A DNA stretch of 64,000 bases from Prorocentrum cordatum (GCA_963575745.1 CAUYUJ010004703.1:17501-81500), one strand, 5' to 3'; positions 1 to 64,000 are shown, counted from the stretch's first letter. A program made the numbers and translations. Notes: generated by a model from the letters alone, not told the origin.

Positions 1-430
1 CTGCCCAGCCCGTGGGCCTTTGAGGGAGGGCGCCAGTCGGTCGTCGGTCTTCGGTCAGCGGGGCCGTCGACGCCCAACGCCGTCGCCGACGTCGCCGAAG
101 TCGTCGCCGTCGGCAGCGTCGGTCGTCGGCGACGTCGGTCGTAGCCGTCGTCGTCGGCGCGGCTTCGTTAGGCGTCGTCGGCACCGGCGGTCGTCGCTGT
201 CACCGCTGTCGTCGTGCGGCTTCCGCGTCGTCGGCGTGAAACGTGAACGTCACTCACGTCACCTGCAGCGGCGCCGACGTCGGTTGTCGTCCCTGTCGTC
301 GGCAGCGGCGTCGTGGACGAAGTCGGCAGCGTGGGCGGCAGCGTCGGCGGCGTCGTCGGCGCTGGCGCTGTCGTAGTTTCACCGACGTAATCGTAGTCGT
401 CGATTTCAACGTCGGCATCGTCATCGTCGG
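1..430. repeat. GTC/GGC-rich low-complexity tract
   Basis: The tract is a degenerate run of GTCGTCGGC-like triplets. Open frames on both strands are only Arg/Ser/Ala-rich runs, so I see no gene here. Confidence 0.6.
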
Positions 431-1185
431 AGGGGGAAAGAGCCCTCCTGACTTCGGACTGTCCCCAAACGCCAGAATGACGAAGGAGGAAGAGGAGGGG
501 GGAAAGCGCAATGAGTCGATGTCTCCCTGAGGTGCTTCGATGTGTTGGGAATCTTCATGAGCAGGGGAACCCACTCCCGAATGTCCCACTGCGACTGCAA
601 CAAGGCCTCGGCTCTCCTGGCAAATTCCCGCGGTGCCCTCCCCGCAGAGGCCCGCCATAGTCCAGAGGCTCGTCAACGGCCGCCGGCTCAGGGATAGCCC
701 CGCACCGGCCCAAAAGACACGGAGAACAACGGCGACGAGGATATGAGCACAGAGGGGGAACGAACTACGACGCGAACTGTGGACGCGCCGCGGTCAACCG
801 CTGCGTGGCTGACTGGTCACGGAGCGGATCGCACAGTGGGTGCCGTCCGTGCCATCTCCTTCTACTGCGAGGGGAAGCCCCCGGCAATCGGGTCGTGGCG
901 CTGCTCGTGGAACAGGCGCGCGCCTACCACGAGCAGCGCCAAGATCCAGGCCGCCACGCAGCCTCCCCCAAAGCAGTCGAGCGGGTAGCCCCCAGGAAGC
1001 CGACCTCAACTTGGTTGTCCTGGCCCGGCAGGCCCCCGAAACACCCCCAAGAGGCCACCAACACGGTGGCAGGCTTGGCGGAAGGCCACTAGGCCGCCAC
1101 TGGATTTGGGCTTCCACAATATTAGCCAGCGTGGAACCCAAAACAGTGATTTCTCACCATCTGTGCGAATATATATAGGTGGTGC
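431..1185. other. no recognisable gene
   Basis: Unique-looking GC-rich sequence. Short open frames occur in several frames on both strands, and none shows a family motif or a convincing protein composition. Confidence 0.4.
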
Positions 1186-1189
1186 AATC

Positions 1190-1480
1190 CATGTGTTGCA
1201 ATCTAGGTGGTGCAATCCGCGTGATGCAACGCAATGCAATGCACTGCACAACATTTCAAAACAATGCCACATACTGCAAAACAACTCAAAACAATGGAAA
1301 CTATACCAATCAATGCAAAACACTTCAATAAACCACAATAAAACGCAATGCAAGGCAAGGTCATGCGGTGCAAAGTGATACACAGCCACGCAATGCGATG
1401 CACTGGGGTGCAATGCCAGGCAACGCGATGCAAAGTGATGCAAAGAGAGGCACAGCGATGCAGAGCAGTGCGCTTGCAAC
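1190..1480. repeat. degenerate ATGCAA-type short-period repeat
   Basis: Words such as GCAATGCAA, GATGCAAAG and CAAAACAAT recur every 8-12 bases, giving Cys/His/Ala-rich spurious ORFs on both strands. The order is degenerate, as in an old minisatellite. Confidence 0.6.
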
Positions 1481-1639
1481 GGCATGCGGCATGCGGCATG
1501 CGGCTGCAGGATTCAGCGCAGTGCGACTGCGTACTGAAAATCCGCCGACCCTGTCGGCGTGTGTGAGGGGCTTTTCCGTTCGAGCCGTCATCTCCGTCAT
1601 TCTTTGTACTCGTCGTCTGTCCTTCCCTTTCCCTGGGAG

Positions 1640-2450
1640 ACCTCTTCCCCTGGGCTCCAGCCAAGCCGACCTTGAGCAACCTCGTAATTGAGTCGAAGGG
1701 AAGCCCCTTCCCTTTGATCCCTCCCCCGCCGGGAGGGGGGGGGGGGTAGCGACCCCCCCCCCGGGTCAGATACGACGCCCCCCCCTGGGACTCCTCTTCC
1801 CCTGGGCTCCAGCCAAGCCGACCTTGAGCAACCTCGTAATTGAGTCGAAGGGAAGCCCCTTCCCTTTGATCCCTCCCCCGCCGGGAGGGGGGGGGGGTAG
1901 CGACCCCCCCCCCGGGTCAGATACGACGCCCCCCCCTGGGACTCCTCTTCCCCTGGGCTCCAGCCAAGCCGACCTTGAGCAACCTCGTAATTGAGTCGAA
2001 GGGAAGCCCCTTCCCTTTCATCCCTCCCCCGCCGGGAGGGGGGGGGGGGTAGCGACCCCCCCCCGGGTCAGATACGACGCCCCCCCCTGGGACTCCTCTT
2101 CCCCTGGGCTCCAGCCAAGCCGACCTTGAGCAACCTCGTAATTGAGTCGAAGGGAAGCCCCTTCCCTTTGATCCCTCCCCCGCCGGGGGGGGGGGGGGGG
2201 TAGCGACCCCCCCCCCGGGTCAGATACGACGCCCCCCCCTGGGACTCCTCTTCCCCTGGGCTCCAGCCAAGCCGACCTTGAGCAACCTCGTAATTGAGTC
2301 GAAGGGAAGCCCCTTCCCTTTCATTCCTCCCCCGCCGGGAGGGGGGGGGGGTAGCGGGGGGGGGTAGCGACCCCCCCCCCGAGTCAGATACGACGCCCCC
2401 CCCCCGTACCGACCTTGAGCAACGTCGTCATTGAGTCGAAGGGAAGCCCC
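1640..2450. repeat. tandem array, about 150-bp unit, 5+ copies
   Basis: A unit beginning near CTCTTCCCCTGGGCTCC recurs at about 1642, 1791, 1945, 2096 and 2246, followed by a shortened copy near 2405. Each unit carries GAGTCGAAGGGAAGCCCC and long G and C homopolymers (8-13 nt) whose lengths vary between units. Spurious ORFs arise because the unit lacks stops. Confidence 0.85.
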
Positions 2451-2904
2451 TTCCCTTTCCCTTCCCCGACGGGGGGGGGAGAGGAGGTCCCGGGGGGGGT
2501 CCCGGGGGAGTCCCGGGGAAGTCCCGGGTCAGATACGACACCTCCCTCCCCCACCTTCTCGTCCTTCTCCCCGTTCCCCCAAACCATCCCACAGCCCGTG
2601 CCTCTTGCTGCGCATTGCGAACAGGGTCGGCGGCACCGGCCGTCAGGCCTTCGCAATAGTGCACGCGCAACGCAGCTCGGCTTCGATGCAACCCGGGAGG
2701 GGTGCAGCGGGGCGGCGGCGACGGACCCGAACGGGGCCCCAGGGCCTGCAGACGGGCCTCTTATCCAGAACACGGTGCGAGAAGGACTGGAGCAGGACCG
2801 CCGGGGCCGCACACGGGCCCAGGTCCTCAGAGAGGAGCAAGGAACACGCAGCGCGGGCACTGCTTGGGAAGAGTGGGAGAAGCACATGGTCCAACACCTT
2901 GGCA

Positions 2905-2985
2905 AGCATGTGGCCCAACGCTTGGCCACATAGGCGCTTCAAGAGAATGGTGAGGCCGGCGGTGGTTTGCCGTAGGCGTCTTCGA
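2905..2985 (-). repeat. about 85-bp dispersed repeat, copy A
   Basis: Read on the minus strand this contains TCGAAGACGCCTACGGC, then CACCGCCG, then CCTATGTGG and GCGTTGGGCC. The same order recurs at 4875-4965 and 22255-22330, all in one orientation. The rest of 2451-3120 holds no recognisable gene. Confidence 0.6.
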
Positions 2986-3124
2986 CCTGTTTTCTAGTAC
3001 GGCTCAGGCGTTCGAGAGGCCGGGTGCGTTCTGTTCCACAGCGACGCACTGGCTGGCCACATCGTTCAGCTCGCACGAGAGCTCGTAGTCCGCCACCGCT
3101 TGGTGTAGCGGCTGGTGCGTGCGC

Positions 3125-3190
3125 GGGCGTGTGTGAGTGACTGCATCATTGTGTGAATGCGTGTGAGTGGGTGTATGTGAGCGTGTGCGA

Positions 3191-3228
<38 letters not shown>

Positions 3229-3415
3229 TGTGTTTATGATTGTGTGCCTGTGCGTGTGCGTGTGCGTTTGCGCGCGCGCGTGTATGTGTGCGTGCGTGTG
3301 CGTGCGCGTGCGCGTGTGCGTGTGCGTGTTCGTGTGCGTGTGCGTGAGCGTGTGTGTGAGTATGTGTTGTGTGTGTGTGTGTGTGTTTGTGTGTTGTGTG
3401 TGTGTGTGTGTGAGG
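3125..3415. repeat. TG/GTGTGC microsatellite
   Basis: An almost pure alternating TG tract interrupted by GTGCGC variants. Translation gives only Val/Cys or His/Thr runs. The following 3416-3965 holds nothing I recognise. Confidence 0.9.
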
Positions 3416-3965
3416 TCGCTCCCTCTCTCGTCTGCAACCATGTAAGACTCCCCCACAGCGTGTTTCCCCATGGGTGAACCCTGTGTGTATCTGGCCGGGC
3501 CGCATGAATGCTCCGGCCGAGGCCCCTGTGGCGATCAGGCCCCCTCGGGCTCTTCAACTGCCTCCGCCGCGTGGCTGCGCGCGTGGGTGCCGCGCCAAAA
3601 GGTGCTTGCGTACTCTTCATAGGATGCCAGAATGTATCCGGGTGCGTCGCCTCCGCAATATGGACTCGTTCGTCTCGGGGCCCCTCCTTTCCCCTTTCCA
3701 TGAGACCTTGCATGTCGCTGCCTCTTCGTCCGTGCTGCTCGCCTTGACCTGCCCCCCTTCTCCGGGATCTCACGAATTCGGTTGGAGCGTGCACGGCGCA
3801 CACGCGAATACAGCTTAGCTTGCGCGCACAGTTTGCTTCTAGGGGCAATCATGATCCACGTCGCCGCAGGCAAGGAGCGGCTTACCTTGCTTCTGTCATT
3901 TGCGCGCTCGCACCAGCCCCGCCTCTCACCCCGCCTGGCTCTCCTGAGACCCTGCCCCTCCCGAA

Positions 3966-4538
3966 TCAAAGCAGTGAGGTGGCCGGTATGCGTTGCAGCA
4001 GACATGGATAGTTGCCGTATAGCACTCGGATCACCTCGGGACTTGTGTTCGACAGAACGCCGTTGAAGGCGATCGCAAACTTTCCGGGCTCCCACGTGTC
4101 GTGCAGTCCTTGCGCGGTCGCAGGGTGATACGAGTTGAACTCGCGCTGTGGGCTCAGGCGGACCTCCGGAGGGTAGATGCCGTCCATGTCGTCCGCCTCT
4201 TGCTCGGCCGGCGAGGCTGAGACGGGATCCTCGCTCTGGAACTTCTGTGAGTTCTCCCTCAGGAAATTCCAGATGATCGCGGCGTTCTCCCACCACGGGT
4301 GGTCTATCCAGGGCGAGTCGGCGGACCCCCAGACTTTCTCAAGGAAGTCCTGGCTCCAGCCCGAGGAGCGCAGGAAGAACGCTCCAGTGTTGAGCATCGC
4401 GTGGTCCTCCGCCACGAGCATGTGGATGCCCGGGTCCAGGCCAGACGCCTTGGAGCCCCGCGCGCCCACGTCTGCCGGGGGCTCTGCCCGCGCGTACTTG
4501 TACAGCACGGAATCCAGGGTGACGCTCATGTTCATAAA
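3966..4538 (-). CDS. GT34-like glycosyltransferase, C-terminal exon
   Basis: The exon encodes FMNMSVTLDSVLYKYA, then AEDHAMLNTGAFFLR, then HPWWENAAIIWNFL, and ends in a stop at 3966. These match the C-terminal half of the galactosyltransferase GMA12/MNN10 family (GT34): the LNTG-FFLR block and the HPWWE block. The N-terminal half, including the metal-binding DxD, lies on the same strand at 22333-22722. Members of this family transfer sugars in the Golgi. The exon start near 4538 is inferred from where family similarity begins; no AG acceptor abuts it, so the boundary is uncertain. The open frame continues upstream into intron-like sequence. Confidence 0.75.
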   Translation of the reverse strand, partial: FMNMSVTLDSVLYKYARAEPPADVGARGSKASGLDPGIHMLVAEDHAMLNTGAFFLRSSGWSQDFLEKVWGSADSPWIDHPWWENAAIIWNFLRENSQKFQSEDPVSASPAEQEADDMDGIYPPEVRLSPQREFNSYHPATAQGLHDTWEPGKFAIAFNGVLSNTSPEVIRVLYGNYPCLLQRIPATSLL

Positions 4539-5054
4539 AGCCGCCGCCGCGCCGCGCGCACCCGAGAGGACCCCCGAGAATGTCCAAGGGCCCCCCAAGA
4601 GACCACCAAGGTGTCCCTCAACAGACCCCAGGAAGTATCCAAAAAGGGTTCTGGAGCACGACCCAGCCACGGCGACGGGACCAGAGATATCAATCTGCAT
4701 CAGTGCGTTCCTCCTCCTCCTCCTCCTCCTCCTCCTCCTCCTCCTCCTCCTCCTCCTCCCTCTCCTGCCTCCCGCCTCTCCTCCCTGTCCTCCTCCTCCT
4801 CCTCCACCTCCTCCTCTTGCTCTCTCTTTATTCCTCGCCCTAGTGTTTCCCCAAGGGTCTCCACAACGACTCGCAAAGGCATACTCTGGCCCAACGTTTG
4901 ACCACATAGGTGGTTCCAAAACAGCACGGGACGGCGGCAGTTCACCGTAGGCGTCTTCGATCCGCTGCCCCCTCTGCGTGCACATGAGTGCTCGGCGTGC
5001 TGAGGTTTGACACTCTGCTCGGCCATTCTGAGAATAGAGTGGCCATCCGCCTTA
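4539..5054 (-). other. 3' part of the large GT34 intron
   Basis: Contains AAGAGGCCCC/CCAAGGTGTCC-type short repeats (4555-4640), a CCT triplet tract (about 4710-4795) and copy B of the 85-bp dispersed repeat (4875-4965). The 17-bp word CAATCTGCATCAGTGCG at 4691-4707 exactly repeats the word at 22358-22374 inside the upstream exon. Confidence 0.55.
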
Positions 5055-5118
5055 CAGTCGGCCTTGATTGGACAGACAGGACACGCGAGAGGACACAAGA
5101 CCCTTCCGAGGACCACAT

Positions 5119-5351
5119 AGTCTGAAATGACTATGGTAAGTCAAATAACATCCAATTCCATGCTGTGTTAGTTCAGTATGGGGAGTGGATGGATAAGATC
5201 GGATAGTATCGACGTAATGATCTTTCCAGCACATAGCGAACACAAGCAGTGTCCAGGCAAATAGGGCGCGCGTGCCTTGAGCCACAGGCAACGGCGCGCA
5301 GGCTATACTCCCGACCCTCTATAACATCTCCCAAAGAGCTACCCTTAAAGT
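5119..5351 (-). repeat. 3' LTR
   Basis: Direct copy of 20823-21055, equal length, about 94% identical by eye. In the sense direction it begins ACTTTAAGGG and ends CATTTCAGACT, so it lacks the usual TG...CA ends. A spliced-leader-like word occurs at 5276-5294. Confidence 0.92.
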
Positions 5352-5834
5352 CGGGAGGGGAGGAGACGGAGAGCAAAGCCGCGCAGCCGTTGGGCTCTAG
5401 AAAGGCCGCGCGCACAACTGTTTGCAAGAAAAACAGTGCGCACAGTCTGGCCTACCACCAGACTGAAGGGCGAGATTATTCGCCGGCGAGTTTCCTCGCA
5501 AAACGTTTTCACGCATACGCAGGATAGCCCCTTGGACATCAAAGGGCTATCGGCCCGAATAAAGGTAAGCCAAACAGGCGATTCCCCCCCAGGCAAAAAT
5601 ACATTAAAGCAACGAGCCTGAACCAATCTGAACAGGCTCGCTGCCAAGCGTGAAAAGTAGGGCTCGTTTCCGGGCGGCTAGGAGGGCGCCTCTGCATTAG
5701 GCGCCCGTGCTGGCAAACTGGACCGCGGGGGCAACAAGGACAAACTAAAACTGATTCGACTTAGGCTTACTTCTGTCCTCAGGGACACGAAAGGGAACAA
5801 ATTGCTTCACGTCATACTTAAATGACTGAGTGCC
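5352..5834 (-). other. element 3' region with stacked hairpins
   Basis: Lies between the RNase H stop and the 3' LTR and has no long ORF. It holds adjacent hairpins at 5469-5484 (GGCGA stem, 6-nt loop) and 5486-5499 (GCGAG stem, GAAA loop in sense). Further stems are GATAGCCC/GGGCTATC (5523-5551), CGAGCCTG/CAGGCTCG (5613-5640) and GGGCGCC/GGCGCCC (5684-5706). The tract beside the LTR is purine-rich on the plus strand, hence pyrimidine-rich in sense, the opposite of a normal polypurine tract. Confidence 0.6.
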
Positions 5835-6752
5835 TCACATCACTTCCAAAAGCAGCTCCCGATCGATACTCCCCTTTGTATGCCCATCTGCGGTCATGTC
5901 TCTAGTATCGCACCACTGTACGTTGTGCACTATACCTATATCCATGAGCTGACGTATCCAGCTGATATGTCCCAGCAAAGTCCGTTCCGTCGGCATCTTA
6001 AGATCTTTGTTGGATAGCGATGTGTATAACGACTCAGCGTCTATAGTAAGGGATACTTTGATAGCTAGGCCTCCAACTTCACGCATATCTCGTAGTTGTC
6101 GTGGAATGAGTGTCCCTGCCTTGAGCTCGTGGAGAGTGATGAGCGCGGGATAACATTCATCAAGATTGTGTGCAGCTGCAAGTGCCTCAGCGGCATAGCT
6201 GGCCCTCACCTGCAGTCGGTGTGATTTACATAGTCCGTCGCAAAGGTGAATGACGGATTTGCCTTGAGGCGAATTTCCTCGCCGTAATACGTTAGCCCCA
6301 CGAATGCCGTAGCCCTTGGTTTCATCGCCCTCCTCCCCGGTGAGCTTCCGATACCCCGAATCACTGTGTATGTCTACTTCATTCATCGGTTTCATCCGAG
6401 GGAAGGTGATGCGCTTCGGGCTGCTGATCCGCTTTCGCGTCACAGCATTCAGTCGCCTGACTTGTAAGTTGGTGGGCTCTAGGATCTTCTGGAGAGAGAC
6501 CACATACATTATAAGCCAGACTTGAGTAAGAATGGCATAGGCGAGAGCTCCTCGCAGGCTAACGAACATGTCGGTGATGAGTTTGGTAGCTTTGGCGTCT
6601 GCCGCCGCTCCCGTAAGTTCAGGGTGCGTGATAGGACGTAGTTGTTTAATGTACTCGTCCTGATCCATGATCACGTCCCCTTGTTCATTCTTAGTGTAGC
6701 GAACGGCACAGTTTGTATAATAATGTTTGTTGAGCTTGCAATTACCAAACAC
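5835..6752 (-). CDS. RT C-terminal part and RNase H
   Basis: A 305-residue ORF overlapping the VDD frame. Residues 1-125 are RT thumb/connection; RNase H follows with D131 (HSDSGYRKLTGEE), E189 (SYAAEALAA), D238 (TIDAESLY) and D289 (DTRDMTADGHTKG), the four-acid set of copia RNase H. It degrades RNA in RNA:DNA hybrids during reverse transcription. The first Met is internal; the true coding sequence comes from the preceding frame through a frameshift at about 6700. One near-perfect hairpin lies at 6269. Confidence 0.8.
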   Translation of the reverse strand: MFGNCKLNKHYYTNCAVRYTKNEQGDVIMDQDEYIKQLRPITHPELTGAAADAKATKLITDMFVSLRGALAYAILTQVWLIMYVVSLQKILEPTNLQVRRLNAVTRKRISSPKRITFPRMKPMNEVDIHSDSGYRKLTGEEGDETKGYGIRGANVLRRGNSPQGKSVIHLCDGLCKSHRLQVRASYAAEALAAAHNLDECYPALITLHELKAGTLIPRQLRDMREVGGLAIKVSLTIDAESLYTSLSNKDLKMPTERTLLGHISWIRQLMDIGIVHNVQWCDTRDMTADGHTKGSIDRELLLEVM

Positions 6753-8260
6753 CTTTCCGACACGTTGTACATAGTCATCCTCGTTTTTTTCTCTAGGCCT
6801 GTCATATTGGTATCGTCGACATCTTTTGCCGTTAGCAGATCCTGACTGAATGCAAACTCAAGATCGTAACATGTCGGCGCGAGGCCTATAGCTCGTGTAG
6901 TCGCACGAAGCTTGAGGGAGAGAGCTCTTGGGGCGTCCTCTGTACCCGTTCCTGGCTTGAGGCACCTGAGGCAGCGTCGGCTTTCATCGTAAGAAGAGAA
7001 GCCTGGCAGCGTACGAAGCACCTGGGCACTTCCTGGTGGAAGAGCGAAGCAAGCCATGCGAGTTTCCTCGCCGGTGGCATGAGCAAGTTCCTCCTAGGTC
7101 AGACCTTCGAGAAACGCTTTGTCGATATCCATAGATGCTAAGACCCATTCTGGATGACATGCACCTCACTTGCCAGGAGCCTCTGGGGCTGTCTTCGAGC
7201 AGTTCCTGAGAAGGTTTCTACATCGAACGCCTCCGTGCCCATGAAACCGTGAAGGACAAGTCTGAGACGGATGGTTTTAACGTTCTCGGCGCCTGCCTTC
7301 ACAAACTTCCACTGATATACATAATCTTGATGTCATGATGTCGGAAGCTTCAGATAGGTCATACATCTCAAAGCACAAGTTGTCAAGCCAGATCTTGAGT
7401 TCGGTGTACAAAGCTTCACTAACCTCTTTAGGGTGTGCTGCTATATCGGCTTTGGTGAGTCGGTCGTCTTTCTTGACTACCACAGCACGTTTCGCAGCCG
7501 ATGATACATCTACTCTCATCGTTGCGACCATGTCAGTTTCAAGCTGTGCAAGTTGGGTCTGATCCAACACTGCCTTTGATATTTCTGGTGCGAAACATAG
7601 CTCAGCATAAGGACCGTGTTCATCACTGTCAAGAGAATAGCCCTCGTCAGGTGTAGTCGAGCATAGAGAGATAAGACAGGGCTCTTGTAGTTCAGGCTCG
7701 TCTCCGAGCATCTCCGACACTACGGTATCTTCCTCGTCCACGAATGCTGATACCAAGACACATTGGTCGGGCAGCATAGTTGTTGGGACGCAGTAGAGAT
7801 GGTCGTCGATAACCGTTGTGGGATGAAGGTCCATACGTAACTCATCGCACCACCCCTCCATTATCATAGCCTCGATGTCATGTTCCTCTTTTTCTTCGTA
7901 GACTGTAGACAGGCGACCTTTCTTGGTGAGGCCTGGGGTGTCTGGTGGAGGCCTGTCTCCAGGCTGGTCGTGTTCTCCAGACGTTGTGCCAAAGTGCTGA
8001 TACTTGGCAAGGTCATCATGAAATCCTAGGGAAGGAACTTGTGACGTCAGGCATTGGATGAGTCTGGAGTGAGTGCTACCAGTGATTTGAGAGATGTGCA
8101 GGCCGGTGCCCACACACTCATAATAGTGGAAGGCTGGGTTAACATCACTGTCGTAGTGGATGAGTGTAGACCCGGTGGCGTACTTTACTGCAGGTAGATT
8201 TGACACGTTCTTGGCCAATCTCACGGCTACTACACGTTCAAATCGGACATAATTTCGCAC
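6671..8260 (-). pseudogene. copia reverse transcriptase, broken
   Basis: The 8260-7277 frame carries an acidic leader, then SEALYTELKIWLDNLCFEM, the entry to copia RT. After a frameshift near 7325 the RT continues with YVYQWKFVKAG and VETFSGTARRQPQRLLASE, then meets a stop near 7145. A further frame (7057-6671) gives FALPPGSAQVLRTLPGF, KPGTGTEDAPRALSLKL and the catalytic VDD (its residues 80-82, in KDVDDTNMTG). At least two frameshifts and two stops make this copy inactive as written. Hairpins at 7058 (read GEETR), 7696 and 7951 interrupt it without regard to frame. Confidence 0.8.
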
Positions 8261-8326
8261 GAGATACTGCAGTGCAAGGTGTACGCGCGGGTGGAACTTA
8301 CTGTCGTCTGGCAGATTGAGGTTTCC

Positions 8327-9859
8327 CTAGTAGTCTGGAATATAGCCAAAGACTTTGGCAGGTTTCCCTGCACCGAGGTGTGCCACATATGCACGGACGG
8401 TTTGCATGGCCACGTTGCCCATGCCAAGTTCCCTGGTAAGAAGGCATTCAATGTATAGCGTGTGGCGAGCATCAGGGTACATGACAATTACCTCACGCGA
8501 TCCTGCCTTGACGACAACGCGTCCTCGTTCAGGCACGTTGCGGATCACAGGAAACGGGCCGTTCCAGCCTCCATGGTCGTCCTTAGTGGCTGTAGGTCGG
8601 TGATAATCGACCAAGTCCCCTGCTGAGTAAAGGCGAGCGCCATCTGGGGCCGTCTTAGCCCTGAGAGCACGATTTGTCTTAGCTACCGCCGTGGCTTGAG
8701 TTATTGCTTCCAGGCGAACTTCCCTCACGCGGCGTTCTCGTTCGTGGCCTGACGTCTCGGGCCCCTTAGGGGAGTCAAGGGTGTCGAGGTCAGGAAGAAG
8801 AGAGGGCTGTCGCCCAGCGTGTGCTTGGCACGGCGCTACTCCGTTGTAAAACGTGAAAGCGCTGGTGACGAAGATGCCTTCAGCCAATACTCTAGTAAAT
8901 ACAACGGGGATGTTGTGTCTGTTCAGCTCTTCCTCAATCATATGGAGAGTGCGCCTAAGAACGCCGTTACGTGACTCGATCGAGGTCGCGTGTTGGCCAG
9001 GCGCTCGGATACGAAGTGTCGCACCCTTGTTCGCCATCATGGCCTTGGCAGCGTCATTGTTGAGGGCGTCTTCTCCATCTGAATACAAGATTTTGAAGGG
9101 TCCATGATAGGCAATCCAGCAGTAGTGGTAGGCGTCGAGTATAGTGTCACGTTCTCTATCAGAAATCTCCTGGCCTGCTGCCAGTCGGATACATCGGTCC
9201 ATAATTTGAAATATGGTTCGTTTCTGGTAAAACATGAGATCTACTTCGCTTTCGTCAAGCCAATTTCCAGGAAGGCTTACGGAAGGTAGCGTAGAATTAC
9301 CTGGACGTTCCCATGCTCTACATTCCCGACATGTGTCACATATTGCTTTGATCATATGTAATCGAACGCTATCCAGTCCCACTTTGTCTAGGATCAGCCT
9401 CATCTTGGGTTCCTTCGCATGATACCACCGTAAGTGCAGTTTGCGGAGTTCCTTTTTGGCTACGTGAGGTTCGTGACTACGGAGGTTTTGCAGACTGTGT
9501 TGGATGTCAAATCTCGTCCAGTCGGGCAGTCGTGGAGCCCCCGAACCGGTTGAGGCAAGAGGGTTCCTCGTGGCTCTCCGCAGTCGGTCTCCTTCGTCAA
9601 CTGCATCTGGCGGTGGAGGTACGCCTTGTAGGCGACCACGGCGGGCCGCTACTTGCGGCGGCTCGCCTGAAGACGCGGAGGGCGTGTTTCCACGCTCGGG
9701 CGCGTCTCGCAGTATGTCGTCACTGCCGGCGCCAGATGTAGGATCAGCGTTCCCAAAAGCTCGTGGTCGTGGTGGCCTGGCGTGAGCGCCCTGACGGCCA
9801 CCCGACGCCGAAGCTTGGCCCTCCCCAGGCTTGGGTAAGGGTTTCCACCAAGCTGGCAC
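8327..9859 (-). CDS. copia-type integrase
   Basis: A 510-residue ORF. An HHCC zinc domain has H142-x4-H147 and C174-x2-C177, followed by a DDE core with D207 (EVDLMF), D261 (LYSDGE) and E295 (SIESRNG); D-to-E spacing is 33 against the usual 35. A C-terminal DNA-binding-like part follows. It would insert element cDNA into the host genome. In-frame coding extends upstream of the first Met to a small C-x2-C...H...C finger (CPACQRG..., about 9900-9985), so the real start is further 5'. Hairpins at 8358 (read GKP) and 9682 (read RGNTP) lie inside. Confidence 0.8.
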   Translation of the reverse strand: MPAWWKPLPKPGEGQASASGGRQGAHARPPRPRAFGNADPTSGAGSDDILRDAPERGNTPSASSGEPPQVAARRGRLQGVPPPPDAVDEGDRLRRATRNPLASTGSGAPRLPDWTRFDIQHSLQNLRSHEPHVAKKELRKLHLRWYHAKEPKMRLILDKVGLDSVRLHMIKAICDTCRECRAWERPGNSTLPSVSLPGNWLDESEVDLMFYQKRTIFQIMDRCIRLAAGQEISDRERDTILDAYHYCWIAYHGPFKILYSDGEDALNNDAAKAMMANKGATLRIRAPGQHATSIESRNGVLRRTLHMIEEELNRHNIPVVFTRVLAEGIFVTSAFTFYNGVAPCQAHAGRQPSLLPDLDTLDSPKGPETSGHERERRVREVRLEAITQATAVAKTNRALRAKTAPDGARLYSAGDLVDYHRPTATKDDHGGWNGPFPVIRNVPERGRVVVKAGSREVIVMYPDARHTLYIECLLTRELGMGNVAMQTVRAYVAHLGAGKPAKVFGYIPDY

Positions 9860-9899
9860 ATTGCGGCCTTCGGGATCATGATCATCTGGGAGTTTGAAC

Positions 9900-10330
9900 G
9901 GCTCAGCAAAACGGCATCTGCCGGGCTCAGTGTCGAGGTGGCTCTTAACACCCTTGCTTCTCGTAAGGCCCCTTTGGCATGCAGGACATGACCAGTATAC
10001 AGAGATAGAGTCATGATACTTGCACTGTATAGGATCTCTGTCGTGGCTGGGACTGTCCTTTCAGGCATTATCGATGCATGCTGGGCATGTAGCCACTTTT
10101 GAGATGATACGATCGCCGATGCGTCTCATACCCTCTCCTGGTTCAGCTTGATCAGGAAGGTCGGCAGGGTAAGCATGCGCAGTTCGTGCAGGCGCGTCTC
10201 CGCGCGTGGTGTCGATGGCTTTCGCCAGATAGACGGCTTCCACAAAGGCAGACTGCAGTCTTCGAGTGAATTTTTGCGCCAGTGAAACCCCCTGTTGCAC
10301 GGTTGTGCGTGCACATGCTGACCGCTGCAC
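9900..10330 (-). pseudogene. polyprotein linker upstream of integrase
   Basis: Open pieces encode LQSAFVEAVYLAKAI, then after a stop the Cys/His finger CPACQRGLTRSKGVKSHLD-like and the approach to the integrase ORF. Frames change twice, so the stretch is broken. It links the methyltransferase-like and integrase parts. Confidence 0.45.
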
Positions 10331-10339
10331 TTCAGTCGC

Positions 10340-10957
10340 TCAAAAGGGTTTAAGAATTGTCTCGTCGTTGCTGGTGATATTAGTCGGCTTCTTGATATAG
10401 TCACCAGCCGTATCTTTAAGTCCCGTCGCACATTGGTCGATGCGTACGGTTGCGATATGTGATCGGTCGGCAAGCTCTTTCCATGGGGATATATCATCCA
10501 CCCATGTTCCTGTGGGTTGTTCGCGTATAAACCACCTCCGTGCATTATCTTGAGTAGCAGCAAATTTACCACAATAAGTTATGTGTGGCAAATTTTCTTT
10601 CTGATGCTGTTCCCAAGTGTTATAGTTGGCTCAGTAGTTGTAGTAGGATGGTGGTCCTGTGGTGCGGCAGCTGGGCTGTAGCATGGCTACTCGTGCGTGG
10701 CATACTGCGAAGTCATGGTCTACAGCTCGCTGCACCGAGGGATCTCCCAGGTCGACACATGCGGTCTTGTCTAAGCTGCCTCCTGAGGAGAGACCCCTCG
10801 AGAAGGCAAGCTCTGAAATGCCACCCTCTCCTTCGCAAAGCTCCAACATGTCCACGCAATTGTTGTGACCATAACATAGAGTAGCCACTATGCTATATAT
10901 GTCCGCGTGTGTCGGGCATAGATGCGGGGAGGGTAAGGAACAGGTCATCTTCCTCAT
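10340..10957 (-). pseudogene. methyltransferase-like segment with in-frame stop
   Basis: VDMLELCEGEGGISELAFSRG resembles the SAM-binding motif I of C5-cytosine methyltransferases, and VAMLQPSCRTTGP resembles their motif IV PC region with PSC in place of PPC. The frame then hits TGA at about 10631-10633 and continues open with YNTWEQHQ, CGKFAATQ and a TVRIDQC-type block down to 10340. Some dinoflagellate retrotransposons are known to encode DNA methyltransferases, so such a module is plausible, but the match here is remote and the catalytic proline is absent. It may be an unrelated Rossmann-type domain. Confidence 0.45.
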
Positions 10958-12031
10958 CTGAGCTAATCAGCTCGACAAGGACATCAGTGCTCAAGGTCGC
11001 CTTAAGATCCTGTCCGAGTCCTGGCAAGTCGTCACCGCAATCATCCTTTCCATCTTCAACGTGCTTTTTGATGCGGCGAGGCTTGATGCCTGCCTCCTTT
11101 TCGGCTTTGAGCCTTTCCTTCTGTTTGATACGCGACTCCGTAGGTAAGACTTGCTCGTCTTGTTCACCGGTCTGTGTGCCCATCGTCGTTGATGAGTGGG
11201 CACCTGCGTCAATCGCCAGAGTCGGGAGGGGAGAAAGACAGTCATCTATGATGACGCGTCTGGGTTTCTGTGGTGATTGAGTAGGCTCGTTTCCGAGCAT
11301 GACCGGTTCCTCGGGCTGCCAGTACATCCGTGTACTGATGTTGGCAACCCCTGTAGGTAGTGGTGCATGCCAATCATATCCTGTTGGTTGATCGGCTACT
11401 GCGATATCCTGAATAATCGCGTTGGTATCCAGGTTGATCGTTACACGTCGGATGACATCAGACCATTTCGGTCCTCCTTTATTGGTCGTCACATAGTTAT
11501 GTATGTTGTGATCCGTACGTTCCGTGCGTAGTGTTGCTTCCCAAGATTTTGTCGTTGAGGTGACGGATAAGTGCGATGCGTGTCTGGGCTCGCCATTCAG
11601 CATGTCGTACCGTTTGGCCGTACCAATCCAACACATGTTGTGGCATCGCCAGTTTGCACGCACATGCCCACAACTTAGAGCTAATCGGTATCGATATGGC
11701 TACATGCATATAGGTACCACTCGGTGTGTTGTCTTGCATATTAAACCTAATACCGAAATGACATAACCGCATCCGTACTACCGTCAACTTAGGATCTTCC
11801 AGAGTATCACAGATTGGGGATAACTTCCAAACGTATCCTGGGGGGCCAAACACTATTAATTGTCATGCGGAGCCTCTTAGCTTTTGTCAGAAGGTTTTGA
11901 ATGCGCGACCAGTGTGGGGCTACTCTCTTTCCTGGGGTTCGTACGTACCAGTCACCCGGGGTACTAACCCATATTAAAGTATAGTCCCCACTGATCACCG
12001 CGCCCAGGTAATCTGCGCCCACGGTCGTCAT
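10893..12031 (-). pseudogene. decayed polyprotein segment, unknown function
   Basis: Overlapping open frames (11807-12031, 11497-11853, 10893-11663) read as one broken coding stretch between protease and methyltransferase-like parts. The longest part includes a basic/acidic stretch with KQKERLKAEKEAG and ends Asp/Glu-rich. No domain recognised. One GNRA hairpin at 11285 encodes LGNEP. The region 12032-12214 also has no intact frame, with a near-perfect hairpin at 12130. Confidence 0.4.
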
Positions 12032-12214
12032 GAGCTCATTGTGGGAAATGCGATCACAGCTATAACCTCGGGTGCGGAGGTCAGCGCAAGCCTCTCTCGC
12101 ATCTTCGATGACGAAAGCTCTTATACTATGGCAGGTTGCCCCGCTGTCCTTGTTACCCCCTGGCCTTTCGGCTATCAGGCAAGGCGACGAGGGGGCAGCG
12201 TCGCCCTGCCATCC

Positions 12215-13471
12215 TCAAGATAAAGAAGATGCGCCTGCAACATCTGCCAGCATCTGGGCTTCCCTCAGATGCTGGAGCTCAGCACTGCAGCGCGCGGTAG
12301 CCTCAGAAGCGGATTGCTCCGCAAACGTGGCCAGCATGGATGGAGTATCCATCAGCTGCTTCAATAGGCCATTCGACCTTGCGTCGTTGACCGTCTGCAG
12401 CTCATGGTTCGTGTATCCCATCACTATCTTCCGGCGGGACCGTGCAGCGTCCATGGGTACAAGTCCGCCATGCTGGGCCAGTGCCCTGGCTACGAAGCAA
12501 TCGAACGTCTCCAGATCATCGATGCTGTCGCCTCTCACCGTCGCCTTGGCGAGTATCGCGAGCAACCCCTGAGGCAGGCTTCCCTGCAGTTGTTGGCGCT
12601 CTTGCGCAGGGGGCGGCTCGCCTGTCAGCACTGTCTGGAACGATGTTGTACTTGTACTCGAGGCGGGTTGTCCCGCGGCTCCAAATCGATCACACCTGAT
12701 TGACAGATGTCCTGATGACAACTTCGTTATCGGCATGATCTGGGAGTCCTGGCCTCGCTCGAGCACAGTGATAGTGCGCTTGTCCTGCATACTGTCGAGG
12801 CCCAGGATAGCTGGCAGGTCCTTGCCACAGCCTGACACAATATTAGTCTTGTGCGAGTCGAGCTGGGTCGAGCCCTGGTACTCGCAGGCAATGCTGAAAG
12901 TGCCCACGGTATCAGCTGGGGCCGACCCCTCGCCTACCCCGTTGATATTTAATCGAGAACGAGGTTCAAACGTACAAGGACGATTATGTGCCTCAGCAGC
13001 CAAGACGAACTTGCGGCTCGCATTTTCTCCCATTATGTTAATCTTCGAGCCCGCGTCTATGAGGATTGAATTCCCACCATCCTCGAACAATGTCTTACTC
13101 GGCTGCTTGATGTGCACTGTCTCTGACGTGCCGGCTGCACTGTCTGGCGGGTTTCCCCGCATCTCGGTCGTGCTCCTTGGCGGGTCTCCCCGCATCGTGC
13201 TGGCACCTGGCCTTCCTGCGGCCATACGTGCCAGGTCGATGTACTGAAAGTGCGACACGTTCTGGACTTGAGTGCCCTGTTCCTCCCGCCAGTTGGCATA
13301 CTCATCAAGTATGCTGTATTGCAACCGCCCGTCGAACTCAATGTTCGTAGCTGAGAGCTCGACGGCCCTGACTGCTGTTGCCGCTGTCGCCACTGAAGAG
13401 TCTGAGAGGTCAAACGACTCGCTCTCGGGATTGTCGGCGTCCAGCATGAACGTGGTGTGTGCATTGTCCAC
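12215..13471 (-). CDS. retropepsin-like aspartic protease ORF
   Basis: A 418-residue ORF. SILIDAGSKINIMG (residues 135-148) sits where retropepsins carry D-[ST]-G-[AS], and AILGLDSM (221-228) matches the later ILGxDxL block. The catalytic triplet reads D139-A140-G141, an unusual Ala for Ser/Thr. Retropepsin would cut the polyprotein in particles. Hairpins at 12574, 12663, 13147 and 13180 fall inside. Residues 1-120 contain two MRGxPP repeats encoded by the latter hairpins. Confidence 0.7.
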   Translation of the reverse strand: MDNAHTTFMLDADNPESESFDLSDSSVATAATAVRAVELSATNIEFDGRLQYSILDEYANWREEQGTQVQNVSHFQYIDLARMAAGRPGASTMRGDPPRSTTEMRGNPPDSAAGTSETVHIKQPSKTLFEDGGNSILIDAGSKINIMGENASRKFVLAAEAHNRPCTFEPRSRLNINGVGEGSAPADTVGTFSIACEYQGSTQLDSHKTNIVSGCGKDLPAILGLDSMQDKRTITVLERGQDSQIMPITKLSSGHLSIRCDRFGAAGQPASSTSTTSFQTVLTGEPPPAQERQQLQGSLPQGLLAILAKATVRGDSIDDLETFDCFVARALAQHGGLVPMDAARSRRKIVMGYTNHELQTVNDARSNGLLKQLMDTPSMLATFAEQSASEATARCSAELQHLREAQMLADVAGASSLS

Positions 13472-13518
13472 CTGGGTCTGGAAGTGGCGAACACGCAGTT
13501 CTCGCAGCTGTTCAGAGT

Positions 13519-14040
13519 CTAGTGGCAGCTCGGTCCACCCCCACCTTGGGGTGACATCGGAGGAGCCACCTGCCCGACTCCAGGCTCGTAATGAGTTGGA
13601 AGAATCGGCGCAGGTGGGGTGTTAGGCAGGTTGCCCTGCTGTGGCGCCGTCAACGGGATAAGCTGGTCGAAGTACCCCGTCTCCATCGGCGTCCTCACCT
13701 CCTCTGGCGGGTTTCCCCGCTGTTGGGACTGTGCTGTCTGCCTGTCCAGCATGCTGGCTGTCATTTCCTCCACCATGCCCCTCAACTCCCGCAGCCCCCT
13801 CGCTGCCTGTTCGGGAGCCTGAGTGACGGAGCCGGTCCATGGAAACGATGACGCTATGATACCTGGCGCTCGGCAGATAGCACATACTGGTTGCTGAGGA
13901 TCCCCTTCTCGCTGATTCGCAACATGGCCCACCACATTCGAGTTCCAGCACTCCTCGTGGAACAGATGGTTGCACCTCAAGCGGTAGATGTTCTCCCTCG
14001 GCAGAAACTCCTCGAGGCAGACCGCGCAGGCGTCTTCCAT
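13519..14040 (-). CDS. RING-H2 finger protein within the LTR element
   Basis: A 173-residue ORF. The first 60 residues form a RING-H2 finger: C5-x2-C8, C23-x-H25-x2-H28-x2-C31, C53-x2-C56, within CAVCLEEF...CNHLFHEECW...CAICRAPG. RING-H2 domains usually act as ubiquitin E3 ligases by binding an E2. The remainder is Pro/Gln-rich and carries two GNRA hairpins (13626, 13707). It lies between the Tpt1-containing ORF and the protease ORF, in another frame. It could be a polyprotein segment instead of a separate protein. Confidence 0.75.
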   Translation of the reverse strand: MEDACAVCLEEFLPRENIYRLRCNHLFHEECWNSNVVGHVANQREGDPQQPVCAICRAPGIIASSFPWTGSVTQAPEQAARGLRELRGMVEEMTASMLDRQTAQSQQRGNPPEEVRTPMETGYFDQLIPLTAPQQGNLPNTPPAPILPTHYEPGVGQVAPPMSPQGGGGPSCH

Positions 14041-14249
14041 CCCATTCTAGACTTCCACGTCTGCCGCCCTAGGGCACACCCGCCGCTGCCGCTCCAGGAC
14101 TGCATCGGAGCCCAGGAAAGCAGCTGGAGGATCTCCTGCGGGAGCCAGTACCTCCGGCGCTGCGGCAACCACTGCTGGAGAAGCTGCCGTTGTGGAGGCT
14201 GCGGGCGACACGGCTGGCGAGTTTCCTCGCATGGGTGAGCCTCTGTTCC

Positions 14250-17200
14250 TCACGACCTCAAGTGCGGCTGCACGTGCTTGGTCACGTACACTCTGTACTG
14301 CCTGCCTGCGCCTAAAACACGCCTGTTGAGTGTGGTACGTCTGCCTGATGTAGTCTGGTACTCCCCTACTGCCTGATGATATCGAATGGGCAGTAGGCTG
14401 GACGGCCACCTTTGGCGTTGTCGGTGCAGGCATGAAACCATGTGCGGATACATGGACTGATCACTGCAGCGCACATTCGTGAGGCTATGAAACTGATCCG
14501 CCGTCTCGCGAACAAATCTGTTCGGGACTCTAGACCCATCTGGGTACAGTGGCGGATCCATTGGTGCTGGCGCTGGCCTCTGGCCCTGAGCCATGCTCGG
14601 ATGAGCATTGAAGGCCGGGATAAAGGCTCGTTGCCGAGCAGGGTCACGTGGATTCGGACCCTCTGGCTCCCAGGACCAGGCTGGCCCCCACCTCTGACCG
14701 CTCGGGTGGTGCAGGTTGTGACTCTGCACCTGTTGTACCGCAGCTGCCACCCTTGCGCGGTAGTCATCAGGCACTCCAGCAGCAGTAGTTTGGCCAGCAA
14801 AAGGTCGGTGGTGTACTGGTGTGCCGGGCAGGTTTCCCTGCAGAATCGTTGGCGTGCCCGGTGGCATCATGCTCAAAAGAGCTGTGCCATGCTCAGCTCT
14901 GGCCGCGGCAATCCGCTCCATGAGAGTGCCATTCGTGGCAGACCGACCAGGAGTCCCAAACGGAGACTGTACTGGTGGTGTTGCCACTGGGGTCATGCCC
15001 CTCGGTGTGTGCACGCTATGCGAGGGGCTTCCTGGCATCTGCTCGAATCGAGCAGGCTCTCCGAAGATGCGGCCGATAGTTTGCGGGTCTCCCTGCGGTT
15101 CGGGCATGTCGTTTCTGAGTCCATTAACGGGCAGGTTCCCCTGCATGGCCTGGCGGTTACGTGTCACCATGGCGGACATAGCTCCCTGACCTGCGGCCCA
15201 GGGATCTTGCTGGTACAGTCTGTCCGCTAGCTGTTCCACCTGCTCAGGATTTAGAGCAGCCGCGATCTGATCCAGATCCGAGGTGCTGAGGACCTGCCAA
15301 GATATGGCACTAGGCCCTTGGCTTGGAGCACGGCTTGGAGCCGCGCTTCCTGCCTCGCTCTCGTTGATCATGAGGATCTGGTGGATTTCGGGCTGGTTTC
15401 CCAACGCTGTTGGGCTGCAGTGGTCCCCTACCTCTCTTTGACCATGAACCATATGAGGCTCATTAGCCCTTCGGTCAAGAGACCATCTGTGCTTGATACT
15501 AGCACTGCCCACAGTGTTCCACCTGTTCGGGGCCGTCATTATGGCAGTGGAGACGCGTGCATGGCGACTGCCCAGATATTCTGGGTTCCGCCATTGCTTT
15601 CCTGGGGAGAGTTCTTCCACGTGCGTAATAAAATACGGCTCAATAGTGCCGTCTTTTCCTTCTGATAGGAGAACCCCATTGTCGGACCAGTAAAATCCGA
15701 TCCCGTCCTTCAGGGCTTGGTGCCAGTCCACAAAGATAGCGATTTCGGAGTCGGGGCCCCGTCCACTCTGCACGCCGCGACGACGAAGCGTCGGAACAAA
15801 GCGGATGTGTGATCGGCCAGTCCCTCTCTTCTTGGTGTTGTGTTCTTTACGACAAGAAAGGCCATGCCACATGGTGCCCTCAAAGGCTATCCACCGTGTG
15901 CCGCGCATGGCAACATCGGGGTATGGGGCCGGTCTCCCGGCAAGATTGTCGTGCAGTACAATGTACTTGTACAACGACCAAGGGGCCTTGAGCGGCCACG
16001 AGTGCTCTTGCGAGGCACGGATGAGTATGTCGGATTTGCCAGAATCTCGCACCAGGACCTTGAACTGCAGACGCTGCTTCTCTTCACCGTCCGACTCGCG
16101 GACGTGGACGATCGCCAGCATGATGGCAGCCATCTGGTCAACCGTTCTATCGTAGAAAGTCTCGGCGATGATCTTGGCCTCATCCAGTCTCGGGTTGTGC
16201 CCGTTCTGTCTCGTACGTCCGTTGTGCCGCGGAAACTCGCGTACGAGCTCATCGAGATTGATCCATCCATCATGATCGTCGAACGTCTCAAGTCTCCACA
16301 CTGCATTGTGTGGTCTGTCAGGCGCGTGTCTGCAGATCCTGTTGAGGCATTTACTAAGCTGCTTGGGTGCATGATTACTTCTCGGAACAATACCTTTCTG
16401 CCTGCAGCTCTCCATGAATGCCTCATCCACCGAGCGCATCGGTGGAAGATTCCGCAGGGCACGTCGATCATTGATTGACGCCTGACTCCCGCTAGTAAAG
16501 GAAGTATCCCCTGGGTGATGCAGCTTATCCTCCGGCGGGTTCCCCCGCAAAGGAGCCTCTGTCACCGGAGAGGCTGCGGCTCCTGAGGAGGAGAATGCTG
16601 CAGCTGCAGCGCCTGGCGGGTTTCCCCGCGGTGTTTCTCGGCTGGCGCCGCCCCTGATCTTAGGCGCCCAGGTACCCCTAGATAGAGCACCTTCCTCAGA
16701 CCTATTGGAGCGTGTCGCCGCAGGCGAGGCCGGCGTAGGGGTAAACCCTGTACGCTCGAAAGCCTTGGCCTTGCTGGCGATAGAGCCGCTACGGCTAGGC
16801 TGTCGTCTGCGGACCTCCGAGGCGTCCTGAGGTTGTTGCCTGAGGTCAGGTCTCTGCGCAAGAGTTGATCGAGTCGGTGACTTCGGCATTTCAGAACGGG
16901 GCCTCTCCATCTGCACATCGAACCCGAGTTCCTCTGAGCGGGCCGACGTTTTCTGTCTTTCCCCCGAAGGCGTCCTGGGTGCACATGTTTCGCTCTTGGC
17001 CTTCGGTTGGAGCGGGGGCTTCCTTGCCCCCTTCATATAGATCTTTTGTGACTCCAGCAGCATTTGGCGAGTTGCCTCGCGGGCGCGTTCGTCTGCCGCT
17101 CGCCTGCGCTCCGTATCTGCTGCGGCTCGCTGAACCTTCTGTTCATCGTCATCCATCATCTCTGGCTGTTGGGCCTGACTGGAGACGCCAGGCGGGTTTC

Positions 17201-18371
17201 CCCGCATTCCAGGAAGACGATTGAGCGCATCTTTCTCTTCCTGGGTCATAGGCACAAGTCCCCTCGGAGGCTGAACCTCATCGGCCATAGGGCTCCTGTG
17301 AGCCGTGGTTCCGAGACGACGGTTGATCTCGTCGATCTCTGCTTGGGTCATAGGAACCAACGGTGGATGACCCTCCTTTGCAGGAGGGCGGCCTCTATTC
17401 GGGCTCAAGCTCTCGTTGAGACCTATAGGACACCCAGGCCTGTGTTCCTGGAATGGCTGTGAGAACGGGCCGCAGACTGCGTTTGGCCTGTAGAGCTTGC
17501 GTGCCGCAGTGATGGTCCGCAGCTGGGCCCGTACTGCCTCTATCTCAGGACGACGAATGTTCGTCGCGAGCTGATAGCCACCCCGTATGGACCTGCCTTG
17601 GGCATCCCTGTAGGCTGGGTTGCCTCTTCCAAAGGCAGCGTGCTCACCTATTTGACGCCTAGGGTCGTTGTAGGCGAGCAACTGACCCCCTCGTCGAGAG
17701 GCATGCTCTGATGGGGCTGCTTGCCCCCATTCGCGTGGGGGCCGTGCTTGAGGGCGAGGGTCGCCCCTAAGGCGTGGATGCGAGCGAGACCTCCTGGCAT
17801 GTTCATCAGATGATGCCGCCGACGTAGCCTGAGCAGGAGCCGGCGGGGGCCCCTGCGGGGCCGCATGCGGCGCATCTTGGGCAGGCAGGTCTCCCTGCTG
17901 ACTGGAGTCTGGCATAATTGGCTCCTGTGCGGGTGGTGGCGTGTCAGGACTGACAGGGCTAAAGTCCACCTTCTCGTCTTCACCGTTGACTTCCATCATG
18001 AGGATGGTGGTCTCGTCTTCGCACATCCCACATCCATCACCTTCTTCATCTTCTGACATAGGATTGCCAATGACGATGGTCATTGGTCCAGCCGGGACGG
18101 GCAGGTCTCCCTGCTGTATATGCGTCTGAGCATCGCTTGGCTGCCCCGGCGTCGGCGGTGCGGTAGTCGGCTCAGGCTCGTTACCGAGCATAGCGCGCGC
18201 CTCGAGATGATCATAGTCATATGAAGGCTGCCCGATAACATTTCGCATGGCCGTGTGGTTGGGCTGTAGTCCCGCCGCCCGGAGACCCCATCCCGGCGGA
18301 GGGAGAGCCTGTCCACGCATGGAGATGGCCCTTTCAAGGGCTTGGCGCCATCTCCCTCTAGAATACCACAT
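14250..18371 (-). CDS. long proline-rich ORF with Tpt1/KptA-like domain
   Basis: A 1373-residue ORF. Residues 1-640 are low-complexity, Pro/Arg/Gln-rich, with a coiled-coil-like stretch at about 413-443. Residues about 668-925 (bases 15597-16370) match the RNA 2'-phosphotransferase family Tpt1/KptA: LSKCLNRICRHAP (R681-H682), DGWINLDEL, QRLQFKVL, IRASQEHS (R785), GRSHIRF, an Arg-containing segment before SEIAIFVD, then DGIGFYWSDNGVLLSEG. The family removes the splice-junction 2'-phosphate after tRNA ligation, using NAD+; it uses an Arg-His-Arg-Arg set, and candidates for all four are present. The C-terminal third is Pro/Gln-rich. The ORF runs open through about a dozen GNRA hairpins, often read as xGNxP. 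Fusion to a retrotransposon is seen; function there is inference. Confidence 0.8.
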   Translation of the reverse strand: MWYSRGRWRQALERAISMRGQALPPPGWGLRAAGLQPNHTAMRNVIGQPSYDYDHLEARAMLGNEPEPTTAPPTPGQPSDAQTHIQQGDLPVPAGPMTIVIGNPMSEDEEGDGCGMCEDETTILMMEVNGEDEKVDFSPVSPDTPPPAQEPIMPDSSQQGDLPAQDAPHAAPQGPPPAPAQATSAASSDEHARRSRSHPRLRGDPRPQARPPREWGQAAPSEHASRRGGQLLAYNDPRRQIGEHAAFGRGNPAYRDAQGRSIRGGYQLATNIRRPEIEAVRAQLRTITAARKLYRPNAVCGPFSQPFQEHRPGCPIGLNESLSPNRGRPPAKEGHPPLVPMTQAEIDEINRRLGTTAHRSPMADEVQPPRGLVPMTQEEKDALNRLPGMRGNPPGVSSQAQQPEMMDDDEQKVQRAAADTERRRAADERAREATRQMLLESQKIYMKGARKPPLQPKAKSETCAPRTPSGERQKTSARSEELGFDVQMERPRSEMPKSPTRSTLAQRPDLRQQPQDASEVRRRQPSRSGSIASKAKAFERTGFTPTPASPAATRSNRSEEGALSRGTWAPKIRGGASRETPRGNPPGAAAAAFSSSGAAASPVTEAPLRGNPPEDKLHHPGDTSFTSGSQASINDRRALRNLPPMRSVDEAFMESCRQKGIVPRSNHAPKQLSKCLNRICRHAPDRPHNAVWRLETFDDHDGWINLDELVREFPRHNGRTRQNGHNPRLDEAKIIAETFYDRTVDQMAAIMLAIVHVRESDGEEKQRLQFKVLVRDSGKSDILIRASQEHSWPLKAPWSLYKYIVLHDNLAGRPAPYPDVAMRGTRWIAFEGTMWHGLSCRKEHNTKKRGTGRSHIRFVPTLRRRGVQSGRGPDSEIAIFVDWHQALKDGIGFYWSDNGVLLSEGKDGTIEPYFITHVEELSPGKQWRNPEYLGSRHARVSTAIMTAPNRWNTVGSASIKHRWSLDRRANEPHMVHGQREVGDHCSPTALGNQPEIHQILMINESEAGSAAPSRAPSQGPSAISWQVLSTSDLDQIAAALNPEQVEQLADRLYQQDPWAAGQGAMSAMVTRNRQAMQGNLPVNGLRNDMPEPQGDPQTIGRIFGEPARFEQMPGSPSHSVHTPRGMTPVATPPVQSPFGTPGRSATNGTLMERIAAARAEHGTALLSMMPPGTPTILQGNLPGTPVHHRPFAGQTTAAGVPDDYRARVAAAVQQVQSHNLHHPSGQRWGPAWSWEPEGPNPRDPARQRAFIPAFNAHPSMAQGQRPAPAPMDPPLYPDGSRVPNRFVRETADQFHSLTNVRCSDQSMYPHMVSCLHRQRQRWPSSLLPIRYHQAVGEYQTTSGRRTTLNRRVLGAGRQYRVYVTKHVQPHLRS

Positions 18372-18618
18372 GTCGCTGCACGTCCTCAGGGCGCACGCTG
18401 TCGATAAGAGTAAGGGCCGCTAACACTAACTCCGAGTCGTCACAAGCATCGGTGTCTTGTAGCATCATGTGGCCACTCTCGACGCTCTCTTGACTCTCGG
18501 GATAGGCTGCGACCATGGCAGCGTGCATCGGCATGAGAGTCTGCAGTATCGCGTGCGGTCCGTACTCGCCTGGCGCGAGCATGCCAGGCGGCACGTGTGG
18601 GTTTCCTGGCACGCCCAA
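18358..18618 (-). CDS. short polyprotein fragment
   Basis: An 86-residue open frame between the zinc-knuckle ORF and the long Tpt1-containing ORF, overlapping the latter by 14 bases. Rich in Met/His/Glu with no recognised domain. Its position suggests it is part of the same polyprotein separated by frameshifts. Confidence 0.35.
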   Translation of the reverse strand: MGVPGNPHVPPGMLAPGEYGPHAILQTLMPMHAAMVAAYPESQESVESGHMMLQDTDACDDSELVLAALTLIDSVRPEDVQRHVVF

Positions 18619-18636
18619 GGTGAATGCTTGAGCCTC

Positions 18637-19359
18637 TCATTCCATCAGATCACCATAATTTGGAGGATATACTGGAGTGGGCCTGTTTCCAGGCATGAGG
18701 TCGGGTTGACGTCGAAGGTTGTAGTCAACCTCCGACGGCGAGGCCTCAACAGCGACTTCCACGTCGCTGCTCTCGTAGGCCATGATGTTGCCTGGGTTGC
18801 CGAACATCCAGTCGAAGAATGAAAGGGGCTGGTTTCCCAGCGTTCCGTTCTCCACAGGCGTAAGTTCGAGATTACCGAGAACAAACCTGCGGAGGTACTC
18901 GAGGTAGTACGCGCACAGTCCATGACCGCACGCCTCGAGCTCATCCAAGTTGTCCATACTGCTAGCCCAAGTGAAAAATAGCTGTTCCACAGCCTCGAAA
19001 TCTTGGAGGCTCAGATATTCAATAGCTGGTTCACTTGAGCCGAAATGGACTTCGGTTGATCTACCCTTTCCATTTCCCTTCGCTGGACAATCCTTTACAA
19101 TATGATCGGTACTATCACACTCATGGCACTTTAGGATCTGGCCGTCTCTACCTCGCGGGTTTTCCCGCCTACCTTTACCTTTGCCTGAGGTATCCCCACG
19201 GCCTTTTCCACGGCCTTTTCCCCCGAAAACTATCTCATCATACTGATCATCTGATTGCCTCTGGAGGAAAGCCGAGATGCCTCGTCCATTCAACCTTCGG
19301 CGACCCCGTTTGCCTTTACCTTTTTCCTTTGAAGCTCCTCCGTATCCTCCTCCTAACAC
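18637..19359 (-). CDS. Gag C-terminal part with CCHC zinc knuckle
   Basis: Starts with a Gly/Lys/Arg-rich basic stretch (residues 1-75), then a zinc knuckle C78-x2-C81-x4-H86-x4-C91 as in retroviral nucleocapsid proteins, then an acidic tail. It should bind element RNA. It is in a different frame from the upstream capsid ORF, with 313 bases between them, consistent with decay or a programmed shift. It carries GNRA hairpins at 18681, 18828 and 19155, the last with an AAAA loop. The start methionine is internal and probably not a real start. Confidence 0.7.
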   Translation of the reverse strand: MLGGGYGGASKEKGKGKRGRRRLNGRGISAFLQRQSDDQYDEIVFGGKGRGKGRGDTSGKGKGRRENPRGRDGQILKCHECDSTDHIVKDCPAKGNGKGRSTEVHFGSSEPAIEYLSLQDFEAVEQLFFTWASSMDNLDELEACGHGLCAYYLEYLRRFVLGNLELTPVENGTLGNQPLSFFDWMFGNPGNIMAYESSDVEVAVEASPSEVDYNLRRQPDLMPGNRPTPVYPPNYGDLME

Positions 19360-19672
19360 GACGCACTGGTTTTCGTGTGAACCTCCTCCGCCTCCGCTTT
19401 GCCGGTTGTAATAGCCAGAACAGGTGTTCGGCGCGCTGATTGTCCCCTTCCATTTGCATGATATCTGACCAATCTAGGGGTTCGATACCATCTGATGATA
19501 TGGTATCGGTGTCGGTGCCGGAGTCGAAGTCGTCGTTGCCTAGGTGGGTGGGTGCACCGTCGTTTAGGAGATTCGCTTCACCCCACAGGGAACGGTGTGG
19601 TCGAGGTTCTCTAGGAGGAGGGCTGGCTGCCCAGCTTGGTTGCGATCGATCCCCTGTTAGTAGGGCCGTAGA

Positions 19673-20797
19673 TTATCCTGGACTGTCGGCCCATATGTTT
19701 GAGGGCCCGTTGCCAGGCTGAGCTTCAGTGGTTAAGGTAGTATAGAAATTTCCACTGCCAGTTCCCCTTCCCCTTCCCCTTCCAAATGCTGATCCTATGT
19801 TGCCAGGAGACCGTTCTGGCAAATGGCCTATCGAACGCATCCTCTCACACAACTCACCATACTGTTGTTGTGTTCGGGGCATTTGGTGGTTGAGTGGCTG
19901 TAAGAGTTGCATTGCTCGCTGGTTACCAACGCCTAGGGCGCGGAACAGGATAGTAGTGAGCAATTGGGAGTTGGGAAGGTCAAGCCCCACCGACTGTGCC
20001 TCAAGACGGGCCATCTCGAACCGAGTAAGGGTTACATCGATTCGTTCTCCGTGAGGCACATGAAAGTCGATGAGCTGAGTGCCTGAAGTGAGCCGGCGCT
20101 CATCTTCCAGGCGTTCGAACTTCATGCTTAAGAGGAACATAATGTATGTTAATGGGTCGGTGTGGACACCATCGGTGTCCGCACCATAGTTTAGAATGTC
20201 AGGTGGTACCCTCATGGCGAGTGTCCTCGCTAGGCCACCCAGGCCGCGTTGTATGGCGGCTGCTCGGGCCTGTGGCGTCATGCGTCCGCTTGTGACGTTA
20301 AGCCACGCGTTGACCTCATAAACGTATTCGCGGAAAGGTACGTTGCCTTGAGGGTCCCAGTATGGGCCATGTGTTTGCCCATCTGTGCTGTTGTCACCTC
20401 GGCGCATGTGTCCGATTGCTGCCCCCAGCGCAAACCATATACTGGCGAAGATAACCAACCCAAGGCTGTGAAGATATGGGTGATTATCAGGCGCGTTGCC
20501 GCGCTGGGGTAGGGCTTGTAGCGCCTTGTCAAGTCTACGAGGCGCTTTATCTTGCGGGTCTCCCCGCCTCTGCTTCAAGTACTGCGCTTTTGGCTCGTTG
20601 CCGAGCGGTTGGTAATAGCGTAGTGCTGAAGCGTATATGGTACCAATGTTGTTGTCTAGACGTCGTACCTCTCGTGTTGCTTCTTGCTCTTGAATTGATC
20701 CTCGTACATGTAGTTGGAGTGGTGGCGCAGGGTGGTAGTTGGTCACGAAGATCGTGCCGGGTAGCGTGAGGATAAAAAGGGCAAGAGCTGACCACAC
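19673..20797 (-). CDS. Gag-like capsid ORF of the LTR element
   Basis: A 374-residue ORF, the first after the 5' LTR. Residues about 145-345 form the retrotransposon Gag/capsid-type helical region, including TYIMFLLSMKFERLEDERRL, GERIDVTLTRFEMARLEAQS and LRALGVGNQRAMQLLQPLNH-like stretches typical of dinoflagellate copia Gag. Two hydrophobic stretches (residues 3-20 and 110-127) are unusual for Gag and could be membrane segments. The end is Gly/Arg-rich. The zinc knuckle lies in the next ORF in another frame, so a frameshift separates them. Capsid would package element RNA in cytoplasmic particles. Confidence 0.75.
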   Translation of the reverse strand: MWSALALFILTLPGTIFVTNYHPAPPLQLHVRGSIQEQEATREVRRLDNNIGTIYASALRYYQPLGNEPKAQYLKQRRGDPQDKAPRRLDKALQALPQRGNAPDNHPYLHSLGLVIFASIWFALGAAIGHMRRGDNSTDGQTHGPYWDPQGNVPFREYVYEVNAWLNVTSGRMTPQARAAAIQRGLGGLARTLAMRVPPDILNYGADTDGVHTDPLTYIMFLLSMKFERLEDERRLTSGTQLIDFHVPHGERIDVTLTRFEMARLEAQSVGLDLPNSQLLTTILFRALGVGNQRAMQLLQPLNHQMPRTQQQYGELCERMRSIGHLPERSPGNIGSAFGRGRGRGTGSGNFYTTLTTEAQPGNGPSNIWADSPG

Positions 20798-20810
20798 GAG
20801 AGTGCGGCCA

Positions 20811-20822
20811 GCTCCGCTACCA
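20811..20822 (-). promoter_or_regulatory. primer-binding site, initiator-tRNA-Met type
   Basis: The sense strand reads TGGTAGCGGAGC immediately after the 5' LTR. It is complementary to a tRNA ending GCTCCGCTACCA. It differs at one position from the TGGTAGCAGAGC site expected for a common eukaryotic initiator tRNA-Met. Confidence 0.75.
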
Positions 20823-21055
20823 AGTCTGAAATGACGAGGGTAAGTCCAATAGCATCCAATTCCATGCTGTGTTAGTTCAGTATGGGGAGTGGATGGCTAA
20901 GATGGGATAAGATCGATGTAATGATCTTTCCAGCACGTAGCGAACACAAGCAGTGTCCGGGCAAATAGGGCGCGCGTGCCTTGAGCCACAGGCAACGGCG
21001 CGCAGGCTATACTCCCGATCCTCTATAACATCTCCCGAAGAGCTACCCTTAAAGT
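20823..21055 (-). repeat. 5' LTR
   Basis: Pairs with 5119-5351. It directly abuts the primer-binding site on its inner side and the cacat target duplication on its outer side. It presumably carries the promoter. A spliced-leader-like word is at 20980-20998. Confidence 0.92.
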
Positions 21056-21164
21056 CACATTACCATGGGGGATGTAGGAGGCATGGGTCGCGAGGTACAG
21101 GACACAAGGATACCTAAGGGTACCCTAGATTTGGCAGGGTCGACTTACTAGTCAGGGCCGACTG

Positions 21165-21818
21165 TACTCAACGGACAGTCGAGGGGCCACGTCAAATCCG
21201 GGCCTCCATCGACTATCTCTCCGAAGATGGCTCCAAGATGGCCGACAAGACGAATCGATGAGGCATCCAACGCGGCCAAGCTGGCCCCGAGAGGGCCGAG
21301 TATCGCCCCGACAGGCCCGCAGGCTGGTCCACGATGCGTCCAAGACTGCCCCAGAAAGCCGCAAGACCGCACAAGGGGCCCCAGTAATGCCCATGAGGGC
21401 TCCAAAAGGCCGTCCACGAGGCCGAAAAGAGCAACATCACTTCGCCTCATCAGGCTTCCGACAGCCCAAGACTGCCGCAGAAGCCTCCAAAAGAGGCCCA
21501 AGAAGCCCCCGAGAGGGCCCCAAGATGGACCGAGAGTGTCCTTGAATGGCCAAATAAACCCCGCACAGGCCGGCAAGACGGCCCTCGAAAGCGTCAGACA
21601 GGCCAAGAAAGACCGAAGACAGCACAAGAGGCCCCAAAGAGTCCTCAGAGGCTCTCACCAGGTCCCCAGGAAGCCCTCACGAGGCCCAAAGAGGGCCCCA
21701 AGAGGCCTCCCCCTCCTCCTCGTCCTGCTCCTACTCCGTCTCCTTCTCCTTCTCTTCTCTCTCTCTCTCTCTCTCTTACTCCCGCAAGTGTTCCCAACAA
21801 CTGGCGGTAAACGTATTC

Positions 21819-21854
<36 letters not shown>

Positions 21855-22188
21855 CATACATATATATATATAGTATATATACATAATATATATATATATA
21901 TAATATATATATATGTATTTGTGTATATATGTATATATATAGATATACGCATATCTATTCCCCAATCAGTGCTTGCACTGAAGGGGTCCTAGCGGAAACC
22001 GAAAGATTTGGCGAACATTTCCCGCCGATGTTGGTAGCATGCTGGGTTCTCGGGTTCCCGGTTCCGGGTTCCCGGGTTCCCAAATCTTGGTTCCGGGCCG
22101 ATTTCGGTGGGTTTTGGGTTCCCGGGCTCCCGGTCGATCTTGTCAGCGAAAACCATCGACTGATTTGGGTTTTCCTCTGGTGTAATCC

Positions 22189-22232
<44 letters not shown>

Positions 22233-22332
22233 GCACATATCTGTATTGGCCAGACTTGGGCACAATTTTTATCCACATGGGCGTTTCGAGAAGGCAGGGG
22301 GCGGCGGTGATTCGCCGTATGCGTCTTCTATA
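21165..22332. other. 5' part of the large GT34 intron
   Basis: Holds CCAAGAGGCCC-type short repeats (21240-21720), a CT tract (about 21750-21778), two AT dinucleotide tracts (21821-21945 and 22185-22230), a GGGTTCCCGGG short repeat (22040-22130) and copy C of the 85-bp dispersed repeat (22255-22330). No gene seen. Confidence 0.55.
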
Positions 22333-22722
22333 GGTGTCGCAATCGAACCACAACCACCAATCTGCATCAGTGCGCTGGATTACCTGTGACATCAAACGAA
22401 TTTTCCCCCACGCAGGGGGGCGGCCATCATCAAGCCGCTCTTGACTCACATGATACTTGTAACCGTGCTGCTTTGCATAGATCATGTGATTGGAGGTCGC
22501 GTACCTGGGCAGTACATGGTCGCTCGGGTACGCACACAGACTCACGATTCCGATTCGCAAGTTTGGGTCTCGAAAGTCATGCGGCACTTCCAACCAGCGA
22601 GGTTTGTGACCCTGCTCACGCCCGGAATCGCGAAGTGAGTTCTGCACCACGGTCATCTCCACGTTGATCTCCTGAAGAGAGATCGGCCACGCGGACTCGT
22701 CAATGTACTCCCGATGGTATTG
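22333..22722 (-). CDS. GT34-like glycosyltransferase, N-terminal catalytic exon
   Basis: Encodes YHREYIDESAWPISLQEIN, then IGIVSLCAYPSD, YAKQHGYKYHV, PAWGKIRLM and DADWWLWFDCDT. This is the N-terminal half of the GMA12/MNN10 (GT34) fold: the beta1 start, the Y-A-x-x-HGY block, the W-x-K-I helix and the metal-binding DCD (DxD) motif. The reading continues in the exon at 3966-4538, 17.8 kb away. The 3' boundary is placed just after DCDT (22333), where similarity stops and the 85-bp dispersed repeat begins. At the other edge an introner interrupts the reading frame. Confidence 0.75.
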
Positions 22723-22903
22723 TCGACTACACGCAAGAGTGACCCTGGGTAAGAGTGACCTTTGGTGCGCGGCTCTTTGGGGGCCGCGGGGGGACGAAAC
22801 ACGCGCGCAAGACGCAACCACCGCATCGCGTTCTGCGATCGGGGGACCCTATTGGACCCGCACGAAAGGGTACTCCGGCGAAAAGTCACTCTGACGTGTA
22901 GTC
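22723..22903 (-). mobile_element. introner element forming a 181-bp intron
   Basis: The segment has inverted ends: plus-strand GACTACACGCAAGAGTGAC at 22725-22743 and GTCACTCTGACGTGTAGTC at 22885-22903, with 2 mismatches in 19. It is flanked by a 7-bp direct repeat, ggtattg, at 22716-22722 and 22904-22910. Deleting the element and one repeat joins the flanks into one frame, GTAGVGQY-HREYIDESAW. This is the signature of an intron made by insertion of a small DNA transposon. No GT-AG or GC-AG pair fits the frame-restoring cut, so splicing would be non-canonical. Confidence 0.8.
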
Positions 22904-22910
22904 GGTATTG

Positions 22911-23042
22911 GCCCACCCCGGCAGTGCCGGGCACCTCCCTCCGGGCAAACTTCTCCCAGACGTGCGTGACCCAGATCATCGCCAGGTGCTGGAACCTCAG
23001 GGCAATCTGGTAGGCACGCCTGAACGCCCAGCTCCCGGCCAC
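22911..23042 (-). CDS. GT34-like gene, upstream exon
   Basis: Encodes AFRRAYQIALRFQHLAMIWVTHVWEKFARREVPGTAGVGQY (shown in part), continuous in frame with the next exon once the introner is removed. No domain is recognised in it; it is the N-terminal stem region or start of the enzyme. A stop precedes it in the same frame near 23065, so either the gene starts here or another intron lies upstream. Confidence 0.5.
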
Positions 23043-23150
23043 CAGCCTCCGGCAGGATCAGGCAACATTCGACATTGGGAAAGCAGATCGCCTCGGAATT
23101 TGCGTCGAGTCGGACTGCATCGGCACGGAGACGACATCGAATCGGATGGG

Positions 23151-23600
23151 CTACGCCACGATACGCGACAGCGCTGCGCGATCATCATCGGATCGGATCG
23201 CGACGGCCGACGCCGAGGCCAAATCGGACAGGTCAGATGGGAATGGGCCCTGCCTCCGGTCGTACGCAAACGCCAGCGCCATCACGCGGTACGCGGCGGC
23301 CACACCCAACGAGCAGGCCATGCCGGCCCGCGGGTCGGGGGCCAGGCCCGCGGTGCTCGACAGCAGCACGGCTGCAAGCGCGCCCCTCGCGCCCTGGAAG
23401 TCCCCCTGGCCCACGGCGCCGGCGGCCGAGAGCACGCCGACGAGCGCCTGCTGCCACTGCGCGGCCGCCTCCTCCTGCGACGTGCCGGGCGGCAGGCTGG
23501 CCGCCCGGCCGCCAGGGGAGCCCGGGGCGTTCCACTCGCCGTGGGGACAATTGAGCGGCGCGGCGGCCTGCATCGTCTGGCGTCCGCTGCGGGAGTGTGC
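23151..23600 (-). CDS. possible Ala-rich exon, unknown
   Basis: A minus-strand frame encodes TSQEEAAAQWQQALVGVLS, then GDFQGARGALAAVLLSS and GVAAAYRVMALAFAYDRR, with helical, protein-like composition unlike the neighbouring repeats. No family recognised. It could be an upstream exon of the glycosyltransferase or a separate gene. Competing long frames exist on both strands because the DNA is very GC-rich. Confidence 0.3.
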   Translation of the reverse strand, partial: AHSRSGRQTMQAAAPLNCPHGEWNAPGSPGGRAASLPPGTSQEEAAAQWQQALVGVLSAAGAVGQGDFQGARGALAAVLLSSTAGLAPDPRAGMACSLGVAAAYRVMALAFAYDRRQGPFPSDLSDLASASAVAIRSDDDRAALSRIVA

Positions 23601-24320
23601 CAGCGCGGGCCGTGCCCAGGGTGCCCTCGAGCCGAGGCGGCCATGGACAGCACAGCCCTGGCGCGCCGTGTGCTGGGCGAGGAGCGCGTCGGGTGATCCG
23701 CGAGCCACGGGCGTCTGGGCGGCCTCGCGCCAGTCGTCGCACCGCGCCGTGCCTTGGAGGCGCCTCCGGCTCGCGGCGGGAGTCCAGGAACGGACGCCTA
23801 CACGGACTACCGACCAGACCACCCCAACCCGACCCGAAGACCCGAATTTGACCCGAACTTCGGGTTGGGGGGGTAATTATGGGTTCCATGTGTTTTTTCC
23901 ATGTTGCCCGACCCCGCCCCCCCCACTGGAAATGGAGGGCAAATTGAAGCCTTCGGGTTGGGTTGGGGTGGTTTGGTAGGTGGTGATACACGGGGTCAGG
24001 AAGCAACTTCCGGGAGGACTTCGCAACAAAGAGGAAAGGCGATGAAACCCGATCCAGGGCCACTGAGAGAGATTAGAGCCGGCTCCCGACCACGGATATA
24101 CAAGCGCCGATGCCGATGCTAAATTGAACCTCCTGGGAGTCTGCACTGGCGGTCGTGCAAGGCTCTAGGCATGCCTACCGCGTAGCACCCCTCAGATGCG
24201 GATAAGAGTCAGGGGGCGGCGCGGACGTCGGCAGTCTGCGAGACTCCTGGAGAAGTCCGCCGCAGGCGCGAAATTTTTACATATTATACAACGAGCCCGC
24301 CGCAGGCGCCGATTTTGTTC
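23601..24320. other. no recognisable gene
   Basis: GC-rich unique sequence with a CCCAACCC/GGGTTGGG-type stretch (23820-23975). I see no coding signal. Confidence 0.4.
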
Positions 24321-24329
24321 GTTAAACTA

Positions 24330-24690
24330 TTGTTTGCGCGTCGCGGGTGGGTCGCCGATGTGTCGCGGGTGGGTCGCGGATGGGTCGCGGGCGGGACGCG
24401 GGTGGGTCGCGGGTGGGTCGCGGGGTGGGTCGCGGGGTGGGTCGCGGGGTGAGTCGCAAGTGGGTCGCGGGTGGGTCGCGTGGCGGGTCGCGGGCGGGTC
24501 GCGCGACGGGTCGCGGGTGGGTCGCGGGGTGTGTCGCGGGTGGGTCGCGGGGTGTGTCGCGGGTGGGTCGCGGGTTCGGTCGCGGGTGGGTCGCGACGTG
24601 GTCGCGACGTGGGTCGCGGGGTGGGTCGCGGGGTGGGTCGCGGGATGGGTCGCGGGGTGGGTCGCGGGGTGGGTCGCGGGTGGGAAGGAC
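24330..24690. repeat. GTCGCGGGTGG minisatellite
   Basis: About 30 copies of a 10-13 bp unit based on GGGTCGCGGGTG, giving spurious Arg/Gly/Val/Ser ORFs. Followed by AAC and ATC triplet tracts to 24775. Confidence 0.85.
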
Positions 24691-24779
24691 GACAACAAAC
24701 AACAACAATAATAATAACAACAACAACAACAACATCATCATCATCATCATCATCGTCAACAACAACAGCAGCAATAATT

Positions 24780-25730
24780 TTAATACTGTTCGCCCTTACA
24801 TGCTCGAGTGTCCATTAACGCGTAGTTCCCAAATCCTCGATACCCGCCCTCTTCGTCTTCGATCGAACCCCTTTTGGGGGTATACCTTTCTTCCCTGCAG
24901 GCCAGGCCCCGGCAAGCGGCGGGGCGGCCGCGGACAGTCGGCCTGGCCAGCGGCAGCGCTGATCGGCGGGGCGGCCGCGGACCGTCGACCCGACCCCAAG
25001 AGGGACGGACAGGGGACCGACCACGACGACGACGACGGCGACGACGAGCGAAAGCGAGAGCGAAAGAGAACGACAGCAGGGCCACAAAGGGCACGAAGTA
25101 GGCCACGAAGGGCGACAGCGGGGACACGAAGGGACTGCGTATGGGGCCACGAAGAGCGCGAACGAGCGTGGGCCACGAAGTGCAGATAATGCGGGGCCAC
25201 AGAAGGCAACTATGGGGCCACGGAGGGTAGCAACTGGGCCACGTAGGACAGTGAGGGGGACAAGTGGCGACAGCGGGGCCACGAAGGGCATGCACATGGG
25301 GCCACAACGGGCGCGACTCCTGGGTGCCTGGGTGTCGGGAGCGCGGCGCTTGGGCAAATCGCAGAAAATTCCAACGCAAGGCCTTTCTTCAGTAAGTTTC
25401 GAGCAGGTCTCCAGCGAGAGCGCGACTCCAGAGCGCCGGGAGAGCGATTCTTTAATAAGTTGTCAGGAAGTCCCAAGCAAGCGAGAGCGCCATTCCTGAA
25501 TAAAATGGAGGAAGTCTCGGGCGGGAGCGGGGGTCCTAGCTAAATTGTAAAGAAGTCTCAGGCGGGAGCCGTTGTTGTTGTAACCCGGGGGCCAGGGGCC
25601 CAGTTTGAGCAGGAAGACTTTCCCTGTCAAAAAACAAGGTGCGAGCGTCGAGGGGCACACTTTGATCGAGAAAAAACAGTATGCACCGGTGGGGGGATCA
25701 ACAACAAGTATTCTTCAGAAGTGAAAATTC

Positions 25731-25786
<56 letters not shown>

Positions 25787-25787
25787 G

Positions 25788-25818
<31 letters not shown>

Positions 25819-25898
25819 CCAACACCACCACCAACAACAACACCAATAACAACAACGACACCACCAACAACAACAACAAGAACAACAGCAACATCAGC

Positions 25899-25929
<31 letters not shown>

Positions 25930-26110
25930 CCACCAACACCACCAACGACAACAACACCAATCACAACAACAACACCACCAACAACACCAACAACAACAAC
26001 AACTACAACAACAACAACGACAACAACAGCAACAACAACAACAACACCATCACCAACAACAACAACCACAACGCCAACAACAACCACAACAACAGCAGCA
26101 ACAACACCGA

Positions 26111-26165
<55 letters not shown>

Positions 26166-27121
26166 TTTAAGGCTGTACGCTCTTACTTGCCCGCGAGTCA
26201 TTCAACACGTATACCCTACACCCTCGATACCCGCCCTCTTCGTCTTCGATCACACCCCTTTCGGGGGGATTATTTCTCTTTGCTGGGGCCGGCGGGCTTA
26301 GACGTACGGGCAAACCGGAACGGGCGGACAATCCTTCGGGGGCGTACATCTCTCTGCCCGCCATTGGAATTGGCGCGGGCCCTGCAAGAGGAGGAGGGGA
26401 AGAACGAGGGAGAGTGGGAGGAAGGGGAGGGGGAAGGACGAAGGAAGAGGGAAGATACCACGTTGTGAAGGCGTCCTTGGCGCGTGCGTGGTTCCTGAGC
26501 GCCGAAACGCAATTCCAGAATAATTTGTGAGGACGTCGCACGCGAGAGCGCAGTCCTGAGTACATTGTGAGGAAATCTCAGGCGGAAGCGGGGGCCCTGA
26601 CTAAGTTGCCAGGAAGTCTCAAGCGGGAGCGCCGTTCCTTAGCAAATTGCACGGAAGTCTCAGGCGGGAGCGGGGGTCCTCACTAAATTGCGAGGAAATC
26701 TCAAGCGGGAGCGCCGTTCCTGAGTCAATTGCGCGGAAATGTCAGGCAGGAGCGGGGGTCCTCAGTAAAATTCAAAGAAGTCTCATGCGGGAGCGCCGTT
26801 CCCACGTAAATTGCACGGAAGTCTCAGGCGGGAGCGGGGGTCTTGATTACATTGCGAGGAAGTCTCAGACGGGAGCGCCTTTCCTGAGTAAATTGCGCGG
26901 AAGTCTCAGGCGGGAGCGGGGGTCCTGAGTAAAAATCGAGGAAGTCTCAGGCGGGAGCCGTTGTTGTTGTAGCCCGGGGGGCAGGGGCACAGTTTGAGCA
27001 GGAAGACTTTCCTTGAGAAAAAACAAGGTGCGAGCCCCGGGGGTGGCACTTCAATCGAAAAAAATAAATGTGCACCGGTGGGGGGGGATCAACAATAATT
27101 ATTCTTCAAGAATGAGAGTTC

Positions 27122-27209
<88 letters not shown>

Positions 27210-27260
27210 GCAACACCAGCAACACCAACAACAACAGCAACAGCAACAGCAACACTAACA
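24780..27260. repeat. two repeated cassettes built around CAA arrays
   Basis: A block at 24785-24900 (CCTCGATACCCGCCCTCTTC...) recurs at 26170-26285. A block at 25530-25725 (GCGGGAGCCGTTGTTGTTG... to ATCAACAACAAGTATTC) recurs at 26940-27115. Each later block leads into an AAC/CAG triplet array (25730-26163 and 27121-27258). Between them are GGCCACGAAGGG-type repeats (25050-25310). No gene seen. Confidence 0.75.
26460..26960. repeat. 41-bp tandem array with alternating subtypes
   Basis: About 12 units of 41 bp, GGAAGTCTCAGGCGGGAGCG..., in which unit cores alternate between GGGGGTCC and CCGTTCC, making an 82-bp higher-order period. Related degenerate units continue upstream at about 25370-25570. 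Confidence 0.8.
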
Positions 27261-28175
27261 GCAACGACAACAACACCACCAGCAACATCAACAGCAACAC
27301 TAACAACGCTACAACGCTACAACGCAACAACGCAACAAGCATAACCCTCACCACGGATCCCCACTTCAGCCCCGCACCCAGGGACAATGAATGACCGATC
27401 TGCCCCCATCACTCTGACAATAATCACATGCCTCAAAGATGCGGTCGAAATCTGGGCGTGTCGGAGGCTGATGCGCTGGAGCTGCAGCGTGCCGGGAGAA
27501 GGCGGGGGAGTGGGCAGGAGGAGCAACGCCGCGACCAAAGGCATCTTTCGCCACGCTCCCCCTCCGCCGACCCCCCCGAGCAGCACGGAATCCCAGCAGT
27601 GAATCGAGCCGTTGCAGCATCAACGGCGGACAGTCGCTTTCGAAGGCGCGTCCAAAGGATGGTTCTGGAACGGGGCACTCGTGGAATGTAAGTGGATGGG
27701 TGTGCGCTCGGCTCCTGCTGCTGCTGCTCGTCCTTCCTCGCCTCGTCCTCCCCGCGGCGGGAGGGGAGGGGAGGAGGGAGGAAGCCGGAGGGGTGGATGA
27801 GGACAGGGAGGAGGATGCGGCTCAGGTCGCTGTTCCTTCAAACGCTGGGCATCGTTCTATCTAACCGCGGCCACCTGTCGAGGTAAGACTCAATCAGAAA
27901 GGCCACGAAGCGGAGAGGAAGGTAGCTGGAGGAATCCGCCACCGTGCATAGGGGAACGAAGAGGGCGTGCCCTCAGGTCCTTTCCCTCATCCTGCAAATC
28001 TCAATCCTCACTCCTGAGTGAGGGTCTTTGACGGGCCCGGACCCGAAATTGCGCATTCTCCTCGTGCTTCCCACGTAACGCCTGGGCTGCCCCACGTGGT
28101 GGCGCGTGAATTGGCTGAACCCTAAAGGACCCGAAGACGGGACAGGGGATCCCTACGAGGCCCTCACGACGGTCC
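27261..28175. other. no recognisable gene
   Basis: Short frames on both strands only. A GGAGGGGAGG purine tract lies at 27755-27800. No motif recognised. Confidence 0.4.
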
Positions 28176-28179
28176 AAGA

Positions 28180-28740
28180 GAGTCCCGATACACCGAAAGA
28201 TCACCCCAAGACACCCGAGATTGTCTCAAGATGGCCCAAGAGGCCTACAAGACGCCCCAATGAGCCTCCGAGAAGCCTCCGAAGAGGGTCACAAGAGACA
28301 AACATCATTGATCGCCCTCAGGTGTTTGAAGAAGTTTGGCGTTCTCGCCTTGTCTTTTTTCCGACGCTCTGAGACGGCCCAACAATCCCCCATGACTACC
28401 CCAAGACGGCCCGAGGGGCCTCAAAGAGCGCCCCAAAACTGCCTGAAACCGCCCCAAGACGGTCGGTCCAAGAGGCGCCCAAGACGGTGCCAGAGGGCCC
28501 CAAGACGGCCCCTAAGGAGGCCCAAAACAGGGGGTCTCCTGGGGGCCCCAAGACGGCCCCCAGGAGACCCCAAGAGGCGCTCAACATGCCCAAAGAGGTC
28601 TCCAAAGAGGCTCCCGAGAGGCCCCCAAGAGGACCCAGGAGGTCACCGAGAGGCCCAAAAGAAAGTCCAGGAGGCCCCAAAACTGCCCCAAGAGGCCACC
28701 CACGTGATCCCAACGAACAGCCAACAGGCTTCACACGTAT
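28180..28740. repeat. CCCAAGACGGCCC short-period repeat
   Basis: Words such as CCCCAAGACGGCCC and AGAGGCCCCAAGA recur every 10-15 bases, as at 21240-21720, 48100-48320 and, on the other strand, 33400-33550, 47470-47640 and 48410-48660. Long ORFs here are spurious. Confidence 0.7.
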
Positions 28741-30979
28741 CTATGGCGTCCCATATTGCAACGACCAAATACGTCCCCCTCAAGTTGCAAGATGACGGCC
28801 AGCGGTGGGCATTGCAACATCTCCGAGACGAGACTTATCCTCTCACACCTCCTCTGGCCTCCTTCCCCTCCTCCCCCCTGACCCTCCTCCCTCCTTACCA
28901 TCATCCTCATTATCCCTCTCCTCCTCCCTTTCCGCTCTACTTCTGACCCGTTGCAAAGCCACCTGAATGTACCATCCAGCTGCTATTCTCCTCGCTTCAC
29001 TTCCCTCCCAATCCTATCCCTCCCTCTCCTCAACTCTCCGACTCTCTGGAAGCCCCGATCGAACCTACAAATGCCTGAAATAGCCATCCCACACCAAATT
29101 ACGAACACCCCATCCCTACCCTGCCTCCTCTCTCCTCCCTTCCAAGCCTTCTAGAGCATTCGGGGCCCACTGACCGGAACACATCGCCGACGCATTGACG
29201 ACGCTTCGGCGATGTCGGGATGCAACGGGTTGGGTACCAGACCACCATTGACCATCTTTTAACCGATCCCCATCCCCAGCGGCGTGGCCTGGGCCCCACT
29301 GGCCGATTTACCCCACTAGATGGGGATATAGGTCGTTCCCTTCGGGTTTCGAAGGGTGCATCCCCAACTGGGGTAATAATTTGGTGGGGGTGTCAAAGGG
29401 GGTGGAGATGAGGATGGGGATCGGATAAACGATGCCGATGGGCTAGAAAACGTGGTCCGTTGCAAGGGCCAAGCTAACTTCCGCACGTTTCCGAAACCCG
29501 GATCCGTCCCCGCCTGTCCTGGCGGCGCGCATGAGGCGGCGTGGGGGAGGAGGGGCGGCCTTCTGAGAAGAGCCCCCGCCTTTTGGAAAGCGCGAGTCGT
29601 GCAGGCCGTTCGGATGAAGCCGGTGGGTGATGGGCCTGATTTCCACCACCACCACCACCAGAAGTTGGAGGGGGGGAAGGAGGTGGAGGATGAGGAGGAG
29701 GAAGAAGAGGTGGAGGACCCTTCCCCCCTCCAACTTATGGCGGCGGTGGTGGAAAACAGGCCCATCAGGTGGGGACAGGAAGAAGGAGGGCGGTTCAAGC
29801 CGTTTGAGCTGCGGCCCGCCAAAAGTGATGTGCGGCCGAGCTAAGAAGCCGACGGCTACTGAAGCAGGGGAGCGTTGAAAGATGGATTGGGGTCTGGAAA
29901 TTCTTGACGCTTCGCGTATCCCCACCAACCCATTCTACACCAGGCGCTCGAACGAAGAGCGCCGATGATCGGCAGCTGTTTTCCTCCCCTTTTCCTCCTT
30001 TTCCTCCGCCTTTTCCTCCTCCTCCTCTCCTCCTCCTCCCTCTCCTCCTTCTCCTCCTCCTCCTCCTCCTCCGCCTCCTCCGCCTCTTCCTCCTCCCTGG
30101 TGGCGTATTGGAAGTGTTTTCGAACGTTTTGGTGGGCTCTTGGGCCTTGCGGGCGGGCGGGCGGCGCTCCGCCCGCCCGCGCGCAGGGCCCAAGAGGGGG
30201 CCCAAGACGGAGGAGATCGATCAACGAAGGGGGGGTCCTAAATTTCAGCCCCCCCCCCAGGAGCCACGATCCTCGTGAGGGGTGTCGAATTTTAGCCCTC
30301 CCAGGGGTCGATCTTGGACGCTCTGACCGATCGCGGCCCCCCCTGTCCAGGTCAGTGGGGAGGGGGTAGGGGGAGGGGTAAACCCCTCCCCGAAGGGGAA
30401 AAAGGAGGGGTGGAAGAGGAAACGCTCTAAACCACCGACGCCCAGAGGGCTGGTGGGATTAACCGGCAATCTATAAAAGCCCTCACAAACCACATAATAG
30501 GGGGACAATAAAATTATCCTGGCGAAGGACCCAACCATATGCAGTTGTGAGTATCGCAATTGTGAGTATCTTCTTCGGTGGCGTTCCCTATGGGGCCACG
30601 AACCGCATGAGGGGTGTGCCGAAATGTGGCGGGGTACACAACGCAAAGGAATACGATAGATCTGATTACGAGAGAAAGAACGCGGGATAGTCAGAGCGCG
30701 AGGGAATCTGAGTATGAATGGGTCTGCGCGCGAGTGAATATATTTGCATGAATGCGATCATAGAACCGCCTAGTGTAAGTGTCGAGCATGCCTGTCCGAA
30801 CACACGTGACACTGGGCGTGGCCGCCGCAGGCAGCTTCCGCGGGAACCCCGACGGCAGCGTCCGCACGTCGCGACGCCCATGTCGGCACGCCTCTTGCGA
30901 GGATCGCGCCCGCTTTCGGCTCTTCTTTTCCTTCCTCTTTGCCCGCGCACTCCAAAATCCAAGGCTGCGGGCGCAGCGC
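28741..30979. other. pyrimidine tracts and unique sequence, no gene seen
   Basis: Contains CT-rich tracts (28830-28950, 29960-30105), a CCACCA/GGAGGA tract (29635-29720) and a strong GC hairpin at about 30150-30182 (GCGGGCGGGCGG and its complement). A diverged partial copy of the 90-bp satellite unit occurs at 30570-30632. No coding signal recognised. Confidence 0.45.
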
Positions 30980-31246
30980 AGCGCGGAGTCCCCGCGACGC
31001 GCGCTGGTCGCCCCGGGCGGGGTCCCAGCGACGCGCGCGGGTCGTCCGCTGCGCGAAGCAGAGAGAGCTGACTAGCTAACTGGCTGGCTGATAGCGGGCA
31101 AGTCTCTGACCGCTGGGCAGAGCGACGACGGGCGAACGAGGCGCCGGGCCCCCCGCAGCACGGAGTTCCCGCGACGCGCGCTGGTCGCCCCGAGAGGGTC
31201 CCAGCGACGCGCGCGGGTCGTCCGCGGCGCGAGGCCAAACAATTAG
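30980..31246. repeat. duplicated GC-rich segment of about 90 bp
   Basis: The stretch at 30983-31072 (GTCCCCGCGACGCGCGCTGG... to GGGTCGTCCGC) recurs at 31160-31244 with few changes. Confidence 0.65.
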
Positions 31247-31293
31247 TCGGGCAGTCGAGAGAAGGCGCGGCTCGGGGGAGACGCTCCTCAGGT

Positions 31294-31560
31294 CAGGCCT
31301 CGCGGATGAACTCGGTGAAGCCGAGCTCCCTGGCGAGGGCCGTCGCTTCCCTCCTGCACCGCTTCGTGCGCGCCGCAAACTGCTCCAGCTGCTTCCGCAA
31401 GCCCTGCGGCGGCCCTGCCAGGAAGAACTCGATGCGCGGCGCCCGCATGAGCAGGAGGTCCTCGTGGCGCGTGGCGCGCGAGAGCAGCGCGTAGAGCTCC
31501 AGCCACCAGTCGTCGTCCTCCTTCTTGCCGTTCCCTACCTCGTGGCGGCCGCAATCCAGG
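31294..31560 (-). pseudogene. SF1 helicase-like C-terminal fragment
   Basis: One minus-strand frame encodes DDDWWLELYALLSRATRHED, LLLMRAPRIEFFLAGPP, then a basic helix and a stop at about 31294. The LSRAT...LLMRAP block resembles motif VI near the C-terminus of superfamily 1 (UvrD/RecD/Pif1-type) helicases. Upstream the frame runs straight into the 90-bp satellite, so the rest of the protein is missing. It is probably a truncated exon or relic; the assignment rests on one motif. Confidence 0.4.
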
Positions 31561-31764
31561 ATCACGCCTGGGCGACGTCGACCGAGGGAGCAGCGCGCCG
31601 GGCAGCCGACGGCCCAGGGCGAGAGTCCACAGGACCGAGAGATGGTCTGGCCGCGGACTGCTCGCGCCCCGGAGGTCTGGCCGCCCCCGGAGCGCCGTTC
31701 CCCCGCCCCGTCGCCTTCGCGCATGGTGCGCCCCTGGCACGCCACCGTGGTGATGACCCTGCCG

Positions 31765-33235
31765 TGCGAGAAATGCGGGGGGGGTGCCGAAATGGGCGGG
31801 GGCGACGCATGCGGGCGGCGGCACTGGGGCCTTCGGTGGAGCTCCCTATGGAACCACGAAACGTGTGAGGGGTGTGCCGAAATGGGTGTGGGGGGCGCAT
31901 GCGGCCGCGGGCACTGGGGCCTTCGGTGGAGCTCCCTATGGAGCCACGAAACGTGTGAGGGGTGTGCCGAAATGGGTGTGGGGGACGCATGCGGCCGCGG
32001 GCACTGGGGCCTTCGGTGGAGCTCCCTATGGAGCCACGAAACGTGTGAGGGGTGTGCCGAAATGGGTGTGGGGGACGCATGCGGCCGCGGGCACTGGGGC
32101 CTTCGGTGGAGCTCCCTATGGAGCCACGAAACGTGTGAGGGGTGTGCCGAAATGGGTGTGGGGGACGCATGCGGCCGCGGGCACTGGGGCCTTCGGTGGA
32201 GCTCCCTATGGAGCCACGAAACGTGTGAGGGGTGTGCCGAAATGGGTGTGGGGGACGCATGCGGCCGCGGGCACTGGGGCCTTCGGTGGAGCTCCCTATG
32301 GAGCCACGAAACGTGTGAGGGGTGTGCCGAAATGGGTGTGGGGGACGCATGCGGCCGCGGGCACTGGGGCCTTCGGTGGAGCTCCCTATGGAGCCACGAA
32401 ACGTGTGAGGGGTGTGCCGAAATGGGTGTGGGGGACGCATGCGGCCGCGGGCACTGGGGCCTTCGGTGGAGCTCCCTATGGAGCCACGAAACGTGTGAGG
32501 GGTGTGCCGAAATGGGTGTGGGGGACGCATGCGGCCGCGGGCACTGGGGCCTTCGGTGGAGCTCCCTATGGAGCCACGAAACGTGTGAGGGGTGTGCCGA
32601 AATGGGTGTGGGGGACGCATGCGGCCGCGGGCACTGGGGCCTTCGGTGGAGCTCCCTATGGAGCCACGAAACGTGTGAGGGGTGTGCCGAAATGGGTGTG
32701 GGGGACGCATGCGGCCGCGGGCACTGGGGCCTTCGGTGGAGCTCCCTATGGAGCCACGAAACGTGTGAGGGGTGTGCCGAAATGGGTGTGGGGACGCATG
32801 CGGCCGCGGGCACTGGGGCCTTCGGTGGAGCTCCCTATGGAGCCACGAAACGTGTGAGGGGTGTGCCGAAATGGGTGTGGGGACGCATGCGGCCGCGGGC
32901 ACTGGGGCCTTCGGTGGAGCTCCCTATGGAGCCACGAAACGTGTGAGGGGTGTGCCGAAATGGGTGTGGGGGACGCATGCGGCCGCGGGCACTGGGGCCT
33001 TCGGTGGAGCTCCCTATGGAGCCACGAAACGTGTGAGGGGTGTGCCGAAATGGGTGTGGGGGACGCATGCGGCCGCGGGCACTGGGGCCTTCGGTGGAGC
33101 TCCCTATGGAGCCACGAAACGTGTGAGGGGTGTGCCGAAATGGGTGTGGGGGACGCATGCGGCCGCGGGCACTGGGGCCTTCGGTGGAGCTCCCTATGGA
33201 GCCACGAAACGTGTGAGGGGTGTGCCGAAATGGGC
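31765..33235. repeat. 90-bp satellite, about 16 copies
   Basis: Near-identical 90-bp units with GTGCCGAAATGGGTGTGGGG, ACGCATGCGGCCGCGGGCAC and GGAGCTCCCTATGGAGCCAC. Only the first unit and two 89-bp units (missing one G, near 32790 and 32880) deviate noticeably. Because 90 is a multiple of 3 and the unit has few stops, several long periodic ORFs cross it on both strands; I do not regard them as genes. Confidence 0.95.
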
Positions 33236-33973
33236 GTTGGTGATGATGATGATGGGAGGGGGAGGAGGCAGCGGGAGGAAGGAAGGAGAACGCGGGGCAC
33301 CGTCTCTTCAAAACGAGGGCCCAACACCACATGATGGTTGGGAAAAACAACATATTCATAACACTGTAGCGCGCATTCATCTATGTATGTCTATACACAG
33401 CCGGACTGGCGGGATGCGGCTGTCTTGGAGGCCTCTCGGACTCCTCTTGGAGCTCTCTTGGGCGCATTCTGGGGGCGTCTTCAGCCTCCCGGCGCGATCC
33501 CAGCGCGCTCTTGGGAGCTCGTGGCCCCCATAGCGCCTCGCGGGGCCGCCTTTGGAGCTACCAGCCCTGTTCCCCAGTAGATCAATCAATCCATACACAC
33601 ATATATATATGTGTGTATATAGATATCTATATAAATACATATATATATATATATATATATATGCTAGGGGGGGCACCCAATATCCCCCTTCGGCACTCTT
33701 GCGCAACACCGTGCATAACGGCGTTTTGTATTATTCACATGATCACCGCTGGACTATCATCATCAGCTGTGTTCGGATAGATGTGGCCATCATGCTGAGT
33801 TGATGTTGAGATCTCGAATATGACGACATGCAGTGTCGACGTCGAATTGAGTGCATGACGTTAGTGGGATGGGGACGTCGGCGCCAGGATCGCTCTTATC
33901 TTATGCAGCTGCTGGGGCCCGCGCCAGTCACGGGGCCTGACAGAAACAACAGTGCGGTCATGAAGAGAAAAAC
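33236..33973. other. short repeats and AT microsatellite, no gene seen
   Basis: Contains GGCCTCTTGGAGC-type short repeats (33400-33550) and AT tracts (33598-33662). The remainder is unique sequence without coding signal. Confidence 0.45.
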
Positions 33974-35065
33974 CTAAGGCTCAGAGTTCAACTCAGCCAA
34001 CATGTGCCCAGTTTTTGACCACAGATCTTGCCCCGTGTTCCAGAAAAGCCACTGGGCAGAGCGAACGCGGTCATTCCAAGAGCGCTGGTTCACCGCAGGG
34101 GACCTGCTCCCCATTATTTCACGTACGGGCCGCCAAATCCGATCGATGACCTGCGCGCCACCCTTTGTGCATACCACTTCTCCGTTTGGCATGCGGTGGC
34201 GAAACAGTTGCACATGCGCGGGCCGCGCCCACTTGCCATTGATCTCCTTTTTTTCTTGTGCACCACATAGTCGTGGATAGCACCATCAATGACCCCCTTC
34301 CTGCTGGTGCCCATCTTGTAGGAACGAGCGCCGTCGATGTGCAGAAACACGCAGCGGCCCCGTAACCACTTCGCAGCCTGATGGTCCCCAATCTTTCTGC
34401 GTGATTGGCCCAGGGCCAGGGGATCGCATTTTCGTGGTCTTCGGCGACGCTCTGAACATCACCAGCGAAGATGGCGTTCCTCTCTGCACAATAACTCACC
34501 ACTGGTGCCATTTCGCTCGCTTGCTGCCCGCAACCCGCATGATCTCCTTGTTTAAATCAACTTCATCTGCTCCCACGTCATGCCATGTCCCATTGTCGCC
34601 AGTACCGAACTTGATCTTCGGCTCCTGCATCCACACGAAGCGAGAACGAGCAGCATCCAGCCGCGACGCAAAGCGCCGCACATACTTCTCATCGTGCTCC
34701 CACAATAAATGCGACTGCGCTGTTGTTAAGCCAACTGTCAGCCCCAAGGGAAGCGTTGCCTGCGTTGCCAACGGCTTGTAATCTCTGCCACTCCCAGCGG
34801 TGAAGGCCATGTGGTTCGCATGAGGCAGGATGTGTTTGCGGCAGTGCTTGGCGTTGCATCTGTAGCTGAGAGAACCGCTGTCCTTGCGCCGCCGCAGCTT
34901 CCCAACGTTGTGCGCGCCACAGAACGGGCAAAAGTGTTCAGTCCAGGTTTTCAAAAAGCCAGTATTCGTTAACTCCTTGACCAATTGTTTCTCAGTCAGG
35001 CGGTCAATTTTTCTCAATGCGCATGGCCCACTTTTGAAGCTTGCGTTTGGCGCGCTGCTTCATGC
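33974..35065 (-). pseudogene. Merlin/IS1595-like DDE transposase, decayed
   Basis: Read 3'-ward from about 35065: a zinc ribbon CPFCG...YRCNAKHC, then VGADEVDLNKE with the first catalytic Asp, then a TGA stop at 34496-34498 in frame before VIVQRGTPSSLVMFR and GPGPITQKDW. A frameshift near 34360 leads to FLHIDGARSYK with the second Asp, HDYVVHKKK, and in a further frame GAQVIDRIWRPVRE and VRSAQWLFWNTGQDLW to the stop at 33974. This order is that of ISXO2/IS1595-like transposases, whose eukaryotic form is the Merlin superfamily. One stop and two frame changes make it inactive as written. I found no terminal repeats. Confidence 0.75.
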
Positions 35066-36228
35066 CGTACCTGACATACGGTGTATTCTTCCACAGCGCG
35101 GAGAATTTCTTTTGTGACAAGCTTCTCAGGCCGCGCGTACATGCGCCGTTTCCCTCGCTCAGGCGCGGGGAAGCACGACGCAGGCCGCTTGACAATTCCC
35201 CTCTTGCAGGCTTTAACAGATTTGCCGCCACACCTGCTGTCGCCATCGCCGCCGATGCCGCAAGCCACGTCGGAGACGCAGAAGATCCGCGAGCGGGCGT
35301 TGTTTTCGACGTGTCCGAGCTCCTGCGTCGTGATCAGCTCCGCGAACCCAGAGCAGAAGCTGATGATGCAATGCTCGCCTACAATCAGTGCGCAGGCGTG
35401 TCCCTCACCGTCGTCGATGACGAACTTGCCCACGACGCTGGCGTTCGCCGCGTTGAACCGAGAAACGCCAACCCCGAACTGATCGAGCATCCTGCAGCCG
35501 TCCTCAATGATCCAGAAAGGGCCGTCGCTGCTGGCAACGACAGGAAAACCAAGGTCGTTGAATGCCTGTGCCACGCAAATATGTCTGAAACGATTCGCAG
35601 CATTGCCTCTTCTGCACTGGTCGGCTGCCGCTACAACGGCGTCGGACTCCTGCGCAACCATCATCCCGCGCCGCCGCGTGTCATTGCTGGAACGTGCCTC
35701 GGGACTGCCATTGGCGAGGGCGTCGCAGCCGTACACGGTCGTTTGCGTCGCCCTCCTGCCGCGCACGATGGCGTCGTAGACGCCGCGTTCCACGTAGAGC
35801 GTAGCGCTGGCGACAAGAATCCCGCGCGCACTGGCGGCGTCGCCGACGCCGCCGAGCGCGTCCATCGACGACAGCACGGGAAGTGCACCACTGCCTCTGT
35901 GGAAACACAACTCAGCAAAAGAAACCACTTTGAAAAGTCGCACGTCCTCGTTGGATACCAGAGCGCGCCGCTGCCCATCAAGCAGTGTCTCGCGCCGCCC
36001 GCCATCCGCAACGCAGCAAACCTCGCCGCAGTGCATCACCAGCGCATTTTGGAAGCTGGAATTTGCATGCATTCTATATCGCCCATCGCGCCACAGATGA
36101 GCTCGCGGAACTGGCACGCACGCGTGATGGAACTGCTTGAGCATGCCGTTCCCGCCCTTGCGGGAGGCACTAAACATGTGCATGAACGCACAAGCTCGCG
36201 GCCATCGCGCGTGCAAACGCACATGCAC
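35014..36228 (-). CDS. hypothetical protein, possible cysteine-peptidase fold
   Basis: A 404-residue ORF. The core ICVAQAFNDLGFPVVASSDG, PFWIIEDG, then GEGHACALIVGEHCIISFC places a Cys and a His in the order used by papain-like and Josephin-like peptidases. The segment NDLGFPVVASSDGPFWIIEDG resembles the end of the neighbouring ORF (NYGFPVDARRSGPFWIL at 36645-36710). The C-terminus is Arg/Lys-rich and its stop overlaps the transposase region. Function is unproven; an unrelated fold is possible. Confidence 0.4.
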   Translation of the reverse strand: MHVRLHARWPRACAFMHMFSASRKGGNGMLKQFHHACVPVPRAHLWRDGRYRMHANSSFQNALVMHCGEVCCVADGGRRETLLDGQRRALVSNEDVRLFKVVSFAELCFHRGSGALPVLSSMDALGGVGDAASARGILVASATLYVERGVYDAIVRGRRATQTTVYGCDALANGSPEARSSNDTRRRGMMVAQESDAVVAAADQCRRGNAANRFRHICVAQAFNDLGFPVVASSDGPFWIIEDGCRMLDQFGVGVSRFNAANASVVGKFVIDDGEGHACALIVGEHCIISFCSGFAELITTQELGHVENNARSRIFCVSDVACGIGGDGDSRCGGKSVKACKRGIVKRPASCFPAPERGKRRMYARPEKLVTKEILRAVEEYTVCQVRHEAARQTQASKVGHAH

Positions 36229-36229
36229 A

Positions 36230-36622
36230 CGCGCGCGATCAAAACTGACATGAGCACATCGTCACCCGACCTACATTCGACCTGTGGCTGCGCAGATCTG
36301 AAGCCACCAAGCGTTGACAAGACTGCGATCCACCTTTACGTGCGCATCTCTCTTCCATGCGTCTCTTTTTCAACGTTCCTGCGCAGTCCCTCGTTGCGTC
36401 GCCCTCCGTCTTTCCTGCTGTTGCTCATGGTTGCATTCTCTGTATCTCTCTCCCTCTTTCTCTCGCTCAATGATCTCTCTCGCTGCCTCTGTCTCTCGCT
36501 CTCTCCCTCTACCCACTTGACCCACCTTGTCCCCCTCGCAGTTCTGTCTCCTGAAATCGCGTCCTGCCTCTCAATCTCCATTTCTAAATATATAGACGTC
36601 CATCCCTTTTCTGCCCCTCTAG
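36230..36622. repeat. CT-rich low-complexity gap
   Basis: TCTCTCTCCCTC-type tract between two related coding segments. It appears to truncate the second copy of the peptidase-like domain at the end of the upstream ORF. Confidence 0.5.
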
Positions 36623-37819
36623 TCATCTCTCTCCCTCTCCCCCGCCCCTGTCGTCCTTCAGAATCCAGAACGGGCCGCTCCTGCGCGCGTCGACAGGGAA
36701 GCCGTAATTCTGAAAGCAAGTCGGCAGGCGCATGTCGGTGAGCTCAGATGCCTCCGAAGCGCTGCTCCGAGACGAGTTGCCTCCTGCGCCGCCCTCCGCA
36801 TCCCGAGGGTGGAAAACGCCCACCGTGAACGACGCTCCCGCGCGTTGGCCAGCGCGGTCAAGGCTGGCACGCGCGGCGCCCAGCGAAACCTCAGGGATGC
36901 GGAAAACTGCCCCGTCGAACATGTACGTCATGACGGAGGCGCCCTCTATGTCGCACAACATTGAAGACTCCGCCTGCTGGAGGATCGGGTCCTCCTCGCT
37001 CGCCAGGGCGAAATGTAGGCGCGCAGCAACGGGATGGCGTCTTGATGCGAACATGCCGTTCAAGTACTTGAACTTGCCAGACCCCAATACGATATCGACC
37101 GCCTGCTTAATTTGTGCTGACAACGCCCAGAGGAACGGCAGGTCGTTCTTGGGAGCGCCCAGATGCAGCATGGCAATCAGCATCTTCTTGGCCGCCTCCA
37201 GCGGGATGCCGAAGTACTCCGCCAACACGGAGCGCCATGCCTGGCAATGACAGACGAACGCGTGCAGCACGTCGGAGCCAGCCTGCGCAACCTCCCCGAT
37301 ACACCCGAGGAGTTCTTTCCAGAGCAGCGTCGGGAAGCAGTTGACAATGTCAACGTCCACGTAGACGAAGCCAGCGCCCGCCGAACCCGCAGGGCCATGC
37401 TGGAACGCAGCCCTGCGAGCAGCTCGTGACAGCTGCTGGGCGCTCGGACAATTAGCGTACCGACGTCCAGGAATGCCATGCCTTCGGTAATATCCAACTT
37501 GTATCGTCACATAATCACCAGATCGGCTGCCATGCGACTCGAGGTACTCGCAGAAGCGCTGCGCTACGTCAACCTTGCGGTCGGTGCCCTGGTCGATGTG
37601 CTCCCGCAGACTTATCAGGTTGACAGTTTCGGCGAGATGGCCGCACATGTGCTTCGAGTACTCGCCCTCGTGAATCATGCAGATTTCGAAATCCATGATA
37701 TCGTCGCCCAGCGTCGACATGAATGCCTCGCGATTTTCCGATAGCGTGCCCCATTCCCTGACTGATCCACCTAATTGTCCGTCCCTGTAATTATTCAGGA
37801 TGCCAGCCAGATTTGTCAT
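36623..37819 (-). CDS. replication-type protein with polymerase-like motifs
   Basis: A 398-residue ORF beginning 17 bases after the helicase ORF stop. GRRYANCPSAQQLSRAARR (about 118-136) precedes FVYVDVDIVNCFPTLL with D155, D157 and N160, and ASVMTYMFDGAVFRI with D302. Paired D-x-D-x-x-N-x-x-P-x-L-L and hydrophobic-DG motifs suggest a two-metal palm-type polymerase or primase-like site; I cannot name the family. After residue 365 a partial copy of the peptidase-like domain starts (CFQNYGFPVDARRSGPFWIL) and runs into low-complexity DNA. Adjacency to an SF3 helicase supports a replication role. Confidence 0.5.
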   Translation of the reverse strand: MTNLAGILNNYRDGQLGGSVREWGTLSENREAFMSTLGDDIMDFEICMIHEGEYSKHMCGHLAETVNLISLREHIDQGTDRKVDVAQRFCEYLESHGSRSGDYVTIQVGYYRRHGIPGRRYANCPSAQQLSRAARRAAFQHGPAGSAGAGFVYVDVDIVNCFPTLLWKELLGCIGEVAQAGSDVLHAFVCHCQAWRSVLAEYFGIPLEAAKKMLIAMLHLGAPKNDLPFLWALSAQIKQAVDIVLGSGKFKYLNGMFASRRHPVAARLHFALASEEDPILQQAESSMLCDIEGASVMTYMFDGAVFRIPEVSLGAARASLDRAGQRAGASFTVGVFHPRDAEGGAGGNSSRSSASEASELTDMRLPTCFQNYGFPVDARRSGPFWILKDDRGGGEGER

Positions 37820-37835
37820 AGTCGATCATCAGCCT

Positions 37836-40800
37836 TCATTGCGAACGCATGCTTGAAGCTCGCCCCGCGGACACAACCGCGTCTGGGTTGATCAGGTAGG
37901 GCCACAACCTGGCCGCCACCAGAAAGTTGTCATACTTGGACAATGACTTCGCAGATGTGCGCCATGCGCCAGGTATTGGCGGGTCCACCTTAAGTTTCGG
38001 AAGCTCATGCGTCTTTATCCAGCGGCCAGTCGAAGCTCGATGGACACTGATAACAAGATCTCGGGCAGCGCCAACTTCCTGCATCATTTCAGCATCCGAC
38101 TTGTAGCCGTCAGGCAACTCTAACCCGCCGTTCGCCATCTGCGCCACGACCCGCTTGGTGAACTCCATGACCTTTTCAGGCGGATTGAGAAGCATCGCCC
38201 TGCAATCTAACGCGGTGAAGCGCTGGATGAACGGCATCAAGAAATATTTGACGCACGCCGCTCTTGCACAGGCCCCCTGGAGGAAGCTCGGGAGGTCGCT
38301 ATCTTCTGGGAAGATTTTCCTCTCGACGTTGACCTCATTGGGGTCGCTAGTGAATGAGCCCGCCAGTTGGAATGCGCGCAGGCGTCGCCAAAAACTCTTC
38401 AATGACTGCACGTTATGAGGACTGCCGTGGATATTCCAGAACACTTGGTTGCATTCCCAGAATTTGGCGCACCTCAGCCAACGGTAATATGCCGTGGTCT
38501 TGCCGAAGAGGGGCCGGCGCGCAAGGAAACCGCCCGCGACGAAGCACTTCCACACGTCCTCCTCCAGAGGAACGCCATGCGAGCACTCCTGCACAGTGAT
38601 CAGCTTCGCGTGGGCGAATTGGCAGCCTTGCTTCCGAAACTCCTCTGGCTTCTGAAACGCCAACGCAGACATCTCCTTGTGCATGGGGCCCCGCACGTTC
38701 CCCCGAAGAGGCGTCCGCGCTGACTTGGCGTTCCCGCCGTTGCCAGTGATGAGAAGTTGAACGCGGGGCATGTCCACGTTGTGCATGACCAGCGCCTCCA
38801 CCGCCATATCTAGCTTCCGTGCCTCGGGGCAGCCTGCGAACGTTGTTGTCAAGAACAACTTAACTTCGTCAACGGCCCAGTCAGGGACGGAGGGAGCAAA
38901 TGACATCGGCATTGCCGTGTAGCAACTGTTATCTGCCGATTTGGGAATCTGGCTGACGCGAGTGCCCCCGTCGGGGCCTTCCGCGAGCGTCAAGGTGACG
39001 TTCTCGAAGTCGACGTGGGAAGCTTCTTCAGGGCGCGGCTCTTGGAAATAAACACCGAATGCGTCCAGAAGTTCGGCGCCTCTTCCTTTTCCACTGAATC
39101 GCGCATCCATCTCCTGGAGCACTTTCCCGACTTCGGCAGCCCAAACCTCCGCGGCATCCCTGCCGATCGAGAAGTCACGCCGCGTCGTCGGCGGCTGCTG
39201 TCGAAGTTCCCCATGGATGAGTTCCAAGGAAGCGAACACCGCGTCCCAGCTGCGTTCAACTTGCCCCCTATAAAGATGTCGAAACAGCATAGAAGCAAGT
39301 TGCAGCACTTCCTCCATGCCGCGCAAAGTTTTATCACTGAACTCCTCAAGCCTGGACCATCGGCCGTGGCGGTAGGAATACACCCCAGTGTCGTGGGCGC
39401 GCATGGCGCCGATAACAGTTAAGTGCAACAGGCGAGCGGCGAGCATTTCATTCTGCGATCGCCAGGGGATGATCTCCGCCACGTTCAGGGCAACAACGAG
39501 GAGAGCGTGGTACACCTCGACGTTCAGGCTCAGCTCGCGCCAATTCTCCAACGTGGCGTGGAGGCGGTCAATCAGGGCCGCATCGGCGTCGCGTAGATCA
39601 TCGGCAGGAGGAGGCCCCTCTGGTTGCACGGCTATTGCACGGGCAGAAGCAGTAATATCGGAAAACTCGTGGTCTCCCCACATCTGCAATATTTTCTGCC
39701 TCGCGCCCTCGCTCGCGGCAGCATGTCCGCGCCGCCCGTCGGAGGGGGGATCGCCGCGAACACTGCCTTGGCCATCGGGGCGATATACTCGAGCTCCTTC
39801 CGCAGGTGCAGCTCCGTGATAAGGCCTCGTCCCTGGTTGAGCTTCAGCGTTACTTGGGCCTGCTGCTGCTGCTGCTCCCACCTCTGAATCCACTTCCGCA
39901 TTCGCCGCCTTGCGCTGCCTCTTGGAAGGGCGCTGAAAACCGATCTCGGTATTCACCTCTTGTTTGGCTTCAAGTTTGACTGATACTGATGCCGCTGGCA
40001 CCTCTGATTTCACTTCTGCCTTTGCCGCCTTTCGCGGCCCCTCCGAAGTGCGCGGTGGATCGCAGCCGCGCTTGATGGTCCCGTCGCTGGTTCGGGCGGA
40101 GGGCGGCTCGAGCGCATGTCCGCCGCGCAGACGACGAAGCTGGCCCGCGCCACCGCGGCGTTGAACTGCCTCTCGGCCCAGGAACCGCCAGAACAAGTCG
40201 GGCGGCAGACCTGACTGCATAACCGACACATCTGGAATCTGATACGTTCCAGATACGCTTGTCCATGCCACGAGCTCCATGCGGTCGTTGATCTGCACTT
40301 CGCCAGCGAATGCCGCTGGTCTCTCAGAGGCCAGGCCCGCGCGCCCGCCAGCCTCGCCCAACTCCGCGGGGGGCGCGTCGAGCATGCGGAAGAAGTCTCC
40401 TCCCATGCATCTGACTGCGGCGTAAGTCCCGCGCTGCATGTCCGCATCCTCGATGACGGTAAAGTTGCGCCAGTCGACGTAGTCAGCCCGCTCATCGCGC
40501 GGGTTGGCGAACTTGGTGGCCTCGACCTTCCCCCCGCGAATGGTCACCTGCAGCAGCGGCATGCCAGCGTTGACAATCGGGGGGCGCGCGGCGTTTTCAC
40601 GGAGCTGCTCCGCGCCCGTAGGCCCCGCCAATCTCTGAGCCAGGGCGGGGTACAGGATGCAAGCCGAGCCGCTGGACGCCGTCGACATTGTTGTCGTCAT
40701 CGTTGCGGTCGTCTTCGTCAACGTCCGTGACGTTGTTGTCGTCATCGTGACGGTCGTCTTCGTCAACGTCGCGGTCGCAGTAGTCGCCGTCACGGTCGTC

Positions 40801-41426
40801 GCCAACTTCGCCGCGGTCGCCGACGTTCCGGCCGTCGCAAGGCTTCTGGCTACGGCGCAAGTTCCGCGCTGCACGTCCGCATCCTCTCCGCGGGCGGCGT
40901 CCTCGAGGGGGCCAACGTGAACCATTTGACCAGATGTAGGTGGAGCAACGTCTGGACATAACGGGTTCTGCGCCCCGCCTGGACAAAAGTCGGCCCAGCC
41001 GCCTGGCGCGCCCGGCAAGCTGCCCCACGCGAGCGGCATCTGCACCAGACATCCTGACGACGGTAGATGCGCGCGGAAGAAGGGCGCCAAATCAGACACG
41101 TAGTCAGTCAGGTCGGCAACGTCCTGCACGCCAGACTGCAATGCCGCTGTCAAATGAGCACTTGTGTCGTGATGCATGCCGTGAGCAGCCAAAGCCTGCA
41201 CATATTCATGCAGGTCGTGGATCTCGTCGAGGCACTCGCCCGTTGCAACCCATTTAGCTGAAATTTGAGCCACGCCATGTTCACCCAAGCCGCCTTTAAA
41301 CTCCGTCTGAATGGGGGTCACGACGCATGGCAACGCCGTGAACGAACCGAACGACGTCCGAGCCGAACGCGGGCAAACGGACACATGTTCGACGGCGACG
41401 GGGGGGGGCAAGCGACATGCCCCCAT
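37836..41426 (-). CDS. SF3 helicase-like protein of D5 type
   Basis: A 1196-residue ORF. LLITGNGGNAKSA (891-903) is a Walker A of the superfamily 3 type, HAKLITVQE (936-945) a Walker B-like strand, and ECN (992-994) a motif C-like Asn. The order and spacing fit SF3/D5-like helicases of large DNA viruses and polinton-like or plasmid-like elements. The Walker A has Ala where Gly normally precedes Lys-Ser. N-terminal features are a Thr/Val low-complexity stretch (about 205-245) and two related segments, EDADVQRGTCAVAR and EDADMQRGTYAAVR. It would unwind DNA as a ring. No host-gene features seen. Confidence 0.6.
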   Translation of the reverse strand: MGACRLPPPVAVEHVSVCPRSARTSFGSFTALPCVVTPIQTEFKGGLGEHGVAQISAKWVATGECLDEIHDLHEYVQALAAHGMHHDTSAHLTAALQSGVQDVADLTDYVSDLAPFFRAHLPSSGCLVQMPLAWGSLPGAPGGWADFCPGGAQNPLCPDVAPPTSGQMVHVGPLEDAARGEDADVQRGTCAVARSLATAGTSATAAKLATTVTATTATATLTKTTVTMTTTTSRTLTKTTATMTTTMSTASSGSACILYPALAQRLAGPTGAEQLRENAARPPIVNAGMPLLQVTIRGGKVEATKFANPRDERADYVDWRNFTVIEDADMQRGTYAAVRCMGGDFFRMLDAPPAELGEAGGRAGLASERPAAFAGEVQINDRMELVAWTSVSGTYQIPDVSVMQSGLPPDLFWRFLGREAVQRRGGAGQLRRLRGGHALEPPSARTSDGTIKRGCDPPRTSEGPRKAAKAEVKSEVPAASVSVKLEAKQEVNTEIGFQRPSKRQRKAANAEVDSEVGAAAAAGPSNAEAQPGTRPYHGAAPAEGARVYRPDGQGSVRGDPPSDGRRGHAAASEGARQKILQMWGDHEFSDITASARAIAVQPEGPPPADDLRDADAALIDRLHATLENWRELSLNVEVYHALLVVALNVAEIIPWRSQNEMLAARLLHLTVIGAMRAHDTGVYSYRHGRWSRLEEFSDKTLRGMEEVLQLASMLFRHLYRGQVERSWDAVFASLELIHGELRQQPPTTRRDFSIGRDAAEVWAAEVGKVLQEMDARFSGKGRGAELLDAFGVYFQEPRPEEASHVDFENVTLTLAEGPDGGTRVSQIPKSADNSCYTAMPMSFAPSVPDWAVDEVKLFLTTTFAGCPEARKLDMAVEALVMHNVDMPRVQLLITGNGGNAKSARTPLRGNVRGPMHKEMSALAFQKPEEFRKQGCQFAHAKLITVQECSHGVPLEEDVWKCFVAGGFLARRPLFGKTTAYYRWLRCAKFWECNQVFWNIHGSPHNVQSLKSFWRRLRAFQLAGSFTSDPNEVNVERKIFPEDSDLPSFLQGACARAACVKYFLMPFIQRFTALDCRAMLLNPPEKVMEFTKRVVAQMANGGLELPDGYKSDAEMMQEVGAARDLVISVHRASTGRWIKTHELPKLKVDPPIPGAWRTSAKSLSKYDNFLVAARLWPYLINPDAVVSAGRASSMRSQ

Positions 41427-43080
41427 TCAGACGGAGCTGGTCCTTCCGCGCTGAAGGCGTCGTCGAACTCGTCGGGGTTTCTGCGGGGAGAAACGAATGA
41501 AGTCCTCCTGCGGCTCTCAGCGTCGATCCTATTGAAAATCTTAATAGCAGCGTCGCCGAGTAGTAACCCAATGATGAACAACGCATAAAGCATGCCGCTT
41601 GGTTGCGTGCGTCGCGCTCTTCCCTTTCCACAATAGACCGCGCGTGAGGAATACGTATGCCGTTTGTAAGAAAGCCAAATATAGAAACTGGACCGAACAT
41701 TTGCCCAAACACCCCCATGCCTTCGATAGCGCGGTGAACCACGCCTTGAATATACTTGACAACGCCACTGAACCTGACGTGCGCGGCATTCTCCAACCAC
41801 CCACAAGTGGATTGTAGTCCTGGTTGCCATCGTCCCCAGCATGCGTAAATAGACGTGCCGACGTCGGTTGCCACGGCGGCTGGTCGTTCGAGTCCGCAGA
41901 CGGTCTGCTTTCATTTACACTGCGATGGGTGTCTGCGTTGGCAAACAAATAGGCCGCTGGCTTTGTGTCGCTGCCGTTCTGCGTTGCGCAGTCGTTCGAC
42001 ATCAGGAAAGAATGGCGCGGCGGCAATACTACACGTTCGTAGCCATCTTCGTTTGCTGACGAAATGGCAATGAACTCCTGATCGGCGCGCGAGCTCGTTA
42101 CAGACGAGGCAGCGCCAGCAACGTCCTGAACGTGTACGTTCAGCCCGCGGCTCCAAAACCATTGGTTCTGACATGGTAGAAATGGCATGTAATGGTGTGC
42201 CCCGCCGCCGCCGTCATGGTATATCATGGACAACACAATGATTCCTCACGCACATATAGAAGCACAGGCCATCTTGCGAAATGACGTTGCCATTGAAGCA
42301 CATAGCGCCCACATGACCGCACAAACCATGAGGCAATGCATCTGCGATTGTAGCGAAAACGAGATTGGTAAATTGGGAATCCATCCGCATACTGACATGT
42401 ACGTTGTGAACAGCAGTAAGATCACCCCGTTGAACATAGTCTTCGCGATGTCCGGGTGGGTGTTGTTCATCTTGCACGCGTGCTGTTTCAACATCCGCAA
42501 ACTCCAAGCTGCCGCGAAACCAATCCAGAAGCACAGTTGCAGGTGAAGGGACATCATGATCGATCGATGTAAACGCACAAGGTGCAACCCGACTGTCTTG
42601 TAAGTTAAACAGGCAATGGCTGACCTCGCAGCGCTTTGAGCCTAAACGCCTACGGCGGGGAACAGATTCAAAAACAACGCCGCAGAGGGAATGGTTGCTA
42701 CTTTGAAGGTGATGGGAGAGAAAACATGTCGATTGTGCATGCTCTTCAGCGGCCAAGACACGCCAAGAACATTTCGGGCGTGTTTCGTGTGCCTATCTCG
42801 AATTAGCTTTGGCAGAAATCTGAAGAAACCGTGATGACAACCAAAGTCTGATGTCCGCTGGTCCATCACGTGAGGTTGCCTGGCATGAGAGGCACGAACG
42901 ACAGAGGCACGAGCAACCTCTGGATCGCGAGCTGCACTAGCAGCAGCATTGCCAACAGCAAGAGCAGCACCAGGACTAGCAGCAGCACCATCAGCAACAA
43001 CACTGTTAAGGGCATAAGCAGCATCAGCAGCAACACAATCGGACGGGGAGGGTAAACCCAAAGACTAGTATTGAACACGC
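41427..43080 (-). other. remnant coding-like sequence upstream of the helicase
   Basis: Moderate minus-strand frames (41541-42236, 42214-42756, 42642-43061) have non-repetitive, protein-like composition with hydrophobic stretches such as FLYLAFLQTAYVFL, but no recognised domain. They may be decayed genes of the same element. An AGCAGCA-type tract lies at 42930-43040. I could not find terminal repeats. Confidence 0.3.
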
Positions 43081-43289
43081 TATGTTGGCCATGTGGTGTT
43101 TCTGTATATGTATGTGCAGGCTTTGTAGCGTTTGTCTTGACTTGTATTTTTCATCCAGAACTAGGTGTAGATCCACACAATGGAACTACGCGGCGGAATT
43201 CCACGGAACTGTCAGAAAGCAACTTCGAAAACATATGTTCGCAACGATGATAATGGGAAGCTGCCCGAGACACACAAACACACACGCAC

Positions 43290-45000
43290 ACATTACGATA
43301 TTTTCGGGTGCGTTTCGCATGCCTTTCGGGTGTTCTCGGGGTGCTTTCGGGGTGCTTTCGGGAGGCCTTCCAGGGCTTAAAAAAAACATTTAAAAAATAT
43401 ACGCGAGAGGGGTCACAAGGAAGGCACCAGAGGAACACTGAGAGATATCGTGCGTTCGACGTCCTCCAAGCGCCCTGAGCTGATTATTAACTGTCCTCGG
43501 TGGGCACCCCGAGAGCTCCCGACAGGCACCCGATGAGCACCCCGAGGGCACCCGCAAGACACCCGATGAGCACCCCGAAGGCACCCGATGAGCACCCCGA
43601 GGGCACTCGAAAGGCAATCCGCGAGAAACTTGGAAAGCGCCCCCCATGGAACGCGGACGGCGCTGTTTCTCCTCCCCCTCCGGCGCGTCCTTCTCTCTCC
43701 CATCCTCCTCCTCCCCTCCTACTGATCCTCCTGCTCCTCCTCCTGCTCCTTTTGGTGCCCCTCCTGGGCCTCGGAAGACACCGAACTCACGATATCTTCC
43801 TGGTGTCTCCCTGGTGTCTCCCTCGTGCCTCTTTTTTATTGTTTTCTCCGGCTCTGGAAAATCTCCAATACGCAACCTGAAAAACAAAGGGGACAAAACA
43901 AAAGTCTGCCTCGCCCTTCTCTCTCCTATCCTCCTCCTCCCCCTCCTACTTATCCTTCTGCTCCTCCTCCTGCTTCTTCTGGTGCTCCCCCTGGGCCTCC
44001 GAGGGCGCTGAACTCACGATATATTCCTGGTGTCTCCCTGGTGTCTCCCTCGTGTCTCCCTTTTTTTTCTTGTTGTTTTAAGCCCTGGGGAATCTACAAC
44101 AAGCGTCCTGAGGGGCACAGGGGACAAAAGCTAACAAAGGGGACAAACATAAACAAAGGGGACAAAGGGGAGAAAGGGGACAAAAAGGGACAAGGGAAAT
44201 AAAAAGGGACAAAGGGAACAAAAGGTGACACAAGAGACAAAGGGGACAAAATATAACAAATGGGACAAACAGGAAGAAAGGGGACAAAAGTGACACAGGG
44301 GACAAAGGGGACAAAGGGGACAAAAAGGGACAAGGGAAATAAAAAGAGACAAAGGGAACAAAGGGGACAAGAGGGGACACAAAGGACAAAGGCCACACAA
44401 GAATGACACAAGGAGACAGAATGGAACAAACAGGACAAAAGGGGACAAAAAGAAACAAGATATACAAAATTGGACAAAGGGGACAAAAGAGGACAAAAGG
44501 GGACAAATGATATAAAAGGGGACAAAAGGGGATAAAAGGACAAGAGGGACAAACTATGACAAAGGAACGAAAGAAGACAACGTCACACGAAAGGCGCCCC
44601 TAAGGCACCCGCGAAACACCCGAAAGGCACACGAAAGACACTCGCAAATCGCCAGCACACAATTCCTGGAACAAAATATTTCCCAGAAAAGTACTGCATG
44701 TGCTGTTGAACTGTGCTGTGCGACTAGGAAACCAACGCTTTGCTCCAAGCGACCCAAGGATTGCATGGCCAAGGCACCCGCAAGGCACCCGCTATGCACC
44801 CCAAAGGCACCCGCAAATTGTTCACGCCAAATCTCAAGAAACAAAAATCTTCCCAAAGCGTTGCGCTTGCAATTGAAACCTCCGATTATGAAAACAAAAT
44901 TTTGCTCCAATCGACCCAAGATTTCATTGTCAAAACACCCGGAAAGCACCCGAAAGGCACCCCAAAGACACCCAGAAATCGGCACACCATTTTTTAAGGA
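43290..45000. repeat. GGCACCCG and GGGGACAAA short-period repeats
   Basis: GGCACCCGAAAGGCACCC-like words recur at 43310-43375 (complement), 43500-43620 and 44580-44990. A CT-rich tract fills 43660-44060. A GGGGACAAA array occupies 44100-44560, giving spurious Phe/Pro/Cys/Leu ORFs. No gene seen. Confidence 0.75.
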
Positions 45001-45329
45001 AACACATACCCTCGAAAAGTGCTAACAGTTGTATTGAAACTTACATATCCAACAATGATGTCCTGCGCCAGGCGCCCCAGAACTTCATGTTTGTGCGCTC
45101 CGCCCCCCGCAAACATTAACAACAAATGCGCATCATTTCCCGTTTTTCACAGCCTCAAGAAGCCTTCGTGGGCAGCGGTAAGCGCTAGCAATCCCCCCTT
45201 TTCAAAAACCTTCAGCAAGCTCCGCCTGGATCCCTTTGGCTCCCTCTTGGCTCCTTCTCATCTCCCTATTGGCTTCAATTCGGCTCAGTATCGATGGGAC
45301 CCTTTTGTAGCAAAGTTCCACATGGATTC
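45001..45329. other. no recognisable gene
   Basis: Unique sequence leading into the AGGATTCC array; no coding signal. Confidence 0.4.
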
Positions 45330-45417
45330 CTTTTGTGAGGATTTCATTAGGATTCCTTTTGTGGAGGGTTGCAATACGATTCCTTTTGTGGAGGATTGCA
45401 AAACCATTCGGGACCTC

Positions 45418-45648
45418 GATTTCGTTGATTTTGTTGCCTGGGTGCTCTGATTCTCTTGTTTTTTCATTTGGGTTTGACTGATTTTCCTGTTTTTGTTGGT
45501 TTTCGGCGCCCTCGCTCCGCCAGCGCCGCCTCCACCTCGCCCCCAGGAAGGCGCGGGAGAGCAGAAACCAACAAAAACATGAAAATCAGTCAAAACCAAA
45601 GGAAAAACATGAAAATCAGAGCACCCAGGCAACAAAATCAACGAAATC
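45418..45648. mobile_element. foldback element, copy 1
   Basis: Arms of about 80 bp, starting GATTTCGTTGATTTTGTTGC and ending with its complement, surround a GC-rich loop containing GCGCCCTCGCTCCGCC. The structure is a 231-bp near-palindrome. Copy 2 is at 45976-46209 and a third copy at about 46629-46770 retains only the left arm. Confidence 0.75.
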
Positions 45649-45975
45649 AGCGCCACAGACACACCAGGATTTCTTTTGTGGGTGATTACAATAGGACTCC
45701 TTTTGTGGAGGGTTGCACTAGGATTCCTTTGGTGAGGATTTCATTATGATTCCTTTTGTGGAGGATTACAAAAGGATTCCCTTTGTGGAGGATTACAATA
45801 AGATTCCTTTTGTGAGGATTTCATTAAGATTCCTTTTGTGGAGGATTACAGAAGGATTCCCTTTGTGGGGGATTACAACAGGATTCCTTTTGTTAGGATT
45901 TCATTCGAATTCCTTTTGTGGAGGATTACAACAAGATTCCTTTTTGTTGAGAATTGCGAAACCATTCGGGGCCCT

Positions 45976-46209
45976 GATTTCGTTGATTTTGTTGCCTGGG
46001 TGCTCTGGTTTTCCTGTTTTTTCCTTTGGTTTTGACTGATTTTCCTGTTTTCGTTGGTTTTCGGCGCCCTCGCTCCCCCAGCGCCGCCTCCACCTCACCC
46101 CCAGAGGGGGCGCGGGGGAGCAGAAACCAACAAAAACAGCACAATCAGTCAAAACCAGAAAAGAAAAACAGGAAAAGCAGAGCACCCAGGCAACAAAATC
46201 AACGAGATC
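45976..46209. mobile_element. foldback element, copy 2
   Basis: Same arms and loop as 45418-45648 with small differences, again beginning GATTTCGTTGATTTT and ending in its complement. Confidence 0.75.
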
Positions 46210-46739
46210 AGAGCCATTGTGTTGCAATTCTCCACAAAAGGAATCCTATTGTAATCCTCCACAAAAGGAATCCTAATGGAATCCTCACAAAAGGAATCCT
46301 ATTGTAATCCTCCACAAAGGGAATCCTATTGTAATCCCCCACAAAAGAAAACCCAATGAAATCCTCAGAAAAGAAATCCTATAGTAATCCTCCACAAAGG
46401 GAATCCTATTGTGGAGGATTACAATCGAATTCCCTTTGTAGGGGATTACAATAAGATTCCTTTTGTGAGGATTTCATCAGGATTCCTTTTGTGGAGGATT
46501 ACAGAAGGATTCCCTTTGTGGAGGATTACAACAGGATTCCTTTTGTTAGGATTTCATTAGAATTCCTTTTGTGGAGGATTACAACAAGATTCCTTTTTGT
46601 TGAGAATTGCAAAACCATTCGGGGCCCGGATTTCGTTGATTTTGTTGCCTGGGTGCTCTGATGTTCCTGTTTTTCCTTTGGTTTTGACTGATTTTCCTGT
46701 TTTTGTTGGTTTTCGGCGCCCTCGCTCCCCCAGCGCCGA

Positions 46740-46949
46740 ATCCACCTCCAAACCAAACAAAAACAACAAAACCAATGGTTTTCAATAGTTTTCCATTGGA
46801 AACGTTGAAAAACCAGTGGCGTTCAATCGGGAAATTGTTATTTGCTTTGGCTTCTGCCAAAAAGCAACATAAGAAACAACGCAAGACGAAAAAGAAGATG
46901 AAGAAGAACAAGAAAAGCTCGAAGGGGGATCTTGGGAGCCCCCCCCCTA

Positions 46950-46986
<37 letters not shown>

Positions 46987-47440
46987 TGAATAAATACATA
47001 CACTAGAACCATCGCGCGCGCTTCGCGCGCGCTCAAGTTGTAGCTAAGGTCCTCGTAATCGTCACCATCGCCATCCTCATCGCCATCGTCTTCCTCGTCA
47101 TCGTCATCGGCATCGTCAACATCACCATCAACACCATCATCATCATCACCACCATCAGCAACACCATCGTCATCACCGTCGTCATCATCGCAATCGTCAT
47201 CATCGTCCTTATCGTCACCCGCATCACCATCATAATCGTCGTCATCGTCATCGTCATCATCATCATCATCATCGTCGTCGTCATAATCACCATCGTCATC
47301 GTCATCGCCATCATCGTCGTCGTCGTCCTCGCCCTCAGCATCCCTCCCCAAGACCGAGCGTCTTGGTAACTGGGGTTGTGGACCTGAGGCCGCCATGCCT
47401 GGGTGATGGGCCAGAGGTCTGCTGGATGCATGTTCGGATG
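46740..47440. repeat. AT tract, GC hairpin and ATC/GTC triplet array
   Basis: AT dinucleotides at 46952-46980, a GCGCGCGC-TTCG-type hairpin at 47012-47032 (a related CGCGCACTTCGCGCGCGC is at 47682-47699) and a CATCGTC-based triplet array at 47060-47330. Asp- or Met/Thr-rich ORFs here are spurious. Confidence 0.75.
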
Positions 47441-48700
47441 TGGGTGGTGGAAGCTTAGTTTTTCGGAGGCCTATTGGGGAGCTCTAGGGCGGCTCTTGGG
47501 TACTTCGTGGTTGCCTCTAGGGGCCCTTGGAAGTCTCCTGGAGGCCTCTTGGAAACCTATTGGGGCTTCCTGGGGGCCTTTGGAGGGCCTCTTGGGGACT
47601 CCTTGGGGCTTCTTGGGGTCCTCTGTTGGGCGAGGGCTCGAAATGTCGCTTCGTGTTCCCCCCTTGTGTCCTGGAACCACGCGCACTTCGCGCGCGCTTA
47701 GGTTCTGGTCGATTCTGGACACGGCATCAATATCTCAGCGAAATGTCCCGTGGGGTATTGCAGGTGCCTCCCGTTGACGTATAGTTGGTGTTCGGGCGGA
47801 TACTGGGAAGCCCAAGCACAAGGTTAGACTGTACCATAATGATACAACTCTGGATTCGAAGCCGTCCCGAGCGACGCGGTGCAATCCCTGGCACTTTCAG
47901 CCGTGGTAGAATGGCAATTGCTGTTTGGTATGGCTTCTGTAATATGCTAAGGGGCCCTCCGCTCTCCTGTGTGCGCCTCCCTGCGTGAATCGCCTCCTGT
48001 TCTCGAGGCTCTGTCGGCGCCCAGACATGTCTCGGCGCTCGTGAAAGCGCCCTGAGTGCCCGACATGGCTTCCCAGACGGACCTGGGAGGCCTCCTCAGC
48101 CGCCAAGATGGCTCATGATGCCTCCAAGACGGCCCAAGAGGTTCCAAAAAAGCCCAAAGAGCTCGCGAAGAGGACACCCATGAAGAGCCAAAGAAACACA
48201 AGTATTGATTTCCAGTACGTTTTCGATGCTTGTGACGTTATCGTTTTTTCGACCTTCTGGCGCTCCAAGACGGCCCCAGGGGCCTGCAAGACCGCCCCAA
48301 GACCGCTCCAAGACGCCTGCAAGACCGCCCAAAGACGATGGAGGGCGGAAACCCAAGGAACCATGTTCCTGGAAAGCTGTCTGGGAAATACGATTTACCT
48401 AGGTCTCTTAGGGGCCCGCAAGGGGCTTCCCTGGGGGCCCCTTGGGGGCCTATTGGGGCCTCCAGGGAGCCTCTTGGGAGCCTCACGAGGCTTCTTGGGA
48501 GCCTCTTGATGGCCTCCCGGGGCGTCCTAGGAACCTCTCAGGCCGGATACCTTGAAAAGTCGCGCTCTTCGGGCCCTCTTCGGTCGCTCTTGGGGCTCTC
48601 TTGGGGAGCTCTCGAGGCCATTTTGAATTATCTGGGGAGCCTCCTGGGCCGCGGCCGTCTTGGAGCGATCTGAAGAGCCTCTGACGCCGTCCGGGACCGT
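47441..48700. repeat. CTCTTGGGGGCC short-period repeats
   Basis: GGGGCCTCTTGGGG-type words at 47470-47640 and 48410-48660 and the opposite orientation at 48100-48320. The stretch 47700-48060 is unique without a recognised gene. Confidence 0.6.
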
Positions 48701-49481
48701 GGGGAGGCGGAACATGCGAGAGCGCAAAAATGCTTGAAAAACCATCGGGTAATGGACCATTTTCGGCTTCAGGATCTGGGGGGGGAGGAGGGGGGAGGGT
48801 CATCATTTTTGAACAGGTGTTTGACATTACCTGGGTAGTCGAAGCCAATCTGGCGCCAATCTGGCAGACCCAATCTGGCAAACGGGGGCAATCTGGCGAG
48901 GGAGCCAACGCGGATCCAGTCTGGCGAGTCGCCCGAATCGTCCAGCTTGGCCGGGCCAGATCGGCCCTTGGGGCCCAATCCAATCTGACAGTCTGGCCTC
49001 CGACTACCCAATTTGACACTACCACACGTCCAGCAAACAGCCCGTCCTGGCTTCAGGACTCCCAAGCTCGATCCGAGCAGGTGCGGTCGGAGCGCCGGCA
49101 CCGCCAGTGCATCGGCGACGTCGGCGACGAACCGACGCCGTCGGCGTGGATAACATCGAGCTCCACACCCAGCCGCATCGCCGATGAATCGGCGATTTGG
49201 CGCGACCCTCCGACCTCATCTGCGCGGGCCTCGGCTGGGAGGCCTGGAAACGAGCGGCCAGTGTTATGCTGCTCCCATCGTGCTTACGGACCACATCCCA
49301 GAAATAAGTTCCGAGCACGAAGAATGTCGGAAGAGTGCCGAAACGGTGTCGGAAGAGTGTCGGACGAGTGTCTCCCAGGGCCCGACGCGTGCAAACCCTG
49401 GAGGTTTGGGGTACTTTGCTGGTGCTCGAGGTTCTTTCTAGTGATCGAGGCTGAAGCTAGCTGGAACATCATAAATGGGAG
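48701..49481. repeat. CAATCTGGC repeats and unique sequence
   Basis: CCAATCTGGC-type words recur at 48848-48930. The following sequence to 49481 shows no recognisable gene. Confidence 0.5.
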
Positions 49482-49637
49482 GGCACCAACTATACACCAA
49501 CACCGATCCTGGCCCAGGACCCCCCTGGGCCCAGGATCGGTGTATATGCCTTCTTGCGCAAGGCAGGAGGGCGTATACACCGATCCTGGGCCCAGGGTGA
49601 TCCTGGCCAGGATCGGTGTTGGTGTATAGTTGGTGCC
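49482..49637. mobile_element. 156-bp near-perfect foldback
   Basis: Begins GGCACCAACTATACACCAAC and ends with its exact complement; the arms are nested, each containing further CCGATCCTGG/CCAGGATCGG palindromes. It is likely a foldback MITE or cruciform-forming repeat. No target duplication was evident. Confidence 0.75.
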
Positions 49638-50060
49638 TTCCTAATAAAGCCAGCATCGTCCCCGAGAGGCGGACCCCTCCCGACAGGACCGCCTGGCCTG
49701 CCGCCCTCCCCGGGCTGCCACCCTCGCCCGTCGGAGCAAGGTCCACAGGCCGCCCATCTTCGCGCACAGGCCGGCGCGGAGCGCGGCGTCTTCGCGCTCC
49801 CTGCGCCACGTCCATTAGATGCACGCGAACTTTGAGAGGCCTTGGCAGGCGCGACGAAACGCTGGCAGGCCCGATTGAACTGGATCAGGCAGCAGTAAGC
49901 CGGACTAGCGTTGCGGATGCCACGACAACGGACACCCTGACAGTCCTTGCATCAAATTTGAAATGTGTTCAACATGTCGGAAACATGTCCAACACATGTG
50001 TTAAACAAGGTTTGTAACATATTTAAACATGTGTAAGACATGTTTTAGACATCTCGGAAT
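49638..50060. other. unique sequence and AACATGT repeats
   Basis: Short AACATGT/ACATGTG words recur at 49968-50052. No gene seen. Confidence 0.45.
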
Positions 50061-50274
50061 TATTTGGCAGCATGCTTCCTCTCCATGGATCTTCCTCCAC
50101 AGGACCAGCGGGAATACGACGGATTGTCAGTTTCCGACCACGCATGCACCCGAGCCGATGCTGGACTCAACCTCCTGAATGCGACCGCCGCGCTGATGCG
50201 CCGACGATAAGTTTTTACAATCTGCGCCCCCAGAGGGCCCGACACCCCAGAGAGCTCGACCCCTTCCCCGTGGA

Positions 50275-51125
50275 TAGTTGTTCGTCCCAGACCCATTCTG
50301 GCCGGTCCCGCGGCACGATGAGGGTCTCCAGATGCCGAAGCCGAGAGACAACGCCCAGATTTACAAAACACACATCTGAAGGAGCCCTGGGACACACAAA
50401 TAAACACACACAGTTAACAGGATTCCTAATCTTTTCCAATATTTCCTGGGTTTTTGTCTTCCCCCCCCCACTTCCCATATGTTCTGGGGAATCGACGATT
50501 CATTGTGTCTATGTGTATCTGTTCCCTCCTGAAGTTGTTCGTCCCAGAAACACTCTCTGGCTGGTCCCGGGGCACGATGAGGGTCTCCAGAAGCCGAAGC
50601 CGAGAGACAAAGCTTAGGTCGGGCCTGTCCCCCCACAGGCGGATTTTGGAGGAAAAATAAAGGGTACCCCAACAATGCCAAAAAACGCTCAATACATATT
50701 TTTGACAAATCGTCCTCTGCCTTTTTTCTCACTATTTCTGATTACTCCCCCTGTAGAGGGACAGGCCCGACCTAAGACAACGCCCGGATTGACAACAAAA
50801 CACATCGGCGGAGACCTGGGACGGAGACGCGGACCCGGCGCAGGCGCACTCTCAAAGAGCGAATGCCCCGCGACCCGTGTCCACGACGCGAGGCGGCCTG
50901 GGGCTCCCCCCCCACCCGCGGCAAGCAGAAGAGTCGAGCAGGGACCGGCCGTCCCGGCATTCCTATATGAAGGGGCCCTGGGACACACAAAAAGATAGAC
51001 ACGGATGAAAGGATTCCCCATATTTTCCCGTATTTTCTGGGTTTCTGTCTTCCCCCCCCACTGCCCATATGTTCGAATCTTTTCTGGGGAATCGACGATT
51101 CATGGTGTCTGTGTGTGTTTTCCCC
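50275..51125. repeat. tandemly duplicated segment, second copy interrupted
   Basis: Copy 1 (50278-50520) and copy 2 (50537-51110) share GTTCGTCCCAGA, GATGAGGGTCTCCAGA, GCCGAAGCCGAGAGACAA, CCCTGGGACACACAAA, TTTTCTGGGTTT-type and GGGGAATCGACGATTCAT blocks in order. Copy 2 is interrupted after GAGAGACAA by a MITE (50613-50776). Confidence 0.8.
50613..50776. mobile_element. short inverted-repeat MITE, unit A
   Basis: Ends are perfect 19-bp inverted repeats, CTTAGGTCGGGCCTGTCCC and its complement. The uninterrupted copy at 50335-50360 shows the empty site: acaa (up to agacaa) is duplicated around the insertion. Each end carries a subterminal hairpin, CCTGT-loop-ACAGG, followed by a GGATTTT- or A-rich stretch. 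It has no coding capacity. Confidence 0.75.
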
Positions 51126-51469
51126 TCCTGACTATAATCATATCACGACATGTTCTTAGAACCCAAAGAAGGTTCGAAGAACAAAAACATTGATAGTAGA
51201 ATATTCGCCCGATGTGAAACAAAATACTCCCGGCAAGAAATGTTCTGAGAACATTGCTTGGTAGGGCTATGGGCGAGCCAGGACGCTTCGCAACTGCTTG
51301 ACCCCCCGCGGTCGAGCCGAGCAGCGGCAGGCCGAAGAGAGGCTCGCGGCGCGGGCCCACGCGAGGCCCGGCGACACCTCGCCGGCCCGAACGCCGCCGA
51401 TGCCTGCCGCGCTACGGCGTCGTCGATGGCGCCGTCAGTGCCAACGCCGACGGCGCCGTCGTCGATCAG

Positions 51470-51527
<58 letters not shown>

Positions 51528-52068
51528 TCGTGGTGGGTCAGCTCGTCGTCGTCCTCGTCGTCGTCCTCGTTGTCGTCGCCGTCGCCAAGCCGCCGTCGTC
51601 GCCGTCGACGGATGCCTGATGTCGTAGTCTGGACAAGTCTAATAAGGCCAACCCCCCCGGGGAAACCTTGACCCCGCTGGCCGACTACCCCCCCAACAAG
51701 GGGGGTAAGTATGGGTGCCGCTCCCCACCTATAAAGGGTACGCTGGGAAAGCTGATGTGTCCTGTCCCTGTGGGAATGGAGATGGATTTAGCGATGATAA
51801 CGGAGTCGTGGTCGCCACCGTCGTTGCTGCCAGCGTCGCCAAGATCGACGACGTCGTTGTCGCCGAGAACATCATTCCTGCCATCGCCGCCACATGCGGT
51901 CGACGCCAGCCTTCCACCGCGCTGCCCTCGCCGCGCGCATCCCCTCAATTTCTGGGGTTGGCGGCGCGCCCGCGCCCACCGCGGCCTCGGGCCACGACGA
52001 CGAGGGGACGACGACGACGATGACAACGACGACGACGAAGATAACGAGGACATGGACGACGACGAGGG

Positions 52069-52107
<39 letters not shown>

Positions 52108-52690
52108 GACGGCGACGGCGGCGGCGAACGCACGGGCGCATCATCGGCGGCAGTGCGCCTGAGCACACCGCGGCCTCGACCCAGCGGGTCGCAGGGGGCC
52201 CGCCCGCGTCGCCGCCGGCCGCCGCACTCAGCCGGCGCAGCGCCGCACGGCGCATGGCTCGGGCGCTGTGAGCCAGCGGCGGCAGCGTGCGGAACTCTCG
52301 ATCGCGCGCCGTCGTGTCGGCCACTGACGCCTCGGTCGCGTCGGCTTGGTGAGTAGACGAGCGCGTTCCACTACTGGCAAAGTGACTAGTCGCAAATGGC
52401 CTGGATCCCCCGCGGAGGATCTACGATAAATTGCATCAAAGCAGACATGTGTTTTTCGAACGTTTGCGAGTAGGCACTGCGATTAGTGGAACGCGCTCGG
52501 TGAGACCAATGCCAGATGGCCCGGGCCAGGGTCGCTGCCGCCGCGGAGCGGCGGCGGCGAAGGGGCTAGGTGGGGCTGGGGTCCCCATGAGATGCAAGGC
52601 GGGGATGTCTCCCGATCGGCCGACCTGGGAACCGATGTCCTGGGACCCCCAGGGGGCGGCTGAGATGGGTACAGTCTGGCCCCAGGGTCA
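51126..52690. repeat. GTC and GAC triplet arrays in unique sequence
   Basis: CGTCGT array at 51465-51530 with decayed units to 51610, and GACGAC array at 51985-52120. Flanking sequence is GC-rich without recognised genes. Confidence 0.65.
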
Positions 52691-52841
52691 GATCGGGCCT
52701 GTTTCCCTACAGGAGGGTTTTGGACGAAAAATAACAAGTACCCCACAAATATTCCAACAAGTACGAACAAATACTAGAAGCATCGTCCCCCTATGTTTGA
52801 CTCTGCTCGAAAATTCCATCTGTACAGGGACAGTCCCGACC
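52691..52841. mobile_element. short inverted-repeat MITE, unit B
   Basis: Left end TCGGGCCTGTTTCCCTACAGG and right-end complement TCGGGACTGTCCCTGTACAG are related to unit A at 50613-50776. The left end also shares the GGTTTTGGACGAAAAATAA-like subterminal stretch of unit A. Confidence 0.6.
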
Positions 52842-53670
52842 CAACCCCAAGGGGCCCGAGTGTGCGCCTGTCCACCGCCTGCCGAGGTCCAGCAAGAGAC
52901 CGGCTCCCCAGGCAGTGGCCCGGGGCAAGGCCCAGACTCGGACCGAGAGTCGGACCAGGCGAAATGGGGGGATAGCAAAAAGGGGATTTGAAAACCAGCT
53001 CACGCAGCTGACTTTCCCGGCGCCTCCCGGCGCCGGAGGCGCGCATGTATCGAGGAATGGGCCCCTCGGCGGTGCCGAAACCAGCTGCATGCAGCAAATT
53101 TCGTAACCCCTCCTTTCCCCATCCCCCCTTTTCGTCCGGCCCGAGAGGCGGCGGCTGCGCGGCGGGGGGGGGGGGCGCGAGCTCCCGCTGCGCCGCCGCT
53201 GGCCGCCGCGCCGTGCGGCGCACGGCGAACGCGCCGAGAGGGGGAGCGGGCGCGGCCAGCGGTGGCGGCGGCGCGGTGGCGAGAGGATGGCTGGCAGCGG
53301 GCTGCGAATTCAGTTCGGCTCTCGCCGCCGCCGCCGTCGGCGATCCCGAACGCTGTCTCGGAGCAGCAAATCAGGAGGCGGCATGGCGCCACGCACTGGC
53401 TAAAAGGGCGATGCCTCAATGGAAGGCGCTGGCGTCGATGGGCCAACTGCCTGCGTTGCCGCGCGCATGACGCGCGACCGTGTTCGGCCACGCGGCAGTG
53501 TGAGCGGGCGACCCGTGAAGGAGGGCGTAGATGTGCCGAGCGCGGCGGTCGGACCTACCGCTGCCGCCACGCGCTGCACTCCGATGGTTTCCGGGCGGTC
53601 TCTGGGGCGCCTCTGGGCGTCCAGGTGACCTAGTCTGGTCTGGAGTGGGGGGGGGTCTGGAATCTGGTGA
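52842..53670. other. no recognisable gene
   Basis: GC-rich unique sequence with G homopolymers (53165-53174). ORFs on both strands are Ala/Arg/Gly-rich and lack motifs. Confidence 0.4.
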
Positions 53671-53746
53671 GGAGGAGGAGGAGGAGGAGGAGGAGGAGGA
53701 GGAGGAGGAGGAGGAGGAGGAGGAGGAGGAGGAGGAGGAGGAGTGG
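53671..53746 (-). repeat. GGA triplet array (TCC tail of the LINE)
   Basis: About 24 near-perfect GGA units on the plus strand, lying about 40 bases past the LINE's last stop in the sense direction. Confidence 0.85.
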
Positions 53747-53786
53747 AGTGGACCCCGTTGCGGACTGCAAGTGACTTCTGACCACA

Positions 53787-55067
53787 CTAAGGAAGAGCTC
53801 TCGATCGCCTTGCCTTCTGCTCGGCTTGGCTGAGGACCTTCGGCTGCTTGTTAGCAGCGATCCGATCGAGATATTCACGTCGTGCTTTGGTCAAACCCTG
53901 GGGCCCAGGACACGGGGCACCCAGGGACCTCAACTGCTTTTCAGCAATAGCCCCGCAGAGGCTGCAAAACCCAACTCCGAGGGTAGTATGGACGTTCAGA
54001 GTGTGAGACACATGGGCCCAGCCCCCCATGACATGCACTCTAGAACCTACCTTAGGAGACATGATCACGCCATCAACGTTAAAAAACTGAGGGCGCTCAG
54101 TGACCCACCAGGCTTTCGTCTTGGCCTTCGAGGCCGGCGAAAAACACCGAGAACATTTCTGCTTGCAATCAGACAATATATGCGGGGAGAGGAGGGAAGA
54201 GACAGCAGCAGCAGGAGGAGGTGGAGGGCGGTCCTGGGCCACACGGCCTCTGGTTCTCACCTCGCGCTCGGCCTCTTCCGTGGCCTTCATGCTGTCAAGA
54301 GCCGCTCGCAGATGGCGGAGCCGTACAAGATATGCACGTCGCTCGTGCTGCAATACTCTGGCCAGATCGGCCTGGGGTATCTGGACCTCCATTGCCGCCG
54401 CCCCCGCCAGCTCGTCCACGATGGCGTTGCCCACGACCAGGGCGGACACCCCATGTCCACGAGCCACATCCGCGGCAGTCAAGTGGGAATGCGTGAACAA
54501 AACCGTGATGCTTCGTCCTCGTGCCAGCTCTCCGACTTCACGCCACAGATCAGCGTCTTCACCAGACGGTCGAAGATGAGTGCCAGCATACCATCCTGCA
54601 ACCGCCGAGTCACAGTCGGACACATAGACCATTGTGCCTCGCGAGCCCCGCAGCGCCACGGCCAGCGCCTTGAGCTCGCCGCGCGGCACGACCTGCCGCG
54701 GGCCCACCAGCGGACCGCGGACCGCGGCCATCGCCGCGTAGCCCCGCATGTGGACCACCGCCAGGCCCACACGACGCAGGCGTGCCGACGCCGTGAACTT
54801 GCCGCCCGACGCGTCGCCGAACAGCCACAGCGGATCGGCGGCAGCGCCCTCGCCGAAGACGCCCTCGTCGAACGAGTTGAGACCAGCGACCGTCCACGCC
54901 GCCTCCTGGCAGGGCTCAGGCACTTGCACCCACCCCGTTGGGAGGAGGCCTCGGAGCCAGAAGCCCTCGTCCGCCTCAGCCTGCGCGCAGGCCAGCGCCA
55001 CGAACGTGTCGGAGTCCGCGTAGGCCTTGGAGCCCTGGTTCCTGTCGCAAATCCACGCCCTATGCAT
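53787..55067 (-). CDS. LINE RNase H domain ORF
   Basis: A 426-residue ORF. RNase H acids are visible: D85 (LFGDASGG), E131 (VPRGELKAL), D151/D153 (VSDCDSAVAGW) and D218 (GNAIVDELAG). The C-terminal part has Cys pairs (CKQKCSRCF and CSLC), possibly a zinc finger. It would remove RNA after target-primed reverse transcription. The first Met is internal to the ORF2 polyprotein; a stop and frame change separate it from the 55131-55877 segment. Confidence 0.75.
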   Translation of the reverse strand: MHRAWICDRNQGSKAYADSDTFVALACAQAEADEGFWLRGLLPTGWVQVPEPCQEAAWTVAGLNSFDEGVFGEGAAADPLWLFGDASGGKFTASARLRRVGLAVVHMRGYAAMAAVRGPLVGPRQVVPRGELKALAVALRGSRGTMVYVSDCDSAVAGWYAGTHLRPSGEDADLWREVGELARGRSITVLFTHSHLTAADVARGHGVSALVVGNAIVDELAGAAAMEVQIPQADLARVLQHERRAYLVRLRHLRAALDSMKATEEAEREVRTRGRVAQDRPPPPPAAAVSSLLSPHILSDCKQKCSRCFSPASKAKTKAWWVTERPQFFNVDGVIMSPKVGSRVHVMGGWAHVSHTLNVHTTLGVGFCSLCGAIAEKQLRSLGAPCPGPQGLTKARREYLDRIAANKQPKVLSQAEQKARRSRALP

Positions 55068-55130
55068 GGGGCTTTCATCATACTGCTTACACCTGTCACA
55101 TGTGGCGTTGCCACGGTACGATTTGAGAAA

Positions 55131-55877
55131 CTACTTTTTCCGCAACGTGGGCCAGAAAGCACCAGTGGCGATATTGAGCATCACCTCCTCCAGTCGAGGA
55201 TCTTGTGCCCCCAGTTGTTTGAGCAAAAGCCGATATGATTCTGAATCAACTCCTCCAGCTAGCCCACTTCCACAATAATGAGCCTCAACATGCTGCCACA
55301 GTCGCCGTCGAGCCGTGTGTCTGATATCCGCCACCAGAGGGGCATGAGTATCCAACCATTTATTGCCCGTGTAGATGTGATCTGGAAACTGCCACTCCTC
55401 CGTCGTGCCCTTGTCCCCTTGGTAAGACCAGGCACTAGGTGACATTGGCTGCCAATCCACACGAAGCAACTGAAGCACCATTGCCGAGATGGGGCCCTGC
55501 ACTCTCTTAATCTGGTCCCTCGGCGAGGCCCCCTGCATTGATGCGACCACCTGCGGCCGCACGCGTGCCGCGCCACGCCGAAGATCAGGATGGGCCTGCC
55601 ATCTCGTGAGCCAAGTATCGATATGCCGAACTGGATACGCAATGGCAGGATCGCCCTGTGGGGCGCGCAACTCCAACAACGTGGTGAGGCGTCTCCCCGC
55701 CGTTGGCGCTGCACATGCTCCTGCGAGGCGTCGTCGGCAATCAGTAAGGTGGCTGCCAACCACTCCGTGAACTTGAAACCCGCACGTGCCAGCCGGCTGT
55801 CCACCAGCCTTCTCGAGGCGAGAAATTTGATGATATATTTTGGATGCTTGCGAAAACCTCTTGATTGTTGCACTCAT
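55131..55877 (-). pseudogene. LINE ORF2 connection segment
   Basis: A 248-residue frame following the RT thumb (KRFSQASKIYHQISRLEKAG, then TTLLELRAPQGDP...), typical of the region between RT and RNase H in dinoflagellate LINEs. It is in a different frame from both neighbours. Confidence 0.6.
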
Positions 55878-55990
55878 TTGCTTGTGATTGCGATCTCGCT
55901 CCGTGCGCGTGGCTCTTCATCTCCGTCCACAGCTGCAGCCGATGCCGAGGTATGGGGCCTGCTGGACAGCCTGAATTCGAAAGCCCCGAA

Positions 55991-57748
55991 TCAGTGCAGC
56001 ACGTGCAATCTTGACCGTACCTCCTTATGAGTGCATAAAACAACAGATGTCAGAGATACTTTCAACTTCTGGGCAGCGAGTTCCCGACAAGTATTCACAA
56101 TACATCTGATGAGGCTGTGCACCGCTTCTTGCCGTGAGCCCACCACCTCTTGTGATATATCGTCAACCCACAAGCGATGCCCCATGTGGGGGCTCGGCTG
56201 GGTAACTTTGCGCATGACGAAATGGGTAATGATGCGTGCGAATCTGGCGCCGCTTCGTAATCCTTGAACCACCGAGTGGGATGGTTCAGTTGGGTCCGTC
56301 GCTGCACCGTCCTGTAATAAAGCCCGACAAACAATACATTGCAGAAGTTCCAGATATAAAATGACTGGGGGGAATGATAATCGCAGCGCAGCTCTGGCAA
56401 GCAAGTGCCATGGGATGGAGTCGTAGAACTCCTGGACGTCAGTCACAGCATGTCCATAGTTCATACCCATGGCGTGCGCCAGCTCCTCATCGATGGCCCT
56501 GAGGTAGGCCTCCCTGAGACACGAGTTGCCAGCCACCGCCGCGCCCCACGCCTCCGCACGGCCCTTAGACCAATCTTGCACATGCGGTTCTCTGATGAGC
56601 GACCACATGCGCCCCAACATGGAGACGAGCCCGATGGCCCTGTCCTTGGTGACGACCTTCTTCGGAATGAGACGGCACATAATGAGCATGGTCTGCGCGG
56701 GCCATGCGAGCTGCTGCTCCACTGCGTTCAATATCAAGACCACTTCGCATACTGCTGCAATCGGCAAGCGTTGATCGCCCAGTGGTGTGAACATATCGAC
56801 GCCTAAGCCTGCCCGAGGCTTCATCTTTCCCGAAGCACGATAAATGCCAGCTGCCGTAATCGACCCCATCGGTTCCAACTGAGCAGCCTGCTTGATTTCA
56901 CGAAAGAGATCCACTGCACCTGCGCGATCGATGGCCTTGGGAGCCCACAACTTCTGGTAGACCCGTCGCTTGCGGTCCATAATATCACGAAGATGAAAAA
57001 CCACATTGTTGCTGCCGTCCAAGACCACATTCGGAGGGAGCGGTTGCGGCTTAAGAGATCTGTGAAGGACCCCCAGCACCGACGGCTCAACAACCCAAGA
57101 CTTGAACTCTTCCAAGGAATTGCGCACCGCTGCACGCTGCGCTCGATCTTTGACCCTTCTGGCCATGTCCACGAACGACTCAAGAAGGGGGGGCGCATGC
57201 TGACACGGCTGATTCAAAACGTGTAGAGCCTGCTGCCAAGGTGGATCACGACCGTCGCGAAGAAGTGCGTGCACTCCCTCAGGCTTGCTTCCAACAAGAC
57301 AACTGCACGCCACGGTGTGCTGCTCAATCTGCTTGGGACCATTGCCCCCCGCACGATGACGATGTATGCCCTGTAAAACGGTGTGGGCACGCGTCCACCA
57401 TTGCGCCTTCTGGTCACGCAGGGGCACATCGCGAGTATGTTGAGCCTGCCGCAGCGGCTTCACCGTAAACTTGGGCCCACTGGTGCGCGAAACCGAAGTA
57501 GACGACGATGCTGACTGCAACCCATGGTGGTGTAAGATCGCTCTCTCCGCGGTCTCGGCCCACGAAGCGCACGCCCCCGAAACAACTGCGCAACTTTCCT
57601 GTGCGAGCGAAAAGGCTACAGTGGACTGAAGCGGGGGGGGGGACCGAGGAGACAGGAGAAGCCCCTGGGGTGAAGCCCACCTGGACCTGACAATCGTGCC
57701 ACAGCTGATCTGGGACATAAAAGTTGATGGTCTCAGGAGAGGGCTCAC
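55991..57748 (-). CDS. LINE reverse transcriptase ORF
   Basis: A 585-residue ORF with RT motifs in order: MLIMCRLIPKK, DRAIGLVSMLGRMW, AVTDVQEFYDSIPW with the first catalytic Asp, VVQGLRSGARFARII, and HRLWVDDIS with VDD at 528-530. VDD replaces the more common YADD/FADD. It polymerises cDNA at the nicked target. Upstream it overlaps the 57414-58745 frame, and a 10-G run at 57633-57642 marks the likely frameshift. It ends in a stop at 55991 just after the thumb. Confidence 0.8.
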   Translation of the reverse strand: MSPLLRPSTFMSQISCGTIVRSRWASPQGLLLSPRSPPPLQSTVAFSLAQESCAVVSGACASWAETAERAILHHHGLQSASSSTSVSRTSGPKFTVKPLRQAQHTRDVPLRDQKAQWWTRAHTVLQGIHRHRAGGNGPKQIEQHTVACSCLVGSKPEGVHALLRDGRDPPWQQALHVLNQPCQHAPPLLESFVDMARRVKDRAQRAAVRNSLEEFKSWVVEPSVLGVLHRSLKPQPLPPNVVLDGSNNVVFHLRDIMDRKRRVYQKLWAPKAIDRAGAVDLFREIKQAAQLEPMGSITAAGIYRASGKMKPRAGLGVDMFTPLGDQRLPIAAVCEVVLILNAVEQQLAWPAQTMLIMCRLIPKKVVTKDRAIGLVSMLGRMWSLIREPHVQDWSKGRAEAWGAAVAGNSCLREAYLRAIDEELAHAMGMNYGHAVTDVQEFYDSIPWHLLARAALRLSFPPVILYLELLQCIVCRALLQDGAATDPTEPSHSVVQGLRSGARFARIITHFVMRKVTQPSPHMGHRLWVDDISQEVVGSRQEAVHSLIRCIVNTCRELAAQKLKVSLTSVVLCTHKEVRSRLHVLH

Positions 57749-58745
57749 CAGGGGCTGGACTTGAAACTTTTGGGGGAGGGGGGGGGTGGGGGGGCTGGGT
57801 TCCCATGTTTACAGAATGCCTGACTTCAGGATTGGCTGAAACGCTACTTGAATTCGAAGGAAGGCTGGCAGACCCTAACCCCGAAGCTGTGGAGAGTCCG
57901 CCCGCCTGGGAGTCCACGTTCAAAACCTGCGCCCACTGAGTGCTGTCCACCTCTGTGCCGTTCGCCTCGCCACCAGGCCTAAGGACGGGGGCCTCGGGCG
58001 GGGAAGGGAAAGCAGGGGCAGCAGGCTCAGCATGGGCAGCAGCAAAAAGCGACGGGTCAGGACAGAAGTTGAGCTCTCCGGCCCATGGGTCCTCCTCTTC
58101 GCTCAGTCCGAATTCAACCTCGTCGGGGTCGGGGGCCTCGGGGACAGCAGGGACCACCAGGCCCTCGGACGGCGGATGGGGCTGAGAGCTCCGATCTTCG
58201 AGGACATCTCCAAATAAGGTGTGAAACTTTTCCCTGCGACGAGCAAGGGCCTCCGCGCGAGCAATCTGCAAATTCGCTTTCTGTCCCTGGAACGTGGGGC
58301 CTTCCTTGGGCTCCGCCCGAGGCCGAGGGCACTGAGGTAGCTTCGCTGGAAGCTCTAGAACACGAGTCATCAGCTGGAGGGCGGAGGAGCGTAAGCTCAC
58401 CACTAGTGCACAATGGGGCTTCCAAGGGACAGCTTTGACTGCAGAAATGTATCGCACGAAGGGCACTGCAGACTCACCCATTACAAGGTAATCAAGCATG
58501 GTGTCAGGACCTTTTTTTTTTCTGCGGGCAAGTGCCCTCGATGTTCGGGGCCGCGCGCGCAACGCCGCGAATCTTGGCCGCGAAAAAGGACTGCCCGAGA
58601 ACCTTCGGTGACATTGTTGAAATCGCCAATGGTCACCCATGGCATCTTGACCGACTGTGCTAACGCGCCGATCCGTTGAAAGCGGGCGCTGTTCTTGGAC
58701 CGCATACCGATGCTCGGGTGACCGCACAGCAAGATAACTAGGCAA
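57414..58745 (-). CDS. LINE ORF2 endonuclease end and linker
   Basis: After the homopolymer at 58512-58521 this frame continues the endonuclease with LDYLVMGESAVPFVRYIS and PWKPHCALVVSLR, the last carrying the conserved His. A Pro/Glu-rich linker follows down to the RT. The part upstream of 58512 in this frame is out of register with the endonuclease. Confidence 0.65.
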   Translation of the reverse strand: MPSYLAVRSPEHRYAVQEQRPLSTDRRVSTVGQDAMGDHWRFQQCHRRFSGSPFSRPRFAALRARPRTSRALARRKKKGPDTMLDYLVMGESAVPFVRYISAVKAVPWKPHCALVVSLRSSALQLMTRVLELPAKLPQCPRPRAEPKEGPTFQGQKANLQIARAEALARRREKFHTLFGDVLEDRSSQPHPPSEGLVVPAVPEAPDPDEVEFGLSEEEDPWAGELNFCPDPSLFAAAHAEPAAPAFPSPPEAPVLRPGGEANGTEVDSTQWAQVLNVDSQAGGLSTASGLGSASLPSNSSSVSANPEVRHSVNMGTQPPHPPPPPKVSSPAPGEPSPETINFYVPDQLWHDCQVQVGFTPGASPVSSVPPPASVHCSLFARTGKLRSCFGGVRFVGRDRGESDLTPPWVAVSIVVYFGFAHQWAQVYGEAAAAGSTYSRCAPA

Positions 58746-59116
58746 GAATATCCTGTCATGTGAATGACAGTGAGCAGGAAGCCGCCGAGCGACTTATGAC
58801 GACCTTCACGAAGGTGACGAGACGCTATCTTGGCTTCCTTGAGCACATGCATATGTAGATGACGCTGCGCCAGCATGATTTCGCCCCCTTCATTGGAGCA
58901 CCCCTCAGCCTTTGCAGCCACAACTTTGTTCGTAGGTCGAGCAGCGCTGTGGTGAAGTCTCAGCTTGCACACACGAGCTTTAGCCGACCAGTCTCGTAAC
59001 TCCGACTCTTTGTGCACATGAGTCTCGACGAGGCCCCAGAATTCGTATTGACCAGCTCGAGCGCTGATGTACTTCCACGACTTGTCTGACAGCATTGTGA
59101 TACTCGCGTAAAACAA
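58481..59116 (-). CDS. LINE APE-type endonuclease
   Basis: A 211-residue frame. FWGLVETH (E31) and VTIGDFN (164-167) are the metal-binding and GDFN blocks of exonuclease-endonuclease-phosphatase folds used by LINEs to nick target DNA. The frame is lost at the A10 run (sense) at 58512-58521, past which the domain continues in the 57414-58745 frame. Confidence 0.75.
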   Translation of the reverse strand: MFYASITMLSDKSWKYISARAGQYEFWGLVETHVHKESELRDWSAKARVCKLRLHHSAARPTNKVVAAKAEGCSNEGGEIMLAQRHLHMHVLKEAKIASRHLREGRHKSLGGFLLTVIHMTGYSCLVILLCGHPSIGMRSKNSARFQRIGALAQSVKMPWVTIGDFNNVTEGSRAVLFRGQDSRRCARGPEHRGHLPAEKKKVLTPCLITL

Positions 59117-59185
59117 CCTGGCAAGATCATCGTCAGACCCCCCTGCCTTTTCTTGTGCGGGAGAAGGCGAACCTGCTACAGCTAG

Positions 59186-60315
59186 TCAAGCCGCAGCACC
59201 GCTCGCGGCGTCGCCCTTCCACTTGGACTTCGCCTTGAGCTGCTCCGCCTCGAACTTCGCACGTGAGATGCGCTCAGCTGCCTCCTTCATCTTGGCCTGG
59301 TATTCATCGTCCTTCTTCTGACCATCAGAAGCCGCCGCCGCCGCCGATGCCTCAGGGCCCGCCGATGCCCCACCCCCGCCGCCAGCCGCCTGCCCCTCCT
59401 GAGTGGGGGGCCCACCGCCGCCGCCTGGTGCGGCACCGCCACTGGTGCTGCGCCGCTTCTTGGCCATGCGCTCAGTAAGCGCCGCCTTCTGCTCCTGGAG
59501 CTGCTGCAACCACATCTGCACATCCGCCTCCTTCTCCTCCATCTGCGTCTTCACGCCCTGTGAAACTGCTTCTGGAGCGCCTGCGCCGCCGTCTTCTCCC
59601 CCTCGGACGGCTCCAGCTCGTCGATCGCGTCGAAGAACGTATCGTCCCATTGCACCTGGAACAAGGGGCCTCCCTGCGCTGGCGGGGGCATCTCAGCCCG
59701 GATGCCTGCCGCCTGCGCATGGGCCACCGCGGCGCTGCGCTTGGCCTCCTCGGCCTGCGCCAGCGCCAAGGCGGCCTGCTGCTCCTTCTCCTCCGCCGCT
59801 GCCAGATTGCCGCGGAGGCGAAGGGCGCTCTGCACCGCCTGCTGGTGGAGGTGCTCGGCGTTGCGCCAAGCGCCCTCCGCGCGACGTATGGCGTCGGCTG
59901 GGCTCTCCTGAGCCTTGGCGCCCGCCGCCGCCTCCTGCTCGAGGACCGCGATCTGCGCCTGCAGCGCCTGCTGCACCTGCTGGTTGCCCGTGGCCGCCGC
60001 CGCCTGCTGGAGGAGTAGGGCTGCGCTGGGCGAGGCCCCGCGTCCGCCCTTGCCCCTGCCAAGCGAAGCACCCCGCGGGCCTTTGAGGATGCCTGGCGGG
60101 AGGGGCGCCTGCAGCTGACCACCCCCTCCCATGCCGTCATCACAATCGTAGAACGTGTCGTCACTGAACTGCGCCTTCTTCAAGCCCATGTACAGCGTCA
60201 CGGGTTTGTTGCAGTGCTGGCAGAAACAGCCATGGCCTGCCAAGATGCTGTTCCACTCACACCGCTTGCACCCAGAGCAGCGGGACCAAAGCTGCTGCTG
60301 CTTGGCACCCGTCAT
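59186..60315 (-). CDS. LINE ORF1, coiled-coil protein, frameshifted
   Basis: The 60315-59551 frame starts MTGAKQQQLW and has two Cys pairs (CSGCKRC and CQHC) that may bind zinc, followed by Ala/Gln/Glu-rich helices predicted to form a coiled coil. The 59650-59186 frame continues the same composition (QQLQEQKAALTERMAKK, then an Ala/Gly-rich stretch and a Lys-rich end). A frame change near 59560-59600 separates them. LINE ORF1 proteins bind the RNA; this assignment rests on position and composition. Confidence 0.5.
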
Positions 60316-60439
60316 GGCTGCAACGAAGATTGAACTGAACCCTCTGTGTTAGTTGAGACTACAGTGCGCTGGCCTGCACCGAAGTCTAATCCCCCAAGCG
60401 CTGCGCGGAAGCCCAGAGGGATGGACTCCAGCAAAATGC

Positions 60440-60815
60440 TCGAGCCCAAGTTGCTTGAGAGGAGGAGGAGGAGGAGGAGGGGGAGGAGGAGGAGGAGGAG
60501 GAGGAGGAGGAGAGGAGGAGGAGGAGGAGGAGGAGGAGCTGAGTGAGCTACTTTTGCAGGCGCGCGTCGCACCGCGGGAGGCGCGGCCACCCTCGCGCCC
60601 GAACTCACAGTAGGAGGTGGCTCGGGACGGGAGGGGGCATTGCAGCACAATTGATGCACCCTGGGTTTGCTCTGGTCCTCCACCACCTCCTTCCCGCACT
60701 CCTCCCTCGTACTCCTCCACATCCTCCTGCGCCTCTTGCTCATCCACCTGCTCCATCCTCCATCCTCCACCCCTCCTCCTCCTCCTCCTCCTCCTCCTCC
60801 TCCTCCACCTTCCCG
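60440..60815. repeat. GAG and CCT triplet tracts upstream of the LINE
   Basis: GAGGAG tract at 60460-60540 and CCTCCT tracts at 60680-60810, with unremarkable sequence between. No gene seen. Confidence 0.7.
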
Positions 60816-60940
60816 ATCGTCGGCTGTTGGTCCAAAATGGGCTCAACACCCGCCCAGCAGAAGAGGCTTGACCTCTCCTTCGTGGACAGCCGCTCCGCTC
60901 CTTTCCCGATCCTGCGCGGTCCTGCAGCAGTCAGGCGCTA

Positions 60941-61093
60941 CAGTCGGACTTGATTGGAGAGGACACGCGAGAGGACACAAGACCCTTCCGAGGGCCACGT
61001 TGCCGCAGAAATGCAGAAGGCATGGGCTGCAAGACACAGGACACGAAAGTACCCTTGATGTGGCAGGGTCGACCTACTAATCCGGGCCGCCTG
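60941..61093. mobile_element. Tc1/mariner-like MITE, uninterrupted copy
   Basis: Flanked by TA at 60939-60940 and 61094-61095. Ends CAGTCGGACTTGATTGG and AATCCGGGCCGCCTG are imperfect inverted repeats. Internal GGACACGCGAGAGGACACAA and TGGCAGGGTCGACCTACTA match the two halves at 5055-5118 and 21061-21164. Confidence 0.75.
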
Positions 61094-61462
61094 TAGGGTT
61101 CGCACGTGGTCGCAGATTCCAGATCCGCGCCGCGACGCGCGGCCGTCTTCGCGACCCCCCCTTGCCATCGCTCGGACGTCCACTCCCCGTGCATGTTTCG
61201 GTTTCGTGCGCGGTCTTTCGCTTTTCGCAAGATGATCGAGGATGCTCCTCGATGGAGGGAAATGCAGCAGCCAGGCGCTGTTTTAACCGCGGCGCGGCCA
61301 GCGCGGAGCGAGCCACACACACGCACAAACCTCGGCCCGCGGCCCGCGAGAGCGCACGGGCCCCTCAGGGAAGCCCTCCGCAGGCAGGATGCTCCTCGGG
61401 CCACGCGCGCGCGCAGCCACCGCGGGCGGCAGTCGGCCAGCCGACCAACGGCCCGACTGCGG

Positions 61463-61623
61463 TTGAGCCAGGCACGTCCCCGTACAGGAGGAATATGCAA
61501 AAACAGTTTAAACATACTCTGGGAACCATCTTGGTAGTAATGTTGAACATGCTTTGAATATAGTTTTGTATCTGTATAGTTTTTCGTCTAGAATCCGCCC
61601 GTAGGAAGACGCGCCCGACCTAC
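61463..61623. mobile_element. degenerate inverted-repeat MITE, unit C
   Basis: The complement of the right end reads TAGGTCGGGCGCGTCTTCC, close to the ends of unit A at 50613-50776 and followed by a GGATTCTAGACGAAAAA-like stretch. The left end (GGCACGTCCCCGTACAGGAG) is more diverged. A similar but weaker structure follows at 61633-61775. Confidence 0.45.
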
Positions 61624-61775
61624 CACTACGGTTATGGTCGGGGACCTCCCTCCAGGGAGGAGATCTTCCAAAAGAATAAAAGTACTCAAAATGTTATCAC
61701 CTTGAGGGTTTTGATATGTTATCGTTTTTGAATGTTTTTTTCTCAGCAGGGGTTGTCCCCCGCGAGGTCGCCTGG

Positions 61776-62539
61776 GTAACGAGAAGGAGGCTCGCTGCCA
61801 GCGCGCCCCGAATGTAAGCGCACGCAATCACTAGGGTTGCAAAGGCGCGAAGGACGCGCACTTGCATCTGCCGTTCGGGGTAGAACGGGCAGCCCTCGAA
61901 CGGGGATGTCAACTGCTGTTGCCGCGGGCACGGCGCACGATAGCAATGCGCACTCTGGCCAACGCGTGGTCCAAGAGGGCGACGAATGCGAGATTCACTT
62001 AGGTTCCATGCATCACCACTTTGTTGCGCCTCCAAGACGCGCCGCGCTCGCCGCTGCGAAACCCGCCCCATGAATCAGCATCGTGGCGCGTCGCTCGACT
62101 CGCGCGGCGCCAATAGCGGGGACCCCGCGCTGATAAATGCATTCAGGTACATTACGTAACAAAATGTCATCGCCGAAACCTGGAAGGCGCAACTTGCAGT
62201 GCGCAACGTGATCGGTGGATCCTACGGGGGCGCATCGCATCGGTCGCGGCGGGAGGAACCGCAGGTCGCGCATTTTTGCCCCATGGGGCCATGCCATCAC
62301 AAGGGGCAGTGGATGGTGGCTCACCGCCCCGCAAGTGCGCCCCCCTCCCCTAGGCGCTCGCAAGGCGCTGGGCACCCGCTGGTGGTGCAGTGGGGCGAAT
62401 GCTCATGCCGCGCTCACGCGGTTGGAAACGCGTCGCGCCCTCTCTCTACTAGATACAAATCGCCTCGCAGGCGCGAAGGCTAACTGACGCCGCTCCGTCG
62501 CCCGACGGGCTACGCCAACGCAGGGACAACGAAATTAAC
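61776..62539. other. no recognisable gene
   Basis: GC-rich sequence; frames on both strands lack motifs. Confidence 0.4.
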
Positions 62540-64000
62540 GGCGTTGTCGCGTGGGGCCGCGCCGACGCAAGTTGCAGGTGAAACGGCTTCATTGCAACGT
62601 GAGCGCGCCTTCAATGTCACCGAAGAGCGCGAACCCTGCGGGAAAAGCGCGGGGTTATAATTACTGCAGCACCGACGCGACAGGCCTCCTGCCTGCGAAC
62701 GAAGTCCATGGGGGGGATATGGGGGTGGCCATATGCCCGCGGGGCCCATCTCGTTACCTAGCGCGGCCAACCCGACGCAAATGGGCAACGGATCGCGCAG
62801 TGTTGTCCAATGGGGATGTGCCGACGCAAGGGGCAATAAATTCTCGTTCGCTGCCCATTGGGTGCGCAAGTTTGGCCCCTCGCAGAACGCTGGGCCACAA
62901 TTAGTGGCGTGGCGTGCGTGTAGTCTTGCTGCGCCTTCGCGAGTGGCAACTGGTTGCTTGCCAGTGCAGCACGGGGCAGCGCCAAAGCAAAGGACGACAT
63001 GCTTCGTCGGCACGCGGCGGCGCAGGGGGGGCGGCAGGCGGGGGGAGCTTGCCGCATGGGGCATCGCAGACGCATACGAACAGAGGATGATGATTCGTGG
63101 CCTCGTCGGCGCCAACATCGGTGGCTTCGCGCATGGCTGGGCCCGCTCATGCGACGCAACGTGGCGAGTGGACATGCAGCGCCGACTTTAATGGGCATAC
63201 GGTTTGCGGCCGCTGCACATAGAAACGCGCAGACGCCATGGCAGAAAGCACGTCGCCACACTGCCGCGCAAAACTGCGCCGACGCAACTAGCAACGCATG
63301 CGGCAGGGGCGCAACGTGTGGCTGCGTCGACACAGGATGGCAACGACCGTTTGCTTCGTTGCCCCGAGAATACTCCCGTCGGAGCCCTCGCAGAACACAG
63401 GCCCACCCACCAGCTCCCAAGTGGCGCAACGCTGCGAATAGTTGCTCGGCGCTCATGAAGTTGGCAAACAGTTCGTTGCGCTGCCACGAATGCGCCGAGC
63501 CGACGCACAAGGGCCGCGGAACCCGCGACATTGCCTCATGGGGCTGCGCCGACGCGACGGACGGCAACCTTGGCGCCGTTGCGCCATATGGCCATGCCGC
63601 CGACGAAGAGACAACGTACCCCGCGCGGTTGCCGCAATCGCGTACCAAGATATTTGCAAGACGCGGGGCCCGCAAGTGACGTCTCGGTGGATGTGGTCTG
63701 GCCGTGCCGACGCAGAAGACACGCGGCATGCTAGCCGCCAGCCGCTGCGCAACTGGGTCGCAGCGGCGCACGGGACTGCGGATTTCCTTCCTGCGCGCAA
63801 CGACGCAACGCAGACGCGAAGCCGACAAGTCTCGCCCAGCGGCCACATGGCGGCAACGACGCGAGGTGGCACACGAAGACGATGCCTCGATCGCGCGGGG
63901 GCGCCCTATCGGTGCCATCGTGGACGCTAGCCCCCCGCAGAGCGCGCCGCAGCGAGACCATCCTGCCGCGCCGATGCGAGCAGCAAGTGCTCAGCAACGC
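62540..64000. repeat. degenerate CCGACGCAA-rich array
   Basis: GCCGACGCAA-like words recur near 62560, 62672, 62770, 62818, 63279, 63499, 63549, 63602, 63708 and 63970, often near GGCAACG and GGGGC. The spacing is irregular (50-110 bp or more). Long ORFs on both strands arise from the lack of stops in GC-rich sequence. Confidence 0.5.

Follow-up and report, generated by a model that had tools for sequence, protein, structure and literature searches.

The window, by which we mean the whole 64-kb stretch of DNA that was analyzed, holds an LTR retrotransposon of approximately 16 kb on its minus strand, in a host genome of 4 billion bases. From end to end, this element carries about 40 sites of one small predicted RNA hairpin, and the locus raises the question of what keeps these sites and what they might do. 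The element is laid out as follows.

20823..21056, minus strand: 5' LTR, 234 nt, 221/234 identical to the other LTR
19673..20896, minus strand: Gag-region ORF, named from its position and the knuckle after it; no Pfam match
19078..19131, minus strand: candidate CCHC zinc knuckle, nucleocapsid-like, within ORF 18637-19473
15657..16364, minus strand: Tpt1/KptA RNA 2'-phosphotransferase domain (PF01885, E 7e-17), within ORF 14250-18419
13870..14034, minus strand: RING-H2 finger, assigned by sequence, ends set by eye; copy A matches zf-RING_11/zf-RING_2
12215..13621, minus strand: protease-region ORF with an ILIDAGS motif, presumably protease-type; no Pfam match
8327..10060, minus strand: integrase-region ORF, named by position and which we take to resemble integrase; no Pfam match, 17 relatives in the protein database
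5835..8326, minus strand: RT/RNase H region, frame-broken in the window copy; no RT match there
5119..5352, minus strand: 3' LTR, 234 nt, paired with 20823..21056

The direct LTRs flank the coding region, and directly 3' of the 5' LTR lies TGGTAGCGGAGC, similar to an initiator tRNA-Met primer binding site. Pfam recognized an RVT_2 reverse transcriptase in copy A, one of three other copies (A, B, and C), and in a second family, D; with the RT domain taken from these two, an integrase-like ORF precedes the RVT_2 RT. The RVT_2 domain and the LTRs are shared with dinoflagellate Ty1/copia elements, and passages of PMC11453091 describe heat-activated, recently expanded Ty1-copia elements in Symbiodinium. 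Among the matches listed in our literature searches, none described repeated hairpins, or Tpt1/KptA together with RING, in dinoflagellate Ty1/copia. The window's knuckle matched a Lin-28A-like CCHC model weakly (E 9e-4, below the model's cut-off), and the zf-CCHC match of copy A was likewise weak and below cut-off. Copy A and family D each have a KGKGRRGNPR-bearing region with a candidate CCHC. KptA was present in 4/4 hairpin-rich elements looked at (the window, copy A, D, and E), as was RING, by Pfam in A, D, and E and by sequence in the window.

Hairpins were counted in the interior between the LTRs (5353-20822), taking the minus strand as sense. The sense strand contained 57 five-bp tetraloop stems, 31 of them with a GNRA loop, and 30 of these 31 began with GC. 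The antisense strand of the same interior also contained 57 such stems, none with GNRA, and 200 dinucleotide shuffles of the interior gave a mean of 0.57 GNRA hairpins (sd 0.68, maximum 3). The preliminary description had named an equal antisense frequency or an equal frequency in shuffled sequence as grounds for abandoning its hairpin family, and neither was found; the family is real, while the reported 31 perfect hairpins with 27 GNRA loops become 35 GCNNG stems with 29. The remaining six comprise four single-base loop decays (19622, 19155, 12663, and 12574), all with GNRA loops in copies A, B, or C, and two GNYA loops (20217 and 12477). Synonymous-codon shuffling of eight long ORFs (200 shuffles) left 1.5 hairpins, at most 5, of the 25 observed. 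In the rest of the 64-kb window, perfect GNRA stems numbered two on the minus strand and one on the plus strand; one of these three starts with GC (GCGCC at 53020), and none is GCNNG. Elsewhere in the window, GNNA loops were present in 0/9 and 1/6 stems of two further coding regions. The individual sites in the element are listed here from the 5' end of the sense strand.

20593..20606, minus: hairpin GCTCG gcaa CGAGC
20554..20567, minus: hairpin GCGGG gaga CCCGC
20491..20504, minus: hairpin GCGCG gcaa CGCGC; no hairpin here in copy A
20217..20230, minus: hairpin GCGAG gaca CTCGC; GNYA loop
19705..19718, minus: hairpin GCCTG gcaa CGGGC; one U.G pair
19622..19635, minus: decayed GCTGG gcag CCAGC; gcaa in A, B, C
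19155..19168, minus: decayed GCGGG aaaa CCCGC; gaaa in A, C
18828..18841, minus: hairpin GCTGG gaaa CCAGC; copy A GCTCG..CGAGC, compensatory
18681..18694, minus: hairpin GCCTG gaaa CAGGC
18176..18189, minus: hairpin GCTCG gtaa CGAGC; lost together with flank in copy A
18101..18114, minus: hairpin GCAGG gaga CCTGC
17885..17898, minus: hairpin GCAGG gaga CCTGC
17192..17205, minus: hairpin GCGGG gaaa CCCGC; copy A GCGAG..CTCGC, compensatory
17067..17080, minus: hairpin GCGAG gcaa CTCGC
16616..16629, minus: hairpin GCGGG gaaa CCCGC
16535..16548, minus: hairpin GCGGG ggaa CCCGC
15928..15941, minus: hairpin GCCGG gaga CCGGC; within KptA domain
15392..15405, minus: near-perfect GTTGG gaaa CCAGC; GCTGG in A, C
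15131..15144, minus: hairpin GCAGG ggaa CCTGC
15083..15096, minus: near-perfect GCAGG gaga CCCGC; A.C mismatch in sense
14828..14841, minus: hairpin GCAGG gaaa CCTGC
14626..14639, minus: hairpin GCTCG gcaa CGAGC
14217..14230, minus: hairpin GCGAG gaaa CTCGC
13707..13720, minus: hairpin GCGGG gaaa CCCGC; copy A GCAGG ggca CCTGC, compensatory stem, GNYA loop
13626..13639, minus: hairpin GCAGG gcaa CCTGC
13180..13193, minus: hairpin GCGGG gaga CCCGC
13147..13160, minus: hairpin GCGGG gaaa CCCGC
12663..12676, minus: decayed GCGGG acaa CCCGC; gcaa in A, B, C
12574..12587, minus: decayed GCAGG gaag CCTGC; gaaa in A, ggaa in C
12477..12490, minus: hairpin GCCAG ggca CTGGC; GNYA loop
12309..12322, minus: hairpin GCGGA gcaa TCCGC
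12131..12144, minus: hairpin GCGGG gcaa CCTGC; one G.U pair
11285..11298, minus: hairpin GCTCG gaaa CGAGC
10192..10205, minus: hairpin GCGCG gaga CGCGC
9682..9695, minus: hairpin GCGTG gaaa CACGC; peptide RGNTP, HGNVP in relative P0002
8358..8371, minus: hairpin GCAGG gaaa CCTGC; in conserved AGKPA; family D GCGGG..CCCGC
8214..8227, minus: weak near-hairpin GCCGT gaga TTGGC
7951..7964, minus: hairpin GCCTG gaga CAGGC
7696..7709, minus: hairpin GCTCG gaga CGAGC
7058..7071, minus: hairpin GCGAG gaaa CTCGC; RT coding (GEETR); no hairpin in families D, E
6269..6282, minus: hairpin GCGAG gaaa TTCGC; CTCGC in A, B, C; GCGTG..CACGC in D, E, G
5662..5675, minus: near-perfect GCCCG gaaa CGAGC; past last stop; GCTCG in A, B, C
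5486..5499, minus: hairpin GCGAG gaaa CTCGC; past last stop, 3' noncoding

Pairing was then scored without being presupposed, by collecting every sequence that fits GCNNG-GNRA-CNNGC, the four N being left free, for which chance complementarity is 1/16. The inner pairs were complementary in 29/33 matches in the window and in 32/35, 31/36, and 35/40 in the three other copies, or 127/144 in total; with GNNA loops, families D and E gave 60/63. An outer sixth pair was possible in only 5/137 hairpins of the window family and 15/78 of D and E, against an expected 6/16; the stems are held to five pairs and a sixth is avoided. The base 3' of the hairpin was C in 29/32 window hairpins. Modelled in a 254-nt context, folding averaged 0.82 for 33 GNNA stems of the window and 0.70 for 7 other-loop stems, while in D the 49 hairpin stems and the 19 stems with other loops both averaged 0.56 (medians 0.61 and 0.83, respectively). 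The repeated stems may also pair with one another. An Rfam 15 covariance-model search of 5000-21200 returned no matches at E up to 1.

Copies A, B, and C, which are 75-94% alike, carry sites of this kind too, with matching orientation, and the stems covary between related copies, as had been proposed. Relative to copy A, the window shows compensatory double changes at 18828, 17192, and 13707. Among 175 stem pairs, 168 were unchanged, 3 had changed on both sides and were still paired, 2 had changed on one side and were still paired, and 2 were broken; the 37 sites compared were those perfect in at least one copy, a choice that raises the apparent conservation. The structure is kept by compensatory change between families only about 65% alike as well, at two coding sites: 8358 against L015:6169 of family D, the sites being matched via the protein, and 6269 against D, E, and G. 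Wobble pairs at 19705 and 12131 persisted in 4/4 copies, reading as U.G or G.U on the sense strand. Two observations count against the explanation favored below, namely the A.C mismatch in sense at 15083 and the absence of the 7058 hairpin from D and E.

Family D has the same Gag, Tpt1-KptA, RING, integrase, and RT layout and carries 49 hairpins of the same stem type, 41 of them with GNYA loops. Loop R/Y counts were 31/2 in the window and 8/41 in D (Fisher 6e-13), and outside the main codon phase of D the ratio was 4/10, so the difference persists there. D has no preference for the base 3' of the hairpin, in contrast to the C of the window family. A wider comparison covered contigs common to both lists of first 100 matches: among the matches listed, the D, E, and C83 clusters had 24, 22, and 23 GCGGG-GNYA and 5, 3, and 4 GNRA, and the GNRA clusters of copies A, B, and C and of C56, C70, C78, and C130 had no GNYA. 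Since 10-kb pieces of F and G held few hairpins (9 and 7) with mixed loops, and copy A has one GNYA loop (13707) where the window has GNRA, the contrast comes mainly from two families and is not absolute. Because of the compensatory changes, the synonymous shuffles, and this second family with other peptides on the same stem, we conclude that selection acts on sense-strand nucleic-acid structure rather than on one peptide, which upholds the preliminary description on this point.

Packaging or template signals, one of the roles first suggested, are the reading that remains and a likely one, with protein binding as its presumed basis. In its specific form, which we favor tentatively and at slightly under even chances, the roughly 40 predicted hairpins would be family-specific sites for the element's own Gag/nucleocapsid in RNA packaging. 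The paired double mutations, and a sister family with the same stem and a different loop, are what suggest a family-specific tag. The fixed geometry of five pairs, GC at the base, and a GNNA loop would form hairpins on the sense RNA, where the structure probably works as RNA. The reader would be element-encoded, both families having a basic nucleocapsid-like region with a candidate CCHC, and the loop difference (GNRA with a 3' C versus mostly GNYA) may be one of specificity. Gag/nucleocapsid would then pick out, condense, and package its own long RNA, giving selective packaging. The nucleocapsid is a candidate reader by position only, and KptA is equally present in both families. The equal folding of hairpin and other-loop stems in D, the dominant codon phase, and the mixed loops of F and G speak against packaging.

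Lambda-type boxB, a five-pair stem starting with GC and bearing a GNRA-fold loop that is read by the basic, arginine-rich N peptide in antitermination, resembles the window stem and loop, but boxB has a pentaloop and occurs at one or two sites. Passages of PMC6281560 describe dispersed stem-loops with a short motif in MS2, picornaviruses, and the hepatitis B pregenome, proposed as coat-protein guides. The element is alike in having many sense-strand stem-loops with a common motif on one RNA (31 versus 0 antisense; copies A-E). The viral signals, however, vary around their motif, whereas the roughly 40 sites here have in common five pairs, fixed base letters, and a loop that is largely specific to the family. 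Dispersed stem-loops with a packaging motif, known from RNA viruses, would by this analogy occur here as predicted hairpins in an LTR retroelement. With Ty1 and Ty3 the likeness is an LTR retrotransposon RNA selected by Gag, a role that Gag would putatively have here. According to passages of PMC4974528, the cis signals of Ty1 and Ty3 are found close to the ends of the RNA, and the interior can be dispensed with once the proteins come in trans; a minimal Ty1 retains 380 nt at its 5' end and 357 nt at its 3' end and can lack up to 5 kb of interior. Scattered sites beyond the main region likely contribute as well. Given the placement of the Ty1 and Ty3 signals near the ends, a whole-length signal such as the motif that spans the interior here would be unlike those studied relatives.

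A further possibility, which we hold more loosely at about one chance in three, is that copia families in one genome alter the loop letters along with their own reader protein, as a barcode of self and non-self RNA. If so, each family would package or protect only its own RNA, the letters being GNRA plus a 3' C, GNCA, and perhaps GNTA and GNGA.

Somewhat less probable, at little over one in four, is a reader that is a host RNA-binding protein or a non-Gag element protein such as Tpt1/KptA, acting in export, stability, translation, or evasion of silencing. Proteins and RNAs commonly dock on GNRA folds, and KptA and RING accompany the hairpins in all four elements noted above. A single shared host reader does not, however, predict that the third loop base and the 3' base differ between two families of one genome. 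We know of no link of Tpt1 to hairpins. Counting against KptA as the reader, PMC6333775 describes Tpt1 as acting on RNA 2'-phosphates, which it removes.

We consider it improbable that the hairpins act as single-stranded DNA in reverse transcription or as extruded DNA, at strand-transfer, pausing, or recombination sites. Perfect palindromic arms would fold in DNA too, and their direction with respect to the plus strand does not vary, but the sense wobbles kept in 4/4 copies at two sites count against DNA, and family-specific GNNA loops look, in our judgement, more like RNA recognition than generic DNA folding.

The proposal that the hairpins are by-products of recurring peptide linkers (xGNxP, AGxPA) draws on codon phase. 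Among the 37 perfect or near-perfect window sites, 29 lie in long ORFs, in phases of 23, 5, and 1; all three frames are used, as had been stated, but one holds most sites, as xxG CNN GGN RAC NNG CC. In family D, 34/48 hairpins share one phase. Such dominance in each family implies that peptide tolerance also shapes the hairpins. Against peptide selection as their source, which we regard as very improbable and disfavored, stand the synonymous shuffles and the variation of the peptides within and between families while the stems pair. Hairpins also lie in the other phases, and 25/28 AGxPA peptides in D are perfect hairpins, even though every codon for Ala, Gly, and Pro is in use there at similar frequency. 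Some hairpins lie past the last stop, which disfavors a purely translational role.

Site differences among the compared copies arose by substitution, deletion, or tandem duplication, and no inserting 14-mer was seen among them. Of the 33 window sites, 32 can be aligned to the covering copies with the hairpin free of gaps; the other is the site at 18176, which copy A lacks along with its flank. Another site, present in A, B, and C, falls across a gap in the window that begins within the hairpin and so leaves no clean empty site. The extra 24-nt and 30-nt hairpin units that D has relative to E arose by in-frame tandem duplication. Organelle mobile hairpins are short and dispersed, vary in pairs, and insert. 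The many copies with a near-identical core, those tandem units, and the gapped site might suggest a self-inserting mini-hairpin, as first raised, comparable to organelle double-hairpin elements or GC clusters, but we set that idea aside as very improbable, because sites are common to copies and change by paired substitution, no precise presence or absence was found between copies, local duplication explains the tandem units, and GNNA stems are scarce in the two other coding regions.

In favor of the packaging reading, the metagenome relative P0019 obeys the pairing rule in 7/7 xG[ND]xP peptides, a result that 8/5040 permutations also give, and its loops would be GNGA if those peptides encode hairpins; counting against that reading, only 6/18 xG[ND]xP matches in the other relatives P0020-P0047 obey the peptide rule.

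The LTR retrotransposon that carries the hairpins lies in a host genome of 4.13 Gb, and in its sense order a Gag-region ORF is followed by a CCHC knuckle, a KptA ORF, a RING finger, a protease-region ORF, integrase, and RT/RNase H. The Gag, protease, and integrase assignments come from position and motif resemblance, without Pfam support. A long ORF matched the Tpt1/KptA RNA 2'-phosphotransferase domain (PF01885, E 7e-17). The RVT_2 domain, a mark of Ty1/copia elements, was matched in copy A, one of three further genomic copies (A, B, and C), and in D, which with E represents a second family; the frames of the window copy are broken.

5119-21056, minus strand: LTR retrotransposon with 234-nt LTRs, identical at 221/234 positions
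13870-16364, minus strand: KptA and RING in the polyprotein, found in both families (second family: L027, L015, and L028)
10050-12220, minus strand: region between protease and integrase (ELCEGEGGISELAF..., VIEDAREACADLRTRGY...), resembling what we take to be a decayed methyltransferase-type domain; VIEDAREACADLRTRGY... is also present in family D
5353-5373, minus strand: conserved pyrimidine tract (CTCTCCGTCTCCTCCCCTCCC, sense strand), at the same place in A, B, and C; it adjoins the 3' LTR, in the position that a purine-rich polypurine tract would normally occupy

We know of no retrotransposon with a Tpt1/KptA domain, and a literature search named none among the matches listed (10 of 19). 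Of 7,990 scored candidates, none qualified at E 0.001 as a homologue of the KptA-RING ORF of copy A. A genome search with KptA gave 2,877 first-look candidates, of which 150 were scored, all above the cut-off; the best may be host genes. We speculate that KptA could strip 2'-phosphates left on the element RNA by RNA ligation. The integrase piece gave 1,624 first-look candidates, of which 40 were scored. Integrase loci L030-L048 were all about 94-95% alike; their hairpin comparison covers the 7 of 19 that are stored as the sense strand and adds little.

The preliminary description had claimed a family of GNRA hairpins beyond chance expectation, and this was upheld: the element interior contained 31 perfect 5-bp GNRA stems on the sense strand and none on the antisense strand, with an average of 0.57 in dinucleotide shuffles. 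All but one of the 31 start with GC, the exception being CTCCT at 17373. The wider list of 43 sites includes GNYA, wobble, and decayed forms, and 32 are perfect GC-starting GNNA hairpins. Since 5-bp tetraloop stems of any kind numbered 57 on each strand, what stands out is the GNRA loop class, together with its orientation; a general abundance of short stems is ruled out, as none of the 57 antisense stems carries GNRA. Synonymous-codon shuffling in eight ORFs reduced 25 hairpins to 1.5, which, together with AGxPA codon use, disfavors peptide repeats as the cause. Pairing was also scored without being presupposed, by taking all matches to the fixed letters GC..G GNRA C..GC and asking whether the free dinucleotides were complementary. 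They were so in 29/33 matches in the window element, 32/35 in A, 31/36 in B, and 35/40 in C, where chance is 1 in 16. Hairpin positions showed no regular spacing and were consistent with a uniform distribution (KS p 0.32, gap CV 0.77), and Rfam returned no match at E up to 1 across 5000-21200. Perfect GCNNG-GNRA hairpins were absent from background 10-kb pieces L023-L025. In other coding regions of the window, GNNA loops closed 0/9 stems at 53787-58793 and 1/6 at 36623-41426.

Three near-complete copies were read, with identities to the window element of 75-83% (A), 90-94% (B), and 87-91% (C). In window register, 37 sites formed a perfect hairpin in one or more of the four copies, with 21 doing so in all four, nine in three of four, five in two of four, one in three of three, and one in two of three. 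Identity between A and the window element was 97% in stems (somewhat inflated by the choice of sites), 87% in loops, 86% at the 3' neighbor, and 80% in flanks. Among 175 stem pairs, 168 were unchanged, two had changed on a single side and were still paired, and two were broken. The remaining three (18828, 17192, and 13707) had changed on both sides with pairing retained, and covariation of the stems between related copies, as first proposed, is thereby confirmed. Wobble pairs were present in the sense strand of all four copies at 19705 (U.G) and 12131 (G.U); the imperfect window site at 15083 is A.C in the sense strand, contrary to the wobble trend.

D (L027 plus L015) and E (L028 plus L017) show about 65% RT identity to the window element and share its layout of KptA, RING, and RVT_2 (the last scanned in D only); the CCHC in D was a weak match. 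GNNA hairpins in D number 49 on the sense strand, where 45 start with GC, versus six antisense, and GCGGG..CCCGC accounts for 29 stems. The ratio of GNYA to GNRA loops was 41/8 in D and 2/31 in the window element (Fisher 6e-13), and 32/4 in E. Hairpins in the D ORFs fell into the three codon phases as 34, 7, and 7 (n=48); because 10/14 of those outside the main phase still had GNYA loops, the loop difference is not solely a codon effect. The 3' neighbor was C in 29/32 hairpins of the window element, whereas D had no preference. A sixth pair was possible in 5/137 hairpins of the window family and 15/78 in D and E, the expectation being 6/16; stems are limited to five pairs, and the limit is tighter in the window family. 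At coding sites, both families share the hairpin at 6269 with an A-U to U-A pair change, and the window family and D share that at 8358, matched through the protein, with an A-U to G-C change. A third coding site, 7058, has no hairpin in D or E. Ten-kb pieces of two further relatives, F and G, held nine and seven hairpins with mixed loops.

Genome-wide, occurrences exceeded those of reversed controls for GCNNGGAAACNNGC (38,124 vs 7,419), GCGGGGNRACCCGC (12,621 vs 1,932), GCGGGGNYACCCGC (18,359 vs 1,458), and GCNNGGNCACNNGC (131,206 vs 64,850); locations were taken for the first 100 places of each pattern. For GCGGG stems in contigs common to both lists, the matches listed comprised 24, 22, and 23 GNYA hits and 5, 3, and 4 GNRA hits in D, E, and the cluster on contig C83, respectively. 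Among the matches listed, no GNYA hit fell in the GNRA clusters belonging to copies A, B, and C or to contigs C56, C70, C78, and C130. At G000:C19:62077-65690 (minus strand), five GCGGG-GNNA stems had only GCTA or GTTA loops among the matches listed, possibly a third loop type. At G000:C1:1214061-1228294 (plus strand), probably an older element copy, the matches listed included 14 sense GNCA-pattern matches with varied arms, five fully complementary and two more with one wobble.

A mobile mini-hairpin had been suggested as the source of the sites, and the comparisons did not bear this out. Sites were common to copies, none of the copies compared had an empty site lacking precisely the hairpin and nothing else, and no hairpin had moved as a unit among them. 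Losses among copies were point changes or deletions; one site present in A, B, and C falls in a window gap that begins inside the hairpin. D has two 24-nt units and one 30-nt unit more than E, and local tandem duplication thus adds hairpins. These units are in frame and in tandem with one hairpin each (L015 1740-1850 vs L017 268-330), and the same kind of difference was seen between L027 6395-6500 and L028 948-1030, although D and E are close relatives of each other.

Protein relatives were public sequence entries without context and one labeled Pyramimonas. They were judged by peptide, as a main-phase hairpin forces residue pairs. In P0019, 59% identical to family D, 7/7 xG[ND]xP peptides obeyed the pairing rule, as did 8/5040 permutations; all carry the residue D, so the loops would be GNGA. 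In relatives P0020-P0047 the rule was obeyed in 6/18, which does not show the hairpin trait there. No related loci were found in the viral_contigs or genome_contigs sets, and repeated hairpins in such elements did not appear in titles or abstract openings among the literature matches listed, subscription journals being mostly outside the search.

Selection acts on a structure of the sense strand whose size is constant and whose loop letters are largely fixed per family and differ between the two families. This fits best with a structure read by a protein having a family-specific preference. We infer a candidate reader in the basic, CCHC-bearing nucleocapsid region (copy A and D), to which the hairpins would bind, acting like packaging signals that guide assembly. 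The nearest known behavior is packaging-signal-mediated assembly (PMC6281560). In Ty1, the cis sequences by which Gag picks RNA lie mostly toward the ends, with scattered sites suggested, and even for this element the way in which Gag tells its own RNA from host messages lacks a clear definition (PMC4974528). A 16-kb element may need more. The reader may instead be a host protein or the KptA domain, or the hairpins may act in cDNA; kissing loops were rejected, GAAA, GAGA, GCCA, and GTCA not being self-complementary as read from their letters. A putative signal is written about 40 times in one RNA, and paired mutations reveal which letters matter. The sister family, with the same stem and another loop, makes retroelement RNA self-recognition directly testable, and the hairpins offer a clean case for the dispersed packaging-signal idea.

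Two other repeats were observed in the window, of which the second could form long hairpins.

31677-33324: 90-nt tandem repeat in 15 copies, several frames open, with 15 GCTCC-CTAT-GGAGC hairpins
45298-46756: nested 26/27-nt direct and inverted repeats, with arms of up to 193 nt that are 88% complementary
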